A stretch of DNA of 59,150 bases. Source: Henriciella aquimarina. Its GTDB lineage: Bacteria; Pseudomonadota; Alphaproteobacteria; Caulobacterales; Hyphomonadaceae. The stretch's first letter is position 1; each line of letters begins with the position of its first letter. Positions 1 to 59,150 of this stretch are shown piece by piece. Under the pieces are notes generated by a model. That model was given only the letters and a program-made list of their open reading frames with translations. It made no database searches and was not told the DNA's origin. The stretch covers positions 1 to 59,150 of the forward strand of contig NZ_NCST01000092.1 of NCBI RefSeq assembly GCF_002088975.1, written 5' to 3'. The position numbers were made by a program, and so were the translations under genes.

Positions 1-2
1 GC

Positions 3-164
3 GCGCTGAGGCAGGATGAGCCCAGAACCTGCCAGCGTCTGGAGGAGACAGGCGCGCTCGAGGCCCTGATACAGGCGGCGGGGAAGACCGGCGACACCCG
101 GGTCTCGGAGCAGGCGCGCGCCGATCTTGCGGCAGCCGCCTCGGAAGTTTCCTGCGCGGCCTGA
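3..164 (+). CDS. C-terminal end of an unidentified protein (partial)
   Basis: An open frame runs in from the left edge to a TGA at 162-164. It encodes about 53 residues, rich in Ala, Glu, Gln and Arg, ending SEVSCAA. Composition and third-position GC fit a real coding end, but I recognise no family. The next gene starts about 75 bases later on the same strand, and a palindromic operator candidate lies in between, so the two genes probably belong to different transcription units. Confidence 0.45.
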   Translation, partial: ALRQDEPRTCQRLEETGALEALIQAAGKTGDTRVSEQARADLAAAASEVSCAA

Positions 165-182
165 AGGTCCCCTCCAATTAAA

Positions 183-201
183 TTGACACATATAATGCCA
201 A
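183..201. promoter_or_regulatory. Imperfect palindrome, candidate regulator-binding site (copy 1)
   Basis: TTGACACATATAATGCCAA is an imperfect dyad of the form TTGRCA...TGYCAA. A near copy (ATGACACATACCATGCCAT) is at 6840-6858, upstream of the sulfatase genes. The dimension fits a TetR- or LacI-type dimer. This copy precedes the unit that ends in the tetR gene, so TetR autoregulation is a reasonable inference. Confidence 0.4.
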
Positions 202-237
202 TAGATAGATTCCGGCCTTGGGGAGGCTGGTCATCGC

Positions 238-1530
238 ATGTCGCTGAAAGCATTTCTGTCCTCTCGCATCAGTGCCAGGCTGACCAGCCGCAATCGGCTC
301 GAACGGGCGCGGGGCAAGGCGGAACGCGCCCGTCAGCGGAAGGGACGCGCGCACATGATCGAGTATTTCCACGACGCCTCGGACCCGTATTCGCATCTCG
401 CCGCGCAGGTCCTGCCCGCGCTGGCCGCGCGTTACGATGTGGAGATCGCCCCCCGGCTCGTGCCCCCGCCACCGGACTGGGCCGCCCCCGACCGGGAAAA
501 GCTCGTCGCCTATTCGCGCCGGGATGCCACCCTGCTGGCTCGCAAGGCCGGGTTGTCCTTTTACGATCCGGGCCGCCAGCCGGCGCCTGAGAGCCTTGTC
601 GCCGCCGGGGCTGGCCTTGCCGCGGCCATCGCGGAGGGCCGCTTTGTCCGCGATGCGGCCGCCATCGGGCAATGGCTCTGGACGGGTGAGGGGCCGCGTC
701 CATCCGGGGTGGGCGATGCGGAGACGCTGAAAACCGATGGCGCGGCCCGGCGCGAAACGCTCGGCCACTATCTGGGCGCCACTTTCCACTATGAAGGCGA
801 GTGGTATTGGGGCATCGACCGGCTGCACCATCTCGAGCGCCGCCTGCAGGCGCTCGGCGCGGCGAAGACGCCGGGCGACGAGGCGCTGATCTTTCCGCCG
901 CCGGAACTCCTCCACGATGCGCCCGCCACGCCACCGGCCGGCGCGAAAGAGCTTCACTTCTACCTTTCCTTCCGCAGCCCCTATACCGCCATCGCCGCCG
1001 AGCGCGTGAAAGCGCTGGCCGCGGCCTATGGCGCGCCGCTGAAGCTGCGCTACGTCCTGCCCATGGTGATGCGGGGCATGCAGGTGCCGCGCATGAAGGG
1101 GCGCTATATCCTGAAAGACACTGCCCGCGAGGCGCACCGCCTGGGCATTCCCTTCGGCAAGGTTGTCGACCCGGTGGGGGAGGCGGTCGAGCGCGGCTAT
1201 GCCGTGCTGGCCTGGGCCATGGGTGAGGAGAAGGGCCTCGACTTTGCGCTGAGCTTCCTGCGCGGGGTCTGGGCCGAAGGTATCGATGCCGGCAGCGACA
1301 AGGGCCTCAAGAAGATCACCGAACGCGCCGGTCTCGACTGGGCAAGCGCGAAGAAACTCATTGGCGGCGACCACTGGCAGGGCGAGGCCGAGGCCAACCG
1401 CGCCGAGATGATGTCGCTCGGCCTCTGGGGTGTGCCGAGCTTCCGTGTCGGCGATGTCGCGGTCTGGGGCCAGGACCGGCTCTGGGCGGTTGAGGACGCC
1501 CTGAAGGAGGACGCCGCCCATGCCCCGTAA
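238..1530 (+). CDS. Two-domain 2-hydroxychromene-2-carboxylate isomerase / DsbA-fold protein
   Basis: A 430-residue protein containing two copies of the thioredoxin-like fold of the HCCA isomerase / kappa-GST family. The first copy starts near residue 41 (IEYFHDASDPYSHLAAQ) and the second near residue 237 (LHFYLSFRSPYTAIAAE). Only the second keeps the family's SPY motif; no CxxC is visible, so it is not a disulfide oxidase of the DsbA type. The C-terminal part (WGVPSFRVGDVAVWGQDRL) is the typical cis-Pro and end of this fold. The family acts on glutathione-dependent isomerisations or transfers; the substrate here is unknown. The basic N-terminal tail of about 39 residues depends on the ATG at 238; an internal ATG at 355 would remove it. 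A GGGAGG lies about 11 bases before 238. It leads a same-strand run with the MBL hydrolase and TetR genes. Confidence 0.75.
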   Translation: MSLKAFLSSRISARLTSRNRLERARGKAERARQRKGRAHMIEYFHDASDPYSHLAAQVLPALAARYDVEIAPRLVPPPPDWAAPDREKLVAYSRRDATLLARKAGLSFYDPGRQPAPESLVAAGAGLAAAIAEGRFVRDAAAIGQWLWTGEGPRPSGVGDAETLKTDGAARRETLGHYLGATFHYEGEWYWGIDRLHHLERRLQALGAAKTPGDEALIFPPPELLHDAPATPPAGAKELHFYLSFRSPYTAIAAERVKALAAAYGAPLKLRYVLPMVMRGMQVPRMKGRYILKDTAREAHRLGIPFGKVVDPVGEAVERGYAVLAWAMGEEKGLDFALSFLRGVWAEGIDAGSDKGLKKITERAGLDWASAKKLIGGDHWQGEAEANRAEMMSLGLWGVPSFRVGDVAVWGQDRLWAVEDALKEDAAHAP

Positions 1531-1605
1531 CTGTACCCGCCAGCTGTACCCTCTACTGCACTCTCCAGGTGTACCGTCCTCGCGGCCCGAAAAGGAGGGA
1601 TGGCG

Positions 1606-2694
1606 ATGACACGTTGGGTCTGGCGGATTCTTTTTGTCCTGCTGGTTCTGGTGCTCGCCGGGGCAGTGGTCTTCAAGGCCTTCCAGGCCCGGATCGGGGC
1701 GGCGGTCTTCGAGCGCACGGCAGACCGCCTTGTCGGCGCCGACCAGACGGCCAGGCTGGAGGATGGCCTGCATGTCTATTTCTGCGGCACCGGATCGCCC
1801 CTGCCGGATCCGACACGGGCCGGGCCCTGCCTCGCCGTGCTGGCGGGCGAAACCGCGCTCGTCTTCGATGCCGGATCCGGTAGCATGCGCAAGCTCGCGC
1901 GCATGGGCTTCCCGATGGGCGGGATCGACCATGTTTTTCTCACGCACCTGCATTCCGACCATATCGACGGGCTCGGCGAACTGATCCTGCAGGCCTGGAT
2001 CGGCGGCTCGCGCACTCAGCCTGTGCCGGTCTCCGGGCCGGCGGGCACGGGCGAGGTCGTGGCCGGCTTTGGCCAGGCCTATGCCATAGACGCTACCTAC
2101 CGCACCGCCCATCACGGCGAAAAAATCGCGAACCCTCAAGGTTTTGGCGCCCGCGCGGCCGAACTGTCCCTGCCGCCGGGCGGTCGCGTTGCGGAGGTGT
2201 TTTCCGAAGATGGCGTGACCGTGTCGGCCTTTCTGGTCGACCATGCGCCCGTTGCGCCGGCGTTCGGCTACCGCGTTGATTATAAAGGCCGATCGGTCAC
2301 GGTCAGCGGCGACACGGTCCGTACGCAAAGCGTGATCGAGGCGGCAAAAGGCACAGACCTTCTCGTCCATGAAGCGCTCAACCGCGACATGGTCGCCGTC
2401 ATGGCCGAGGCGGCGGCTGACAATGGCGACGTGGCGCTGTCGAAGATCTTCAGCGACATTCTCGACTATCATGCCAGCCCCACAGAGGCCGCCGATGTGG
2501 CTGAGGCCGCCGGCGCCAAAGCGCTGGTCCTCACCCATATCGTGCCGCCGCTGCCGGTGGGTCTGCTCAAGCCGGCCTTTCTCGATGGGGCCGGCGGGCA
2601 CTTCGATGGCGCGCTCCGGGTGGGCGAGGACGGCCTCGTGGTCCATTTGCCGGCAGATAGCCAGGCCATCGGTTATGCGCATTTGCTCGATTGA
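1606..2694 (+). CDS. Membrane-anchored metallo-beta-lactamase-fold hydrolase
   Basis: About 362 residues. An N-terminal hydrophobic helix (residues about 5-25, FVLLVLVLAGAVVF) anchors or exports the protein. It is followed by an MBL-fold domain with the zinc motif HLHSDHIDG and downstream metal ligands in GDTV and the HE of LLVHEALN, ending with a TH of VLTHIVPP. The pattern FGYRVDYKGRSVTVSGDT is typical of the RNase Z/arylsulfatase-like branch of the fold, but a periplasmic anchor argues against an RNA substrate. I prefer ATG 1606, because AAGGAGGG at 1592-1599 sits 6 bases before it; ATG 1600 is too close. It follows the HCCA-like gene by 75 bases and precedes tetR by about 30 bases. The substrate is unknown. 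Confidence 0.75.
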   Translation: MTRWVWRILFVLLVLVLAGAVVFKAFQARIGAAVFERTADRLVGADQTARLEDGLHVYFCGTGSPLPDPTRAGPCLAVLAGETALVFDAGSGSMRKLARMGFPMGGIDHVFLTHLHSDHIDGLGELILQAWIGGSRTQPVPVSGPAGTGEVVAGFGQAYAIDATYRTAHHGEKIANPQGFGARAAELSLPPGGRVAEVFSEDGVTVSAFLVDHAPVAPAFGYRVDYKGRSVTVSGDTVRTQSVIEAAKGTDLLVHEALNRDMVAVMAEAAADNGDVALSKIFSDILDYHASPTEAADVAEAAGAKALVLTHIVPPLPVGLLKPAFLDGAGGHFDGALRVGEDGLVVHLPADSQAIGYAHLLD

Positions 2695-2725
2695 CCGCCG
2701 CATGCTTCGCGGGAACACTGAAGCG

Positions 2726-3337
2726 ATGACAGACAAGTCCCGTCTCAGCGTTGTTGCCAGCAATCCGCCCGATCGCGATGGGCGCAAGGCGCGCAGCGAG
2801 CGTAGCCGCCTCCAGATCGTCGATGCCCTGTTCGCGCTGATCCAGGACGGCGAGATGGAGCCGAGCGCGGCCAGCGTGGCCGAGCAGGCCGGGGTGGGCC
2901 TACGCACCGTCTTCCGCCACTTCGAGGATATGGACGGGCTCTACCGCGAGATGACCGAGCGGCTGGAAGCCGAGATCCTGCCAATTGTCATGACGCCCTG
3001 GCAGTCGAGCGAATGGCATGACCGGCTGCGCGAACTCGTCGCCCGGCGGGCCGGCATCTATGAGCGTATCCTGCCGCTCAAGGTGGCGTCCAATCTGCGG
3101 CGCTTCTCCTCGCCGCATCTGATGAATGCTTATCGCCGCTTCCTGACCATGGAGCGCGCCGGCCTGATGGGCATCCTGCCCGACGACATCAAGGCGGACG
3201 AGACGCTTCTGGGCGCGCTGGAAATGCTGACAGGCTTCCAGGCCTGGCGGCGGATGCGGCAGGATCAGGAGCTCTCGGCCGAAGCGGCTGAAGCGGTGAT
3301 CCTGCGCACCGTTGAGGCGCTTCTGAAAGACCGGTGA
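2726..3337 (+). CDS. TetR/AcrR-family transcriptional regulator
   Basis: About 203 residues. A helix-turn-helix of TetR type occupies residues about 25-70: RLQIVDALFALIQDG, then SAASVAEQAGVGLRTVFRHFEDMDGLY, which is the classic recognition-helix pattern. The C-terminal two thirds is the variable ligand-binding part. The start is ambiguous between ATG 2726 and ATG 2702; neither has a strong ribosome site. It is close behind the MBL hydrolase and faces the sulfatase genes convergently. Two similar palindromes, at 183-201 and 6840-6858, bracket this group and are candidate targets. The effector is unknown. Confidence 0.85.
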   Translation: MTDKSRLSVVASNPPDRDGRKARSERSRLQIVDALFALIQDGEMEPSAASVAEQAGVGLRTVFRHFEDMDGLYREMTERLEAEILPIVMTPWQSSEWHDRLRELVARRAGIYERILPLKVASNLRRFSSPHLMNAYRRFLTMERAGLMGILPDDIKADETLLGALEMLTGFQAWRRMRQDQELSAEAAEAVILRTVEALLKDR

Positions 3338-3344
3338 ACCGGGC

Positions 3345-5000
3345 TCAGTTCGGCCAGTAGATGATCTCGTCGCCCGGCTCGATCGTGTCGGCGAGCGTCT
3401 TGTCGACGGCGACCGGTCCTTCCATCGTGTAGGGATAGAGCGGTTCGCGCGCGCCTTGCTGATGGGCCTCGAGCACGGCCTGAAGCTCCTCCACCTTGTC
3501 GGGGCGGGTTTCGGCGAGATTGGTCTGCTCGGTCGGGTCGCTGGCGAGATCGTACAGCCAGACCTTGTCGGGCCGCTTGCTGATCTGGAGCTTCCAGTCG
3601 CCCTTGCGGACGACCCGATTGTAGGCGCTCTGCCAGAAGATGGCGTCGGAGGCGGGGGCTTGGTTGTCGCCGGTCGCCAGCGGGAGGATGTTGCGCCCGT
3701 CAATCGCCACGCCCGCCGGCAGGCTGGCCCCGCAGGCTGCGGCGACGGTGGGCAGCAGGTCGATATGGGCTGCCGGCGTGGAGACTTCGCGCCCGGCCGG
3801 GATGTGGCCGGGCCAGCGCATGAAGAGCGGCACCCGGATGCCGCCCTCGAACAGGGTGAGCTTCCAGCCCCGGTAAGGCGCGTTGATATCCGGCAAGCCG
3901 ATATAGCCGGGCCCGCCATTGTCGCTGGAGAAGATGACGATGGTATTCTCGCTGAGGCCCTCTGTCTCAAGCGTGTCGAGGATGTCGCCGACGCTGCGGT
4001 CGAGGCCGCGGATCATGGCCGCATAGACCCGCAGCCGGTGGGGCTCGATGTCGCCGACCGCCTCGTAATCGGCGCGTGTCGCCTGCAGCGGCGTGTGCAC
4101 GCCCCAATGGGCGAGATAGAGGAAGAAGGGCCGGTTGCGATTGGCCTGGATCACCTTCTCGGCCTCGTCGGTCCAGTAGTCGGTAAGGTAGCCGCCCGGC
4201 GCGAACCAGTCGCCGCCATTATAGCTCGCGGCGAACTGCATGCGCGCCCAGAGGAACTTGTCGACCGGGTCGAAATCGATCTGCGCATTGACCGCGTCCT
4301 CGTCGTCCGCCGGCAGGTAAAGCCCGCTCGCCATGAGCAGGCTCTCGTCAAAGCCTTGCGCGTTCGGCCCGAATTCCGGACCCCGGCCGAGGTGCCACTT
4401 GCCGATATGCACGGTATGATAGCCGGCGTCACCGAGCACTTCGGCCAGCGTGACTTCGGCGCCCGGCAAGCCCTGCTCGGCAAAGGGTGGGGAGGCTTCA
4501 GCGGCGGCCCGGTTCCAGTCGATGGGCGGCAGGCCGTTCGGCTGGTCCTTTGAGACCATGGCGAGGATCCGGCCCATCCCGTCCGGTATCGGCGTGAACT
4601 CGAAGCCGGTACGGGTCGGATAGCGCCCGGTCATGATCATGGCGCGCGAGGGCGCGCAGCTCGCCGTGCCGGCATAGGCATTGGTGAAGATGGCGCCTTC
4701 CCGGGCGAGCCGGTCGATATTCGGTGTTGGCACGCGCCCGCTCGCCACGCCGCCGCCAAAGGTCGAGATGTCGTTGAAGCCCAGATCGTCGGCCAGGATG
4801 AAGACGACATTGGGCGGCCGGTCTGCTCCGGTTTGCGGTGTCGCCGGGCCGTGCTGCCAGTTCACTGACCGGGTGGGCGCGACGGCTTGCTGGCCGGTAT
4901 GGGCTGCGAGGAAAAGAATGACCGATGTCCGGTTGAGCCAGAGGAGGGTGGCGCCGGCCAGGATGAGCGCGAGGCCGCCGAGCAGGAGTGTCTTCCACAT
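3345..5000 (-). CDS. Sulfatase, formylglycine-dependent, N-terminally anchored
   Basis: About 551 residues. An N-terminal membrane helix (residues about 4-32) is followed by a type I sulfatase domain. It has the metal-binding pair D71-D72 in NVVFILADDLGFND, the formylglycine motif C115-A-P-S-R119, GKWHLG, and SSDNGGPG. Cys115 should be converted to formylglycine by a maturation enzyme not seen in the window. The likely substrate is a sulfate ester, probably on a carbohydrate, but the sequence does not say which. I chose ATG 5000 (GGAGGAGAAGCG upstream) over a longer frame that would overlap the upstream gene. It lies 37 bases behind a second sulfatase on the same strand, so the two are probably cotranscribed. 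Confidence 0.88.
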   Translation of the reverse strand: MWKTLLLGGLALILAGATLLWLNRTSVILFLAAHTGQQAVAPTRSVNWQHGPATPQTGADRPPNVVFILADDLGFNDISTFGGGVASGRVPTPNIDRLAREGAIFTNAYAGTASCAPSRAMIMTGRYPTRTGFEFTPIPDGMGRILAMVSKDQPNGLPPIDWNRAAAEASPPFAEQGLPGAEVTLAEVLGDAGYHTVHIGKWHLGRGPEFGPNAQGFDESLLMASGLYLPADDEDAVNAQIDFDPVDKFLWARMQFAASYNGGDWFAPGGYLTDYWTDEAEKVIQANRNRPFFLYLAHWGVHTPLQATRADYEAVGDIEPHRLRVYAAMIRGLDRSVGDILDTLETEGLSENTIVIFSSDNGGPGYIGLPDINAPYRGWKLTLFEGGIRVPLFMRWPGHIPAGREVSTPAAHIDLLPTVAAACGASLPAGVAIDGRNILPLATGDNQAPASDAIFWQSAYNRVVRKGDWKLQISKRPDKVWLYDLASDPTEQTNLAETRPDKVEELQAVLEAHQQGAREPLYPYTMEGPVAVDKTLADTIEPGDEIIYWPN

Positions 5001-5037
5001 GGCCTCGCTTCTCCTCCCTGCCTCTTCATGCCGCGTT

Positions 5038-6822
5038 TCAGCGGCGGACCAGCCGCCGCACACCCATCCAGACCAGCGCGACAAGCCCCGCCAGCAGGAT
5101 CAGCGCCCCGACGAGGATCCACCAGTAGGACCGCAGCTGGCGCTTCATCGTGTTGCGCGAAATCTGCTTGCGAGAGTTGAAGCCGTCCGGCACCGGGATC
5201 ACCCCGGCCTCACGGGCATAGGTCTCATAGTCGGCGAGCATGGACTGCATCAGCTCCGGCTCGGCATCGGACAGGTCATGCACCTCGCCCGGATCGGCTT
5301 TCACATCGTAAAGCCGCCACTCGCCGTCTCCGAATGGCCGCTGGTTGCGGGTGATCTTGTGGTCGCCCCGGATCAGCGCGGAATTGCCGCTGACCTCGAT
5401 GGCGAGCGGGTCTTCGGGCCCGTAGACCGATTGCGCTTCCCCGCGGAGCAGCCCGGCGAGGCTGCGCCCGGTCATGGGCTTGGCCTCCTCCATAGGGGCG
5501 GTCGCGCCGGCGAGGTCGAGCAGGGTCGGGGCAAGGTCGGTGACATTGGCAAGCGCGCCCTGTCGCATGCCGGCGGCGATGCCGGGACCGGCTATGATCA
5601 GGGGCACATGGATGCCGCCTTCAGCACTGTAGAACTTGAAAAGGTTTCCGGGCGAGGCCGCCGCCATCGACCATTCCGGCCCGATAAAGGCCCAGCTGCC
5701 GGCTTCGCCGATGTCGTCGGTGCCGAGATGATAGCCGTGGAATTTCATCCAGAGCTTCAGGCGCCAGTCATTGTCGCCGCGCGAGGGCTCGGGGCCATTG
5801 TCGGAGGTGACGATGAAGACGGTGTTCTCATAGAGGCCCTGCTGTTTCAGGTGCTCGATCAGCCGGCCGACATGATGGTCCATCGCTTCCAGCATGCCGG
5901 CATTGACCTCCATGCGGGCGGCATAGAGCGCCTGTTCGTCTTCATCGAGCGCGGCCCAGGGGCGTAGATCCGAGGGCATGGGCTCAAGCTTCGCCGTCGC
6001 CGGGATGAGGCCGAGCGATTTGGCCGTCTGCCAGCGATGTTCGCGCAGGGCCTGCCAGCCTTCGTCATAGACGCCGTCATAGTTTGCGGTGAATTCCGGC
6101 GGGGCCTGGACCGGGATGTGGATGGCCTGGAAGCCCAGATAGGCGAGGAAGGGTTTGTCGGCCTCTGTCTCGCCAAGATAGTCGATCATGCGGTCGACGA
6201 TGAAGCGCGAGGAATAGAAGTCGTCCGGCAGGCTGGCCGTCTCGCCATTCTCGTACCAGGGCGCTTCCCGGTAATAGGGCATGTAGGGCTTGTCTTCCCA
6301 ATTGTCGGCCCCGGAGGCATCGAGCGCGAAGGAGCGGTCAAAGCCGTGCGCCGACGGCAGGGAATCCGGCTCATGGCCGAGATGCCACTTGCCGGTCATC
6401 AGGGTACGATAGCCGGCGGCCTTGAGCCGGGCGGCAATCGTCAACACGCCGGGTTCAAGCTCCAGCGAATAGCCGGGCTCGCCTTTCTGCTCTTTCGTTA
6501 TGATCTCGCCGATCGTGCCGACTCCGGCGCGGTGATTGTCCATGCCGGTCAGCAGCATGGCCCGGGACGGCGCGCAGAGGGGCGAGGTGTAATAGCGGGT
6601 GAACATCATGCCGCGCGCGGCCAGCGCATCGATGTTCGGCGTGCGGGCTTCGCCGCCATAGACGCCGAGGTCCATGAAGGCGGCATCGTCGATCAGCAGG
6701 ATGACGAAATTCGGCTGCTGGGGCGGCGCTCCTGTTTCCTCCTCCTGCGCGCCGGCCTGGAGCGGCGCTGTGGCCATCCTCGCAAGACAGGTGAAGAAGA
6801 CAGCCAGAAAGATTCGAAGCAT
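5038..6822 (-). CDS. Arylsulfatase, formylglycine-dependent, with signal peptide and C-terminal membrane helix
   Basis: About 594 residues. A signal peptide covers residues about 1-25. The sulfatase domain shows the acidic pair D45-D46 (NFVILLIDDAAF), the formylglycine motif C83-A-P-S-R87, TGKWHLGHEPDSLPSAHGFD, and VTSDNGPEPSRGDND. A C-terminal transmembrane helix (WWILVGALILLAGLVALVWMGV) ends in a basic tail RRLVRR, suggesting anchoring by the C-terminus, unlike its neighbour, which has only an N-terminal helix. The arylsulfatase-A-like layout suggests sulfate esters; the substrate is unknown. ATG 6822 is preferred; GTG 6831 is possible. The first gene of a two-gene sulfatase unit, it is divergent from lacI, with a palindrome at 6840-6858 in the promoter region. 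Confidence 0.88.
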   Translation of the reverse strand: MLRIFLAVFFTCLARMATAPLQAGAQEEETGAPPQQPNFVILLIDDAAFMDLGVYGGEARTPNIDALAARGMMFTRYYTSPLCAPSRAMLLTGMDNHRAGVGTIGEIITKEQKGEPGYSLELEPGVLTIAARLKAAGYRTLMTGKWHLGHEPDSLPSAHGFDRSFALDASGADNWEDKPYMPYYREAPWYENGETASLPDDFYSSRFIVDRMIDYLGETEADKPFLAYLGFQAIHIPVQAPPEFTANYDGVYDEGWQALREHRWQTAKSLGLIPATAKLEPMPSDLRPWAALDEDEQALYAARMEVNAGMLEAMDHHVGRLIEHLKQQGLYENTVFIVTSDNGPEPSRGDNDWRLKLWMKFHGYHLGTDDIGEAGSWAFIGPEWSMAAASPGNLFKFYSAEGGIHVPLIIAGPGIAAGMRQGALANVTDLAPTLLDLAGATAPMEEAKPMTGRSLAGLLRGEAQSVYGPEDPLAIEVSGNSALIRGDHKITRNQRPFGDGEWRLYDVKADPGEVHDLSDAEPELMQSMLADYETYAREAGVIPVPDGFNSRKQISRNTMKRQLRSYWWILVGALILLAGLVALVWMGVRRLVRR

Positions 6823-6839
6823 GGGCACCACCGCAGATT

Positions 6840-6858
6840 ATGACACATACCATGCCAT
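6840..6858. promoter_or_regulatory. Imperfect palindrome, candidate regulator-binding site (copy 2)
   Basis: ATGACACATACCATGCCAT matches the palindrome at 183-201 at 15 of 19 positions, with the same WTGRCA...TGYCAW symmetry. It lies 18 bases upstream of the sulfatase start codon and in the shared spacer with lacI. It could bind the TetR protein encoded at 2726-3337 or the adjacent LacI protein. Confidence 0.4.
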
Positions 6859-6867
6859 AAGTTCGAG

Positions 6868-6896
6868 CCTTGGCAAGGGCGGGGCCGGCCTTGCCA
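6868..6896. promoter_or_regulatory. Inverted repeat in the sulfatase-lacI spacer
   Basis: TGGCAAGG (6871-6878) and CCTTGCCA (6889-6896) are perfect 8-base arms separated by 10 bases. The left arm is itself part of the odd palindrome CCTTGgCAAGG (6868-6878). The position, between divergent genes and in front of lacI, suits an operator or an RNA hairpin; I cannot decide which. Confidence 0.3.
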
Positions 6897-6941
6897 TCGC
6901 CAGTGGCCAATCGGTACAGATAAGGGACAGGCAGAAGTGGA

Positions 6942-7985
6942 GTGAACGGCGAGCCTTTGACCAAGCGACGGCCAATCACCATCAAGGATGTCGCCGAGAA
7001 GGCTGGCGTTTCGCAAATGACCGTTTCGCGGGTGCTGAACAAGCAGACGCTCGTGAAGGCGGCGACGCGCGAGAAGGTGGAAGCCGCCATTGCCGCGCTG
7101 AACTACCAGCCCAATCTGATGGCGCGCGGCCTCGCCGGCGGTCGCTCAAAGCTGATCGGCCTGGCCTATTACAACCCCAGCCCGAGCTATCTGAGCGAGC
7201 TGCTCGTCAGCGCGCTGAAGCAGTGCCGGGACCTTGGCCACCACCTCGTCATCGAGGATCTCTCCGACATCGAGGACGCGCTCGACACCTCGGCCATCGT
7301 CGAGCGCCTGCGGACCATCCATCTCGACGCGCTGATCCTGACCCCGCCGCTTAGCGGCAACGCGGCGCTGCTGCAGCTTATCGAGGGGCTTGGCATCGCC
7401 ACGGTCCTGTTCGGCAATGCCGGGGGCGGTGGCCAGTCGAGTGTCGTTTTTGACGATGCCGCCGCCGCCCACGCCATGACCGAACACCTGATCGCCCACC
7501 AGCACAGCCGCATCGGTTTCGTGCGCGGGCCGGACGAACACCCCTCCAGCGCGCAGCGCGCGGCCGGCTATGAGAAAGCCCTCTCGGAGCATGGCCTTGC
7601 GCTGGACGAGCAGCTCGTCTGCCACGGGGATTTCACCTTCCGCTCGGGCATGGCCGCCGGGGAGGTGCTGCTCGGCCAGACCGTCCCGCCGACGGCCATC
7701 TTTGCCAGCAATGACGACATGGCCGCCGGGGTGATTGCCGCGGCTCACCGGCGCGGGCTGCAGGTGCCGGCGCAGCTCTCGGTCGCCGGGTTCGACGACA
7801 CCGCCATTGCCGCTGCGATCTGGCCGCCGCTGACGACGGTGCGTCAGCCCATCGCGGAGATGGCGCAGGCCGCCATCGGCCTCATCACCGAGGTGACGGG
7901 CGAGGATTGGGACGGCCAGCCGCTCAACCGCGTCAATGACATAATCCGGATTGTCGAACGTGAGAGCGTGGGCCCGCCCGCTTGA
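6942..7985 (+). CDS. LacI-family transcriptional regulator
   Basis: 347 residues from GTG 6942 (a TTG at 6957 is an alternative giving MTKRRPITIKDVAEKAG). The N-terminal helix-turn-helix and hinge are canonical: TIKDVAEKAGVSQMTVSRVLN, then LNYQPNLMARGLAGGRSKLIG. A periplasmic-binding-protein-like effector domain follows, with FASNDDMAAGVIAAAHRRGLQVP and FDDTAIAAAIWPPLTTVRQP, as in sugar-responsive members. The gene ends 12 bases from the convergent sugar transporter gene, which it probably controls. A TTGCGCAA-centred site at 9529-9543 in the transporter promoter is a candidate operator. The effector sugar is not readable from sequence. Confidence 0.92.
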   Translation: MNGEPLTKRRPITIKDVAEKAGVSQMTVSRVLNKQTLVKAATREKVEAAIAALNYQPNLMARGLAGGRSKLIGLAYYNPSPSYLSELLVSALKQCRDLGHHLVIEDLSDIEDALDTSAIVERLRTIHLDALILTPPLSGNAALLQLIEGLGIATVLFGNAGGGGQSSVVFDDAAAAHAMTEHLIAHQHSRIGFVRGPDEHPSSAQRAAGYEKALSEHGLALDEQLVCHGDFTFRSGMAAGEVLLGQTVPPTAIFASNDDMAAGVIAAAHRRGLQVPAQLSVAGFDDTAIAAAIWPPLTTVRQPIAEMAQAAIGLITEVTGEDWDGQPLNRVNDIIRIVERESVGPPA

Positions 7986-7997
7986 GACGGCGGCGGC

Positions 7998-9419
7998 CTA
8001 GTCTCGCATGTCTTCCAGCTCCCGGTTGCCGGTTTCGCGAACGGCCTTCATCACGAAGACGATCGAGAGGAAGGCGCAGACGGCATAGAAGCCGTAAGCC
8101 CCCGTCAGCCCGATCCCGGTGGTGCGCAGCATCAGCGGGAAGGTGAGCGTGATCATGAAGTTTGCAAACCACTGGAAGAAGCCCGCCACGGCGAGGCCGG
8201 ATCCTCTGATCTGGTTGGGAAACATCTCGCCCAGCGCGACCCACATGACCGGACCCCAGGAGGCGTTGAAGAAGAGGACATAGGCATTCGCTGCGATGAG
8301 GGCGATCAGGCCGGTCTGGCCGGGCAGGGTGACACTGCCATCGACCAGGCGGGCCTGCGAGAAACAGACGACCAGGATCGACAGGGTGAGCGCCATGCCA
8401 ATCGAGCCGCCAAGCAGCAGCGGCTTGCGCCCGATCCGGTCGATCAGGGCGAGCGCGATCACCACGGCCAGGATGGAGACCGCCCCGGAGATGACATTGA
8501 TCAGCAGCGCGTCGCCTTCCGAGAATCCGACCGCCTGCCAGAGAACGGCCCCATAATAGAAGACGACATTGATGCCGACGAGCTGCTGGAAGACGGCAAG
8601 CCCGATGCCGATCCAGACGATCGGTTTGAGCCCGCCGCGCTTCGCCAGGACGTCTCTCAGCCGGGGCTTGCGCCCGCTGGCGAGCGACTGCTCGATCTCG
8701 CCGACTTTTGCGGGCGCCCTGTTGGCGCCGCCGATGCGGACGAGTATGGCCTGCGCCTTTTCGCGCGCGCCCCTGAAGATGAGGAAGCGCGGGCTCTCCG
8801 GGATGAAGAGCAGGGCCAGGAAGAACAAGGTGGCCGGCAGCAGCTCGACCCAGAACATCCAGCGCCAGGCCTCGAAGCCCCAAAGCCACTCATTGCGCGC
8901 CGAGCCGGCCGCCTGCTGGATCGCATAGTTCGACAGGAAGGCGATGAAGAGGCCGATAATGATGGCGACCTGCTGGATGGAGGAGAGCCGGCCGCGAAAC
9001 TGGGCCGGGGCGATTTCGGAGATATAGGCCGGCGACATCACACTGGCGGCCCCGACGGCGAGCCCGCCGAGCACGCGCGCGGCGATGAAGACCCATGGAC
9101 CCGAGGCGATGCCGGAGCCCCAGGCGCTGAGGATGAAGCAGGCGGCGGCCACGATCATCATGGAGCGCCGCCCGAAAATGTCCGACAGCCGCCCCGCTAG
9201 TGCCGCGCCGATGGCGCAGCCGACCAGCATGGAGGCGACGGCGGCATCGCGCAGCGGCTCGCTCATGGTCAGAGAGGCTTCCAGCCCGGCGACCGTGCCA
9301 TTAATCACGCCGCTGTCGAAACCGAAGAGAAAGCCGCCGAGCGTGGCGACGCAGCTGATCAGCAGGACGAAGACAAGATCGCCCTCGAACCGGCCCGCCG
9401 GCATCTGTGTGTCTGTCAC
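7998..9419 (-). CDS. MFS sugar transporter (sugar porter family)
   Basis: 473 residues with 12 predicted membrane helices. Family hallmarks are GFLFGFDSGVINGT in helix 1, GRLSDIFGRRSMM (loop 2-3 motif), RGRLSSIQQVAIIIGL and PESPRFL at the end of the first half, and DRIGRKPLLLGG in the second half. It is a likely proton-coupled or facilitative importer of a monosaccharide in the inner membrane. The start is GTG 9419, with GGGAGG about 6 bases upstream. It is convergent with the LacI gene, a common arrangement for a regulator and its transporter. The substrate is unknown. Confidence 0.9.
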   Translation of the reverse strand: MTDTQMPAGRFEGDLVFVLLISCVATLGGFLFGFDSGVINGTVAGLEASLTMSEPLRDAAVASMLVGCAIGAALAGRLSDIFGRRSMMIVAAACFILSAWGSGIASGPWVFIAARVLGGLAVGAASVMSPAYISEIAPAQFRGRLSSIQQVAIIIGLFIAFLSNYAIQQAAGSARNEWLWGFEAWRWMFWVELLPATLFFLALLFIPESPRFLIFRGAREKAQAILVRIGGANRAPAKVGEIEQSLASGRKPRLRDVLAKRGGLKPIVWIGIGLAVFQQLVGINVVFYYGAVLWQAVGFSEGDALLINVISGAVSILAVVIALALIDRIGRKPLLLGGSIGMALTLSILVVCFSQARLVDGSVTLPGQTGLIALIAANAYVLFFNASWGPVMWVALGEMFPNQIRGSGLAVAGFFQWFANFMITLTFPLMLRTTGIGLTGAYGFYAVCAFLSIVFVMKAVRETGNRELEDMRD

Positions 9420-9528
9420 CTGATCCTCCCAACCCCTGTTCCGGGGCTTTGTTTTGTATCAGCCTTGTCAGGGTTTTGAGGCTGTCATTGCGAAGGTTAT
9501 CGTGGCGATGCGCGGACTTCAATGAAAA

Positions 9529-9543
9529 TGTTTGCGCAATTTT
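9529..9543. promoter_or_regulatory. Candidate LacI-type operator upstream of the sugar transporter
   Basis: TGTTTGCGCAATTTT contains a perfect TTGCGCAA core (9532-9539) with a central CG, as in many LacI-family operators of the form TGTTTGCGCAAACA; the right half matches less well. It lies about 110 bases upstream of the transporter start, and the LacI gene is adjacent on the far side of the transporter. Confidence 0.4.
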
Positions 9544-9668
9544 GCATTACGCTTTGTGGCGTGCGACTCTGATTGCCAAGGGCGTGCCCAGCTCAAGGCA
9601 GGACTGGCTCCCGCGCGGATTTCCGGGCGCTCGAATCTGCATTGACGCATCCGGTTTGCGCGCGCCTA

Positions 9669-10238
9669 ATGCCCCTCGCGATGAGCCGCTGGATGGTCCT
9701 TGGTGTCGTGCTCGCCCTGGCGGGCGTGTGGGTCGGTGTGCCGCTTCTCGGCGTCGTGCCGGATGACGGGTCTGTGCGGCTTTTTTCCGGTCTTGCGCTC
9801 GGGGCCTTCGCGATCGGCTATACGCCGGCCGGCGGCACAATCGAGACGGGCGATCCGGTGCGCCTCTGGCGGCGCCTGTCAGCCTTCCTGATCGACCTGG
9901 CCGTCCTCTTCCTCGCGCTGCATCCGGTCCTGAGCATGCTGCGCGTCGCGCCCGCCATCATGATCGGGCTGACGCTCGTTTTCTGCTATTTCTGGCTGCA
10001 GGCCCGCGCCGGGCGTCCCAGCGCGGGCCAGACGATCATGGGCTACCGCATCGTGGCGGCCGAGGGCGCCAATGGCGAACCGGAATATGCCATGCGCACC
10101 GTCACCGCCTTTCTCGCTACCTGCCTCTGGCCTTTCACCATCATCAGCGCCTCACAGAAGGACGCCGTGCCCGGCCACTATGCCTGGGACCGCGAGACGA
10201 ACACGCGCACGGTTATGGTTGTGGGGCTGGCGCGGTGA
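9669..10238 (+). CDS. RDD-family membrane protein
   Basis: About 189 residues. RDD-domain pattern: the RLWRRLSAFLIDLAVLFLALH helix near the start of the domain, a central hydrophobic helix (IMIGLTLVFCYFWL), then AGQTIMGYRIV and a final helix (FLATCLWPFTIISA). RDD proteins are small integral membrane proteins, some proposed to act in ion exchange. ATG 9669 is preferred; ATG 9681 is possible. The stop overlaps the start of a second RDD gene, so the two are translationally coupled and look like a tandem duplication. No function can be assigned beyond the fold. Confidence 0.7.
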   Translation: MPLAMSRWMVLGVVLALAGVWVGVPLLGVVPDDGSVRLFSGLALGAFAIGYTPAGGTIETGDPVRLWRRLSAFLIDLAVLFLALHPVLSMLRVAPAIMIGLTLVFCYFWLQARAGRPSAGQTIMGYRIVAAEGANGEPEYAMRTVTAFLATCLWPFTIISASQKDAVPGHYAWDRETNTRTVMVVGLAR

Positions 10239-10888
10239 GGGAGGGTATCAGCAGACGATGGATTCTCTGGATATTCCTGGGATGGGTGGTGTTGATTTCA
10301 CTTCCCATTGGGCCACAGGCATCCGTTATCCTGCCTTATGGGGAGGCTTCCAGCGTGTCCTGGTTCGGAATGCTGGTCACAGCACCATTTGCCATCTTCG
10401 CATTGCGTTTCCCGCAGCGGGAAGGCCGACCCACTTACGGTCCGGTTCGGTTGTGGAAGCGCTTTTTGGCTTTTTTCATCGACTTCTTTGTCAGCGTGGC
10501 GATTTTCACGTCGCCCCTTGTCCTCTTTGAGCTCGGGCTGGAAGCGTCATGGACAGGGCATTTTAGCTGGCAAGTTGAACGTGATTTTTCGCGTCCGACG
10601 GATTGGGTGCACGCCTTGCTGACTTTCCTCATGCTGGGTGGCGTATTCAGCTATTTTTGGCTTTTGCCGAAAGTCGGACGCGCAACGATTGGCCAGTATA
10701 TCATGGGGTATCGTGTCGAGCCGTCACCGGTTCGGAGCGGGGCATCACAATATGCACACCGGACCTTCGCTGCATTCGTGGCGCTATGTGTATGGCCCCT
10801 GACGCTCGCGCTGGCGGCCGGACAGACAAAGCCGGGCGAATACTGGTGGGACCGGGTTTCTCGTACGCGGGCCTTTGCTTACACCTAG
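10235..10888 (+). CDS. RDD-family membrane protein (tandem paralogue)
   Basis: 217 residues, starting at a GTG that overlaps the previous TGA. It repeats the layout of its neighbour: two N-terminal helices, PVRLWKRFLAFFIDFFVSVAIF, a helix with FSYFWLLPKVGRATIGQYIMGYRV, and a last helix (FVALCVWPLTLALAAG) ending in YWWDRVSRTRAF. The neighbour has the equivalent YAWDRETNTRT, supporting paralogy. Base composition is a little more AT-rich than nearby genes. The role is unknown. Confidence 0.72.
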   Translation: MREGISRRWILWIFLGWVVLISLPIGPQASVILPYGEASSVSWFGMLVTAPFAIFALRFPQREGRPTYGPVRLWKRFLAFFIDFFVSVAIFTSPLVLFELGLEASWTGHFSWQVERDFSRPTDWVHALLTFLMLGGVFSYFWLLPKVGRATIGQYIMGYRVEPSPVRSGASQYAHRTFAAFVALCVWPLTLALAAGQTKPGEYWWDRVSRTRAFAYT

Positions 10889-10955
10889 GCCATAGCCTTC
10901 GCTTGCGCTCAGGCAATGCTCCGGGAAATCGATTCACTGGATCGATTTCTGATTC

Positions 10956-12644
10956 CTACGCATTCCCCTTCTCCACGAGCCGTCTCGCGATCACCATGGC
11001 CTGCACCTCACCCGCGCCTTCGAAGATATTCAAAATCCGCGCATCCTGCAGGACGCGGCTGATCGGGTATTCCAGGGCGAAGCCGTTGCCGCCATGGATC
11101 TGGACGGCATTGTCGGCCGCGGCCCAGGCGACGCGCGCGGCGAGCAGTTTCGCCATGCCGGCCTCGAGGTCGCAGCGTTTGCCGCCATCCTTCTGGCGGG
11201 CCGAGAAATAGGTGAGCTGGCGTACGCCGACGAGTTCGGCGGCCATCATGACAAGCTTGTTCGAGACGCGCGGGAAGTCATAGATCGCACGGCCGAACTG
11301 CTTGCGGTCGAGGGCGTATTTCAGCCCCATCTCGAAGGCACACTGGGCGACGCCGACAGCGCGCGCCGCGGTCTGGATGCGCGCGGATTCGAAGGTCGCC
11401 ATGAGGTGTTTGAAGCCCATGCCCTCGGTTGCCCCGAGCAGGTTGTCGGCCGGCACCTCGAACTCGTCGAAGCCGAGCTCATACTCCTTCATGCCGCGAT
11501 AGCCGAGCACCTCGATCTCGCCGCCCGTCATGCCCTCGGCCGGGAAGGGGGTGTCGTCGGTGCCGCGCGGCTTTTCGGCCAGGAACATGGAAAGGCCGGA
11601 GAAATTGTCGGTCGACGGGTCGGTCCGAGCGAGCAGGGTCATCATGTCGGCGCGTGCGGCATGGGTGATCCAGGTCTTGTTGCCGGTGATCTTGTAGGTT
11701 TCGCCCTCCTTGATCGCGCGGGTACGCAGCGAGCCGAGGTCGGAGCCGGTATTCGGCTCTGTGAAGACGGCGGTCGGCAAGATTTCGGCCGACGCGATGA
11801 CCGGCAGCCACTTTTCCTTCTGTCTGTCGGTGCCGCCATTCAGGATCAGCTCGGCGGCGATTTCCGAGCGCGTGCCGAGCGAACCGACGCCGATATAGCC
11901 GCGCGACAGCTCTTCGGAGACAACGCACATCGACGTCTTGCCGAGGCCGAGGCCGCCATATTCTTCGGGGATGGTGAGGCCGAAGACGCCGAGTTCGCCC
12001 ATTTGCGTGACGACCTCCATCGGGATCAGCTCATCCTTCAGGTGCCAGTCATGGGCGTAGGGCACGACCTTGTCCTCGGCGAAGCGGCGGAACTGGTCGC
12101 GGATCATGGTGAGGGTTTCGTCGAGGCCGGTTTCTTCCACCGTGGCGCGGCCGAGCGCGTCGGGCAGGTGTTTCGCCGCCGCGGCCATCGCCTCGGAGGT
12201 CTTGCCTTCGGTGAGGAAGCGCTGGACGGCGGGTTCGAACAGGCGCTGCATGCCGGCCTTGGTGACGCCGAGATCGGCCGGGCGGATGATCTCGCCCTGG
12301 TTCATCGGAATGCCGCCGATCAGCTGGGCGCAATATTCCGAGAAAAGGATCTGCGACAGCAGCTGCTCAATCTCGCCGAACTTGCCTTCGGCCTGCATGG
12401 TTTCGGCCCAGTGGGCCGTCTCGCGCAGCGTCTCGACATAGGTGATCACCCAGGAGAGGCCGTGGGCGGAATGCTGCTGAGCGTCGAGCAATTTGCGGTC
12501 CGGCTTGCCCTCGGGCGCGAGCTTCGCCTTCATCGCGGCTTTCGCGTCCTCGCCATAGGCTTCGAGGCTGACAACTGCCGCCTGCATGGTCTTGATGAGA
12601 TCATCCATTACCGGCGATGCGGTCTTGGTGGCCGTTCCGTCCAT
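10956..12644 (-). CDS. mcd: Acyl-CoA dehydrogenase with N-terminal extension, (2S)-methylsuccinyl-CoA dehydrogenase-like
   Basis: About 562 residues, longer than usual acyl-CoA dehydrogenases (about 380), because an extra N-terminal helical domain of about 150 residues precedes the catalytic part. That extension includes GGIPMNQGEIIRPADLG, which I associate with the Mcd group of the ethylmalonyl-CoA pathway. The catalytic part shows GLTIPEEYGGLGLG, FTEPNTGSDLGSLRTRA, DRKQFGRAIYDF and QIHGGNGF. The predicted reaction is FAD-dependent oxidation of methylsuccinyl-CoA to mesaconyl-CoA in C2 assimilation. No other gene of that pathway is in the window, so a different branched acyl-CoA substrate remains possible. 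Start: ATG 12644 with GGAGGG six bases upstream. Confidence 0.75.
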   Translation of the reverse strand: MDGTATKTASPVMDDLIKTMQAAVVSLEAYGEDAKAAMKAKLAPEGKPDRKLLDAQQHSAHGLSWVITYVETLRETAHWAETMQAEGKFGEIEQLLSQILFSEYCAQLIGGIPMNQGEIIRPADLGVTKAGMQRLFEPAVQRFLTEGKTSEAMAAAAKHLPDALGRATVEETGLDETLTMIRDQFRRFAEDKVVPYAHDWHLKDELIPMEVVTQMGELGVFGLTIPEEYGGLGLGKTSMCVVSEELSRGYIGVGSLGTRSEIAAELILNGGTDRQKEKWLPVIASAEILPTAVFTEPNTGSDLGSLRTRAIKEGETYKITGNKTWITHAARADMMTLLARTDPSTDNFSGLSMFLAEKPRGTDDTPFPAEGMTGGEIEVLGYRGMKEYELGFDEFEVPADNLLGATEGMGFKHLMATFESARIQTAARAVGVAQCAFEMGLKYALDRKQFGRAIYDFPRVSNKLVMMAAELVGVRQLTYFSARQKDGGKRCDLEAGMAKLLAARVAWAAADNAVQIHGGNGFALEYPISRVLQDARILNIFEGAGEVQAMVIARRLVEKGNA

Positions 12645-12698
12645 TGCTTCCCTCCGAGCGTCTTTGCGCACTTGAAATTAGTTTTCTGCGCGCGGTTT

Positions 12699-12741
12699 GA
12701 CACAAAATTTGCTGCGGCGCAGCAGAAAAAAGTGTCACAGC
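12699..12741 (-). terminator. Hairpin between selO and the acyl-CoA dehydrogenase gene
   Basis: TGCTGCG (12710-12716) and CGCAGCA (12718-12724) form a perfect stem around one base, flanked by outer arms TGACAC and GTGTCA. On the minus strand the stem is followed by a short AAATTTT stretch. It may terminate selO transcripts or act as a regulatory site for the next gene; the U tract is weak. Confidence 0.35.
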
Positions 12742-12747
12742 TGGAGC

Positions 12748-14169
12748 TTAGGCCTCGACGGCGGAGTCGCCAAGATCGAGCGCTGTGCGTGCGGAGTCGA
12801 TCTCCTCCAGCTTTTTCTCGAAGGCCGACCAGTCATCCTTTTCGGCAATCGGGTCCCAGACGGCCTCGACCTCTTCATAGAAAAGCGAGACGGGGCGTTC
12901 GCGCTGGAAGTAGGGGTGGTCGAGGCGTTCCGGGCGGTCCGGCTCGCGGGCAAAGAGGCCTTCGCGGACAGGGGCGAACTTCTCTTCGGCGTAGCGCGAG
13001 GCGAGCGGGCTCTTCTCCGCGCGGGTCTCGCTCAGCTTGCCGCCGAACCAGTCGAAGAAAACCTGGGGCCAGGCAGCCGCGGTCTCGGTCATCCAGCCAT
13101 AGAGCGCCTGCAGGAACTCCAGATCGGCCTCAAGGCTCTCGCCATCCTTCAGGCCGAAGAGGGCCAGTGTATGGCAGGCATAGGCGCGCTGATAGGCGCC
13201 CTCGAAGGTCTTCAGCGCCTCTGTCAGCGGCTCGGCATCGGCAATCAGGGTGAGCGGCGCGGCGAGCTGCTGCAGCGCCCACAGCCCCTGGGTGGGCTGG
13301 CGTCCGAAACGGTAAAGCCCCTGCTGGTCGAAATAGGCGGCGGTAAAGTTCGGGTCCGAATAGGGCAGGAAGCGCCACGGGCCATAATCGAAGCTCTCGC
13401 CGGTGACGTTGAAATTGTCGGTGTTCATCACGCCGTGGACGAAGCCGACCGTCATCCAGCCGGCCACCATGCGCGCTGTCTCCACAGTGATGCGGTGTAG
13501 GAGGGCCGGCGCGGCAATGGTCAGGTCCTCGTCGGCGGCATCGGGATAGTACTCGGCGATGACGTGGCGAATCAGGCGGGCGAGGCTCTCACGGTCGTCG
13601 TAATAGGCCACGCGCTGGAAGCTGCCGAAGCGGATATGGCTGTGCGACAGGCGCACGAGCACCGCCGAGCGAGTGGGCGAGGGCTCGTCGCCGCGCACCA
13701 GCTGCTCGCCGGTTTCGATCAGGCTGAACGGCTTGGACGTCTTCACGCCGTGGGCTTCGAGATATTGCGCGGCGAGCACTTCACGCACGCCGCCCTTCAG
13801 CGTCAGGCGTCCATCACCCTGGCGCGACCAGCGCGTCTGGCCGGAGCCCTTGGTGCCGAGATCGAGCAGGCGGCCCTTATCGTCACGCAGCTGGGCGAAG
13901 AGAAAGCCCCGCCCGTCGCCCAGCTCGGGATTGTACACGCCGAACTGGTGGCCGTGATAGCGCATGGCCAGCGGCGTTTCGAGATTTTCGGGCAAGGGCG
14001 CGAATCTGGCGAAGTGATCGATCCACTTGTCCTCGGCAAGATCGTTCAACCCAACATGGCTGGCCCAGCGGTTGTTGCGAAAACGCAACACTGCGCTCGG
14101 AAAATCCGCCGGCGTTGCTGCGTCTGCGAAGGCATTGGCGATGTCGAGAATAGGGGGCGATTTTGTCAT
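12748..14169 (-). CDS. selO: Protein adenylyltransferase SelO (YdiU/UPF0061 family)
   Basis: 473 residues, close to the usual length of bacterial SelO. Family motifs are present in order: YHGHQFGVYNPELGDGRGFLF, DLGTKGSGQTRWSRQGDGRLTLKGGVREVL, PTRSAVLVRLSHSHIRFGSFQR, and VHGVMNTDNFNVTGESFDYGPW. SelO is a pseudokinase-fold enzyme that transfers AMP from ATP to Ser, Thr or Tyr side chains and is linked to redox stress. There is no C-terminal selenocysteine or Cys; the protein ends LGDSAVEA. The start ATG 14169 has GAGGTG upstream. It stands alone, 103 bases upstream of the acyl-CoA dehydrogenase gene on the same strand. Confidence 0.9.
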   Translation of the reverse strand: MTKSPPILDIANAFADAATPADFPSAVLRFRNNRWASHVGLNDLAEDKWIDHFARFAPLPENLETPLAMRYHGHQFGVYNPELGDGRGFLFAQLRDDKGRLLDLGTKGSGQTRWSRQGDGRLTLKGGVREVLAAQYLEAHGVKTSKPFSLIETGEQLVRGDEPSPTRSAVLVRLSHSHIRFGSFQRVAYYDDRESLARLIRHVIAEYYPDAADEDLTIAAPALLHRITVETARMVAGWMTVGFVHGVMNTDNFNVTGESFDYGPWRFLPYSDPNFTAAYFDQQGLYRFGRQPTQGLWALQQLAAPLTLIADAEPLTEALKTFEGAYQRAYACHTLALFGLKDGESLEADLEFLQALYGWMTETAAAWPQVFFDWFGGKLSETRAEKSPLASRYAEEKFAPVREGLFAREPDRPERLDHPYFQRERPVSLFYEEVEAVWDPIAEKDDWSAFEKKLEEIDSARTALDLGDSAVEA

Positions 14170-14608
14170 GACACCTCGATCTGTTGGCAGGTCTTTCCGC
14201 CTTCTGCAATGCGGGAGACGCGAATTTTCTCCTGAGCGGTTGTGACGCGGCGAGGTGTCCCGCGTCCTGCCGGGGGGAGGGACGGACGGGCGCGCCCCGC
14301 ATGCCGCCCACGGGCGAATTCTTGGTGCGGCGCAGCATAAAAAACTGTTTTATTACAGTCCAAAGTGCGCCAGCTTCGTTTCAAGCCGGCCACCAAAAAG
14401 ATGCGGGCATGATAAGAATAAATATTCCGGGAGGAGAAGAAGGGCGGCACCGAAAACGGGCCGCTCTTTTTTTGCGCGGACCGTTTCCCTGCAATCGCCA
14501 GCCGGTCGTATGTTTTCCTGACCGGGTGGAACCGCTATTGCATCGGGAGGGACAAGCCGCTGTCGTGGCGGTTAAAGTGTTCCGAACTGACCCTGAAGGA
14601 TGATCCCC
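14170..14608. other. 439-base spacer between selO and galE
   Basis: This divergent spacer has no convincing gene. It contains a strong intrinsic terminator at 14442-14473 reading toward galE. An AT-richer stretch at 14335-14430 precedes it, including the dyad ACTGT-TTTATT-ACAGT near 14344-14359. A 64-codon frame from 14408 runs through the terminator into galE and looks non-coding. A short RNA or a galE leader is the best explanation. Confidence 0.5.
14442..14473 (+). terminator. Intrinsic terminator upstream of galE
   Basis: A ten-pair GC-rich stem with one bulged A (14442-14452 with 14457-14466) and an AAAA tetraloop is followed directly by seven T residues (14467-14473). It points in the + direction, yet no + strand gene precedes it within 3.5 kb. 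It therefore ends a small transcript that starts in the spacer, or attenuates galE, whose start codon is about 135 bases downstream. Confidence 0.75.
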
Positions 14609-15610
14609 GTGAGCAGAACAGTCCTCGTGACCGGCGGTGCCGGCTATGTCGGAAGCCATTGCTGCAAGGCATTCAAGGAAGCCGGCTGGAATGTCGTCGT
14701 CTTTGATAATTTCTCGCGCGGCTGGCGTGACTTCGCGCAATTCGGCGAGGTCTTCGAGGGCGATTTGCTGAACCCGGCAGACCTCGATGCCGCCTTCGCG
14801 AAATACAAGCCCGATGCCGTCGCCCACTTCGCCGCGCTGGCCTATGTCGGAGAGTCGGTGGAAAAACCGGGCATGTATTACGAGAACAATACGATGGGCA
14901 CGGTCCGCCTGCTCGATGCCATGGCAAAGGCCGGCACCGACAAGATCATCTTCTCGTCCACCTGCGCGACCTATGGCGTGCCGGAAAAGATGCCGATGAC
15001 GGAAGACCTCCCGCAGAACCCGATCAACCCCTATGGCATGTCGAAGCTTTTCGTCGAGAAGGTGCTGGACGATTATGAAGTCGCCCATGGCATCCGCTCG
15101 GTGAAGCTGCGTTACTTCAATGCCGCCGGGGCCTCGCCGGATGGTGAGGTCGGTGAGCGCCACGAGCCGGAAACCCACCTCATCCCGCTCTGCATCGAGG
15201 GTGTGCTGAACGATACTTTCAAGCTGACCGTCTTCGGCGACGATTTCGAGACCCGCGACGGCACCTGTGTTCGCGACTATATCCATGTCATGGACCTGGC
15301 CGACGCGCACCTGAAGGCGCTCGACTATCTCGATGATGGCGGCAAGTCCGACGCGTTTAATCTTGGCACCGGGACGGGCACGACCGTCATGGAAATCGTC
15401 CAGGCGGTCGAGCGCGTGACCGGCAAGCCTGTGCCGCGGTCTGTGGGCCCGCGCCGGGCGGGCGACCCGCCGGCGCTCGTCGCCTCGGCCGAAAAGGCCG
15501 AGCGCATTCTTGGCTGGAAGCCGGTCCAGTCCGATGTCGATAGCGTCATCGAGACGGCCTATGCCTGGCACAAGAAGGAAATCGCCCGGAAGGCGGCGAC
15601 GGCCGAGTAG
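14609..15610 (+). CDS. galE: UDP-glucose 4-epimerase
   Basis: About 333 residues of the extended short-chain dehydrogenase family. The NAD-binding motif TGGAGYVGSH is at the N-terminus, the catalytic pair is in YGMSK with SSTCATYG as the Ser/Thr, and RYFNAAGA and DGTCVRDYIHVMDLADAH are GalE-specific. It interconverts UDP-glucose and UDP-galactose, or the N-acetyl forms, for surface polysaccharide synthesis. GTG 14609 is preferred because AAGGA lies 8 bases before it; an ATG at 14600 would add three residues. It ends 3 bases from convergent cysQ. A terminator upstream hints at leader control. Confidence 0.93.
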   Translation: MSRTVLVTGGAGYVGSHCCKAFKEAGWNVVVFDNFSRGWRDFAQFGEVFEGDLLNPADLDAAFAKYKPDAVAHFAALAYVGESVEKPGMYYENNTMGTVRLLDAMAKAGTDKIIFSSTCATYGVPEKMPMTEDLPQNPINPYGMSKLFVEKVLDDYEVAHGIRSVKLRYFNAAGASPDGEVGERHEPETHLIPLCIEGVLNDTFKLTVFGDDFETRDGTCVRDYIHVMDLADAHLKALDYLDDGGKSDAFNLGTGTGTTVMEIVQAVERVTGKPVPRSVGPRRAGDPPALVASAEKAERILGWKPVQSDVDSVIETAYAWHKKEIARKAATAE

Positions 15611-15613
15611 GGC

Positions 15614-16408
15614 TCAGACCGGGGTCACATCGCCATAGACGATAAAATGCGGATTGTCGTAGCCGCGCTCGCGCTTGCCATAGCGTAGCGGTGTTTCGTC
15701 TTCCGTCAGGATGCGCGCGCCGGCGGCTTCGGCGACGGCATGACCGGCGGCTGTGTCCCATTCCATCGTCCGGCCCATGCGCGGATAAAGGTCGGCTTCG
15801 CCGGCTGCCAGAAGACAGAATTTCAGCGACGAGCCCGCCGAGATGATCTCGGCCACGGTGAACTTGTCCAGAAACGCATCGGTGTCGGGCGAGCGGTGGG
15901 ATTTCGACGCGATCGCCGTAAGGCCTTCGTCCGGGGCCTTTCGGACGTGCAGGGGCAGGCGGGCATCGCTGGCGGGCACCGGCTCGCCCGGCTTCACATC
16001 CGCCTGCCAGGCCGTGTCGGGCGCTTCAGCCACAAAGAGACGCGACAGCGCCGGAGCGAAGACGACGCCCATCACCGGCTTGCCATGCTCGATGATGGCG
16101 ATGTTGACGGTGAACTCCCCGTTCCGGTTGATGAATTCCTTCGTGCCGTCGAGCGGGTCGACCAGGGCAAAGCGGGCGCCGTGTTCGGGCATGTGCCCGG
16201 CGGAGACGGACTCCTCGGCAATAACCTGAAGCTCCGGATCGGCGGCTTTCAGGCCCTGCAGGATCAGTGTTTCGGCCTTGGCATCGGCTTCGGTGACGGG
16301 CGAGGCGTCATCCTTGCGCTCGACGTCGAAATCCGTGGAATAGATCTCCATGATGAGGTGTCCGGCATCGAGCGCGATACGGGCTAGCTGGTCGGCGGTC
16401 AGGCTCAT
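15614..16408 (-). CDS. cysQ: 3'(2'),5'-bisphosphate nucleotidase CysQ
   Basis: About 264 residues of the inositol-monophosphatase fold. The metal-binding motifs are EES (VIAEES), DPLDGTKEFINRNGEFTVNIA and WDTAAGHAV. CysQ dephosphorylates 3'-phosphoadenosine 5'-phosphate (PAP), the by-product of PAPS-dependent reactions, to AMP. The second of two adjacent ATGs (16408) has the better spacing from AAGGAG. Proximity to cysD/cysNC and a sulfotransferase in the same region suggests it clears PAP made during glycan sulfation. Confidence 0.92.
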   Translation of the reverse strand: MSLTADQLARIALDAGHLIMEIYSTDFDVERKDDASPVTEADAKAETLILQGLKAADPELQVIAEESVSAGHMPEHGARFALVDPLDGTKEFINRNGEFTVNIAIIEHGKPVMGVVFAPALSRLFVAEAPDTAWQADVKPGEPVPASDARLPLHVRKAPDEGLTAIASKSHRSPDTDAFLDKFTVAEIISAGSSLKFCLLAAGEADLYPRMGRTMEWDTAAGHAVAEAAGARILTEDETPLRYGKRERGYDNPHFIVYGDVTPV

Positions 16409-16448
16409 CATGGCTCCTTGAGATCAGGTCGGCTGCAGGCGGGCGCGC

Positions 16449-17411
16449 TTATGCCCATGTTTCGGTCGCCGCGCAAATGCGCTGGGCGATGTTCATCGCA
16501 TCGAAGGCCTGGTGGCTGGTCCCGTGCTCCAACGGTGCGCGGCCGCCAACGGCCTCGACGAATTCCCTGAGTTCCTCGTCGGCCGTGTGTGCGATGGAGA
16601 ATTCGCGGACGGCTTCTTCCGGGTTGGGCTGCGGACGGCCTTCCCGGTCCCGCTCGATCCGGGCATGGATCAGCATTTCCGGGCCATAGCCCTCCAGGCC
16701 GGGCAGGTGTCCGTCGAGCCAGACATAGCCCTCCTCGAAGCCGAGCTCGAGCCGGAAGGTCTGGCGCCAGGACGTCGCGGAGGAATGCAGCTGGGCAAGG
16801 CTGCCGCGGGCGCTTTTCAGGAGGGCGAAGAGGTTGGCTTCCCCGCCGGGGCCGTCGTCGCGCATCGCTTTTACGGCTTCGAAGGGGCCGCAGAAGAGGT
16901 GCAGCATATCCAGCATGTGGATACCATGCGTGGCGAGGATGCCGGTCTGGCCGGCTTCCTTGTCGGGAAATCCGGCATGGCCGTAGACGGCGCGGGCCGT
17001 CAGGAGTTCGCCGAGACTGGCGGCCGCGATGTGGTCGCAGGCGGCGCGCACGCTGTCATGATAGCGAAGCCCGCACCCGAATTTCAGGATGGCCCGGCTG
17101 GCGCGCTCGGCCTCGCGCAGATTGATGATGTCCTCGACGCTTTGCCCGCCCGGCAATTCACTCAGCACGTGAACCCCTGCGCGCAGGGCTGCGAGTGAGG
17201 CTTTGGCAGCGAGGTCCGCCGGCAGGGCGAAGACGGCGGCGTCGATCTCATCCGGATCGAGCGCGGCCTGCCAAGCGGCGTCGTCAAAGCCGGCCACATC
17301 CTCAGCCGACCAGGTCCGCGCAATCTGTGTTCCCGCGTGGTCTGCGATGGCGTGGCAGCGGGCGGCCGCGAGCCTGCTCTTTCCGAAAACGGCGAAACGA
17401 AGCGCAGTCAT
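16449..17411 (-). CDS. Gfo/Idh/MocA-family oxidoreductase
   Basis: 320 residues. An N-terminal Rossmann domain (ALRFAVFGKSRLAAARCHAI) is followed by the family's loop with ALRAGVHVLSELPGGQSVEDI, in which the usual EKP is replaced by ELP, and a C-terminal substrate domain with GILATHGIHMLDMLHLFCG. The Lys of EKP is normally involved in catalysis or cofactor binding, so its loss suggests altered chemistry. The family oxidises or reduces sugars and related compounds with NAD(P). It lies 40 bases from cysQ on the same strand and is divergent from cysD. No specific substrate can be named. Confidence 0.75.
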   Translation of the reverse strand: MTALRFAVFGKSRLAAARCHAIADHAGTQIARTWSAEDVAGFDDAAWQAALDPDEIDAAVFALPADLAAKASLAALRAGVHVLSELPGGQSVEDIINLREAERASRAILKFGCGLRYHDSVRAACDHIAAASLGELLTARAVYGHAGFPDKEAGQTGILATHGIHMLDMLHLFCGPFEAVKAMRDDGPGGEANLFALLKSARGSLAQLHSSATSWRQTFRLELGFEEGYVWLDGHLPGLEGYGPEMLIHARIERDREGRPQPNPEEAVREFSIAHTADEELREFVEAVGGRAPLEHGTSHQAFDAMNIAQRICAATETWA

Positions 17412-17634
17412 CCTGGCAACCGGGTCCTACTCAACAGCGGACTAATCGCCTAGCGCCTCCGGCCGCATGCGACAACTGGCAGATTGCGGTTTGGCAAACT
17501 CCGGGCGCGGCCGTCCCCGTGCGAAGGGCTGCCACTTTAGCAAAATGCTGTGTCTCGGTTGACCATCGCTACATTGTTTATGCAAACCCTGATTGCTAGC
17601 TAACCGCCATCTTGAACCGAACCCCGGGCCCTTC

Positions 17635-18537
17635 ATGACGCAACTGACCCATCTTGACCGGCTGGAAGCCGAGAGCATCCATATCCTGCGCGAGGTCGCC
17701 GCCTCGATGCAGAACCCTGTCATGATGTATTCCATCGGCAAGGACAGCTCTGTTCTCTTGCACCTGGCCCGCAAGGCGTTCCATCCGGGGCCGATCCCGT
17801 TTCCTCTGCTGCATGTCGATACGACCTGGAAGTTCAGCGAAATGATCGCCTTCCGGGATGTGCTGAAGGACGATCCGCAGACCGATCTTCTGGTTCATAT
17901 CAATCAGGAAGGTGTCGATCAGGGCATCGGCCCGTTCACGCACGGCTCGGCACTGCATACCGATGTGATGAAGACCCAGGCGCTGAAACAGGCGCTCGAC
18001 AAGTACAAGTTCGATGCGGCCATTGGCGGCGCGCGCCGCGACGAGGAGAAGTCCCGCGCCAAGGAGCGCATCTTCTCCTTCCGCTCCGCGCAGCACCGCT
18101 GGGACCCGAAGAACCAGCGCCCGGAACTCTGGTCGCTCTACAATACGCGCATCAAGCCGGGCGAGAGCGTGCGGGTCTTCCCGATCTCCAACTGGACCGA
18201 GCTCGATATCTGGCAGTACATCTACCAGGAGAATATTGAGATCGTGCCGCTTTATTTCGCCGCCGAACGCCCGGTGGTCGAGCGTGACGGCATCCTGGTC
18301 ATGGTCGACGATGACCGCCTGCCGCTGGAGCCCGGCGAAGAGCCGATGATGAAGACCGTCCGCTTCCGCACGCTCGGCTGCTACCCGCTGACCGGCGCGG
18401 TGGAATCGACCGCCTCCACCATTACCGAGATCATCGAGGAAATGCTGCGCACGACGACGTCTGAGCGCGAAGGCCGCGCCATCGACAAGGATGCGCCCGC
18501 CTCGATGGAGATGAAGAAGCAGGAGGGCTATTTCTGA
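17635..18537 (+). CDS. cysD: Sulfate adenylyltransferase subunit 2 (ATP-PP-loop subunit)
   Basis: 300 residues. The PP-loop is [18 protein letters not shown], followed by [34 protein letters not shown] and [15 protein letters not shown], all typical of CysD. With CysN it makes adenosine 5'-phosphosulfate (APS) from sulfate and ATP. The ORF could begin earlier, but ATG 17635 matches the family N-terminus [17 protein letters not shown]. The stop overlaps the cysNC start by one base. The 223-base upstream spacer has no clear riboswitch; a short AGCA-AAA-TGCT dyad is visible near 17538. Confidence 0.95.
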
Positions 18538-20441
18538 TGAACGCCTATGCAGCCCCCCAATTCGCCGACATCGAGACCTATCTCGACAGCCAGCTGAAGA
18601 AGTCGCTCCTGCGTTTCATCACCTGCGGCTCGGTCGATGACGGCAAGTCCACCCTGATCGGCAGGCTTCTCTACGAGTCGAAGATGATCTTCGACGACCA
18701 GCTGGCCTCGCTGAAGAATGAGTCGAAGAAATTCGGCACGCAGGGTGAGGAGATCGACTTCGCGCTGCTGGTCGACGGCCTGGCCGCCGAGCGCGAGCAG
18801 GGCATCACGATCGATGTTGCCTACCGCTTCTTCTCCACCGACCGGCGCAAATTCATTGTCGCCGACACGCCGGGCCACGAGCAGTATACCCGCAATATGG
18901 CGACCGGCGCCTCGACGGCCGACCTCGCCATTGTGATGATCGATGCGCGCAAGGGCGTGCTGACCCAGACCCGCCGCCACAGCTTCATTGTCTCGCTGCT
19001 CGGCATCAAGCATGTCGTGCTCTGCATCAACAAGATGGATCTCGTCGATTATGACAAGGCGGTCTACGACAAGATCCTGAAGGACTATCGCGACTTCGCG
19101 GCCGATTTCGGCTTCGAGAGCGTGCAGGCCATTCCGGTCTCGGCGCTGGCCGGCGACAATGTCGTCACCAATAGCGACCGCACGCCTTGGTATGACGGCC
19201 CGCCGCTGATGGAGTATCTCGATACCGTCGAGATTCGCGCCGAGGATCAGGACAAGGCGTTCCGCATGCCGGTGCAGTGGGTCAGCCGGCCCAATCTCGA
19301 TTTCCGCGGCTTTGCCGGCCAGATCGTTTCCGGCCGGATCCGGCCGGGCGAGTCGGTGCGTGCGCTGCCCTCCGGGCGCTCCAGCAAGGTGGCGAGCATC
19401 GTGTCCTATAGCGGTGATCTCGATGAAGGTGTTGAAGGCCAGTCCATCACGCTGACGCTCGAGGACGAGATCGACATTTCGCGCGGCGATGTGCTCTGTG
19501 CCGACCAGGCGCCGGCGGAAGTGTCCGACCAGTTCCAGTCGACCATTCTCTGGATGTCCGACAGCGCCATGCTGCCGGGGCGCTCCTATGTGATGAAGAT
19601 CGGTGCCCGCGAATGCCAGATGCAGGTGACCGAACAGCGCTACCGGGTGGATGTGAACACTCGCGCCCATGAGGCGGCCAAGACGCTGAACCTGAACGAG
19701 ATCGGCGTCTGCAACATCGCGCTCGACCGCGAGATCGCTTTCGATGCCTATGGCGACAATCGTCGCATGGGCGGGTTCATCATCATCGACCGGATGACGA
19801 ACGAGACCGTCGGCATGGGGCTGATCAATTTCGCGCTGCGCCGGGCCTCCAATATTCACCGCCAGTCGCTCGATGTGAGCAAGGAGCTGCGGGCCTCGAT
19901 GAAGGGGCAGAAGCCGGTCATCCTCTGGTTCACGGGGCTCTCCGGCGCCGGCAAGTCGACGGTGGCCAACATTGTCGAGAAGCGCCTGGCGGCGATGGGC
20001 AAGCACACCTACACGCTCGATGGCGACAATGTCCGCCACGGGCTCAACCACGATCTCGGCTTCACCGATGCCGACCGGGTGGAGAATATCCGCCGGGTGG
20101 GCGAGGTCTCGAAGTTGATGGTCGATGCCGGCCTGATCGTACTCGTCTCCTTCATCTCGCCCTTCCGCGCCGAGCGCCGGATCGTGCGCCAGATGGTCGA
20201 GGATGGCGAGTTCTGGGAAGTCTTTGTCGACGCGCCGCTGGAGGTTGCCGAAAGCCGTGACGTGAAAGGCCTCTACAAGAAGGCGCGGGCCGGCGAGATC
20301 AAGAACTTCACCGGCATCGACAGCCCCTACGAGGCCCCGCTCGAGCCGGAGGTCCATCTGGAGACCGACAAGCTCTCGCCCGAAGACGGGGCAGACCGTG
20401 TGATCGCGATGCTGCAGCAGGCGGGCGTGCTCTCCAGCTAG
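18537..20441 (+). CDS. cysNC: Bifunctional sulfate adenylyltransferase subunit 1 / adenylylsulfate kinase
   Basis: 634 residues in two fused parts. Residues about 15-440 are the GTPase Cys[37 protein letters not shown] and NKMDL. Residues about 455-634 are APS kinase Cys[31 protein letters not shown] and the [18 protein letters not shown] region. Together with CysD it converts sulfate to APS and then to PAPS, the donor for sulfotransferases. CysN-CysC fusions are common in alphaproteobacteria. No PAPS reductase or sulfite reductase gene is nearby, and a sulfotransferase lies 12 kb downstream; this suggests, but does not prove, a role in sulfation rather than only cysteine synthesis. Confidence 0.95.
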
Positions 20442-20465
20442 GCCGTCTGGAGTGGCGTCAGGCGC

Positions 20466-21518
20466 CTAGCTCGCCAGCGATTTGTCGGTCTTGGTCTGCT
20501 CAAGGGCCGGCCAGACATGCGGACGCCGGCGGTGCAGCACGATCGGGTCCCAGTTCATCGCCCGGACAATGGCGAAGCTCGAGAGTTGCCTTTGCCGCTG
20601 GATGTCGCGGCGGGCTTTCATCGTCTCCCCGAACCGCCCGAAGGCTTCGCCCAGTCCGCGCCGGATCGAACGCGCGCGCGGCCGGCCGAGCGCGGAGAGG
20701 TAAAGGTAAAGCGTCAACACAATATGGGCGGGAAGCGACAGCACCAGCAGCACGGGCGGTGTGTTCTTGAGATAGGTGGTGAGCCGGTTGCGGGTGCCGA
20801 GCCGGACAGTGAAATCGCTGAGGCGGCCGGTAATCGCACTGCCATGATGGCCGATAATGGCGTCCGGCACGAAGATGCAGCGCTCCCCCATCAGGCGCAG
20901 CCGGTAGCCGAGATCGACGTCCTCGCAATAGCAGAAATAGCTTTCGTCGAACCCGCCGGCCTGAAGGAAGGTGTCCTTGCGGATCATGGCGCTCGCGCCG
21001 CACGGCGAGAAGCATTCGCCTTCCTCGGGCAGGGCCTCGCGGGCGGCACCGAATCCGCCGCGCCAGGGGAAGCCGTAAACCGAATAGCAGTCGCCTGTGC
21101 CGTCCAGGCGTTTCGGGTTTTCCGCGTCGATCTGCGCGCTGGCAAAAGAGGTGACATCCGGATAGCGCTCGGCCGCGTCGGCGAGCTTGGCCAGCCAGGT
21201 CGGACGCGGTTCGCCATCGGGGTTGAGCAGGATCAGCCAGTCGCCCTTGGCTTCGCGCGCGGCGATATTGTTCGCTTGGGCAAAGCCGAGATTGTCGTCC
21301 ATGCGCAAGAGCCGGGCATTGTCGAGCCCTTCAAGGTCCAGCCGGTCGGCTGAGCCGTCGCTGGAGGCATTGTCGATGACGATGACTTCCGCCGGTCTCA
21401 GCGTCTGCGATTTCAGATGGTCCAGCGCGGACTGGATGAAATCCCCGCCATTATAGTTCACGATGATGACGCTGGCGCTAAATGGGGCGGACAACTTTTG
21501 GTACTCCAAGCCATTCAC
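20466..21518 (-). CDS. Glycosyltransferase family 2 (rhamnosyltransferase-like)
   Basis: Up to 350 residues. The GT-A domain spans residues about 15-240: ASVIIVNYNGGDFIQSALDHL, VIVIDNASSDGSADRL, LGFAQANNIAAREAKGDWLILLNPDGE, and CYCEDVDLGYRLRLMG near the active-site Asp. A C-terminal hydrophobic stretch (PPVLLVLSLPAHIVLTLYLYL) and a basic tail suggest membrane association. It transfers a sugar from a nucleotide donor to a glycan; the N-terminal pattern is like rhamnosyltransferases, and rml genes are in the window. The start is uncertain: GTG 21518 has no ribosome site, while TTG 21494 has GGAG nine bases before it. It is convergent with cysNC. Confidence 0.85.
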   Translation of the reverse strand: MNGLEYQKLSAPFSASVIIVNYNGGDFIQSALDHLKSQTLRPAEVIVIDNASSDGSADRLDLEGLDNARLLRMDDNLGFAQANNIAAREAKGDWLILLNPDGEPRPTWLAKLADAAERYPDVTSFASAQIDAENPKRLDGTGDCYSVYGFPWRGGFGAAREALPEEGECFSPCGASAMIRKDTFLQAGGFDESYFCYCEDVDLGYRLRLMGERCIFVPDAIIGHHGSAITGRLSDFTVRLGTRNRLTTYLKNTPPVLLVLSLPAHIVLTLYLYLSALGRPRARSIRRGLGEAFGRFGETMKARRDIQRQRQLSSFAIVRAMNWDPIVLHRRRPHVWPALEQTKTDKSLAS

Positions 21519-21758
21519 GTGTCGCGCAGCATCATGTCAGAAAACGGGCAGGCCGCGCATCCGCCCCATCAGCAGCATGAACCCGCGCTGAGTGCAACTG
21601 GCAATTGTTTGATCTGTGTGTTTCACAAAACGGCCGGCCCGGGCGGTCGACGCTATTGTCAGTCTCATGGAGCTTTATCACCCGCAGGCTGTTGTATCGC
21701 CAGGGCGGTCTACATATTGTCGCTGTCAGGTCCACTCCCAAAACGCGCCGAGGTGATA

Positions 21759-22628
21759 ATGTCCAGACTTCCTGAAGCTAGAGACTTGGCTATGTCGCTG
21801 CCATGGATCGAGCAGGATCATCTGATGCGGGAAATACTTGAGAAGCTGGAAAAAGACTCTCAGTGGAGACTGGGGGGCATCCGTATCCGCGAGACATTTC
21901 AGAAATGGGTCGTGCTGGCTGAGAAGCATCTGGACCATCCACCGCGCAAAGTCATGGATTTCGGGGCAGGTATGTACCATCCTTTGGCAAATGTCGCCCG
22001 GTTCCGCGTTCTCTACGGTTCGGATGGCGTGGGGGTCGAACTCGACCCGCGTTTCCTGCCCAAGCGGGCCGCGAAATGTCTTGCTGACACGCTTTTCGAA
22101 GCTTGGCTGGAAGGTGATGCCGAGGCACGGGAGCGGGTTCAGGCATTCGATATGAAAGCCCTGAAAGAAGGCAAGTGGCAGGACAAGCCTGCCCAGGGTA
22201 TCGAACGCTTTATTGACGATGTCCGCGAGCTCGATGAGGATGGCTTCGACTTCGTGTTCTCGCAAAGTGTAATGGAGCATGTCGACGAATTCGAAAACGT
22301 CATTGCGGCCTTGTCCAAGCGAACGACGTCCGGGGGCGTTCATGCGCACGTCATCGATATGCGCGATCACCGTTCATACTATCGCCCGGATGCTACGCCT
22401 TGGTCGTTCCTGTGTGAAGACGATCCGGACGGTCCTTTCTGCAATCGCCTGCGGGCCTCGGAAATCGTCGAGATTTTCAAGCGGCAGGGCTTTAAGGTGA
22501 TCACCATGACGCCCCAGGAAGAGAAGTTGCCCGACCAGTTGAGGAAGAAACTGATTCGCCGGTTCTCAAAGCTCTCCGACCGTGACCTTTACACCACAGG
22601 CATGCGTCTCGTGGTGCGAAAAGTTTGA
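21759..22628 (+). CDS. SAM-dependent methyltransferase of the polysaccharide locus
   Basis: 289 residues from ATG 21759, preceded by GAGGTGAT. The class I methyltransferase signs are RKVMDFGAGMYHPLANV (motif I), GVGVELDPRFLP (acidic residue after strand 2), and DGFDFVFSQSVMEHVDEFENVIAALSKRTTSGGVHAHVIDMRDH. Proteins with this layout often sit in capsule or lipopolysaccharide clusters and may methylate a sugar or an acceptor end. It begins the + strand run that continues with the two large fusion proteins. The target is unknown. Confidence 0.75.
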   Translation: MSRLPEARDLAMSLPWIEQDHLMREILEKLEKDSQWRLGGIRIRETFQKWVVLAEKHLDHPPRKVMDFGAGMYHPLANVARFRVLYGSDGVGVELDPRFLPKRAAKCLADTLFEAWLEGDAEARERVQAFDMKALKEGKWQDKPAQGIERFIDDVRELDEDGFDFVFSQSVMEHVDEFENVIAALSKRTTSGGVHAHVIDMRDHRSYYRPDATPWSFLCEDDPDGPFCNRLRASEIVEIFKRQGFKVITMTPQEEKLPDQLRKKLIRRFSKLSDRDLYTTGMRLVVRKV

Positions 22629-22844
22629 GTTTCAGATTGAATGAGCGCCGAAAACTGCCGGGATTGCAGAACCTGACTGACCTGACCTTGTTCTCCCAGC
22701 GCGAAAAAAGTTATTCTTCCGCGGCCGGCGCGTATGGCGCTGGTTAATAGGTATCTTTGTCAGGGAATTAACAGGCATTTCGCAACTCTGCGCTAGTCTA
22801 CTGGTTTCTAATGGCAGTGCCGGAATGTGATCTGGGTGACGTCG

Positions 22845-25649
22845 ATGTCGGTAAAGTACAAATGCTATCTGTGCGGGAAAGATTGTTCCGTTGTTCAGCA
22901 GAGCGTCGAGTTTGGCGTCCCTGTCTACCGGTGCGACACGTGTTCCCTGATCCAGACCGAATCCTTGCCGGAGGTGTTCTTGGACGGCCCCTATGCGTCG
23001 AGCTACTCCTCGGATCGCAAGGCACATGTCTCGCAAGATTATCTTGATTCCGCCAGGCAGCGAGGCTTGGAGCAGCGCGCCTTTGTCGAGAAGTTGACGG
23101 GTGCTGGCGACTTCCCGGCCGTTCTCGATTTTGGTGGCGGTTTTGGCGGCGCGCTGGCGGCTTTTCCGGAGAGCGAGCGTTTTATCTATGAGATGGACCC
23201 GCTCGCTCGAGAGCATCTCGAAACGCTCAAGGGTGTCGAGGTGCTTGGGCCTGAGCTGTTCGAGGATGAGGCGTTTAAGGGACGTTTCGACCTGATCATC
23301 CTGTCTCATGTGCTAGAGCACATGCGTGATCCCCTCTTCGAGCTTGAGCGGCTGCAGACTATGCTGAAGCCCGAGGGGTATCTCTTCCTGGAGGTGCCGA
23401 CCGAGGATGAAACGGTTATCCGCCTCCAGCTTGAAAACATGAAGCCCGGTCTTGGACATCTCTTCCACTTTGAACAGAAGACATTGAAAAAAATGCTCGC
23501 CAAGGCGAAAGGCTTCGATCTGGTGGGCAATGAGCAGTGCGGGGTTTCCCGTGTCTCCTTCTATGAAGGTCTGGAGAAGATGGCGTTTGGGATCGACCAG
23601 AATCCCGATGGCATCTGGCTGCGCGCCGTCATGCAGCGCAAGGTGCGTGCCGTTACACCGGCGCCCAAGGCCCGAAAGTCAGCCATTTCCCCGGTTGTGG
23701 CCGAAAGCCTGTTCAACGCCCGTCGGCGAGAACTGGAAATGCTGACAGCCATGCGCAAGACGTACAGGGAGCTCGCGAGTTTTATCCGGGAGAACGTCCC
23801 TTCGGCGGAGCGCGTGATCGGGCTTGACCGGAAAGGATATGAGAAACTCTTTTTCATGAGCGAAAAGGCTCGAAAAGAACTGGAAAACCAGCGGAAGCAG
23901 GCCTCTCAGTTCTTGGCGGGCACGAAAGCCGTGGAAGAAGCGGTTCGGCGTGAGCGCGAGGCCCTCAAAACGAACAAGAATTGGGCCGAAAAGGAGCTTG
24001 CCAAAGCCAAGACGCAACTGGATGAAAAGCTCGTAGGCGAGCAGAAGCGGCGTGAGACGGTCGAGAAAGAGCTCCAGGAGAGGGAAAAGTCATATTACGC
24101 TCTGGAAGAACAGAATGCCGGCCTCCAATCTGAGAATGCGATGCTGGCAAAGGAGGTCCAGAGGCTTGAGGACAAGCAGCGGGGCAAGGTTAGCATCCTG
24201 AAGGCTGACCTCGAGCGCGAGCGCAGCAAGGTGCAGTCGCTGAATGACGAGATGGAGATCAAGAACGATCTCTATCGCAAGGAAGTGGCGGAATACTATT
24301 CCCGGCAGTCGGAGGAATATTCGCGTCAGCTCGAGACCTCCAGGGTGCGCTTCGAGGACAACATGCTCGGATATGAGCGGGCTCTTGAAGAGGCCAATGC
24401 GAAGATACGGCGGCTGGCGACCGAGTATACCGGGCTGCTGACCCTCCTGCAGGATGTCGAGCAATCGACCACTTTCCGCGTCGGTTCGGCCATCACGCTG
24501 CCTCTGAGATATATCAAGACCGGCAAGGCGGCGCTTCGCCAGTCCCTCCTTACCCCGCCATCCCAGGACGAACTGGACCGCCGGTCTGCACCCGTAAAGC
24601 CGGTCCTTCCGGTTGTGACGGGCAAGCCCGCTTCGCCCGCACCGAACAAAGACAAGAAGCTAGCCGCCAAGGAAGTGGCCAAGCCTGCCATCCTGCCAAC
24701 GATGTCTGCGGAAATTTTAGAGGAAGAAAAACTCGAGCAGGCCCGGCTCGTGGCGCGCAAGGTGGCGAATATGCGCGAGTTCTACGAGAAGAACGGCTTC
24801 GCCATCGTCCGAAATGTCCTGACCGAACGCGAAGCGAATGGGCGGGCCAAGCAGTTCAAGTCCGACCTCGTGCCGGATCCCATGCCGGAGGCGGGGCATA
24901 CGACGAAGGATGTCGCGGCGATGTATCCGCCGGCCCAGGAGTATGTCTTTGATCCGCGCGTGCTGGCGGCGGTTCGCGGCTGCCTCGGCAACGATATCCG
25001 GTTCCTGCAATGGGCCACATACCAGCTCAACCACATGTCCTTCCCCTGGCATCGCGACGGGGGCTACCGGACCTTCAATGTCGGGCTGGACTGGGACGAG
25101 AGCCAGCACAAGTACAGCGTCGCCAAGATCATCCTGTACTTCGAGTGCAAGAACTTCTCGATGGGGGTCTATCCCAGGTCGCATCGCGAGGATATCGACC
25201 GCACTCGGATTTCGAAGAAGCTCGCCGATCATGAGTTTGTGAGCATTCACAACCAGAGGCCGGGCGTGCTTCTGGACAACAAGCCCTATCTCGCTCCCGT
25301 CAAACCCGGTGATGCCCTGATCTTCGATCAGCGCCTCTTCCATTGCGGGCGTCTGACCGACGTCCTGTCCGGCGAATTCACTGAGGAGATCAAGGACGAC
25401 AAGTCGTTCCTGTCCCTCATATACGGGGCCGATAACCCGCATTCCTCGCGGTTCTATTCCTACTTCAATCATGAACGGGATTTCGGGGTGCGGCCGATGC
25501 AGAAAAGCCTCGTTGACCGTCTCGAGGCGGCAGGGCTCTACCTCTCGACAGGTCAGGAAAACTATTTTGACGCGCATCCCGAACAACGCGAAGGCTTGTG
25601 GCTGCCGGAACAGAAACGCCAAACGGCAGAGTTCGTGGGAGGCAAGTAG
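22845..25649 (+). CDS. Zinc-ribbon methyltransferase / coiled coil / phytanoyl-CoA dioxygenase-like fusion
   Basis: 934 residues with an unusual three-part layout. Residues 7-33 form a CxxC...CxxC zinc ribbon and 90-245 a class I methyltransferase (VLDFGGGFGGALAAF, LIILSHVLEHMRDPLFELERL), as in sugar C-methyltransferase-type proteins. Residues about 335-530 are a long charged coiled coil (KELENQRKQ, EKELQEREKSYYALEEQNAGLQ). A linker at 541-566 contains TTFRVGSAITLPLR. Residues about 640-930 resemble a PhyH Fe(II)/2-oxoglutarate oxygenase, with H736-x-D738 (PWHRDGG) and H833 (LFHCGRL). The protein could methylate and hydroxylate a glycan or lipid end, or act as a scaffold or length gauge. ATG 22845 follows GGGTGA; GTG 22827 is a longer option. 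It ends one base before the next gene. Confidence 0.8.
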   Translation: MSVKYKCYLCGKDCSVVQQSVEFGVPVYRCDTCSLIQTESLPEVFLDGPYASSYSSDRKAHVSQDYLDSARQRGLEQRAFVEKLTGAGDFPAVLDFGGGFGGALAAFPESERFIYEMDPLAREHLETLKGVEVLGPELFEDEAFKGRFDLIILSHVLEHMRDPLFELERLQTMLKPEGYLFLEVPTEDETVIRLQLENMKPGLGHLFHFEQKTLKKMLAKAKGFDLVGNEQCGVSRVSFYEGLEKMAFGIDQNPDGIWLRAVMQRKVRAVTPAPKARKSAISPVVAESLFNARRRELEMLTAMRKTYRELASFIRENVPSAERVIGLDRKGYEKLFFMSEKARKELENQRKQASQFLAGTKAVEEAVRREREALKTNKNWAEKELAKAKTQLDEKLVGEQKRRETVEKELQEREKSYYALEEQNAGLQSENAMLAKEVQRLEDKQRGKVSILKADLERERSKVQSLNDEMEIKNDLYRKEVAEYYSRQSEEYSRQLETSRVRFEDNMLGYERALEEANAKIRRLATEYTGLLTLLQDVEQSTTFRVGSAITLPLRYIKTGKAALRQSLLTPPSQDELDRRSAPVKPVLPVVTGKPASPAPNKDKKLAAKEVAKPAILPTMSAEILEEEKLEQARLVARKVANMREFYEKNGFAIVRNVLTEREANGRAKQFKSDLVPDPMPEAGHTTKDVAAMYPPAQEYVFDPRVLAAVRGCLGNDIRFLQWATYQLNHMSFPWHRDGGYRTFNVGLDWDESQHKYSVAKIILYFECKNFSMGVYPRSHREDIDRTRISKKLADHEFVSIHNQRPGVLLDNKPYLAPVKPGDALIFDQRLFHCGRLTDVLSGEFTEEIKDDKSFLSLIYGADNPHSSRFYSYFNHERDFGVRPMQKSLVDRLEAAGLYLSTGQENYFDAHPEQREGLWLPEQKRQTAEFVGGK

Positions 25650-27785
25650 ATGAGAGAGGTTCGCTGGTCCGGTCTGCCCGACCATGTCCTTGCGGGGGAG
25701 CTGTCATACCTCGCCGAGCGCAACCATCTGCCGCTCGCCATCATCGGGCCGGGGCCGACGATCAACGATATCGATCCGTCCCATATTCCCGACGAGGTCA
25801 TCCGGTTCCGCATGAACATGTTCTTCACCGAGCCGACACCGCGTTTCGGCGAGCGTGTGGACGGCTATTTCTGGGCCAACGACCTCGACGTTATGTACGA
25901 GCTGATGCAGTCGACCCACGAGAACAAGGTCTATGACTACAAGCTCTTCTTCACGCCGAACGAGATCAGGCCGGAGCGCCCCTCCGGCAAGGCCATTGCC
26001 GACAAGTGCCGGAAGATCCTGCATCCGCGTTATGACCATTGGTGGCTGATCGGGCATCATCCCGACGTCGTGCGCAACATGCTGCTGCGCCCGCTTCCGA
26101 CACAGACATTCCAGGCCGTGGCGACCGCCCTCATCCTTGGCTTCCGGGAGATTCACCTTGTCGGGATCGACATGTACCGCAACAAGGGCCAGCGCTACGC
26201 GCACGACTATTCCGAGGACATCAAGTCCCGGCTTGCCGAGAAGCACAGAAAGCCGGGCTACGAGCCGACCGCGCATTCCGAGCGCCGGGATCTCGCCTTC
26301 CTGTCGCACCTGATGAAGACCTTCCCGGATGCGAAGATATACAATGCGTCCTCGGTATCCCCGCTGAAAGATGTCCTGCCTGATTCGCCGATCATGCATG
26401 GCACGCCGATCGAGGTTCCGAGCGGCCCGATCGTCCCCCGTCCGACAGGTGGCCTGATCGACCCGCAGACTGAAGTGCAACGTCTGAGCGCCGAAGTGGC
26501 GGCCTTGCGGTCAAGCCGGTCGTTCCGGGTGGGGCAGGCCATCTTCAAGCCGGCGGCCAAGATGAAACAGGGCCTGGAAGGCTTGAGAAGCCTTCCAAAA
26601 CGCCGGGAGTCCGACGCAGATCCCGCAAGGGTTCGGGCCAATGGGGTGCCGGCGCCGTCGCTGGACAGCCCGGCGCCCAAAGGGCCGGCGCGGCCTGTCC
26701 TCGCCAAGGCTGGCGCCGCTGCCGCCAGTGCCCTGCCGCCGGCTGTGGCAAAGAAGCCGGTCCTGGCAGCCTCCGAGGTGGAGCTGCTGGCCATCTGTCA
26801 CGAAACCTCGTCGAAGACCGGCGGCTATCGCCCGATCAAGAACTATGTCGAGGAAACGCGGGCGGCCGGGCGCGACACGGTGCTGCTCGACCTTCGAAAG
26901 ACGGATCCCTCGCAGCAGGCGCATGTCCCGTTCCCGAAGGCCAAGAAGACGATCATCAATTCCATTGCCGCCTTCGAGTGGAAGGCGGTGAACGACTTCC
27001 TGGCCGCGAAGCCCGACAATGTCTTCCTCTATCTCCACGAGATGGACTGGATCTTCGAGCGCATCCAGAGAGAACAGCCAGAACTCTACAAGAACATCGT
27101 GAAGGGCGTTCAGTCCTATCCGGTGCTATGTGTCTCGAAGCTGCAGCAGGACTATATCGAGCGGACCTTCTCCCCGCCTTACACGAAGCTGGTCTACAAC
27201 GTCGCCTCCGACGGCAATCTCGATCTCTCAATGGTCCGGAAGGGGCCGGAAGACACAGGCGGCGAGAAGACCATCCTGATGGTGGGCACGATCCAGCGCC
27301 GGAAGGGGCCGGAACTATTCGGCCAGGTCGCCGACCTCGCCAAAGAAAAGGGCCTGCCCTACCGTTTCATCTGGGCCGGTCACCAGACCGAGCCTGTCGG
27401 TGAGCTTTCGGAAAATGTCGAGTGGATTGGCCACCAGCCGGCCGACAAGCTGCAACAGCTTATCCGGCAGGTCGACCGTTTCATGCTCACGTCCTGGGAT
27501 GATCCGTTCCCGCTTTCGTGCCTGGAGGCGCTGAGCTGGGGCGTGCCGATTGTCAGCTATCACTACAGCGGCGTCTGCGAGATCATCGAAGGTATGCCGG
27601 GCTGCGGCGTTTTCCATACCCGTGAGCCCGGCGAGGTCCTGAAAGAGCTCCAGCGTGCAATCGGCGATCCGGCTGATCACATGCGGTTGTTTTTTCATGC
27701 CCGGCCTTTCATCGACTGCAATCACTTTATAAGGTTTCTCGACGAAGCGACGGCCAGTGCGCCGAGTACCCCTGTCATGGCATGA
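25650..27785 (+). CDS. CST-I-like (GT42) sialyltransferase domain fused to a GT4 glycosyltransferase
   Basis: 711 residues. The N-terminal 250 resemble Campylobacter Cst-type alpha-2,3-sialyltransferases: LAIIGPGPTINDIDPSHIP, FRMNMFF, ATALILGFREIHLVGIDMY, and HSERRDLAFLSHL with the conserved His (residue 209). A linker at 288-318 (SRSFRVGQAIFKP) and a Pro/Ala-rich stretch follow. Residues about 375-700 are a GT-B glycosyltransferase of family 4: ILMVGTIQRRKGPELF and DDPFPLSCLEALSWGVPIV, in which the first acid of the EX7E motif is Asp618 and the second is Glu626. The protein could add a nonulosonic acid and a second sugar in succession. It abuts the preceding fusion gene. The acceptor and the exact donor acid are unknown. 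Confidence 0.8.
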   Translation: MREVRWSGLPDHVLAGELSYLAERNHLPLAIIGPGPTINDIDPSHIPDEVIRFRMNMFFTEPTPRFGERVDGYFWANDLDVMYELMQSTHENKVYDYKLFFTPNEIRPERPSGKAIADKCRKILHPRYDHWWLIGHHPDVVRNMLLRPLPTQTFQAVATALILGFREIHLVGIDMYRNKGQRYAHDYSEDIKSRLAEKHRKPGYEPTAHSERRDLAFLSHLMKTFPDAKIYNASSVSPLKDVLPDSPIMHGTPIEVPSGPIVPRPTGGLIDPQTEVQRLSAEVAALRSSRSFRVGQAIFKPAAKMKQGLEGLRSLPKRRESDADPARVRANGVPAPSLDSPAPKGPARPVLAKAGAAAASALPPAVAKKPVLAASEVELLAICHETSSKTGGYRPIKNYVEETRAAGRDTVLLDLRKTDPSQQAHVPFPKAKKTIINSIAAFEWKAVNDFLAAKPDNVFLYLHEMDWIFERIQREQPELYKNIVKGVQSYPVLCVSKLQQDYIERTFSPPYTKLVYNVASDGNLDLSMVRKGPEDTGGEKTILMVGTIQRRKGPELFGQVADLAKEKGLPYRFIWAGHQTEPVGELSENVEWIGHQPADKLQQLIRQVDRFMLTSWDDPFPLSCLEALSWGVPIVSYHYSGVCEIIEGMPGCGVFHTREPGEVLKELQRAIGDPADHMRLFFHARPFIDCNHFIRFLDEATASAPSTPVMA

Positions 27786-27851
27786 ACCGTCAAGCGGGTT
27801 GGGGCCAACCACTCTCAATGTTTCATGATATACGCCGAAGGAGGCGAGTGA

Positions 27852-29393
27852 ATGGCGAAGATCCTCTTCATCAACCCCAACAAATGGGGCCGAGGCATCA
27901 CGGCGATCTGGATTCCGGCCCATGCCGGCCTGCTCCGGGAGAAGGGACACGAGGTCGAACTGTTCGACGCCACCTTCTATACCGAGTGGACCGTGGATGA
28001 GATCGGCTACAATACCCAGAACGGCCAGTACAAGCCGACCGACTACAAGAGCCACATCACCTATAATGATGGCTCGGTGGTCGAAGACCTCAAGGCGAAG
28101 GTCGCGGAGTTCAAGCCGGACATCATCTTCTGGTCGGCCATCTCTTCCCACATCCACGGGGAAGGCGAGTATGTGAACATCCAGTACGGCTATGAACTGG
28201 CCGAACTGTTCAAGGACGATGCGCTCCTGGTGACGGCGGGCCTGCAGGCCACGGCCGCGCCGAAGGATGTGCTCTCAGGGCTGTCGGCCATCGACATCCT
28301 GATCCGCGGCGAGTCCGAGAAGGCGCTCGGCGAGATTGCCGACGCGATCGATGCCAAGAAGAACAGTTTCGAGGCGATCAACGGCCTCGCGATCAATGGA
28401 CCGGAAGAGGTCAAGACGACCCCGCCCCAGCCCATCCTGCGCGACCTCGATGAACTGCCGGCCTACGACTATTCGCTGTTCGAGCCGCAGACCTTCTGGC
28501 GCGCCTATAATGGCGAGGTGGTGAAGGCCGTCGATTATGAGATGTCGCGTGGCTGCATCTATGCCTGCGAGTATTGTGTCGAGACCGTGATCCAGAGCTA
28601 TTACGGCTTCGACAAGACGACGCGGTCCGGGGCCATCCAGCGCGCGCCGGAATACCTGCGCAGCAAGTCGCCGCAGCGGATCATGGAAGAGATGACGCGC
28701 CTGCACAAGGAGCAGGGCGTCACGCTTTTCCGCTGCCAGGATACCAACTTCCTGACGATCACGCGCTCGACGCTGACCGAGCTGGCCGAGCTGATGGATG
28801 CCAGCGATCTCGACATCAAGCTCTATATCGAGACGCGTCCCGAAGGCATCAACGAGAAGACGATCGACCTGCTGAAGAAGCTCAAGGTCGATGGCATCGG
28901 CATGGGCGTCGAGCTGTCCACGCAGGATTTCCGCGAAGACAAGCTGCGCCGTTTCGCCTCGCAGGACCGCATCATCAAGGCGTTCCAGGTCCTCAAGGAG
29001 GCCGGCATCAAGCGCACCTCCTACAACATTATCGGCCTGCCGGATGCTGACGAAGAATCCATCAAGAGCACGATCGAGTTCAATCGCCTGATTGATCCGG
29101 ACAATGTGACGGTGGCCTTCTATTCGCCCTATCAGGGCACGGCCCAGCAGAAGAAGGGCAACGAGCTCGGCTATTTCGACGAGTACGAATTCCACGTCGA
29201 CGGCCAGCTGCGCACGATGAGCCACGACACGCTGGTCGATCCCGACACGCTTTGCTTCTACAAGGCGAAGTTCAAGGATCTCGTCGAGCATGGTCTGGAC
29301 GACCTCGAGGCCATGAAGGCGGAGTATTTCCGCGAGCAGGCCGCGCAGGACGGCGGCGTCGGCGCTTCCACGCCGAAACGTGTGAGCGCATAG
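27852..29393 (+). CDS. B12-binding-type radical SAM protein
   Basis: 513 residues. Residues 1-165 form a cobalamin-binding-like Rossmann domain (ILFINPNKWGRGITAIWIPAHAGLLREKGHEVELFDA). The radical SAM domain follows, with the 4Fe-4S motif C235-x3-C239-x2-C242 (SRGCIYACEYC), then VTLFRCQDTNFL and SYNIIGLPDADEESIKSTIEF. Such enzymes do methylations, rearrangements and other radical reactions. A DxHxxG-type cobalamin motif is not obvious, so B12 dependence is unproven. It lies between the sialyltransferase fusion (66-base gap) and an aldo/keto reductase (12-base gap), which suggests a job in sugar or precursor modification. Confidence 0.85.
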   Translation: MAKILFINPNKWGRGITAIWIPAHAGLLREKGHEVELFDATFYTEWTVDEIGYNTQNGQYKPTDYKSHITYNDGSVVEDLKAKVAEFKPDIIFWSAISSHIHGEGEYVNIQYGYELAELFKDDALLVTAGLQATAAPKDVLSGLSAIDILIRGESEKALGEIADAIDAKKNSFEAINGLAINGPEEVKTTPPQPILRDLDELPAYDYSLFEPQTFWRAYNGEVVKAVDYEMSRGCIYACEYCVETVIQSYYGFDKTTRSGAIQRAPEYLRSKSPQRIMEEMTRLHKEQGVTLFRCQDTNFLTITRSTLTELAELMDASDLDIKLYIETRPEGINEKTIDLLKKLKVDGIGMGVELSTQDFREDKLRRFASQDRIIKAFQVLKEAGIKRTSYNIIGLPDADEESIKSTIEFNRLIDPDNVTVAFYSPYQGTAQQKKGNELGYFDEYEFHVDGQLRTMSHDTLVDPDTLCFYKAKFKDLVEHGLDDLEAMKAEYFREQAAQDGGVGASTPKRVSA

Positions 29394-29405
29394 GGACCAG
29401 TTTCG

Positions 29406-30314
29406 ATGACATTGACGAACAAGATCGTGATCGGCACCTGGCCGCTGAGTGGTGATTTCGGCGTACGCTCCCTGGCCGATATCGAGACCTGCATCACCCG
29501 GGCCATGGATGCCGGGATCCGCAGTTTCGACACGGCGCCCAATTACGGCCTCGGCTTCGCCGAAAGCGCGCTGGGCATGGTTCTGGCCGGCGAGGACGAC
29601 GTGCAGGTCTTCACCAAGTGCGGGAACGTGCCTTTCGTGGGCAAGGATTTCTCGCCGGACGCGCTGGAAGCCTCCATCGGCAATTCGCTGAAACGCCTGA
29701 AGCGCGATAGCATCGAAGGCGTCTTCCTGCACAATCCGCGGACCGAGGTCGAGGATTACGAGCCCGTGATCGAGCGTCTCGAGGCGCTGAAGGCAAACGG
29801 CGTCGTCAACCAGATCGGCCTCAGTGGTGCGAAGGGATATGACTATTCCGCCGTGCCGGAAGGTCGGCTGGACATGTTCCAGCAGGATGCCAACCTGCTC
29901 TATCTCAAGGAGGCCGATGGCGCACGGCCGCGCTTCAGGACCTTCTTTGCCCGCTCGCCGCTGGCGACCGGGATGCTGTCGGGCCGGCTGTCGGAAAACT
30001 CGACCTTCCCGCCGGACGATCACCGTTCGGGGTGGCTGAAGGGCGAGCGCCTGTCTTCTATCGTCAAGCGTGTGGAAGCCATTGAGAGCGTCCTGCCGGA
30101 CGGCATGAGCGTGCCGTCTGCGGCCCGGCGCTTCCTGATGCACCATCCTTCCATTGACCGCGTCATCTGCGGCGTTGGCCGCCCGGAACACCTGGGCGGC
30201 CTTATCGAGGATGCTTCGGCCGGCCCGCTGCCGGAAGAGGTGATCAACGCCCTGGTGGCCCTGCACGACCGTGACTTTGATCGGCCGGCCGGGGAGGCGG
30301 GGCTTGGCTACTGA
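29406..30314 (+). CDS. Aldo/keto reductase
   Basis: 302 residues of the AKR TIM-barrel family. FDTAPNYGLGFAESALG holds the Asp and Tyr of the catalytic tetrad, VFTKCGNVPF the Lys, and GVFLHNPR the His. The C-terminal VICGVGRPEHL is an NAD(P)-phosphate-binding-like segment. It probably reduces or oxidises a sugar or keto-sugar with NADP(H). Tightly placed after the radical SAM gene, its end overlaps the start of the ABC permease gene, so it is part of one operon. The substrate is not deducible. Confidence 0.88.
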   Translation: MTLTNKIVIGTWPLSGDFGVRSLADIETCITRAMDAGIRSFDTAPNYGLGFAESALGMVLAGEDDVQVFTKCGNVPFVGKDFSPDALEASIGNSLKRLKRDSIEGVFLHNPRTEVEDYEPVIERLEALKANGVVNQIGLSGAKGYDYSAVPEGRLDMFQQDANLLYLKEADGARPRFRTFFARSPLATGMLSGRLSENSTFPPDDHRSGWLKGERLSSIVKRVEAIESVLPDGMSVPSAARRFLMHHPSIDRVICGVGRPEHLGGLIEDASAGPLPEEVINALVALHDRDFDRPAGEAGLGY

Positions 30315-31209
30315 TCTTTCCGCGGACAAGGAAGAGCGGGGCCGGGAAGACGCGGCCAAGGCCCGGTCCGGGCGCTCCATTGTCTACAGTCCGGGCTATC
30401 GGGCCCGCAGCGGCCCGATAGAGGCGATTTCCGCCTATGCGCGGGAAATCCGGCGCGACCGCTGGCAGGTCTGGATGAACTTCCTCAGGAAGTTCAAATC
30501 CTCCTACAGCACGACCTTTGCCGGCATGTTCTGGGCCTTTGCCCTGCCACTCGTGCCGATCGGCGCCTATACGCTGCTGGCGACCATGCGGGTGGTGTCG
30601 ACGACCGATGACATGTCGCACCTGGTCTATATCGCCCTCGGGGTGACGCTGTATGCCTATGTCACCGCGCCGATCGAGCAGACCATGGCTGCGCTCAAGA
30701 GCGACAAGGCGCTGCTGTCCTCGACCCATATCGGTGTGTTCTCCGTCATTCTCGGACGGTTCGGTACGGTCGTGTTCGAGACGCTGGTCCGCCTTGGCCT
30801 GATCGCGATCCTGATGGTGTTCTTCGGAGGGTATCCGACGCACTGGTGGTCGGCAGCCTTCCTTCCGCTGCTGGGCGTGGTCTTCCTGTCATCGCTCGGC
30901 GTCGGCCTGCTACTGGCGATTTTCAATGCGGTGGCGGCCGACGTGGAGAAGGTGGTCAGCGTTATCCTGCGGTTCGGGGTCTTCTTTTCGGCGGTCTTCT
31001 TTCCCATGCCGCAGGGCGGGCTCTCCGGCCAGTTGACCGATTTCAACCCGATCCACACCTATGTGAACGGGCTCAGGACCCTGCTCGTCAAAGGCTATCT
31101 GCCGGATCCTGCCGTCATGGCCTGGACCGGAGGCCTTGGCATGGTGATCTTTCTTGTGGCGATTACCCTTTTCTACAGGGCCGAGCCGCATCTGCGAGCC
31201 TCGGGATAG
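30304..31209 (+). CDS. ABC-2 type polysaccharide export permease (Wzm/KpsM family)
   Basis: About 301 residues. A cytoplasmic N-terminus (IEAISAYAREIRRDRWQVWMNFLRKFKSSYSTTFAG) leads into six predicted membrane helices, as in Wzm/KpsM-type exporters of O-antigen or capsule. The start is inferred as TTG 30304 because GGGGAGG lies 6-12 bases upstream; it overlaps the preceding stop. The helix MFWAFALPLVPIGAYTLLATM corresponds to the first membrane segment. It pairs with the ATPase gene nine bases downstream and should move a lipid-linked glycan across the inner membrane. Confidence 0.87.
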   Translation: MATDLSADKEERGREDAAKARSGRSIVYSPGYRARSGPIEAISAYAREIRRDRWQVWMNFLRKFKSSYSTTFAGMFWAFALPLVPIGAYTLLATMRVVSTTDDMSHLVYIALGVTLYAYVTAPIEQTMAALKSDKALLSSTHIGVFSVILGRFGTVVFETLVRLGLIAILMVFFGGYPTHWWSAAFLPLLGVVFLSSLGVGLLLAIFNAVAADVEKVVSVILRFGVFFSAVFFPMPQGGLSGQLTDFNPIHTYVNGLRTLLVKGYLPDPAVMAWTGGLGMVIFLVAITLFYRAEPHLRASG

Positions 31210-31218
31210 GCGGGCGCC

Positions 31219-32559
31219 ATGACCGAAGCATCGAACGACGTCATTCTGAAGGCCTCCGGAGTCTACAAGAAATTCGGGCGCAGCAACCTCGTCGCCCGGC
31301 GCCAGCTAGCGGCACGCCTCGGGGCTGTCCTGACGGGCCGGTCTGCCCGGCACAAGCGTATCCGGACAGGGGATTTCTGGTCGCTCCAGGACATCAATCT
31401 CGAAGTGCAACGCGGTGAGGTTCTCGGGGTGATCGGACTCAACGGGGCGGGCAAGAGCACGCTGCTCAGGGTCCTCTATGGCCTGATGGCACCGGACCTC
31501 GGCGAGATCGAGGTGAATGGTGAGACCGGCGCGCTGATCGAACTGGGGGCCGGGTTCGAGACAAGCCTCTCGGGCCGGGAGAACGTCTTCATCAAGGGGG
31601 CCCTGATGGGCCGGTCGCGGCGCGAGATGGAAGAGATGTTCCCGGCCATTCACAAGTTTTCCGAGCTCGGGGACTTCATCAATTCGCCGATCTCCGGCTA
31701 TTCCTCCGGCATGCGCCTGCGGTTGGCCTTTGCCATCGCATCGACCATAACACCGGATCTCCTTCTGCTCGACGAGATCGTTTCGGTGGGTGATTTTAGC
31801 TTCAAACAGAAATGCCGAAGCCGCCTCAATGAGATGTCGGAACGCGCCGGCGTCGTCTTTGCCTCGCATTCGATGAGCGACATCCGGTCGATGTGCACCA
31901 AGGCCATCGTGCTCCAGAAGGGCCAGATCATGTTCCGTGGCGAACCCGATCTCGCCATCGACTTCTATACCGACATGCAGGCGCAGATCGAATCCAAGCG
32001 CGTCGCCCCGGCTCGCAAGGAACCGGAAAAGGCGCCCCCGAAAGAGCCCGCGAAAGCGGCTTCGCCGGCGAAGACGCCCGACAGTCCCGAAGCCAACATC
32101 ATCAAGGACACACGTTTTGGCGTGATCGCGATGGACCGCAAGAAGGTCTCGCGCGCCGACCATTACTGGAAAATGGATGGCAAGCCCGCCAACGTCCTCG
32201 ATACGTGCAAGCCGGCCTCCTTCCATTTCGAGATCGAATGCCTGGAGACCATCCAGGATATCGAGATCGGCCTGATGATCTGGGATGAAAAGGGCAACAA
32301 GCTCGCCCCGATCACGACCGAGTTCGTCCAGCCCGACCGCCTGCGGGAGGCCTCCGGCAAGGTAAAGGGCGAAGTTTCCCTGCCCCAGTTCTCGCTGGTG
32401 CCCGGCCGCTATGTCACCACGATTGCCATTTCCGAAAAGGGTCTGCTCCTCTACCGGAATGTCCTTGAGGAAATCAGCGTCGTTTCGAGCGCACGCTCCA
32501 TCGGCGTGGTGCGCCTGCCTGCGGAATGGAAATTCGGAGACGACGCCGACGTCGCCTGA
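31219..32559 (+). CDS. Polysaccharide export ABC ATPase with C-terminal glycan-binding-like domain (Wzt type)
   Basis: 446 residues. The nucleotide-binding domain has Walker A GLNGAGKS (73-80), signature YSSGM (161-165), Walker B LLLLDE (181-186) and the switch His in SHSM. A Pro/Lys-rich linker (about 255-295) is followed by a C-terminal beta domain (about 300-440) of the Wzt carbohydrate-binding type. In Wzt systems that domain recognises the non-reducing end cap of the finished glycan before export, so chain-end modification by the methyltransferase or sialyltransferase genes is plausible. It is translated directly after the permease and is the last gene of this + strand operon. Confidence 0.9.
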   Translation: MTEASNDVILKASGVYKKFGRSNLVARRQLAARLGAVLTGRSARHKRIRTGDFWSLQDINLEVQRGEVLGVIGLNGAGKSTLLRVLYGLMAPDLGEIEVNGETGALIELGAGFETSLSGRENVFIKGALMGRSRREMEEMFPAIHKFSELGDFINSPISGYSSGMRLRLAFAIASTITPDLLLLDEIVSVGDFSFKQKCRSRLNEMSERAGVVFASHSMSDIRSMCTKAIVLQKGQIMFRGEPDLAIDFYTDMQAQIESKRVAPARKEPEKAPPKEPAKAASPAKTPDSPEANIIKDTRFGVIAMDRKKVSRADHYWKMDGKPANVLDTCKPASFHFEIECLETIQDIEIGLMIWDEKGNKLAPITTEFVQPDRLREASGKVKGEVSLPQFSLVPGRYVTTIAISEKGLLLYRNVLEEISVVSSARSIGVVRLPAEWKFGDDADVA

Positions 32560-32577
32560 TGACGACCGGCCTCCTGC

Positions 32578-33321
32578 TCAGGCCTGATCGTATCCGAAGC
32601 GCTTCAGCGCGTCCTTTTCCAGCTCGAGCATCTTCTCGACCTGTCGTTCAGACCAGTCGGTCCGCAGGGTCTGGGACTGGTTTTCATGTTTTTCGCCGGG
32701 CGGCCGTTTCAGCCCGTATTGCTCGCACAGCGATCCGAACCCGGCATACAGGTTTTCCATTTTCAGAACATGGTCGACGGCGAATGTCCCGGAGCTCTGG
32801 CCGAAATACTCATCGTACATGCTGGAAACGAAGCCCGGCTGGTGGCTGATCACATTGTCGATAAAGGTGCTGAAGGAGGGGGCATGGCAGGGCGCGATGC
32901 GCCGCAGCGGATGCCAGACCCCTTCGCCGATCCATGTGTCGAAGTTCGGCCGGCCGTCCGCGTCCAGCGTCTCTTCCCGGTCCGTGACTTTCGGGCTCAA
33001 CAGGTAGCGCCACCAGGATTCATACCATGTCAGCGGGTGCCGGACCGTTGCAAAGGAGACGTCGTAAACGTCGTCCACTTCATGTAGGCGGCAGTGCTTG
33101 ATGTCGGATTTCGCATTGAGGCGGGCGGTCGCGACACATCCCGGATAGGCCGAGCGCCAGAGATGCGCCGCACTCGTGCCGCCGCATTTGGGAATATGCA
33201 GGAAATAGAGAATGGCCGGGCGGTTCGCCTGCCGCCGGGCCTGGGCCTCCTGCATGCGCAGGTCCCGTGGGAGCTCGCGCGAGGTTTTCAGGCTTTCGAT
33301 ATCGGTGACGAAGAGGGGCAT
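32578..33321 (-). CDS. PAPS-dependent sulfotransferase family protein
   Basis: 247 residues. The 5'-phosphosulfate-binding loop is LHIPKCGGTS (41-50), and a 3'-phosphate site appears as VRHPLTWYESWWRY (Arg94 and Ser102). This is the layout of carbohydrate sulfotransferases. Residues between 105 and 240 are less conserved. It would move sulfate from PAPS to a sugar hydroxyl, and the genes for PAPS synthesis (cysD, cysNC) and PAP disposal (cysQ) are 12-17 kb upstream. Start ATG 33321 follows GGAGGA by six bases. It is convergent with the Wzt gene and separated from neuB by an intrinsic terminator, so it has its own promoter. Confidence 0.8.
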   Translation of the reverse strand: MPLFVTDIESLKTSRELPRDLRMQEAQARRQANRPAILYFLHIPKCGGTSAAHLWRSAYPGCVATARLNAKSDIKHCRLHEVDDVYDVSFATVRHPLTWYESWWRYLLSPKVTDREETLDADGRPNFDTWIGEGVWHPLRRIAPCHAPSFSTFIDNVISHQPGFVSSMYDEYFGQSSGTFAVDHVLKMENLYAGFGSLCEQYGLKRPPGEKHENQSQTLRTDWSERQVEKMLELEKDALKRFGYDQA

Positions 33322-33380
33322 GCGGGTCCTCCGTGAAAATCAGGCGTCGGGCCTCTGGCTCACTGTACAGGCAGGAATGC

Positions 33381-33413
33381 AAAAAGAGCCGGTCAGAAGG
33401 GCTGACCGGCTCT
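33381..33413 (-). terminator. Intrinsic terminator downstream of the NeuB-like gene
   Basis: Eleven-base perfect arms GAGCCGGTCAG (33386-33396) and CTGACCGGCTC (33402-33412) flank a five-base loop. On the minus strand the stem is followed by TTTTT (33381-33385). It lies 28 bases after the stop of the NeuB-like gene and so ends that transcription unit. Confidence 0.85.
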
Positions 33414-33440
33414 CGAAGGCGGATGGATCCGCGGAAAGCA

Positions 33441-34328
33441 TCAAACCGAAGCCGGTTCGCCCCATTTCAGCTTGCGGCGCGTCTCGATCTCGATAGGCAG
33501 AAGCTCTTCGGCCTTGTAGGTCATGCCGTCGGCGACAAGGTGAAGGTCGCGAACCAGCTTGCGCAGACCGTCGGGCTCGAGCGAGGCGGCGTGGTCGGTG
33601 CCCTTCCAAGTGCGGTCGAGCGTATAGTGGCGTTCGATCCATTCCGCGCCGAGCGTGTAGGCGGCGACATCGAGGGCGATGCCGAGATGGTGGCCGGAAA
33701 AGCCGATGGCTTCCACCCGGTCATCGAACTTATTCTTCAGGCGCGTGATTTCGAAAAGGGCAGTCTGGTCCGCCGGGACCGGATAACCGGACGTGCAGGC
33801 GTAGAGGAGAAGATCCTTGTTGCGGCCTTTCTTCTCGAAGAGCTGGACGATGTCCTCTTCTTCTTTCTGCGTCGTCATGCCAAGCGAAAGCTGGATCTTG
33901 CCCTTGAACTCATCGCACAGGACGCCGAGCATTTCGAAATGGAGGTTGGAGGCGGACGGGACTTTCAGGAATTCGGGCTGGAGAGACGCCATTTCGCGCG
34001 CCGAGGTGACATCCCAGACCGAGGTCGAATAGCCGATGCCGGTTTCCGCGCAATGGTCCATCAGCTCCCTGTGCTGGTCCACGGTGAATTCGAGATACTC
34101 ACGGTGGGCCCCGTAAGTGTCGCCATACGCGTTGCTCGGCACGGGGTGGGGCGCATCATACTGGTCGGGCGGAAGCAACTCCCGGTTGTTCCGCTTCTGG
34201 AATTTCACGAAATCTGCGCCACAAAACACTTTGGCGATGGAAATCATTTCCTTGGCGATTTTTATATCGCCTTTGTGATTACAGCCGATTTCGGCGACTA
34301 CCTTTGGGGCTTGCACATCGCGCTCCAT
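33441..34328 (-). CDS. neuB: NeuB-family nonulosonic acid synthase, lacking the C-terminal SAF domain
   Basis: 295 residues covering only the TIM barrel. Characteristic segments are VVAEIGCNHKGDIKIAKEMI, GADFVKFQKRN, GYSTSVWD, LSLGMTTQKEEED, LYACTSGYP and IGFSGHHLGIALDVAAYTLGAEWIERHYTLDR. The family condenses phosphoenolpyruvate with an N-acetylated hexose to form sialic, legionaminic or pseudaminic acids. Typical NeuB proteins are about 340 residues with an antifreeze-like C-terminal domain, which is absent here. The start ATG 34328 matches the family N-terminus. It follows a GT-B gene by 70 bases on the same strand. With the NeuA-HAD gene it should feed the CST-I-like transferase. Confidence 0.85.
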   Translation of the reverse strand: MERDVQAPKVVAEIGCNHKGDIKIAKEMISIAKVFCGADFVKFQKRNNRELLPPDQYDAPHPVPSNAYGDTYGAHREYLEFTVDQHRELMDHCAETGIGYSTSVWDVTSAREMASLQPEFLKVPSASNLHFEMLGVLCDEFKGKIQLSLGMTTQKEEEDIVQLFEKKGRNKDLLLYACTSGYPVPADQTALFEITRLKNKFDDRVEAIGFSGHHLGIALDVAAYTLGAEWIERHYTLDRTWKGTDHAASLEPDGLRKLVRDLHLVADGMTYKAEELLPIEIETRRKLKWGEPASV

Positions 34329-34398
34329 ATTGTTCTCAGACTTTACTCCGATATCCCAAGTCGGGTGACGGATACAACCATACAATGCCGTCATCTAG

Positions 34399-35550
34399 CT
34401 ATGCCTGAAGCGCAGACATGAAGGCTTTGTCACCGGCCAGAAGAAGGTGGTCCTCAAGGGGTTCACCGCCTGTATTTGCCGGAAAAGTGCCGGAATTCCG
34501 GAAGGTTTCGAGGGCCTGTTCGACGCGGTGGCTTGCCGAACAGTTTTTTATCAGGGGGTGATGAAACGCCGGCATGACGTCCAGCGCCCCACAATCACAG
34601 AATATGACGGGTATCCCTGTGGCCAAGCACGATATGAACGCTGTGGAGGAGACGGTCACCGCGACGTCCACCGCCATGTCGAGCTTCTCGGGCAGGCGCT
34701 CGCGGCCGGCAATCAGGACCTTCTTGCCGGCGGCCGCTTCAATATCGCCCACTTCCGGCTCCGGCTGGGAGGGGTGGAGCTTGACCGTCAGCTCGTATGC
34801 CGACAGCGCCCGGATGAGGGGTAGGTAACGCTCATCCCAGTCGCTGCGGTCCATACGCCCGTAGCGCAGGAAGCACTGGTCGAGAAAGAGGACCCGCAGG
34901 GGCTGTCCGGGATCGGGTGCGGCATAGCCCGTTTGCAGGCTGGCAGGCCGCAGGAGCGGGCCTGTCACGTGGATTGCGCCGGGGGGGATGCCCCATTGCT
35001 GCCTGAGCCGCGTCTTCATGGCTTCCCCGAAGACCAGCGCCTTGTCGGGCCGTGTGATGCCGAAAAAATGATTTCTGTAGAGGAGCCTGTTCAGCAGGAC
35101 GCGGCGGCGTGGACGCGGCGTCGTGAGAGGTAACCGGTCCAGCCGCGCGGTGAGCGGCCACAGCCAGCGGCGGGCGCCGAAACTGCGTCGGGTGTCGAAG
35201 GTCAGGTATCCATCCTGGACCAGCGTCCGCGGAACGCCCATGGCCTTCGCCGCCATGCTGACGGCCTGCGCCGTCCAGCCCTGGTCCTGGAACTGGAGGA
35301 GCTGGCGGCCCTCCAGCATCTCACGCGCGACCTCCTGGGCCAGCACCCACGCGGTCCCGGGGGACTGGCCGGCCGGGGCGGGGAGCAGCGTCACCGGGAT
35401 GTTCAGTCTGGCGAGCCGGTCAAAGGTCCCGGTCGCCAGGACATGCTCGATACCGGCTATGCCGCGGTCGAGCATGGCCTCGATCATTGCGGCATGCGTG
35501 TCCGATTCGCAGAAGGCGACGACATGTTCGAGAGGGCGGTCAGAGGGCAT
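34399..35550 (-). CDS. GT-B-like glycosyltransferase / polysaccharide polymerase-like protein
   Basis: 383 residues. The C-terminal half shows LTVKLHPSQPEPEVGDIE and AVTVSSTAFISCLATGIPVIFCDCGAL, patterns found in CDP-glycerol-type and polysialyltransferase-like GT-B enzymes and related capsule proteins. The N-terminal half has HVVAFCESDTHAAMIEAML, typical of a GT-B first domain, and LQFQDQGWTAQAVSMAAKAMGVPRTLVQDGY. It may transfer or polymerise nonulosonic acid or another acidic unit, since it precedes neuB in one transcript. This is an inference from pattern; I am not sure of the family. Confidence 0.55.
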   Translation of the reverse strand: MPSDRPLEHVVAFCESDTHAAMIEAMLDRGIAGIEHVLATGTFDRLARLNIPVTLLPAPAGQSPGTAWVLAQEVAREMLEGRQLLQFQDQGWTAQAVSMAAKAMGVPRTLVQDGYLTFDTRRSFGARRWLWPLTARLDRLPLTTPRPRRRVLLNRLLYRNHFFGITRPDKALVFGEAMKTRLRQQWGIPPGAIHVTGPLLRPASLQTGYAAPDPGQPLRVLFLDQCFLRYGRMDRSDWDERYLPLIRALSAYELTVKLHPSQPEPEVGDIEAAAGKKVLIAGRERLPEKLDMAVDVAVTVSSTAFISCLATGIPVIFCDCGALDVMPAFHHPLIKNCSASHRVEQALETFRNSGTFPANTGGEPLEDHLLLAGDKAFMSALQA

Positions 35551-35715
35551 GGTTCAGCTTCGCTTGGTCGGCATCGAGGGCGACGGTCCGGCGGAAGGCC
35601 AAGGTGGCGATTGCCGGACGCGGCGGTGTCTGCTTCTTGCTACACTGGTTTGACAAATCGGCAATTGCTGTCTCATTCCTGCAGACGGCCTTGTTGATAG
35701 AGGGATTCCCGCCCC

Positions 35716-36591
35716 ATGGCGCCAATCGATACGCTTGTGGTCACGCGCACACGCAACCGGCCGGCTTTCCTGCGCCGGGCTGCCGAGAGCCTCTGCGCGC
35801 AGACGCATAACGCCTTTGCTTGGGTCATCGTCAATGATGCAGGCGAGCGCGAGCCGGTCGATGCTGTCCTGGAAACGCTTCCTGAGACCCTGAAAGCCGA
35901 AGTCATCCATCTGGACGAGAATGCCGGCATGGAGGCGGCGGGAAACATCGGCATGCGCAGCCGGTTGGGCGAGGGCGCCGACTATGCAGCCCTTCATGAC
36001 GATGACGACCGCTGGGCGCCGGACTTCCTTGTCCGCATGACGGGGGCCCTGTCGTCAAAACCGGACCTGGCAGGCGTGGTATGCGAGTGGCAGGAAATCC
36101 TCGAGACGGAGGCCGGGGGGGCGATCACGCCGAAAAGCGAGGGCGCGGCCCAGTCAGCCGGCGCACTCACCCTTCCGCGCCTGGCCGTACGTAACCGCTT
36201 TCCACCCATAGCCCTGCTCTTTCGCAAGACGGCCTGGGAGGCTGCCGGCGGGTTCAACGAGACGCTGCCCGTCCTTGGAGACTGGGATTTCAACTTGCGC
36301 CTCCTCCTGCAGGGCGACCTTGCCAGCCTGGAGGAGACGCTGGCCTATCAGCATGTCCGCGAACAGGCTTCCGGCACCACGGCCAACTCCATCACCGGGG
36401 CGCGGGACCTGCACAAGGCAATGCGCACGCACCTCATCAATCATCATGTGCGCCAGGATATCGAAGCCGGCCGGCCTGGGTTGGGCGCCTTGCTGGCGCA
36501 GGCCGATATCCTCGAGGACGGGTTGGCGCGAACCTCGCTGAAAGCCCGCGTGCAGCGGCTTCTCGGCCGCTCCGGCGAGACCGCGAACTAG
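35716..36591 (+). CDS. Glycosyltransferase family 2
   Basis: 291 residues. The GT-A domain shows DTLVVTRTRNRPAFLRRAAESLCAQTH, WVIVNDAGEREPVDAVLE, GADYAALHDDDDRWAPDFL (DxD-like metal site) and NETLPVLGDWDFNLRLLLQG. It transfers a sugar to a glycan acceptor in the cytoplasm. The gene is divergent from the GT-B gene, with a TTGACA at 35650-35655 in the spacer that may be a -35 element. It ends in a four-base convergent overlap with the DUF2793 gene. The donor is unknown. Confidence 0.85.
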   Translation: MAPIDTLVVTRTRNRPAFLRRAAESLCAQTHNAFAWVIVNDAGEREPVDAVLETLPETLKAEVIHLDENAGMEAAGNIGMRSRLGEGADYAALHDDDDRWAPDFLVRMTGALSSKPDLAGVVCEWQEILETEAGGAITPKSEGAAQSAGALTLPRLAVRNRFPPIALLFRKTAWEAAGGFNETLPVLGDWDFNLRLLLQGDLASLEETLAYQHVREQASGTTANSITGARDLHKAMRTHLINHHVRQDIEAGRPGLGALLAQADILEDGLARTSLKARVQRLLGRSGETAN

Positions 36592-37535
36592 CAGAAGAAG
36601 AAGTACCGGAAGGTCTGGGCCGAGCCGAACCGGTTCTCGATCCAGAGACTGTCCGTGACCGCCCCGACATTCAGCTGCACATCCGCGCCTGTGGTGCCCG
36701 AAAGCGCCTGGTCGGGATAGAGGCCGAGCTTGCCGCCATTGGCGAGCGCAAGGAGGCCCGGAGTGGTGCCGGTGTCGAAGCAGACAATGCCGGAATAAGA
36801 GACCTGCGGAAATGTTTCCGAGAAGAGCGCGATCGCCATCATCCCTCCGGCGGCAGGCGGAACGACAAGCACAGCCGCATCATCTGCGATCATGACTTCT
36901 CCGGAATGCAGGCCCGTCGCGAGGGTTTCGCCTGTCTCCGACTTCACCGTCAGCCCGGTTGTCCAGGCCGACCCGTCGGCGCTGACCTTGACGCTGAAGG
37001 CGTCGTCGCCGGTCAGGCCGATTTCGGCACGCGCGCTATAGCCGGTCTGGAAGACCAGGCTTGCCGTATCCGGCGTGTCAGCCTTGTTGACCGTCAGGCG
37101 ATGGCCGTCGCCTTCATGGGTGAACAATGCGGCGGGCGCGCTCACCGCCAGGCGGTTCGTCGTGTCGGGCGTGGCGTTGATGCCGAGAAGGGCCGGCTGG
37201 TCGAGCGCGCCCTGCGCCGTCCAGTCAGCGCCGCTCCAGACGCGCATCTGCTGGTCATCGCGGATCCAGGCCTGCCAGCCGGCCTCCGGCACAAGAAAAT
37301 CCCAGGCGCCATCATACCAGGCTGCGACCTCTCCGGCGTGCCCGGTCCAGGTGCCTTGCGGGGCCGGGCCGACAATATAACGCGCGCCCTCGGCTGGGGC
37401 GGAGGGCGGCTCCGGCTGAATGGTCTCCACCGCGAGCTGGACCAGCGCGTCGAGGCGCTTCAGGCTCTCGTTCAGGGTGACATGTTTCTGGGCCTGGTTC
37501 TGTTGCAGGTAAGGCAGGAGAAGATTGGGTGTCAT
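36588..37535 (-). CDS. DUF2793 domain-containing protein (phage-type)
   Basis: 315 residues. The N-terminal 100 match DUF2793: NLLLPYLQQNQAQKHVTLNESLKRLDALVQLAVE, then EGARYIVGPAPQGTWTGHAGEVAAWYDGAWDF. This domain is found in phage or gene-transfer-agent tail-associated proteins of alphaproteobacteria. The remainder is beta-rich with repeated Ala/Gly/Thr segments, ending SLWIENRFGSAQTFRYFFFC with a terminal Cys. No other phage gene is near. It may be a cell-surface or tail-fibre-like protein kept in the glycan locus; its function is unknown. Confidence 0.7.
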   Translation of the reverse strand: MTPNLLLPYLQQNQAQKHVTLNESLKRLDALVQLAVETIQPEPPSAPAEGARYIVGPAPQGTWTGHAGEVAAWYDGAWDFLVPEAGWQAWIRDDQQMRVWSGADWTAQGALDQPALLGINATPDTTNRLAVSAPAALFTHEGDGHRLTVNKADTPDTASLVFQTGYSARAEIGLTGDDAFSVKVSADGSAWTTGLTVKSETGETLATGLHSGEVMIADDAAVLVVPPAAGGMMAIALFSETFPQVSYSGIVCFDTGTTPGLLALANGGKLGLYPDQALSGTTGADVQLNVGAVTDSLWIENRFGSAQTFRYFFFC

Positions 37536-37693
37536 GGCGGCTATTCCCGTTCGGTGTCGGATAACTGCGCACAGGATAGTTGACGGCCCTTCCGGTCGGA
37601 TATCTACAGGGGCAGGGTCGGCACCGGCTGGCCGAGGTCCGTGCCGCTACAGGCAATGTCGCGAAATCCAGGCGACCCGCAGGGAGAAGAAGT

Positions 37694-38866
37694 GTGAAAA
37701 CTGTGGCAATCATCCCCGCCCGCGGTGGGTCCAAGGGCATTCCCGGAAAAAACCTGAAGCCGATCCGCGGCCGCTCGCTCCTGCGCCGTGCCGTCGAGGC
37801 GGCAAGCGGCGCTTCCAGCGTGTCGGAGGTCTATGTCACATCCGACGATGAGACGATCCTGGCCGAAGCTGCGCAGAGTGGAGCGAAGACGATCCGGCGG
37901 CCGGCAGATCTGGCCAATGATACCGCCAGTTCGGAAGCCGCTCTCCTTCACGCCATTGGCGTCATCGAGGAGAACGGCGAAAGCCCTGACATTATCGTTT
38001 TCATGCAGTGCACCTCGCCCTTCGTGCAGGCTGGCGATGTCGAAGGCGTCGTGGCGCCGCTGAAGCAAGGCGACGCCGACTGCGCGCTGACGGTCACGCC
38101 CTTCCACGGTTTCCTATGGAGGCCCGAGGGCAAGGGCGTGGAGCCTGTCGGCCATGAAAAGGAGCATCGGCCAAGACGCCAGGACCGTGACCCGGCCTTC
38201 CTCGAGACCGGCGCGGTCTATGCGATGAAGGCCGAGGGGTTCAAGGCGGCCCGGCACCGCTTCTTCGGTACTGTTGCCCACCACGTTGTGGAGCCCCGGC
38301 GCTCCGTTGAAATCGATGAGCCGCTCGACCTCTCCATCGCCGAAGAAATTGCCAACGAGATCGAGACTGCCGGCGTGGAGGATATCTTCCCCGAAAAGGT
38401 CTCCGCCCTGCTGCTCGACTTCGATGGCGTCCTGACCGACGACTGCGCCATCGTCGATCAGGACGGCAAGGAGGCGGTCAGGGTCAGCCGCTCGGACGGG
38501 ATGGGGATCGAGCGCCTGAAAAAGCACACCGATATACAGGTGTCCGTGGTGTCGAAGGAGACCAATCCCGTTGTCGCTGCGCGCTGCAGGAAGCTCGACG
38601 TTCCGTGTGTGTACGGCGTCGAGGACAAGGTCGCCAATGTCACCGCCTGGTCGAAGGAAACCGGCATTCCGCTCTCGGAAGTCGTTTTCGTTGGCAATGA
38701 CCTGAACGACCTGCCGCTTTTCGCGCTTGTCGGGCTTGCCGTCACGCCCAGCGATGCCTTCGAGCCGGTCCGCAAGTCCGCCGGCCTCGTCCTGGACAAG
38801 CCCGGCGGGAAGGGGGCCGTGCGCGAGATCTGCGAACGCCTGATCGCGCGCCGGACGGAGACCTAG
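37694..38866 (+). CDS. neuA: Acylneuraminate cytidylyltransferase fused to a HAD phosphatase domain
   Basis: About 390 residues. The N-terminal CMP-sugar synthase has the signature IIPARGGSKGIPGKNLKPI (residues about 6-24) and later TSPFVQAGDVEGVV and RRSVEIDEPLDL. From about residue 235 a HAD domain follows: LLLDFDGVLTDD (nucleophile Asp242 and Asp244) and GNDLNDLPLF. This architecture resembles animal CMAS and some bacterial NeuA proteins. The first part would activate a nonulosonic acid as its CMP derivative; the second could be a sugar-phosphate phosphatase like that for 9-phosphate or Kdo-8-phosphate. GTG 37694 is preceded by GGAGAAGAA. It is divergent from the DUF2793 gene. Confidence 0.88.
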   Translation: MKTVAIIPARGGSKGIPGKNLKPIRGRSLLRRAVEAASGASSVSEVYVTSDDETILAEAAQSGAKTIRRPADLANDTASSEAALLHAIGVIEENGESPDIIVFMQCTSPFVQAGDVEGVVAPLKQGDADCALTVTPFHGFLWRPEGKGVEPVGHEKEHRPRRQDRDPAFLETGAVYAMKAEGFKAARHRFFGTVAHHVVEPRRSVEIDEPLDLSIAEEIANEIETAGVEDIFPEKVSALLLDFDGVLTDDCAIVDQDGKEAVRVSRSDGMGIERLKKHTDIQVSVVSKETNPVVAARCRKLDVPCVYGVEDKVANVTAWSKETGIPLSEVVFVGNDLNDLPLFALVGLAVTPSDAFEPVRKSAGLVLDKPGGKGAVREICERLIARRTET

Positions 38867-38902
38867 GGCGGCACGCCTTGATGGTCTGCCTGCTGTGGCC
38901 GG

Positions 38903-39769
38903 CTATTCGCCTTGCAGCACGTCGACGAGTTCGACCTCGAAATCGAGGTCGCTGTTGGGCGGGATGGCGCCGGGATAGCCGCGTTCGCCATAGCCAAGCG
39001 CGGAAGGAATGTGGATCAGCCAGCGGTCACCGGGCTTCATCATGGTGAGCGCTTCCTTCCAGCCGGGGATAACCTCGCCCGGCTTGAACATGATCGGCTC
39101 GCCACGCTGAAAGGCGCTGTCGAATACCTCGCCGTTCTCGGCGAAGCGGCCTTCATAGTAGACGACGGCGGTATCGCTCGGCGTTGGGCTCTTGCCGCTT
39201 TCATCGCCGCTTTCCAGCACGACATATTCGAGGCCGGAATCGGTCTTCTGAACGTCCTCATTGGAAGAGTCCCACGGGGTATATTCGCTCCAGGCTTCCG
39301 CATCGGCCGGTTTCGGCTCGAAGACCTTCTGCAGCTGCACCCGGAAGACGAGATCGTCACCCGGCTTGATCTTGCCACCGGGGCGCGGGCTGTCGCCATA
39401 GCCGAGCCGGGAGGGGATGTAGAAGATGTATTCGTCGCCCTCCGACATGAGCTGCAGGCCCTGCGTCCAGCCGGGAATGACCTGGCCGACGCCAAAGATG
39501 GCCGGGCGCTTGGAGTCGAAGTTCCCGTCGAACACCGTGCCGTCGGGCAGCCGGCCCTCATAGAAGACCTGCACCGTGGAATCGATCTCCGGGGAAGGGG
39601 CGTCTTCCGGGCCTTCCTCGACGACGAGATATTGCAGGCCGCTATCGGTTTCCTGCATCTCCTGGGCCTCCGGGTCCCAGGGGAAGTAGCTCTCGAAATC
39701 AGCCGAAGTCTGCCCGCCGCAGGCGGCAAGGGTCAGCGCGATGAGGGCGGTCGATAGACGTCTGAACAT
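38903..39769 (-). CDS. FKBP-type peptidyl-prolyl isomerase lipoprotein with two FKBP domains
   Basis: 288 residues. A lipoprotein signal with lipobox LTLAAC puts Cys17 at the mature N-terminus. Two FKBP domains follow (about 65-150 and 190-285), each with VFYEGRLPDGTVFDGNF / VYYEGRFAENGEVFDSAF, then QVIPGWTQGLQLM / EVIPGWKEALTMM and IPSRLGYGD / IPSALGYGE. It should act on proline bonds in the periplasm as a folding helper or chaperone. ATG 39769 was chosen because it begins the signal sequence. It is divergent from nothing close; threonine ammonia-lyase follows upstream on the same strand with about 90 bases between. Confidence 0.9.
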   Translation of the reverse strand: MFRRLSTALIALTLAACGGQTSADFESYFPWDPEAQEMQETDSGLQYLVVEEGPEDAPSPEIDSTVQVFYEGRLPDGTVFDGNFDSKRPAIFGVGQVIPGWTQGLQLMSEGDEYIFYIPSRLGYGDSPRPGGKIKPGDDLVFRVQLQKVFEPKPADAEAWSEYTPWDSSNEDVQKTDSGLEYVVLESGDESGKSPTPSDTAVVYYEGRFAENGEVFDSAFQRGEPIMFKPGEVIPGWKEALTMMKPGDRWLIHIPSALGYGERGYPGAIPPNSDLDFEVELVDVLQGE

Positions 39770-39856
39770 GGGGCGCGTGCCTCCTGCAATCCTCAATTCC
39801 GGCGCGAGCCTAGATAGGCCGTCACGCGCTGTCACGATGTCCCGCGCAGGCCGGCC

Positions 39857-41071
39857 CTAATTCTGACGGGGCGGATAGCCGGCCTGGGCAAGCGCGTCGA
39901 TGATTTCCTGCGTATGCTGGGCGTCGCGGGTTTCCATCAGGATGTCGAACTCCGCGCCCTTGGCCGGCACGTCGAGCGCGATCCGGTTATGGGCGACTTC
40001 CATGATGTTGGCGCCATTGTCGCCGATGATCTTGGAGACCAGCGCCAGCAGGCCCGGCGTGTCATCGCCGATGATGCGGATATTCGACAGCCGCTTTTCG
40101 CGCACCAGCGCGCGTGTCAGCACCGAGGCGAGCAGGCGAGTGTCGATATTACCGCCGCACAGGATCAGGCCGACCTTCTTGCCGGCAAAGCGCGACGGAT
40201 GGGCGAGCAGGGCGGCGAGCCCGGCGGCGCCGGCGCCTTCGGCAATCGTCTTCTCGACATCGGCAAACAGGGTGATGGCGCGTTCGAGATGCTCTTCCTC
40301 GACCAGGACGATGTCGTCGACCAGCGCGCGGACCACCTTGCTGGTCAGCTCGCCGGGCTCCTTCACCGAGATGCCCTCGGCAATGGAAGCACCGCCAACC
40401 TTGGCCTCGCGGCCCTGCATTCTTGCATACATGGCCGGGTACATGGCCGCCTGCACGCCGATGACTTTCGTTTCCGGGCTGATCGCCTTCGAGACCGTCG
40501 ACATGCCGGAAATGAGCCCGCCGCCGCCGATCGGCACGACGAGGACATCGAAGTCCGGCTTGTCTTCGTACATTTCGAGCGCCGCTGTGCCCTGTCCGGC
40601 CATGATGTCCGGGTCGTCGAACGGGTGGATCCAGGTCAGCCCCTCGCGCTCGCGCACCTTTTCGGCATAGGCCTTGGCCTCGTCGAACGTTTTGCCTTCC
40701 AGCAGCACGCGGGCGCCGAAGGCGCGGGTATGCTCGACCTTGTTGAACGGTGTGGTGACGGGCATGGCGATGGTCACCGGGATGCCCAGCCGGCGGCCGT
40801 GATAGGCAACGCCCTGGGCATGGTTGCCGGCGGAGGCGGCGATGACGCCAACGGACTTTTCCGCATCGGTGAGGCGGGCGAGCTTGTTCAGCGCGCCGCG
40901 CTCCTTGAAGGCGGCGGTGAATTGCTGGTTCTCGAATTTGACCCAGACGTCCGCCCCCGTGATTTCGGACAGGGTGCGCGACTTGCGCAGCGGGGTGCGC
41001 TCAATCTGGCCGTCGAGAATCCGCGCAGCATCCTTCACGTCTTCAAGGCTGATCGGCAGTGTCTCGGTCAT
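39857..41071 (-). CDS. ilvA: Threonine ammonia-lyase, PLP-dependent, with C-terminal ACT domain
   Basis: 404 residues. The PLP Lys lies in KFENQQFTAAFKERGALNKL, the phosphate-binding loop is PIGGGGLISGM, and SAGNHAQGVAYHG is the substrate Ser/Asn motif. From about residue 325 an ACT domain appears (IRIIGDDTPGLLALVSKIIGDNGANIMEVAHNR). It deaminates threonine (perhaps serine) to 2-oxobutyrate for isoleucine synthesis; this short single-ACT form is the catabolic/TdcB-like layout but often the only IlvA in alphaproteobacteria. It is separated from the histidine phosphatase gene by about 100 bases. Confidence 0.9.
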   Translation of the reverse strand: MTETLPISLEDVKDAARILDGQIERTPLRKSRTLSEITGADVWVKFENQQFTAAFKERGALNKLARLTDAEKSVGVIAASAGNHAQGVAYHGRRLGIPVTIAMPVTTPFNKVEHTRAFGARVLLEGKTFDEAKAYAEKVREREGLTWIHPFDDPDIMAGQGTAALEMYEDKPDFDVLVVPIGGGGLISGMSTVSKAISPETKVIGVQAAMYPAMYARMQGREAKVGGASIAEGISVKEPGELTSKVVRALVDDIVLVEEEHLERAITLFADVEKTIAEGAGAAGLAALLAHPSRFAGKKVGLILCGGNIDTRLLASVLTRALVREKRLSNIRIIGDDTPGLLALVSKIIGDNGANIMEVAHNRIALDVPAKGAEFDILMETRDAQHTQEIIDALAQAGYPPRQN

Positions 41072-41172
41072 TGTATCCTGTCCTGTCTACGGGCGCGGCG
41101 GACCCTATGCCTGCGGGGAAGCCGGGGCAAGCCATGGCCCGTGCGATTTTGCAGGACTGGCTTGAAGGCCTG

Positions 41173-41790
41173 TCAGGGGCGGACGTTCCAGGCCGCGATA
41201 TGTGGCGTCCGGCCCGGCAAGACCTCGAGCACGCCATACGCGCCGGTCTTAAGCTTCAGGTCATGGGCCTCTTCGAAAGGCGCGCCGCCAGCGAGAAGGG
41301 CAAAGCGCGCAATACCATTGCTCGTGACGACAAGGGCTGGATCCTGGTTCCCGCGGCGGGCGAGATAGGTGAACAGGTCCTGCCAGGCGCGCATCAGCAT
41401 GTCCGGATCGACAATCCAGCCCGGCGGCGGGACGCCACGCTCTTCCCAGGCCTTGAGAGCGTCTTCCCCGATGCGGGCGATGACGTCCTCTTCCGGCTTG
41501 TTCTCGTCGGGGCCGTAATCGATCTCGCGCAGAAAGTCGGCGATCTCGATCAGTGGCGGCCGGGCCTGGCCTTCCATGATGATCTCGGTCGTCTCGCGCG
41601 TGCGCCGCAGCGGGCCCGTAATGGCGTCGGTAAAGGCGAGGCCCTCTTCGGCGAAATGACGCGCCAGCGCTTCGGCCTGAGCCGTACCCGAGCGTGAGAG
41701 GGGCAGGTCGGTGCGGGCGCCCACACGGGTCACGGTGTCGCCGGAGTCGAATGTGTTGCCGTGGCGGACGATGTAAAGCGTGCGGGCCAT
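41173..41790 (-). CDS. Histidine phosphatase family protein (phosphoglycerate mutase-like)
   Basis: 205 residues. The catalytic RHGNT is at residues 9-13 (LYIVRHGNTFDSGD), with GPLRRTRETTEI as the second Arg motif and VVTSNGIARF, in which the usual second catalytic His (SHG) is replaced by SNG. That substitution may weaken or change activity. Its start overlaps the stop of kdsB by one base (TAATG), so the two are translationally coupled and the phosphatase may act on a Kdo-pathway intermediate; this is inference. Confidence 0.85.
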   Translation of the reverse strand: MARTLYIVRHGNTFDSGDTVTRVGARTDLPLSRSGTAQAEALARHFAEEGLAFTDAITGPLRRTRETTEIIMEGQARPPLIEIADFLREIDYGPDENKPEEDVIARIGEDALKAWEERGVPPPGWIVDPDMLMRAWQDLFTYLARRGNQDPALVVTSNGIARFALLAGGAPFEEAHDLKLKTGAYGVLEVLPGRTPHIAAWNVRP

Positions 41791-42605
41791 TAGCTCGGGG
41801 CCTCCATCGGGTCGCCATGGCGGGCGATGAGGGCTTCAGCATAGCTCGCATCTTCCGGCGTATCGACGCCCCACATGGCATTGTCGCCCGGCTCGACAGC
41901 GACGGTCTGGATCGTCATGCCGTTCTCAAGGAAGCGCAGCTGCTCAAGGCCTTCCAGCTGTTCGTAATGACCGACCGGCAGGCTGGCGAAGCGCTCCAGC
42001 GCGTCCATGCGGTAGCCGTAAAGTCCGATATGCCGGAACACCGGCGAGAGCGGATCGCTCTGGCGCAGGGCTGCTTCCTTGCGGATCGCCGGGATCACCT
42101 GTTTCGAGAACCAGAGGGCGCGGCCGTCGGCTGTGCGGATACAGCTCGTCCCGCTGAACGGTTCGCGCGTCTTCTGGTCACGCACCAGGTCGAGGGCGGC
42201 CCAGTCGAGCTGGATGACGGGGGTGACGACATCGGTCTGGCTCGTCTCGGCGGCCTCGATGAGGGCGTTCAGATAGGCCGGCGGCGTGAAAGGCGCATCG
42301 CCCTGCAGGTTGAGCACGAAATCCGGGGCTTCACCGAAGCCCCGCGCGGCCGCGAGCGCCCGGTCTGTGCCGGAGGGCAGGTCCGGATCGGTCATCACGA
42401 CGGGCGCGCCGATTTCCTTGGCATGCGCTTCGATCTCATCGTGATCTGTCGCGATGACATAGGCCACATCCGGGCGGGTCTCAGCGGTGCGCCGGGCAAT
42501 GTCGGCGACGCGCGCGACCAGCGTATGACCGGCGATCTGATGCAGGGGCTTCGCCGGGAAGCGTGTGGAGCCGTGGCGGGCCGGGATGACGATGAGGGTC
42601 TGCAT
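41790..42605 (-). CDS. kdsB: 3-deoxy-manno-octulosonate cytidylyltransferase
   Basis: 271 residues. Signature segments are TLIVIPARHGSTRFPAKPL, VIATDHDEIEAHAKEIGAPVVMT, LPSGTDRALAAARGF and VLNLQGDAPFTPPAYL. It activates Kdo with CTP to CMP-Kdo for lipopolysaccharide or capsule. The nucleotide-binding segment LQGDAPF matches KdsB and not NeuA. Start ATG 42605 fits the family; longer frames would add 21 residues. kdsA is divergent 146 bases away, and the histidine phosphatase is coupled behind it. Confidence 0.9.
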   Translation of the reverse strand: MQTLIVIPARHGSTRFPAKPLHQIAGHTLVARVADIARRTAETRPDVAYVIATDHDEIEAHAKEIGAPVVMTDPDLPSGTDRALAAARGFGEAPDFVLNLQGDAPFTPPAYLNALIEAAETSQTDVVTPVIQLDWAALDLVRDQKTREPFSGTSCIRTADGRALWFSKQVIPAIRKEAALRQSDPLSPVFRHIGLYGYRMDALERFASLPVGHYEQLEGLEQLRFLENGMTIQTVAVEPGDNAMWGVDTPEDASYAEALIARHGDPMEAPS

Positions 42606-42751
42606 GCGCTGAAAAATACATCCGCTATAAGTGTCTAGCTCTGTGGGCTCTGTGTCCGACAGCGTCAAGTTGCAGCGTGCCCACGCCCGGAACCTTGCCC
42701 GTTTCGCCGGACTTGTCTAATCGCTCAGCGCAAAGAGAGAAGGCTCCTGAC

Positions 42752-43606
42752 ATGGCGAAACTCACCCTTCCCGCACACGGCATTTCCATCGGGGACGGCC
42801 AGCCACTGACCGTCATGGCCGGCATGAATGTGCTTGAGAGCCGCGATCTGGCGCTCACCATCTGCGAGCATCTGAAAGCCGTCTGCGAGCGCCTGGAGCT
42901 GCCCTATATCTTCAAGGCGAGCTTCGACAAGGCGAACCGCTCCTCGATCAGTTCCTATCGCGGGCCGGGGCTCGAGGAGGGGCTGAAGATCTTCTCCGAT
43001 GTGAAGACCGCCTTCGATGTGCCGGTCATCACCGACTATCACACGCCTGAGCAGGCAGAGCCGGTCGCCGAAGTGGCCGAGGTGATCCAGGTGCCGGCCT
43101 TCCTTTGCCGCCAGACCGATCTCGTGGTCGCCGGGGCGAAGGCCGTCGCCGCGCGCGATGGCTGGCTGCACGTGAAGAAAGCCCAGTTCCTGGCACCGTG
43201 GGACTGCAAGAACATCATTTCCAAGGTGGGGGAAGTTACGGGATCGAAGAACCCGACCATCCTCTGCGAGCGCGGCGCGAGCTTTGGCTACAACAATCTT
43301 GTCGTCGACATGCTGGGTATTCCGGCGATGAAGGCGCTGGGCGTGCCGGTGACGATCGACGCGACCCATGCCGTGCAGCTGCCGGGCGCCGACCCGCGCA
43401 CCGCCGGCGGCTCGACCGGTGGGCGGCGCGAAGGGGTTTCCGTGATCGCGAAGTCGGCTGTGGCGGCTGGTGCTGACGGCATTTTCCTGGAATTCCACCC
43501 GGACCCGGACAAGGCGCTCTGCGACGGGCCAAGCTGCTTGCCGCTGGAAAGTGCCGAACCGCTGCTGAAAACGCTCAAGACCATCCATGAAACGGTGCGG
43601 GCCTAG
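42752..43606 (+). CDS. kdsA: 2-dehydro-3-deoxyphosphooctonate aldolase (Kdo-8-phosphate synthase)
   Basis: 284 residues. KdsA motifs run through the protein: VMAGMNVLESRDLALTICEHLK, PYIFKASFDKANRSSISSYRGPGLEEGLKI, DYHTPEQAEPVAEVAEVIQVPAFLCRQTDL, LCERGASFGYNNLVVDMLG and DATHAVQLPGA. It joins phosphoenolpyruvate and arabinose 5-phosphate to give Kdo-8-phosphate. GASFGYNN, rather than GTNFGYNN, is a variant of the family motif. The start ATG 42752 is preceded by AAGG. It is divergent from kdsB. Confidence 0.94.
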   Translation: MAKLTLPAHGISIGDGQPLTVMAGMNVLESRDLALTICEHLKAVCERLELPYIFKASFDKANRSSISSYRGPGLEEGLKIFSDVKTAFDVPVITDYHTPEQAEPVAEVAEVIQVPAFLCRQTDLVVAGAKAVAARDGWLHVKKAQFLAPWDCKNIISKVGEVTGSKNPTILCERGASFGYNNLVVDMLGIPAMKALGVPVTIDATHAVQLPGADPRTAGGSTGGRREGVSVIAKSAVAAGADGIFLEFHPDPDKALCDGPSCLPLESAEPLLKTLKTIHETVRA

Positions 43607-43619
43607 GCTTTCGCCAGGC

Positions 43620-44069
43620 TCAAAGCCGTCTCAGGCGGGCTAGATCCTTTGGGCGCCCGAAGAGGGTCAGCAGCGCTTTCATCGCATCCAGCGTGGCGAC
43701 TTTGAGGGTGATCTTACCAAGCTGAACCGGTTCGGTTTCGGGAACCGGGACCTGGTGCAATTCTCCGGCTTTCCTGACATGGAAATTTGCCATGAAGTCC
43801 ACGTCGTACTGTCCAAGGCGTAGCCCAAAAAAGACGTCGGACCTGAAGAGCGAATGCTCTGCCGGGGCCTGGACGGCGATGCCGTAGTCTTTGGCTATCG
43901 AGCGGGCGTCGTCCGCACTTAGCAGGATATCAAGGTCACCTACATCGCCGGCGTCTATACCATGAAGGGTAAGCGCGGCACTGCCAATCAGCGCCCAATC
44001 ATCCCGGCAGGTCTGCAATGCGCGGCCAAGGGCGAGGAGACTGTCCTGTAGGTCCGGTGGAAGAGACAT
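43620..44069 (-). CDS. Nucleotidyltransferase-fold protein (MNT/AbiEii-like)
   Basis: 149 residues. The fold signature is WALIGSAALTLHGIDAGDVGDLDILLS, with the GS and D-L-D metal residues at about 27-52, followed by SDVFFGLRLGQYDVDFM, where a third Asp could sit. No clear partner gene (HEPN or AbiEi) is adjacent, so a toxin-antitoxin role is uncertain. It faces kdsA convergently. To its right is the pseudogene fragment that marks the left end of the disturbed segment. Confidence 0.6.
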   Translation of the reverse strand: MSLPPDLQDSLLALGRALQTCRDDWALIGSAALTLHGIDAGDVGDLDILLSADDARSIAKDYGIAVQAPAEHSLFRSDVFFGLRLGQYDVDFMANFHVRKAGELHQVPVPETEPVQLGKITLKVATLDAMKALLTLFGRPKDLARLRRL

Positions 44070-44114
44070 GCCGCGTCTTACCCGATTGGCGGTGAAGGCA
44101 ACAGCGCTTGTGCC

Positions 44115-44290
44115 TCAAGCCATCTCTGTCTCTCTCACGTAGAGTCCTTCGACGCCCTCATACGAGTCGTGTTCGGCAACGAGGTGGCCGGGGGCGACCT
44201 CGATCAGCTTCGGATTGTACTGCTCGGCATCCGGATCGTCGACGATCACGGACTTCATAAAGCGCAGCGGCGAGCGACAGTCGAGCCGGG
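44115..44290 (-). pseudogene. 5'-truncated copy of the peptide ABC-ATPase gene 3' end
   Basis: On the minus strand this encodes SPLRFMKSVIVDDPDAEQYN, followed by PKLIEVAPGHLVAEHDSYEG and VEGLYVRETEMA, then a stop. That is the C-terminus of the double ATPase encoded at 46984-48840, whose last residues are LYLKRTEAA. Homology stops abruptly near 44290, where the rest of the gene should begin. The last eight codons have diverged from the intact copy. It is best read as a displaced 3' end left by insertion, or a broken duplicate. Confidence 0.85.
44139..44290. repeat. Direct repeat, left copy (152 bases)
   Basis: It aligns without gaps to 47008-47159 with nine mismatches by eye. The two copies bracket about 2.7 kb that contains regulator, sigma, FecR and integrase-like genes. 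It is part of the ABC-ATPase gene 3' end. Confidence 0.88.
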
Positions 44291-44420
44291 ATGAAACAAG
44301 GTTGAATACCGCGTGTTCTAGAGTGGAATTACCGTAGCCGGATCTGCCAAGGGAGCGGTCTTAGACATCGCAAATTTGGCTTATATATTCGTTCTTAGAG
44401 GAATAGCGCAGCGTAGGCTT

Positions 44421-44651
44421 TCAATCTTTTAGGTGGGTCTTCTTGTCTGGCATCACTAGATCCACGTGCGATACGCCAAGTGCTTGGGAAAGTTCATATA
44501 AGGTTACAATGGTCGGGTTTCGTTTGCCCCGCTCCAGACCACTCAGATATTGTTGACTGAAACCGGAACGGACCTCGACCTCCTCTTGGGTCAGGTGCTT
44601 CTCGCGGCGCAGACGCGCAAAATTTCGGCCCACCAGCTTCCGCATATCCAT
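44421..44651 (-). CDS. Short XRE-family (HTH_3) transcriptional regulator
   Basis: 76 residues, essentially one Cro/CI helix-turn-helix: KLVGRNFARLRREKHLTQEEVEVRSGFSQQYLSGLERGKRNPTI, then TLYELSQALGVSHVDL. The start ATG 44651 matches the fold; a longer frame upstream is out of keeping. A perfect 11-base inverted repeat at 44654-44682 lies right in front of its start codon, so autorepression is likely. It is divergent from the sigma factor gene. No recognisable toxin is adjacent. Confidence 0.85.
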   Translation of the reverse strand: MDMRKLVGRNFARLRREKHLTQEEVEVRSGFSQQYLSGLERGKRNPTIVTLYELSQALGVSHVDLVMPDKKTHLKD

Positions 44652-44653
44652 GC

Positions 44654-44682
44654 CACAAGAATATCGCTTACATATTCTTGTG
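44654..44682. promoter_or_regulatory. Perfect 11-base inverted repeat, candidate XRE operator
   Basis: CACAAGAATAT (44654-44664) and ATATTCTTGTG (44672-44682) are exact reverse complements with a seven-base spacer. It ends three bases before the XRE start codon, overlapping the likely ribosome site. Binding there would block translation and transcription of the regulator. Confidence 0.7.
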
Positions 44683-44859
44683 TTATGTACTATAGTGTGT
44701 ATTTCAGTAGTGAGGATGCCCACCGTCTGTGTAGGAGGTAACTGGTGCCGAACAGATCCAGCTTGAGAGTAAAGCCTCATCCTTTTTGCGGGCATAGACG
44801 TCAGGATGGCGATCACACTGCCTGCTTTGATAGTTGCACTCAGCTATTGTGACTTGCTT

Positions 44860-45462
44860 ATGACTCAGAAATTGATCGCTACGACTAGCGTTTCGGCACC
44901 CGATGAAACGTCCGTTTCTTCAGTACAATGTGCCGTTTCATTGCAAGCAGTCTTTTCCGGCCAGCGCGAGCAGCTCCTGCGGCTGGCGCGGCTGCGGGTG
45001 GGCAACCGGGCGGATGCCGAGGATCTGGTGCAGGAGGCCTTTGTGGCTGTGGGGCGGGCCTATCCGGACAGGGAGGGCGAGGAATTGCGCCGGCTCTTGT
45101 TCGTGACGCTGCGCAATCTGACGGTCAATTTCCTGAAATCCGGATACCGGCGCCAGGCGAGGGCGTCTGTCGAATTCAGCGGGGTAGGCGAGGTGATCGC
45201 CTGTGCCCGGACCGCCACCCCGGAGAGACAGCTCATGGATGCCCAGCTTCTCAGGATTGCCGAACAGGCGATTGCCGCCCTGCCGGAACGCCGGCGCGAG
45301 GCCCTGCGGCTGCACCGCTATGAGGGGCTCACCTACAGCCAGGTCGCCCGGCGCTTGTCAGTCTCGGTCAGAACCGCCAAGAGTGATGTCGCCGAGGCGC
45401 TGGCAGCCATTGCCGAACGCCTCTCACGCTTGGAAGGCGGGGGAGATCCCCCGGCAGGGTGA
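44860..45462 (+). CDS. ECF sigma factor, FecI-like
   Basis: About 200 residues from ATG 44860 (a frame open from 44806 would add 18). Region 2 is GQREQLLRLARLRVGNRADAEDLVQEAFVAVGRA, and region 4 is LPERRREALRLHRYEGLTYSQVARRLSVSVRTAKSDVAEAL. The FecR gene follows, with GTG 45459 overlapping the stop, so this is a FecI/FecR pair that normally responds to a TonB-dependent receptor at the cell surface. The usual downstream receptor gene is absent. Upstream AT-rich sequence is unlike the rest of the gene. Confidence 0.85.
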   Translation: MTQKLIATTSVSAPDETSVSSVQCAVSLQAVFSGQREQLLRLARLRVGNRADAEDLVQEAFVAVGRAYPDREGEELRRLLFVTLRNLTVNFLKSGYRRQARASVEFSGVGEVIACARTATPERQLMDAQLLRIAEQAIAALPERRREALRLHRYEGLTYSQVARRLSVSVRTAKSDVAEALAAIAERLSRLEGGGDPPAG

Positions 45463-45467
45463 TACGC

Positions 45468-46427
45468 ATGGCGGCTGGTGACGACACGCATTCCGCGCGG
45501 CTGAAAGCCGCCGCGGCCTGGTATGGCGAATTGCAGGAGCCCGACCTCTCTGCCGAGCGCTGGGACGCGTTCCAGGCCTGGGAGAGCGATCCGGCCAATG
45601 CCGCCGCCTTTGCCGAAATCGAACGCACGCTGGTGGTCACCGACCGCACCGCCTTCGGCCGGGCCGCGAAGGCGGGTGGCCACAAGCGGAGGGACGGACG
45701 TGTTCCCGCCTGGGCCGGCTGGCTTGGCGGGGTGGCCGCCGCGCTGCTTGTCGGACTGGTCGTGATCGGTCTCTGGCCGCAGGGCAGGGCGGCCGAGCCG
45801 GAGGTCTACCAGACCGCGGTGGGCGAGATCCGGGAGGTGGCGCTTGCCGATGGTTCATCCGTGACGCTGAACACGGCGAGCCGGGTCGAGGTGACGCTTG
45901 GCAAGGAGACGCGCGGCATTCTCCTCTCTTCAGGCGAGGCCCTGTTCGATGTGGCAAAGGAAGACCGGCCCTTTGTGGTCAGGGCGGGACCAAGCCGCAC
46001 GGAGGCGCTTGGCACGCGGTTCAATATCCGCACCGGTGACGACGCGGTCGCAGTGACGCTGGTGGACGGCTCCGTCGAGGTGCGCGGGACGGGCAGGCCC
46101 GGACGCAGGCTTTCTCCGGGCGAGCAGCTCATTATGGATCGTGCGGGGGCGGTGTCTGTGACCGGGGTCGATCCCGCGCAGGTCACCGGCTGGCAGGCCG
46201 GGATGATTGTGTTTGACGCAACGACGCTTGCCGAGGCCGTCGCCGAGATGAACCGGTATTCCGATGTGACGCTTGTGATTGCCGATGAAGGGCTCGCTGG
46301 CGAACGGGTGAGCGGGGCTTTTCCGGCCGGTGAGCCGGACGCCTTTTCCGAGAATCTTGAACTCTTCCTGCCGCTGGAGGTGGAGCGCTCGGGCGGGGAG
46401 ATCGTGCTGCGGCGGGCAGGGGAGTGA
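45468..46427 (+). CDS. FecR-family transmembrane anti-sigma/activator protein
   Basis: About 319 residues. The cytoplasmic N-terminus (AAAAWYGELQEPDLSAERWDAFQAWESDPANAAAF) is the FecR sigma-binding motif. One membrane helix follows (WLGGVAAALLVGLVVIGLW), then the periplasmic FecR domain (TAVGEIREVALADGSSVTLNTASRVEVTLG) and a C-terminal STN-like segment (VFDATTLAEAVAEMNRYSDVTLVIADEGLAGERVSGAFPAG) that would contact a receptor. GTG 45459 overlapping the sigma stop is an alternative start. Where a TonB receptor should follow, there is non-coding sequence and an integrase-like remnant. Confidence 0.87.
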   Translation: MAAGDDTHSARLKAAAAWYGELQEPDLSAERWDAFQAWESDPANAAAFAEIERTLVVTDRTAFGRAAKAGGHKRRDGRVPAWAGWLGGVAAALLVGLVVIGLWPQGRAAEPEVYQTAVGEIREVALADGSSVTLNTASRVEVTLGKETRGILLSSGEALFDVAKEDRPFVVRAGPSRTEALGTRFNIRTGDDAVAVTLVDGSVEVRGTGRPGRRLSPGEQLIMDRAGAVSVTGVDPAQVTGWQAGMIVFDATTLAEAVAEMNRYSDVTLVIADEGLAGERVSGAFPAGEPDAFSENLELFLPLEVERSGGEIVLRRAGE

Positions 46428-46660
46428 GGGCGCGCCTGATACTGGTTTCGGGGTATGTATCGGAAAGCCAGGCGGAGGCCGTTACCTTGCGCTTATTGAG
46501 GCGTATCCATCGGCATTGTGTATGGCAGTGTACCTCTTTGCATCGTTCGGCCTGCAATGACACTGAACCGCCAGCTAAACGGCGCTACACTTATTTCACA
46601 ATCGGTGGCGTCGGGTTTGTCGGCGCAATGGCTGACCGCACCCTCGAGCAGGAGACTGGA

Positions 46661-47011
46661 ATGGCAACGATTTATCAACTCCCTTCCGGCAGCTGGCGTG
46701 TGCAAATTCGCCGCAAACCAGCCTATCTCTCAAGGACCTTCAAGCAACGCTCCAAGGCTGAAAGCTGGGCATGTAGTACGGAAAACCTGCTTGGCGCATT
46801 CAGGGTCGATAGACGCCGTCACACGATTATTGCCAAGATAATGTTTGATTTGCAGGAGCTTAAACAAGCGGCAGAGAGTGAGCTGGAACTGGAATTTTTC
46901 GAAATAGCCCTCAGCTCGATCGATTCCGCCAGGGACCTTATGCAAGAGGGGACCACACGTCGCTTCGCTGGCGTCTCAGCCTCTCATGCCGCCTCGGTCC
47001 TTTTTAAGTAA
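46661..47011 (+). CDS. Small protein with integrase N-terminal-like segment, probable remnant
   Basis: 116 residues. The first 42 (MATIYQLPSGSWRVQIRRKP and YLSRTFKQRSKAESWACSTE) match the SAM-like N-terminal DNA-binding part of tyrosine recombinases. After that the sequence departs from the family (LGAFRVDRRRHTIIAKIMFD), and no catalytic R-H-R-Y domain exists, so this is a truncated or rearranged integrase gene. It ends at a TAA inside the right direct repeat and overlaps the convergent ABC-ATPase gene end by 28 bases. Composition is AT-rich compared with neighbours. Confidence 0.5.
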   Translation: MATIYQLPSGSWRVQIRRKPAYLSRTFKQRSKAESWACSTENLLGAFRVDRRRHTIIAKIMFDLQELKQAAESELELEFFEIALSSIDSARDLMQEGTTRRFAGVSASHAASVLFK

Positions 47012-48840
47012 AGCCCTTCAACGCCCTCATACGGGTCGTGCTCGGCAACGAGGTGGCCGGGGGCGACCTCGATCAGCTTCGGATTGTACTGCTCGGCATC
47101 CGGATCGTCGACGATCACGGACTTCATGAAGCGCAGCGGCGAGCGCCGGTCGAGCGGGGAGGGCAGGTCGCCATGCAGCTTGACGCGGTCCTTGCCGCGC
47201 TCGAATTTCGGGTCCGGTGTCGGCACCGCCGAGATCAGCGCCTTTGTGTAAGGGTGGCGGGCATCCTCGTAGATCGCGTGTCGGTCGGCCAGCTCCACCA
47301 CCTTGCCGAGATAGAGCACCATGATGCGGTGGCTGATCTCGCGCACCACGGAAAGATCGTGGCTGATGAAGATCATGGCGAGGTCGAATTCCTTCTGCAG
47401 CTCGATCAGCAGGTCGACCACCTGGGCCTGCACCGAGACATCGAGGGCGGAGACCGCCTCGTCGCAGACGAGCAGCTTGGGCCGCAGGATCATGGCGCGG
47501 GCGATGCCGACGCGCTGGTTCTGGCCGCCAGAAAGCTCATGCGGATAGCGGTTGATAAGCGCCGGGGACAGGCCGACGCGCGGCAGGAAGTCCTTCACCT
47601 GTTTCTCGCGCTCGGCCTTGGACAGCTCCGGCTTGTGCACCGTCAGCGGTTCGGCGATAGACTGGCCGATGGTCATGCGCGGGTCGAGCGAGGCAAGCGG
47701 GTCCTGGAAGACGATCTGGAGGTCGTCGCGGAGATTGTTCATCTCCTTGTGGCTGGCCTGGGTGATGTCGCGGCCCATCCAGGCGACGGTGCCGGCGGTC
47801 GATGGCACGAGGTTGAGCACCGCGCGCGCCAGGGTGGACTTGCCGCAGCCGGATTCGCCGACCACGCCCAGCGTCTCGCCGGGGCGCAGGTCGAAGGAGA
47901 CGCCGTCGACGGCCCGCAGCATCTTGGTCTTGCCGAACAGCCCGCCGCCGATATTGACCGGGAACTGCACCTTCACATCGCGCGCCTTCACCAGCGGCTC
48001 GGTGGCTGCTTGCGGGACCTCGCCCAGTTTCGGGCGGCCTTCGCGGTTCGGCTGGTCGATGCGCGGCACGGCGTTAAGCAGCATTTTCGTGTAGTCGTGC
48101 TGCGGGGCGTAGAAGATGTCGTCGCTGGTACCGGTCTCGACGATCTCGCCATCCTTCATCACGACCACGCGATCACACATGCGCGCGACGACACCCATAT
48201 CGTGGGTGATCAGGACAATGCCGGTGCCGGTGTCTTTCTTCAGGTCGTACATCAGGTCCAGAACCTGCGCCTGAACGGTGACGTCGAGCGCGGTGGTCGG
48301 TTCGTCGGCGAGCAGCAGTTTCGGCCCGCACAGCATGGCGATGGCGACCATGACGCGCTGGCGCATGCCGCCGGAGAGCTCATGCGGGAACTGGTCGAGC
48401 CGGCGGCGGGCTTCCGGGATGCGCACTTGTTCGAGCCAGTCGACACAGCGCTTGGTGGCCGCTTCGCCCTTCAGCCCCTTGTGCAGGGCCAGCACTTCGC
48501 GCATCTGCGCGCCGACCGTCATGTGCGGGGTGAGCGAGGTCAGCGGATCCTGGAAGATCATCGACATCTGGGCGCCGCGCACCTTGCGCAGCGTAGACGC
48601 CTTCGCGCCGACCATTTCCTGGCCGCCGAATTTGACCGAGCCGGTGACTGTGCCATTGTCCGCGATGAGGCCCATGGCCGCGAGCGCCGACTGGCTCTTG
48701 CCGGAGCCGGACTCCCCGACAATGCCGACGCATTCGCCCGGGGCGACCTCGAAGCTCGTGCCTTTCACGGCGTTCACCGTCCCGTCCGGGGTGTCGAAAT
48801 CGATCTTCAGGTCTCGGACGGAAAGGATGGGGTCGCTCAC
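46984..48840 (-). CDS. Peptide/nickel ABC transporter ATPase, two fused nucleotide-binding domains
   Basis: About 618 residues with two complete ATPase domains in one chain. Domain 1 has GESGSGKSQSALAAMGL, LSGGMRQRVMVAIAMLCGPKLLLADEPTTALDVTVQAQ; domain 2 has GESGCGKSTLARAVLNL and LSGGQNQRVGIARAMILRPKLLVCDEAVSALDVSVQAQ. Each keeps the oligopeptide-transporter C-terminal extension (RYPHELSGG, AVPTPDPKFERGKDRVKLHGDLPSPLDRRSPLRF). It powers uptake of oligopeptides, dipeptides or related compounds. No permease or binding-protein gene is adjacent. GTG 48840 is chosen (AGGA seven bases upstream). Its 3' end is duplicated at 44115-44290. Confidence 0.9.
   Translation of the reverse strand: MSDPILSVRDLKIDFDTPDGTVNAVKGTSFEVAPGECVGIVGESGSGKSQSALAAMGLIADNGTVTGSVKFGGQEMVGAKASTLRKVRGAQMSMIFQDPLTSLTPHMTVGAQMREVLALHKGLKGEAATKRCVDWLEQVRIPEARRRLDQFPHELSGGMRQRVMVAIAMLCGPKLLLADEPTTALDVTVQAQVLDLMYDLKKDTGTGIVLITHDMGVVARMCDRVVVMKDGEIVETGTSDDIFYAPQHDYTKMLLNAVPRIDQPNREGRPKLGEVPQAATEPLVKARDVKVQFPVNIGGGLFGKTKMLRAVDGVSFDLRPGETLGVVGESGCGKSTLARAVLNLVPSTAGTVAWMGRDITQASHKEMNNLRDDLQIVFQDPLASLDPRMTIGQSIAEPLTVHKPELSKAEREKQVKDFLPRVGLSPALINRYPHELSGGQNQRVGIARAMILRPKLLVCDEAVSALDVSVQAQVVDLLIELQKEFDLAMIFISHDLSVVREISHRIMVLYLGKVVELADRHAIYEDARHPYTKALISAVPTPDPKFERGKDRVKLHGDLPSPLDRRSPLRFMKSVIVDDPDAEQYNPKLIEVAPGHLVAEHDPYEGVEGLYLKRTEAA
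47008..47159. repeat. Direct repeat, right copy (152 bases)
   Basis: Matches 44139-44290 with nine mismatches and no gaps by eye. It lies in the last 50 codons of the intact ABC-ATPase gene. The integrase-like frame ends at its left edge (47011). Confidence 0.88.
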
Positions 48841-48920
48841 GGGCACGTCCTGTTGTCTTTGAAGAATATCCAGCCGGTATCGGGCCCGACGGGCCGGGCC
48901 AAGTCAACAGGCAGCACCAG

Positions 48921-49916
48921 TCAGCGATCGCGCAGGTGGCGCAGGCCGGCCGCCTCATAGATCGCGTCGAGCTGGGTTTGCTGGGTCTGGATCACCGCGC
49001 CTTCGGTCGGCAGCGGTGTGTCGGTGTGAAGCGCATCGAGCACAGCCGCGAGCTGCCAGGTATAGGTCGAGATGGGGCTGATCGTGGCCTCTTCGTGCCC
49101 GCCGTTTTCTGTTTCCAGCCGGAGGTGCCCGCCCCGGTGCGGGAAGATGGGTTTTTCGAAGTGGATGCGCCCCTTGCTGCCAGCAATGGTCATGGCCGCC
49201 TTGAACGGTGTGCCGGGCGCCATGCTGGTGGAGAGTTTCGCCACGGCCCCGCTTTCGAAGCCGAGGGTCGCCGTCAGGCTCTCATCGACGCCGCGCCTGG
49301 TCAGCGTGGCTTCCGCCTCGACCGAGATCGGCGCTTCGCCCAGGGCCTGGAGCGTCCAGCTCAACGGGTAGCAGCCAAGGTCCATCATCGCCCCGCCACC
49401 GGTCTCGGGCAGCTGTCGGATCTCGTCATCGCTGTCGCGGATTTCGACGCAGAAATCGGCCTCGATCTCGCGCACCGTGCCGATGCGGCCCGCCTCGATC
49501 CAGTCGAGACACTGCTGAAAGGCCGGATGATAGCGATAGTGGAATGCCTCGATCAGGCGCTTGCCCGCTTTTCCGGCGGCCGCCTGCATCTCCTTTGCTT
49601 CCCCGGCATTCATAGCGAAGGGCTTCTCGCAGAGCACATGCTTGCCGGCTTCGAGGGCGCGGATGGTCCATTCCGCGTGGCGGTTGATGGGCAGGGGATT
49701 GTAGATGAGGTCGATGTCCGGGCTTTCCAGGAGCGGCTCGTAGCTGTCGAAGACCTGATGGACCCGGTGAAGTTCGGCGAACTCGGCGGCGCGGCGTTTG
49801 TCGCGCGCGGCAACGCCTTCCAGCCGGACGCGCGGGATGACATGCGCCGGATCGCAGACGGCTTTCGGCGTGATCCGGGCGGCGCCAAGCAATCCGATGC
49901 GGAGAGTGTCTGCCAT
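48921..49916 (-). CDS. Gfo/Idh/MocA-family oxidoreductase
   Basis: About 331 residues. The Rossmann segment is LRIGLLGAARITPKAVCDPA and the family motif is GKHVLCEKPFAMNAGEA, with the catalytic EKP intact, unlike the paralogue at 16449-17411. The C-terminal domain has the beta-sheet segment GTVREIEADFCVEI and GGGAMMDLGCYPLSWTLQALG. It is likely an NAD(P)-dependent sugar or cyclitol dehydrogenase. ATG 49916 follows AAGGCGAG. It is divergent from the iron alcohol dehydrogenase gene. The substrate is unknown. Confidence 0.82.
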   Translation of the reverse strand: MADTLRIGLLGAARITPKAVCDPAHVIPRVRLEGVAARDKRRAAEFAELHRVHQVFDSYEPLLESPDIDLIYNPLPINRHAEWTIRALEAGKHVLCEKPFAMNAGEAKEMQAAAGKAGKRLIEAFHYRYHPAFQQCLDWIEAGRIGTVREIEADFCVEIRDSDDEIRQLPETGGGAMMDLGCYPLSWTLQALGEAPISVEAEATLTRRGVDESLTATLGFESGAVAKLSTSMAPGTPFKAAMTIAGSKGRIHFEKPIFPHRGGHLRLETENGGHEEATISPISTYTWQLAAVLDALHTDTPLPTEGAVIQTQQTQLDAIYEAAGLRHLRDR

Positions 49917-50083
49917 TCTGCTCGCCTTTCTTCCTGTTGTGGCCCTTGTCCTGCCGGACGTGAAGGCCTGTCTCAAGGGGGCGTGCGGGCAGATTGACGC
50001 GCGGGGCAGTCTTGCGTCGCCGATCCCGCTCGTCTTACTTGGCGGGAAGTGACTTATTTCCACGCCTGAAAGCGAGACGATCC

Positions 50084-51217
50084 ATGCCTGTCATGACTTT
50101 CCTCAACACCTGCATCTTCGACCACGGCGCGATCCAGAAGCTGCCCGGCGTGCTGCGGGGACAAGGGGTGTCGAAGCCCTTCGTGATCACCGATCCGGGC
50201 ATCAAGACCGCCGGGATCCTCGAGACCATCCTCGATGCGTTGGGCGTCGAGCCGGCAGGCGTCTTCGCTGAAACGGTCGCGAACCCGACCGAAGACCAGG
50301 CCATCAAGGTCACCGATCTCTACAAGAGCGCAGGTGCCGACGGCATCATCGCTCTGGGCGGCGGCTCCAGTATGGACCTCTCCAAGGCGGTCGGCCTGCT
50401 GGCGAGCCATGGCGGCCCGCTTGAGAAGTATGCGGCCATGTCGGGCGGCTCGAAACATATCAGCAAGCTGCCGCCGCTGATCGCCATTCCCACGACGGCG
50501 GGTACGGGGTCGGAAGTCTCGGTCGGCATGATCACCACGCTGAACAATGGCCGTAAGGAGACCTTTGCGTCGCCCAACCTCATCCCGCCGGTGGCAATCT
50601 GCGACCCGGACCTCACCTTTGGCCTGCCGAAGATGATGACGGCGGCGACCGGCATGGATGCGGTCACCCACTGTATCGAGGCGGTGCTGGTGCCGGCCTC
50701 CAATCCGCCGGCCGAGGGTGTCGGCTATGACGGGCTCACCCGCGCGATTGGCGATGGCTGGCTGCAGCGCGCCGTCGAGGATGGGTCCGATCCGGATGCG
50801 CGCTGGAACATGATGATGGCCTCCTATGAAGGCGCGCTCGCCTTTTCCAAGGGGCTTGGCAGTGTCCACGCCCTGTCGCATGCCGCCGGGCGCCTGCATG
50901 AGAAGAAGCTGCACCACGGCACGCTGAACGCGATTTTCCTGCCGCATCTTCTGCGTTTCAATGAGGGCGCGGCCGAGCGCAAATACGAGCGCCTGCGCTT
51001 TGCCATGGGGCTGAAGGAGGGGGCCGACCTCGCCGATGCCATCTCACGGCTGAATGAGGCGATCGGTATTCCGAACACGCTGAAGGACATCGGTCTGGAA
51101 GCTTCCGACGGGCCGGGCGTGGTCGAATATGCCCTGGCCGACCTTGCCCACCGCGGCAATGCCAAGCCGGCTGGACAGGAAGACTATGAGCGCATCTACG
51201 AGGCCGCGCTCGGCTAG
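50084..51217 (+). CDS. Iron-containing alcohol dehydrogenase
   Basis: 377 residues of the group III alcohol dehydrogenase fold. The NAD-binding loop is IIALGGGSSMDLSKAVGLL, PLIAIPTTAGTGSEVS is a family segment, and the metal ligands appear in ATGMDAVTHCIEA and GSVHALSHAAGRLHEKKLHHGTLNA. It interconverts an alcohol and an aldehyde with NAD(P) and Fe or Zn. ATG 50084 is preferred; ATG 50093 is possible. It is convergent with rmlD (four-base overlap). It may act on sugar alcohols or lactaldehyde-type products of deoxy-sugar metabolism; that is speculation. Confidence 0.85.
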   Translation: MPVMTFLNTCIFDHGAIQKLPGVLRGQGVSKPFVITDPGIKTAGILETILDALGVEPAGVFAETVANPTEDQAIKVTDLYKSAGADGIIALGGGSSMDLSKAVGLLASHGGPLEKYAAMSGGSKHISKLPPLIAIPTTAGTGSEVSVGMITTLNNGRKETFASPNLIPPVAICDPDLTFGLPKMMTAATGMDAVTHCIEAVLVPASNPPAEGVGYDGLTRAIGDGWLQRAVEDGSDPDARWNMMMASYEGALAFSKGLGSVHALSHAAGRLHEKKLHHGTLNAIFLPHLLRFNEGAAERKYERLRFAMGLKEGADLADAISRLNEAIGIPNTLKDIGLEASDGPGVVEYALADLAHRGNAKPAGQEDYERIYEAALG

Positions 51218-52083
51218 GCCTTCAGGGCCAGGCGCACGACCTCATCGCTGGCGGCCCGCCAGTCCGGCATCGGCCCCAGCAGCCTTTCAGCCGCGCTGAC
51301 ATCGAGCACGACGCCTCTCGGGCGCGGCGCCGGGGTCTCGAATGCGGAGCCGGGCACAGGCGTGAGGGCTGGGGACGGCCCACCGGCCTTCGCGGCGGCG
51401 GCAAAGACCTGCTCGGCCCAGCCAAACCGGCTGACAGGATTGGGCGGCCCGAGATGCAGCACGCCGGGCAAGCTCTCGCCCTTTGCCAATTTAGCCGCCA
51501 GGGCCACGAGCTGGCTCGCCAGGGCATCGACATGGGTCGGGCGGCCGGTCTCGTCATCGACCAGTTTCAACTCGGCATTCTTCGCGCCATGCGCCAGGAT
51601 CTTGGTGATGAAGCTCTCGCCCTCATCGGAGAAAAGCCAGCTTACCCGCGTGACGAGATGGCGCCCGCCAGCCGAACGCACCAGCGTCTCGCCTTCGAGC
51701 TTTGAGGCGCCATAGACCGATGTCGGCGCGGTCCAGGCCGATTCGCGCTTTGGCTCGCCGGGATCGCCCTCGCTGAACACCATGTCGGTGGAGACCTGGA
51801 TCAGCGGGATGCCGGCGACGGCGGCCAGACGCGCCAGCAGGCCTGCGCCGGTGGCATTGATCCGGTTGGCGGTCTCGGGCTCGGCTTCGGCGTGATCGAC
51901 CGCCGTGTAGGCAGCGGCATTGATGATGACCGACGGTGCGGTCTGTTCGATCACGGACGCGAGCTGGGTCGGGTTGGTGATGTCCATCCGGTCGCGGCCC
52001 AGCGCCCGGCAGCCCTGCCGCGCCAGCGCCTGGCCGAGCCGGCCCATCCCGCCGGCCACCAATATGCGGTTCGTCTCGGTCAT
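51214..52083 (-). CDS. rmlD: dTDP-4-dehydrorhamnose reductase
   Basis: 289 residues. The NAD(P) motif is LVAGGMGRLGQALA, a variant of GGxGxxG. SVIINAAAYTAVDHAEAEPETANRINATG, VSTDMVFSE and SVYGASKLEGE (YxxxK) are RmlD-specific. It makes dTDP-L-rhamnose in the last step. Start ATG 52083 overlaps the rmlC stop by four bases, so they are coupled. The longer open frame upstream is a shadow of rmlC. It is convergent with the iron alcohol dehydrogenase gene. Confidence 0.92.
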   Translation of the reverse strand: MTETNRILVAGGMGRLGQALARQGCRALGRDRMDITNPTQLASVIEQTAPSVIINAAAYTAVDHAEAEPETANRINATGAGLLARLAAVAGIPLIQVSTDMVFSEGDPGEPKRESAWTAPTSVYGASKLEGETLVRSAGGRHLVTRVSWLFSDEGESFITKILAHGAKNAELKLVDDETGRPTHVDALASQLVALAAKLAKGESLPGVLHLGPPNPVSRFGWAEQVFAAAAKAGGPSPALTPVPGSAFETPAPRPRGVVLDVSAAERLLGPMPDWRAASDEVVRLALKA

Positions 52084-52652
52084 GAGTCGTAGGTGAAGGG
52101 GGAGTCGAGTTTCGCAAGGCCCGGCCAGGTAAAGTCGCGTCCCGACATGACGACATCGTCCGGGCGCGGCCACGGGATGGAAAGCCCGGTATCGCACCAG
52201 AGCAGCCCGCCCTCGCAGTCCGGCGCGTAGTGGTCGGACACCTTGTAGGTCACCAGCGTATTGGTCGCGAGCGTCTGGTAGCCATGGGCAAACCCGACCG
52301 GCACATAGAAAAGCTGGGGCTGTTTCGCGCTCAGCGTCACGTGCAGGCTGCGGCCATAGGTCGGTGAGCCTTCGCGCAGGTCGACGATGGCGTCGAAGAT
52401 CTCGCCCCGGATGACCTGGACCAGCTTGGCCTGGGCATGCGGCGGGGCCTGAAAATGCAGGCCGCGCGTCGTGCCCGGCGCGGCGGAAAAGGCCTGATTG
52501 TCCTGCACCCAGTCGACCTGGGGCAGGCCGGCCACGGCCCAGTCGCGCGCATTCCATGTCTCGCAGAACCAGCCGCGCTCGTCGCCATGCGTCGCCAGCG
52601 TGATCAGGGCGGGGCCCGGAATGGAAAATGTCTCGAGATTCTGTATGCCCAT
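52080..52652 (-). CDS. rmlC: dTDP-4-dehydrorhamnose 3,5-epimerase
   Basis: 190 residues of the cupin-like RmlC family. Signature parts are DERGWFCETWN, QDNQAFSAAPGTTRGLHFQAPPHAQAKLVQVIRGEIFDAIVDLREGSPTYG, and FYVPVGFAHGYQTLATNTLVTYKVSDHYAPDCEGGLLW. The catalytic His is in RGLHFQ and the Tyr in KVSDHYAP. It epimerises dTDP-4-keto-6-deoxyglucose. The start MGIQNLETFSIPG (ATG 52652) is the family start. It is followed by rmlD on the same strand and divergent from rmlB. Confidence 0.93.
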   Translation of the reverse strand: MGIQNLETFSIPGPALITLATHGDERGWFCETWNARDWAVAGLPQVDWVQDNQAFSAAPGTTRGLHFQAPPHAQAKLVQVIRGEIFDAIVDLREGSPTYGRSLHVTLSAKQPQLFYVPVGFAHGYQTLATNTLVTYKVSDHYAPDCEGGLLWCDTGLSIPWPRPDDVVMSGRDFTWPGLAKLDSPFTYDS

Positions 52653-52874
52653 GCGGGCTTGATTGCCTGCGCGGTCATCCCCGTCAATGTCGTTTCTGAG
52701 TGCAGGGCGCCCCAAGGCCTTCTCCAGACGGTTGTGTGCCTTCGTGCAAAATCCCTTGCCGAGAGGCGGGGCGAAAGGCTAGGCCACCCTCTGGTGCCGA
52801 AGAGGGCCGGCCATGATCTGCGCACAGTGTCTTGCGGGCATTCCGGTCGAACGTGATTGCGGTAGGGTAGAGAA

Positions 52875-53927
52875 ATGAGACTTCTCGTCACCGGCGGCGC
52901 CGGCTTCATCGGGTCAGCCCTCATCCGCCGCGCGCTTGCGCAGGGCCATAGTGTCCTCAATATCGACAAGCTGACCTATGCGGCCAATCCCGACAGCCTC
53001 GCGGCGATTGCGGGCGATGAGCGCTACAGCTTCCTGCAGGCCGACATCTGCGATGGCGCGACGATGGCCGAGAGCCTCCGGGCCTTTCGTCCGGACCGGG
53101 TCTTCAACCTGGCCGCGGAAACCCATGTCGACCGCTCCATCGACGATCCGCAGGCTTTTATCCGCACCAATATCAACGGCGTGCATACGCTGCTCGACAC
53201 CTGCCGGACCTGGCTGCAGGAAGCTGGAGACGAAGACGGCTTCCGCTTCATTCAGATCTCGACCGACGAGGTCTATGGCTCCATCGCCTCGGGCGCTTTC
53301 AACGAAGCCTCGCCCTATCAGCCTAATTCGCCCTATTCAGCCTCCAAGGCTTCGGCGGACATGCTGGTGCGGGCCTGGCACCGCACCTATGGCTTTCCAG
53401 CCATCATCACGAACTGTTCGAACAATTACGGGCCGTGGCAATTCCCGGAAAAATTCATCCCCACCATCGTGATGAAGGCGCTGCGTGAAGAGGCGATCCC
53501 GATCTATGGTGACGGCCAGCAGGTGCGTGACTGGCTGTTCGTCGACGATCATGCCGACGCCTTGCTGCGGGTCGCCAATAGCGGAGAGGCGGGCGAGACC
53601 TATTGCGTCGGCGGGGACGCCACCATGACCAATCTCGACCTCGCGCGCACCGTTTGCGACCTCGTGGATGACCGTCTCGGCCGGGAGGCGGGTGCGAGCC
53701 GCCAGCTCATCGAGATGGTGGCGGACCGACCCGGTCATGACCAGCGCTATGCCATCGACCACGCAAAGATCACCGAGGCGCTTGGTTGGCACCCGGCCTG
53801 CGACCTGAAAGAGGGCCTGGTCCGCACGGTGGACTGGTATCTCGGCCAGGGCGAGTGGCTGAACAGGCTGGCCGCCGACGGGCGTGCCGGATCGAGACTC
53901 GGCCTGATGCAGGAGGAGCGCAAATGA
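52875..53927 (+). CDS. rmlB: dTDP-glucose 4,6-dehydratase
   Basis: 350 residues. The NAD motif is TGGAGFIGSALIRR, with NIDKLTYAANPDSLAAI, NLAAETHVDRSIDDPQAFIRTNI and the active-site ISTDEVYGSI and YSASKASADMLVRAWHRTYG, all typical of RmlB. It makes the 4-keto-6-deoxy intermediate of rhamnose. Its stop overlaps the rmlA start (ATGA). The rml genes are split into two divergent pairs, rmlBA on + and rmlCD on -. Confidence 0.95.
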   Translation: MRLLVTGGAGFIGSALIRRALAQGHSVLNIDKLTYAANPDSLAAIAGDERYSFLQADICDGATMAESLRAFRPDRVFNLAAETHVDRSIDDPQAFIRTNINGVHTLLDTCRTWLQEAGDEDGFRFIQISTDEVYGSIASGAFNEASPYQPNSPYSASKASADMLVRAWHRTYGFPAIITNCSNNYGPWQFPEKFIPTIVMKALREEAIPIYGDGQQVRDWLFVDDHADALLRVANSGEAGETYCVGGDATMTNLDLARTVCDLVDDRLGREAGASRQLIEMVADRPGHDQRYAIDHAKITEALGWHPACDLKEGLVRTVDWYLGQGEWLNRLAADGRAGSRLGLMQEERK

Positions 53928-54793
53928 AGGGCATCGTACTGGCCGGGGGCAATGGCTCGCGCCTCTATCCCCTGACGCGCAGCATCTCGAAGCAGCTGAT
54001 GCCGGTCTATGACAAGCCGATGATCTATTACCCGATCAGCGTGCTGATGCTCGCCGGGATCCAGGACTTCCTGATCCTGACCAAGCCGGAAGACCGCACC
54101 GCCTTCGAAAAGCTGCTGGGCGACGGATCGGAATTCGGGGTCTCCATCACCTATGCCGAACAGGACCAGCCGCGCGGCATCGCGGAAGCCCTGATTATCG
54201 GCGAGGACTTCCTCGACGGAGAGCCCTGTGCGCTCGTGCTGGGTGATAATATCTTCTATGGCCACGGCCTGCCCGAAATTCTGGCGGAGGCGAAAGGCTT
54301 CGAGAGCGGCGCGGAGATCTTCGCCTATCAGGTGGCCGATCCGCGCGCCTATGGCGTGGTCGAGTTCGACGGTGAAGGCCGGGTCCTGTCGATCGAGGAA
54401 AAGCCGCGCAAGCCGAAGTCCAACTTCGCCGTGACCGGGCTTTATTTCTACGATTCAACAGCGCCCGCCAAGGCCCGCACGCTGACGCCGTCCGACCGCG
54501 GGGAGCTTGAAATCACCGAGCTCAACAGCCTTTACCTGGAAGAGGGGCAGTTGCGGGCGAATTTGATGGGGCGCGGATTTGCCTGGCTCGACGCCGGCAC
54601 CCACGATTCGCTGCTGGAAGCTGCCCAGTTCATCGCCTCCATCGAGGAGCGTCAGGGGATGAAGATCGCGTGCCTCGAGGAGATCGGCTACCGGCTCGGC
54701 TATCTCACGCGTGAACAGCTCCTGAAACAGGCTAGGAAGCTCAAATCGTCCACCTATGGCGCTTATCTCGAAAAAATCGCAAAATCCCCCTGA
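53924..54793 (+). CDS. rmlA: Glucose-1-phosphate thymidylyltransferase
   Basis: 289 residues, starting MKGIVLAGGNGSRLYPLTRSISKQLMPVYDKPMIYYPISVLMLAGI, the canonical RmlA N-terminus with the nucleotide loop GGNGSRL. ALVLGDNIFYGHGL (metal site Asp) and FVWLDAGTHDSL-type GFAWLDAGTHDS near the end are present. It makes dTDP-glucose from glucose-1-phosphate and dTTP and is usually feedback-inhibited by dTDP-rhamnose. Coupled to rmlB by a four-base overlap, it is followed by the mannose-1-phosphate guanylyltransferase gene about 110 bases downstream. Confidence 0.95.
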   Translation: MKGIVLAGGNGSRLYPLTRSISKQLMPVYDKPMIYYPISVLMLAGIQDFLILTKPEDRTAFEKLLGDGSEFGVSITYAEQDQPRGIAEALIIGEDFLDGEPCALVLGDNIFYGHGLPEILAEAKGFESGAEIFAYQVADPRAYGVVEFDGEGRVLSIEEKPRKPKSNFAVTGLYFYDSTAPAKARTLTPSDRGELEITELNSLYLEEGQLRANLMGRGFAWLDAGTHDSLLEAAQFIASIEERQGMKIACLEEIGYRLGYLTREQLLKQARKLKSSTYGAYLEKIAKSP

Positions 54794-54906
54794 TCGTTCC
54801 GGTCCGCGGTGCCGGGGCAAACTGACATGGTTCTTGCAGGAGCTCATGCGACGAACCAGCATGCCTGCAGCGGACCCTTGCCGTGCGGGCGGAACAGGAG
54901 AGCGCC

Positions 54907-55950
54907 TTGGAAACGCTTGAGATCACCCCTGTCATTCTCTGTGGCGGTAGCGGGACGCGGCTGTGGCCGCTGTCGACGCCCGAGCGCCCGAAGCAGTTTC
55001 TGAAGCTGGACGGGCAGGCCTCGATGCTCGCCCAGACAGCCGCGCGCATGTGCGATGATGATAAGGCCGGCCTGCGTTTCGCGCAGACGCTCGTCGTCGG
55101 CAGTGTGCGCCATCGGGACATGATCCGCGACGAGGTGCCCGGCGCCCGGCGGATCCTGGAGCCGTTCGGGCGTAATTCCGCCGCTGCGGTTGCCGCGGCC
55201 GCGCTGGCCGCGCCGGAAGACGCCCTGCTGCTCGTCCTGCCGGCCGATCACTCCATCCTGCGCCCGGACCTTTTCCGCAAGGCCGTCGGGGCTGGCGCGG
55301 CGGCTGCGCGGGACGGCCATATCGTCACCTTCGGCATCACGCCCTCCTTCCCGGCCACGGGCTATGGCTATATCGATATCGAGCCGGGCGAGACCTGTGT
55401 GCGCAAGGCGCGGAAATTTGTCGAGAAGCCGCTTCTGGACAAGGCGCAAGCCTATCTCGATTCCGGACACTATCTCTGGAATGCCGGGATCTTTCTGTTC
55501 CGGGCGGGGACAATGCTGGACGCGTTCCGTACCCATGCGCCCGAAATTCTCGACAATGTCACCCGCGCCCTGCCGCAAGCGATTGCGACCCAGGAAGAAA
55601 GCGAGATCGACGCCGGTGTCTTCGATGCCTGCCCGAACACCTCGATCGACTACGCCATCATGGAGAAATTTCCTTCCGTCATGGCTGTGCCGGTCGAAAT
55701 GGGCTGGAGCGATGTCGGCGACTACAAGGCACTCTGGGAGCTGTCGGAAAAGGATGCAGACGGCAATGTCCTGATGGGGCCGGTCACGGCCACGGGCTGC
55801 CGCAACTGCTATATCCGTTCCGAAGCCGGTCCGCTCTCGGTGTCCGGTCTGACGGACAAGATCGTCATCGCCACCGGCGACCACTATATGGCCTGCGACA
55901 TGGCCGAGGCCCAGTCGGTGAAGACCCTGGCCAGCGCGGCGAGCAAGTAA
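54907..55950 (+). CDS. manC: Mannose-1-phosphate guanylyltransferase (single-domain)
   Basis: About 347 residues. The nucleotidyltransferase signature is PVILCGGSGTRLWPLSTPERPKQFLKL, followed by PFGRNSAAAVAAAALAA, LLVLPADHSIL, FVEKPLLDKAQAYLDSGHYLWNAGIFLFRA and EMGWSDVGDYKALW. It makes GDP-mannose, a donor for mannose and derived sugars. It lacks the C-terminal phosphomannose-isomerase cupin of many bacterial ManC proteins. TTG 54907 is preferred because AGGAG precedes it by six bases; GTG 54883 gives eight more residues. Confidence 0.9.
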   Translation: METLEITPVILCGGSGTRLWPLSTPERPKQFLKLDGQASMLAQTAARMCDDDKAGLRFAQTLVVGSVRHRDMIRDEVPGARRILEPFGRNSAAAVAAAALAAPEDALLLVLPADHSILRPDLFRKAVGAGAAAARDGHIVTFGITPSFPATGYGYIDIEPGETCVRKARKFVEKPLLDKAQAYLDSGHYLWNAGIFLFRAGTMLDAFRTHAPEILDNVTRALPQAIATQEESEIDAGVFDACPNTSIDYAIMEKFPSVMAVPVEMGWSDVGDYKALWELSEKDADGNVLMGPVTATGCRNCYIRSEAGPLSVSGLTDKIVIATGDHYMACDMAEAQSVKTLASAASK

Positions 55951-55965
55951 GCCGGCCAACCAGGC

Positions 55966-55996
55966 GGGGCGAGATTCCAAATCTTCGCCCCATTTT
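55966..55996 (+). terminator. Intrinsic terminator after the rmlBA-manC run
   Basis: GGGGCGA (55966-55972) pairs with TCGCCCC (55985-55991), with an inner GATT/AATC stem, one bulged T and a CCA loop. ATTTT and, nine bases on, TTTTT follow. It lies 15 bases after the manC stop. Confidence 0.8.
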
Positions 55997-56025
55997 GCCC
56001 GTTTTTCGTGTATTCTCTGTCATGA

Positions 56026-56928
56026 ATGGATGTGAGGGACGCACCGCTCAGCGTGTTTCGCGGGCTCAACCGTGACGCGCGCCACTGGCAGATCCTGGCC
56101 TTGTCAGGTCTGTTTGCGATCTCTGTCTGGACCACGGATTTCGGTGCCCGGCCCGAACACCTCATTGCCGCGCTGACCGGCACGCTCACCGCGCAGATCA
56201 TTGGCGCGTGGGCCGTTGGCTGCCGGTTCGAGTGGAAGTCGGCGGCGATCACTGCGCTCTCGCTCTCGATCCTGTTGCGGGCAAGCGAGCCCTGGATGTG
56301 GGTGGCGGCTGGCCTGGTCGGCGTCGGGGCGAAGTTTGCGATCCGCTACAAGGGCAAGCACCTCTTCAACCCGGCCTGTCTCGGCATCGTCGCCATGATC
56401 CTTCTTTTCGGCCGGGATGTCTGGGTGTCGCCCGGACAGTGGGGACAGGCGCCGCTGATTGCCGGCTGGGCCATGGCGTTGGCCGCGCTGGTGCTCTCCA
56501 GCGTGAAGCGGCTCGACATCGCGCTCGGCTTTATCGCGACCTTCGCCGCCATTCTGTTTGGCCGCGCGCTCTGGCTCGGCGATCCGATGGCGATCCCGAT
56601 GCATCAGCTCTCTTCGGGCACGCTGCTGGTCTTTACCTTCTTCATGATTACCGATCCGCGCTCGACGCCGGATTCCTGTCCGGGCCGGCTGCTCTTCGCG
56701 GCCGGAGTGGCGGGGCTGACGGCCTGGCTCATCATCGGCCCGAATGTGATCGCCGCGCCGATGATGGCGCTGGCGGCGCTGTCGGTCTTCACACCATTTC
56801 TCGACCGGTGGCTTCCCGCCCGCCGGTTCCAGTGGGGCATACACCAAAAGTCCAAGGAGGGACGTGACTATGAAACTCAGACATCTGGCAGGCTCGGCGG
56901 CGCTTGGTCTCGGCTCGCTCGCCCTTAG
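56026..56928 (+). CDS. RnfD/NqrB-like membrane protein
   Basis: 300 residues with about nine hydrophobic helices. The RnfD/NqrB family patterns are RYKGKHLFNPACLGIVAMILLFG, VWVSPGQWGQAPL and FFMITDPRSTPDSCPGRLLFA. The serine/threonine FMN-attachment motif SGAT of the family is not visible, so flavin binding may differ. No other Rnf or Nqr subunit is near, and it may act with the DUF2330 protein whose start lies inside its last 59 bases. Its actual activity is unknown. Confidence 0.7.
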   Translation: MDVRDAPLSVFRGLNRDARHWQILALSGLFAISVWTTDFGARPEHLIAALTGTLTAQIIGAWAVGCRFEWKSAAITALSLSILLRASEPWMWVAAGLVGVGAKFAIRYKGKHLFNPACLGIVAMILLFGRDVWVSPGQWGQAPLIAGWAMALAALVLSSVKRLDIALGFIATFAAILFGRALWLGDPMAIPMHQLSSGTLLVFTFFMITDPRSTPDSCPGRLLFAAGVAGLTAWLIIGPNVIAAPMMALAALSVFTPFLDRWLPARRFQWGIHQKSKEGRDYETQTSGRLGGAWSRLARP

Positions 56929-57991
56929 CGCCCCGGCCTCGGCCTTTTGCGGCTTTTATGTCGCCAAGGCCGATACCGACCTGTTCAACGACGCCTCCAA
57001 GGTGGCGCTGGCGCGCGACGGGGACCGCACCGTGATCACCATGTCGTCGGACTATCGCGGCGAACCGTCAGAATTCGCCATGGTCGTTCCCGTGGTCGAA
57101 GTGCCCGAGCGTGAGCAGATCAATGTCGCCAATCCCGGCCTGATCGGCCATCTCGATGCCTATACCGCCCCGCGTCTGGTCGAGTATCATGACGAGAATC
57201 CCTGCGAGCAGCGGGTCTATCGGTCCGTACCGGTTTCAGGCACGCGAGTAGATGAGATGGCAGCGGCCGAACCCGCGCCCGAAGCCGAGGATCTCGGCGT
57301 CACCATCGAGGCGGAATACGAGGTCGGCGAATACGACATCCTGATCCTCTCGGCCGAAGAGTCCGACGGGTTGATCACCTGGCTCAACAGCAATGGCTAC
57401 CGCATTCCCGAGGGCGCCGACGAGGTCGTCGGCTCCTATCTCAAGCAGGGCATGAAATTCTTCGTCGCCAAGGTGAACCTCGAGCGCCACAACGAGGCCG
57501 GCTTCCTGCGCCCGATCCAGGTCGCCTATGAGGATGAGGATTTCATGCTGCCCATCCGGCTCGGCACGGTGAATGCCGAGGGCAAGCAGGAACTGTTCGT
57601 CTTCACGATGACCCGCAAGGGCCGCGTCGAGACGATCAATTACAAGACGAAGAAGCTGCCTTCCGACATGGATGTGCCGATCTATGTGAAGGATGAGTTC
57701 GGCGACTTCTACAAGGACATGTTCGCCCACCAGGTCGAGAAGGAGAACGGCAAGGCCGTCTTCATGGAATATGCCTGGGACATGAGCTGGTGCGACCCGT
57801 GTGCCGCCGAACCGCTCTCACGCTCCGAGCTTCAGGAGCTCGGCGTGATGTGGCTCGACGAGGATGGTCAGGATCAGGGCAATATCCGACCCGGACCGAG
57901 ACCGGGCCCGCAGCCGGTCGACGTCTTCGTGACCCGGCTGCACCTGCGTTATGACGGGGAGACCTTTCCGGAAGACCTGCGCTTGTCTTAG
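56870..57991 (+). CDS. DUF2330 domain-containing exported protein
   Basis: About 373 residues. A signal peptide (residues about 1-26, ALGLGSLALSAPASA) is followed by the DUF2330 pattern FCGFYVAKADTDLFNDASKVALARDGDRTVITMSSDYRGEPSEFAMVVPV. VGEYDILILSAEESDGLITWLNSNGYRIP and FFVAKVNLERHNEAGFLRPIQVAYE follow, and WCDPCA is a CxxC near residue 304. ATG 56870 has AAGGAGG nine bases before it; GTG 56864 is too close. It overlaps the RnfD-like gene by 59 bases. Function is unknown; the CxxC hints at a redox or metal site. Confidence 0.8.
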   Translation: MKLRHLAGSAALGLGSLALSAPASAFCGFYVAKADTDLFNDASKVALARDGDRTVITMSSDYRGEPSEFAMVVPVVEVPEREQINVANPGLIGHLDAYTAPRLVEYHDENPCEQRVYRSVPVSGTRVDEMAAAEPAPEAEDLGVTIEAEYEVGEYDILILSAEESDGLITWLNSNGYRIPEGADEVVGSYLKQGMKFFVAKVNLERHNEAGFLRPIQVAYEDEDFMLPIRLGTVNAEGKQELFVFTMTRKGRVETINYKTKKLPSDMDVPIYVKDEFGDFYKDMFAHQVEKENGKAVFMEYAWDMSWCDPCAAEPLSRSELQELGVMWLDEDGQDQGNIRPGPRPGPQPVDVFVTRLHLRYDGETFPEDLRLS

Positions 57992-58009
57992 AGATTCCTG
58001 GTCTTCTGG

Positions 58010-59150
58010 TTAGAAAAGAACCGCTGGTGGGGACTGCGCAATTTCCCCGCCGGCGTAGAGGAACGGATCGTGCCTGCGCTGGCTGAGTAAGTGCCGTTGG
58101 GAAGTTTGATCGTCCTCTTCATTTCCATGCGACCTGAACGGATACGAGGGCATCTAGGCCCGTACGACAAGCAAAGGATCTGGAATGTCCATCGAACCAG
58201 TTCGCCAGCATATCGGCGTCGATATTTCAAAGAGCACTCTGGATGCGCACATGTATCCTGAGGGCAGGACCATAACTGTCCCGAATGATAAAAAAGGATT
58301 CAGGCAATTGCTGACCTGGATGGCAGGATGTCATCTTGAACAGCTACTCTATGAACCGACCGGGCAGTATCATCTTGCCTTCGAGAAGTTCTTCCTGAAA
58401 GCCGAAATACCTCTCGGCAAGGTCAATCCACGGCAGGCTCGACGATTTGCGGACGCATTGGGTGTGTCGGCGAAAACAGACACGATCGATGCCGGGCTTA
58501 TCGCAAAATACGGGGCGATGATTTCTGTGCGCCGCGTCAGCGACAGAACGATCAAGTTCAATGAAATGAAAGAGCTACAATCGGCTCGGCGCGCTCTGGT
58601 GAAAGACAGGACACGCGCGTCCAACCGGTCTTCCGCCCGGATAGCTCCCTTGTTGCGGCGCCAGGCACGGGAAAGGATTGAGCAGATCGACCGTCACATG
58701 AAAGCAATCGACGCGGCTCTTCGTTTGCTGGTCCGTGATGATGAATTCCTGAAAGCCAGATTCGACATTCTACAGACTATTCCTGGCATTGGAGAAACAA
58801 CCGCGATCATGCTTCTGACCGAGATGCCCGAACTCGGCTTCATCGATCACAAGGCGGCCGCCAGTCTTGCAGGACTTGCTCCGATCGCTCGGGACAGCGG
58901 CACGTTTCGAGGCAAGCGATACATACAAGGTGGAAGAGCACATTTGCGACAGGCGCTCTATATGCCCACCCTCGTTAGCATAAAGCATAATCCGGAATTC
59001 AGCGCGAAATACCAGATGATGGTCGCCACCGGAAAAGCGCCAAAACTGGCCATCACAGCCATAATGAGAAAGCTTATCGTCCTGGCGAACAGTCTGCTTC
59101 GCGATAGCCGAAACTGGGTTCCAAGCCGGACTTGACGAAGACGGATACTT
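58010..59150 (+). mobile_element. IS110-family insertion sequence, right end cut off
   Basis: The transposase gene at 58185-59135 is flanked on the left by about 190 non-coding bases (57992-58184) that could contain the IS left end. The right end lies beyond or at the window edge. IS110 elements often lack terminal inverted repeats, and I cannot place the boundaries exactly. The left boundary given here is approximate. Confidence 0.45.
58185..59135 (+). CDS. IS110-family transposase
   Basis: 316 residues. The N-terminal RuvC-like DEDD motif is readable as D13 (GVDISKSTLD), E57 (YEPTG), D99 and D102 (KTDTIDAGLIA). The C-terminal transposase_20 part has LQTIPGIGETTAIMLLTEMPELG and ASLAGLAPIARDSGTFRGKRYIQGGRAHLRQALYM, with the catalytic-Ser type DSG. 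It recombines the IS with its target, and in this family a structured RNA from the IS end may guide target choice. The gene appears intact. Composition is somewhat AT-richer than neighbouring chromosomal genes, consistent with acquisition. Confidence 0.92.
   Translation: MSIEPVRQHIGVDISKSTLDAHMYPEGRTITVPNDKKGFRQLLTWMAGCHLEQLLYEPTGQYHLAFEKFFLKAEIPLGKVNPRQARRFADALGVSAKTDTIDAGLIAKYGAMISVRRVSDRTIKFNEMKELQSARRALVKDRTRASNRSSARIAPLLRRQARERIEQIDRHMKAIDAALRLLVRDDEFLKARFDILQTIPGIGETTAIMLLTEMPELGFIDHKAAASLAGLAPIARDSGTFRGKRYIQGGRAHLRQALYMPTLVSIKHNPEFSAKYQMMVATGKAPKLAITAIMRKLIVLANSLLRDSRNWVPSRT

Follow-up and report, generated by a model that had tools for sequence, protein, structure and literature searches.

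The nearest functional precedent for the protein described here is the meningococcal W (NmW) polymerase, in which a GT4 and a GT97 domain bring a GT4 transferase and a CMP-sialic-acid transferase together in one polymerase (PMC10361700). The window analysed here, a stretch of 59,150 nt on the forward strand of Henriciella aquimarina contig NZ_NCST01000092.1 (assembly GCF_002088975.1), encodes a protein that likewise joins a GT4 domain and a CMP-nonulosonate-type transferase in a single chain. The two proteins differ in domain order, which is reversed in the fusion (nonulosonate transferase first), and the nonulosonate domain of the fusion belongs to GT42 by both Pfam and fold. They also differ in size (711 aa against 120 kDa), and polymerisation by the fusion is a prediction.

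A second group of described systems concerns ABC-dependent glycan assembly, where, according to PMC11231755, a coiled-coil ruler keeps the terminator at its far end apart from the polymerising modules, and the catalytic modules are distributed variably over proteins. Like the Klebsiella O4, O7 and O12 systems (WbbB, ORF6-O7, WbdD) as excerpted there, the locus combines a methyltransferase-coiled-coil protein and Wzm/Wzt with variously spread modules, but it differs by its CMP-nonulosonate GT42 module, by a PhyH domain on the coiled-coil protein and by its marine alphaproteobacterial host. Unlike terminators of the WbbB/WbdD type, the fusion carries no long coiled-coil ruler between its domains. 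In comparison with Cst-I and Cst-II of Campylobacter (CAZy GT42), it has a GT4 partner and is surrounded by a probable KDN pathway, while the stand-alone GT42 proteins of Hyphococcus flavus (P0007 and a copy in stretch L036) are unfused, with separate genes as GT4 counterparts, and P0007 lies in a cluster homologous to that of the fusion. No report of a GT42-GT4 pairing was found among the titles listed from the open-access literature searched. The locus is a rare combination of known folds, set in a coherent nonulosonic-acid context and matched by a natural split-gene counterpart.

Two glycosyltransferase folds in one chain

An earlier note, made from the DNA letters, had proposed a CST-I-like domain and a GT4 domain in one chain, and this is confirmed by Pfam profiles and folds for both halves (Table 1). 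The N-terminal half matches PF06002 (CST-I) with 46.3 bits against a curated cut-off of 25 and adopts the Cst-type GT-A variant fold; profile, sequence and fold matches all fall in GT42, with 21-26% identity to Cst-I and Cst-II in structural alignments. The structure model of this half, built from a 15-row alignment, was good, whereas the full-length model from 6 rows was poor in the N half (10-residue means of 22-50) and was used for the GT4 half only. The description of the first ~250 residues as Cst-type stands, with the above-cut-off profile, the fold and the retained catalytic residues in agreement. The GT42 profile search and structure prediction suggested by the earlier note returned a GT42 profile and fold, and the alternative that it had named, a DUF115/Maf-type fold, did not appear: the Maf flagellin glycosyltransferase (5mu5) is clearly more distant from this half than the Cst enzymes. 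A Maf/DUF115 identity was rejected, as the N half has no PF01973 match at E <= 0.1 and its fold is nearer to Cst; a weak PF01973 match below the cut-off occurs in the relative P0014 only.

Table 1 Positions of the fusion, its parts and neighbouring genes in the window.
Feature	Position (nt)	Strand	Remarks
GT2 glycosyltransferase	20466..21518	-	PF00535 4.4e-24; homologues in H. pelagia and H. flavus
Methyltransferase-coiled coil-PhyH protein, 940 aa	22827..25649	+	syntenic in H. pelagia
GT42-GT4 fusion protein, 711 aa	25650..27785	+	
GT42 (Cst-type) domain, residues ~15-255	25692..26414	+	
His209 codon of the fusion	26274-26276	+	catalytic-base equivalent
Linker of the fusion, residues 259-375	26424..26774	+	
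GT4 (GT-B) domain, residues ~376-706	26775..27767	+	
D618 codon of the fusion	27501-27503	+	D618 and E626 form the EX7E-type pair
B12-binding radical SAM protein	27852..29393	+	PF04055 9.9e-20; next downstream of the fusion
Aldo/keto reductase	29406..30314	+	PF00248; syntenic in H. pelagia
Wzm-like ABC permease	30271..31209	+	PF01061 24.2, just below the cut-off of 26.9
Wzt-like ATPase with Wzt_C domain	31219..32559	+	PF00005, PF14524
NeuB-family synthase	33441..34394	-	PF03102 5.9e-63; sole match in genome
Putative GT-B-like transferase	34399..35550	-	K-L-H-P (HP) motif; sub-threshold PF13579/PF20471/PF07388
GT2 glycosyltransferase	35716..36591	+	PF00535; homologues in H. pelagia and H. flavus
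CMP-nonulosonate synthetase fused to KDN-9-phosphatase/KdsC-like HAD domain	37580..38866	+	PF02348; start from the ORF list, true start may be later

In the alignment with CstII, residues N31, T131, Y156, Y162 and H188 correspond to N56, T151, Y176, Y183 and H209 of the fusion. The last four are invariant in all 15 rows of the N-half alignment, and N56 is identical in each of the 13 rows that cover it. Five CstII positions are changed in the fusion (N9 to P34, Q32 to M57, N51 to A76, R129 to L149 and S132 to Q152). Position 34 is Pro in 8 of the 15 rows, Asn in 4 and uncovered in 3, and position 152 is Gln in 13 and Thr in 2. In CstII, the extract of PMC4202792 gives His188 as the likely catalytic base, with the acceptor contacted by Arg129, Asn51 and Tyr81; Asn51 and Arg129 have no equivalents in the fusions, all six of which carry A76 and L149 instead. 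Judged by these aligned residues, the reaction core is kept while parts of the donor and acceptor surroundings are not, and the five changes mean that the donor and acceptor of CstII cannot be carried over to the fusion.

The C-terminal half matches PF00534 and PF13692 above the cut-off and has a GT-B fold, the outcome of the GT4 profile search and structure prediction that had also been suggested. Its candidate EX7E-type motif reads D618-x7-E626, with the Asp618 named in the earlier note in the place of the first acid; this residue is Asp in all six fusions and likewise in both H. flavus GT4 homologues. The model of this half superimposes on known structures with an rmsd of 10-17 A over ~290 residues and with 2.4-3.5 A when the C domain alone is aligned; the large values probably reflect the domain arrangement in a middling model. 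Conservation is higher in the N half than in the GT4 half (82.9% versus 72.0%).

The linker consists of a short helix, a hinge motif (SSRSFRVGQAIFKP) and a Pro/Ala-rich stretch, with 16 Pro and 23 Ala among 117 residues and a longest Pro-free run of 28. One portion shows homology to the N-terminal end of a stand-alone H. flavus GT4 (BLAST, E 9e-7). A regular expression for the hinge found four proteins, namely the methyltransferase proteins of the window, Henriciella pelagia and H. flavus and the GT4 of L036; it skips the fusion itself owing to spacing, and the homology of the linker is based on BLAST. By a home-made and crude heptad measure, which in other proteins picks up parts of globular domains as well, the fusion has no heptad-like stretch, and the methyltransferase protein has two (residues 346-489 and 493-548).

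The gene cluster and its counterparts in relatives

The stop codon of the methyltransferase-coiled coil-PhyH gene immediately precedes the ATG of the fusion. Wzm- and Wzt-like components have homologues in both H. pelagia and H. flavus, and systems in which the end of the chain is recognised typically have a Wzt_C domain. The putative GT-B-like transferase beside NeuB has a K-L-H-P motif and an S-T-x-F segment that are invariant in all three homologues, and no PDB relative was found with either the single sequence (only match E 1.4) or a 3-row profile. It is possibly a second CMP-nonulosonate transferase.

Several further genes accompany the cluster. A conserved 247-aa protein (32578-33321, minus strand), which has no Pfam match at E <= 1, contains a sulfotransferase-like HIPKCGGT segment. 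The window also has CysD and CysNC genes (17593-20441), and the H. flavus cluster includes a Pfam sulfotransferase. A DUF2793 protein (36588-37535, minus strand) lies within the glycan cluster and is conserved in H. pelagia, while adjacent sigma-70-like and FecR genes (44806-46427, plus strand) lie outside it and likely serve cell-surface signalling. The B12-binding radical SAM protein is 94% identical in H. pelagia, above the values of its neighbours.

In H. pelagia the gene order of the cluster is conserved, with the synthetase at G010:C14:114033-115217. The methyltransferase protein is longer there (1088 aa in stretch L006 compared with 940 aa in the window), with ~129 extra residues in the coiled-coil region, a difference that could relate to glycan chain length.

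The arrangement in H. flavus is different. In one stretch (L035), Wzm, Wzt, the CMP-synthetase/HAD fusion, NeuB, both GT2 proteins and the GT-B-like protein have homologues, and no homologue turned up for the radical SAM protein, the aldo/keto reductase, the DUF2793 protein or the 247-aa protein; the radical SAM protein had none in any of the H. flavus stretches searched. In this cluster the GT42 is a separate 315-aa protein (P0007), which shares 46% identity with the N half and which NCBI already calls an alpha-2,3-sialyltransferase. The GT4 module (38.6%) is carried C-terminally by an 826-aa methyltransferase-coiled-coil protein, and a 433-aa protein of its own contains the PhyH part (44.4%). 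L036 has a 261-aa GT42 gene, whose product is 42% identical to the N half, and, ~340 bp away and divergently read, a 430-aa GT4 gene with the same hinge as the linker of the fusion. The other window proteins tested gave no match in L036 or the adjoining stretch L037.

The same catalytic modules occur in varied combinations, with exchanges at coiled-coil or hinge segments. That both fused domains serve a single glycan is supported most strongly by this re-sorting in H. flavus. At the same time, the split genes indicate that fusion is not required for this, and the GT4 module on the methyltransferase protein that coupling to GT42 is not obligatory. As the halves are separate genes in H. flavus, with GT4 on a different partner, a step in the exchange of modules within ABC-dependent glycan assembly can be seen at this locus.

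Probable source of the nonulosonic acid

NeuB-type synthase, 9-phosphatase and CMP-synthetase domains are all found in the cluster, with NeuB and the synthetase/HAD domains scoring below equivalog cut-offs. The CMP-synthetase/HAD protein reaches 114 bits for PseF (cut-off 205.7) and 100 bits for NF058599 (cut-off 180), and its structural relatives are of NeuA and HAD type. Among solved structures, the relatives of NeuB belong to the Neu5Ac- and pseudaminic-acid-type synthases, and the HAD domain of H. flavus scores 98.8 bits for KdsC versus 97.0 for KDN-9-phosphatase. The genome contains a single NeuB match, in the cluster, and two CMP-synthetase-type proteins, the other being KdsB.

No match to PF02350, PseG or NanE was found in the 99.99%-complete genome of the window, while in 14 control genomes PF02350 matched in 11, PseG in 5 (2 over the cut-off) and NanE in 8 (6 over). 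ManNAc-based and pseudaminic routes look absent from the genome, which leaves KDN from Man-6-P and PEP, a pathway given in the extract of PMC6200933, as the simplest route. KdsA and KdsB genes are also present in the window. In H. pelagia, KdsB and its neighbour precede CysD, at the opposite end of the cluster, and therefore look like housekeeping lipid A genes. NeuB and a synthetase of the nonulosonate type, on the other hand, lie inside the cluster in the window, H. pelagia and H. flavus alike.

Proposed function and alternative readings

Two folds, retained catalytic residues, the gene cluster and separate-gene counterparts all come directly from the computations. The GT42 domain would transfer a nonulosonic acid, likely KDN, from its CMP form to the growing glycan, with His209 as base, and the GT4 domain would add a hexose-type sugar from an NDP donor to the same glycan. 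The pair would most likely form a surface polysaccharide polymerase or part of one, whose chain the methyltransferase-coiled-coil neighbour, a candidate terminator and ruler, may cap before export by the Wzm/Wzt transporter. Both domains are very probably active, and with equal assurance they are expected to act on one glycan, which would be an acidic chain of the cell surface. CMP-KDN is on balance the probable donor of the GT42 domain, and the chance that the backbone, and not a branch or cap, is the product of both domains is slightly short of even. The inference in the earlier note, that two transferases in one chain add a nonulosonic acid and another sugar in sequence, is thereby supported in part. 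The whole reading, a bifunctional enzyme adding nonulosonic acid (likely KDN) and a hexose-type sugar to one glycan as part of a polymerase, is evenly balanced. Against it stand the candidate CMP-sugar transferase beside NeuB, which could be the main nonulosonate transferase, the five changed CstII positions and the scores of the KDN enzymes under their equivalog cut-offs.

It is unlikely that the fusion is instead a WbbB-like terminator, in which the GT42 domain adds a single chain-ending KDN cap and the GT4 domain polymerises. Such an arrangement is found in O12 WbbB, with an N-terminal terminator and C-terminal polymerising transferases in the extract of PMC11231755, and the Wzt here has a Wzt_C domain, but a long coiled coil would not fit into the fusion. 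The heptad stretches of the methyltransferase protein, their lack in the fusion and the short Pro-free runs of the linker make this neighbour the better candidate for terminator and ruler, and for the same reasons the fusion is taken as a polymerase or a branch enzyme. A branch or adapter role, in which the backbone comes from the GT2 proteins, with the transferase at 34399-35550, and the fusion contributes a linker disaccharide or a side branch of KDN and a sugar, has a similarly low probability. It draws on the two GT2 genes and the further putative transferase, all with homologues in both related clusters; nothing speaks directly against it, but in the H. flavus cluster the methyltransferase-coiled-coil protein ends in the GT4 module, at the site of polymerising modules in serotypes O7 and O12 according to the same extract.

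Another donor overlaps with these readings, since they concern role and not donor. That GT42 uses CMP-Kdo or a CMP-nonulosonate other than KDN, with KDN left to the second putative transferase, would agree with KdsA and KdsB in the window, the changed sugar-pocket positions and the KDN assignment under cut-offs, yet it is rather improbable given the housekeeping-like placement of KdsB in H. pelagia and the presence of NeuB and the synthetase in all three clusters. A non-catalytic GT42 domain, serving in glycan binding or docking, might explain the five changed positions, but with the catalytic base and both tyrosines identical in every row and with the N half the better conserved one, it is very improbable.

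A GT42-based polymerase of an alternating KDN-hexose polysaccharide in marine Hyphomonadaceae is a tentative proposal. If true, it would be a second, independently evolved hexose/nonulosonate capsule polymerase, arisen through module swapping within one ABC-dependent pathway. The locus is also a pointer that marine alphaproteobacteria make polysaccharides with nonulosonic acid, perhaps KDN, and the enzyme is a possible tool for KDN glycosides.

Distribution

A full-length search, which scored only candidates sharing most words, found six fusion proteins including that of the window among 7996 scored candidates. An assembly artefact or frameshift as the origin of the fusion was ruled out by this recurrence. 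One relative is named 'glycosyltransferase family 4 protein [Hyphomonas adhaerens]' by NCBI, a name in which the GT42 half has been overlooked. A pattern scan of genome contigs gave one relative, in H. pelagia (49 stretches matched, with the window's own genome perhaps excluded). Within the family of the window, 58 of 105 genomes match, and the whole fusion occurs in two only (G000 and G010); in the other 56 the match is confined to residues 474-700 in the GT4 half. At the level of the order, the N-half profile matched in 3 of 398 genomes, the two with fusions and that of H. flavus (G140) with its two stand-alone copies. In the class sample, the CST-I family matched in 1 of 385 genomes, the window's own; as G010 and G140 are missing from these matches, the sample gives no more than a rough idea of rarity.

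With the single N-terminal sequence as query, no stand-alone relative was found among 314 candidates. A profile of the six N halves found 14 further GT42 proteins among 7997 scored, and the negative result of the single sequence is thus a limit of sensitivity. In one of these, P0018, the GT42 domain precedes a GT8-like domain that narrowly misses its Pfam cut-off (23.6 versus 24.3 bits), possibly a second kind of GT42 fusion.
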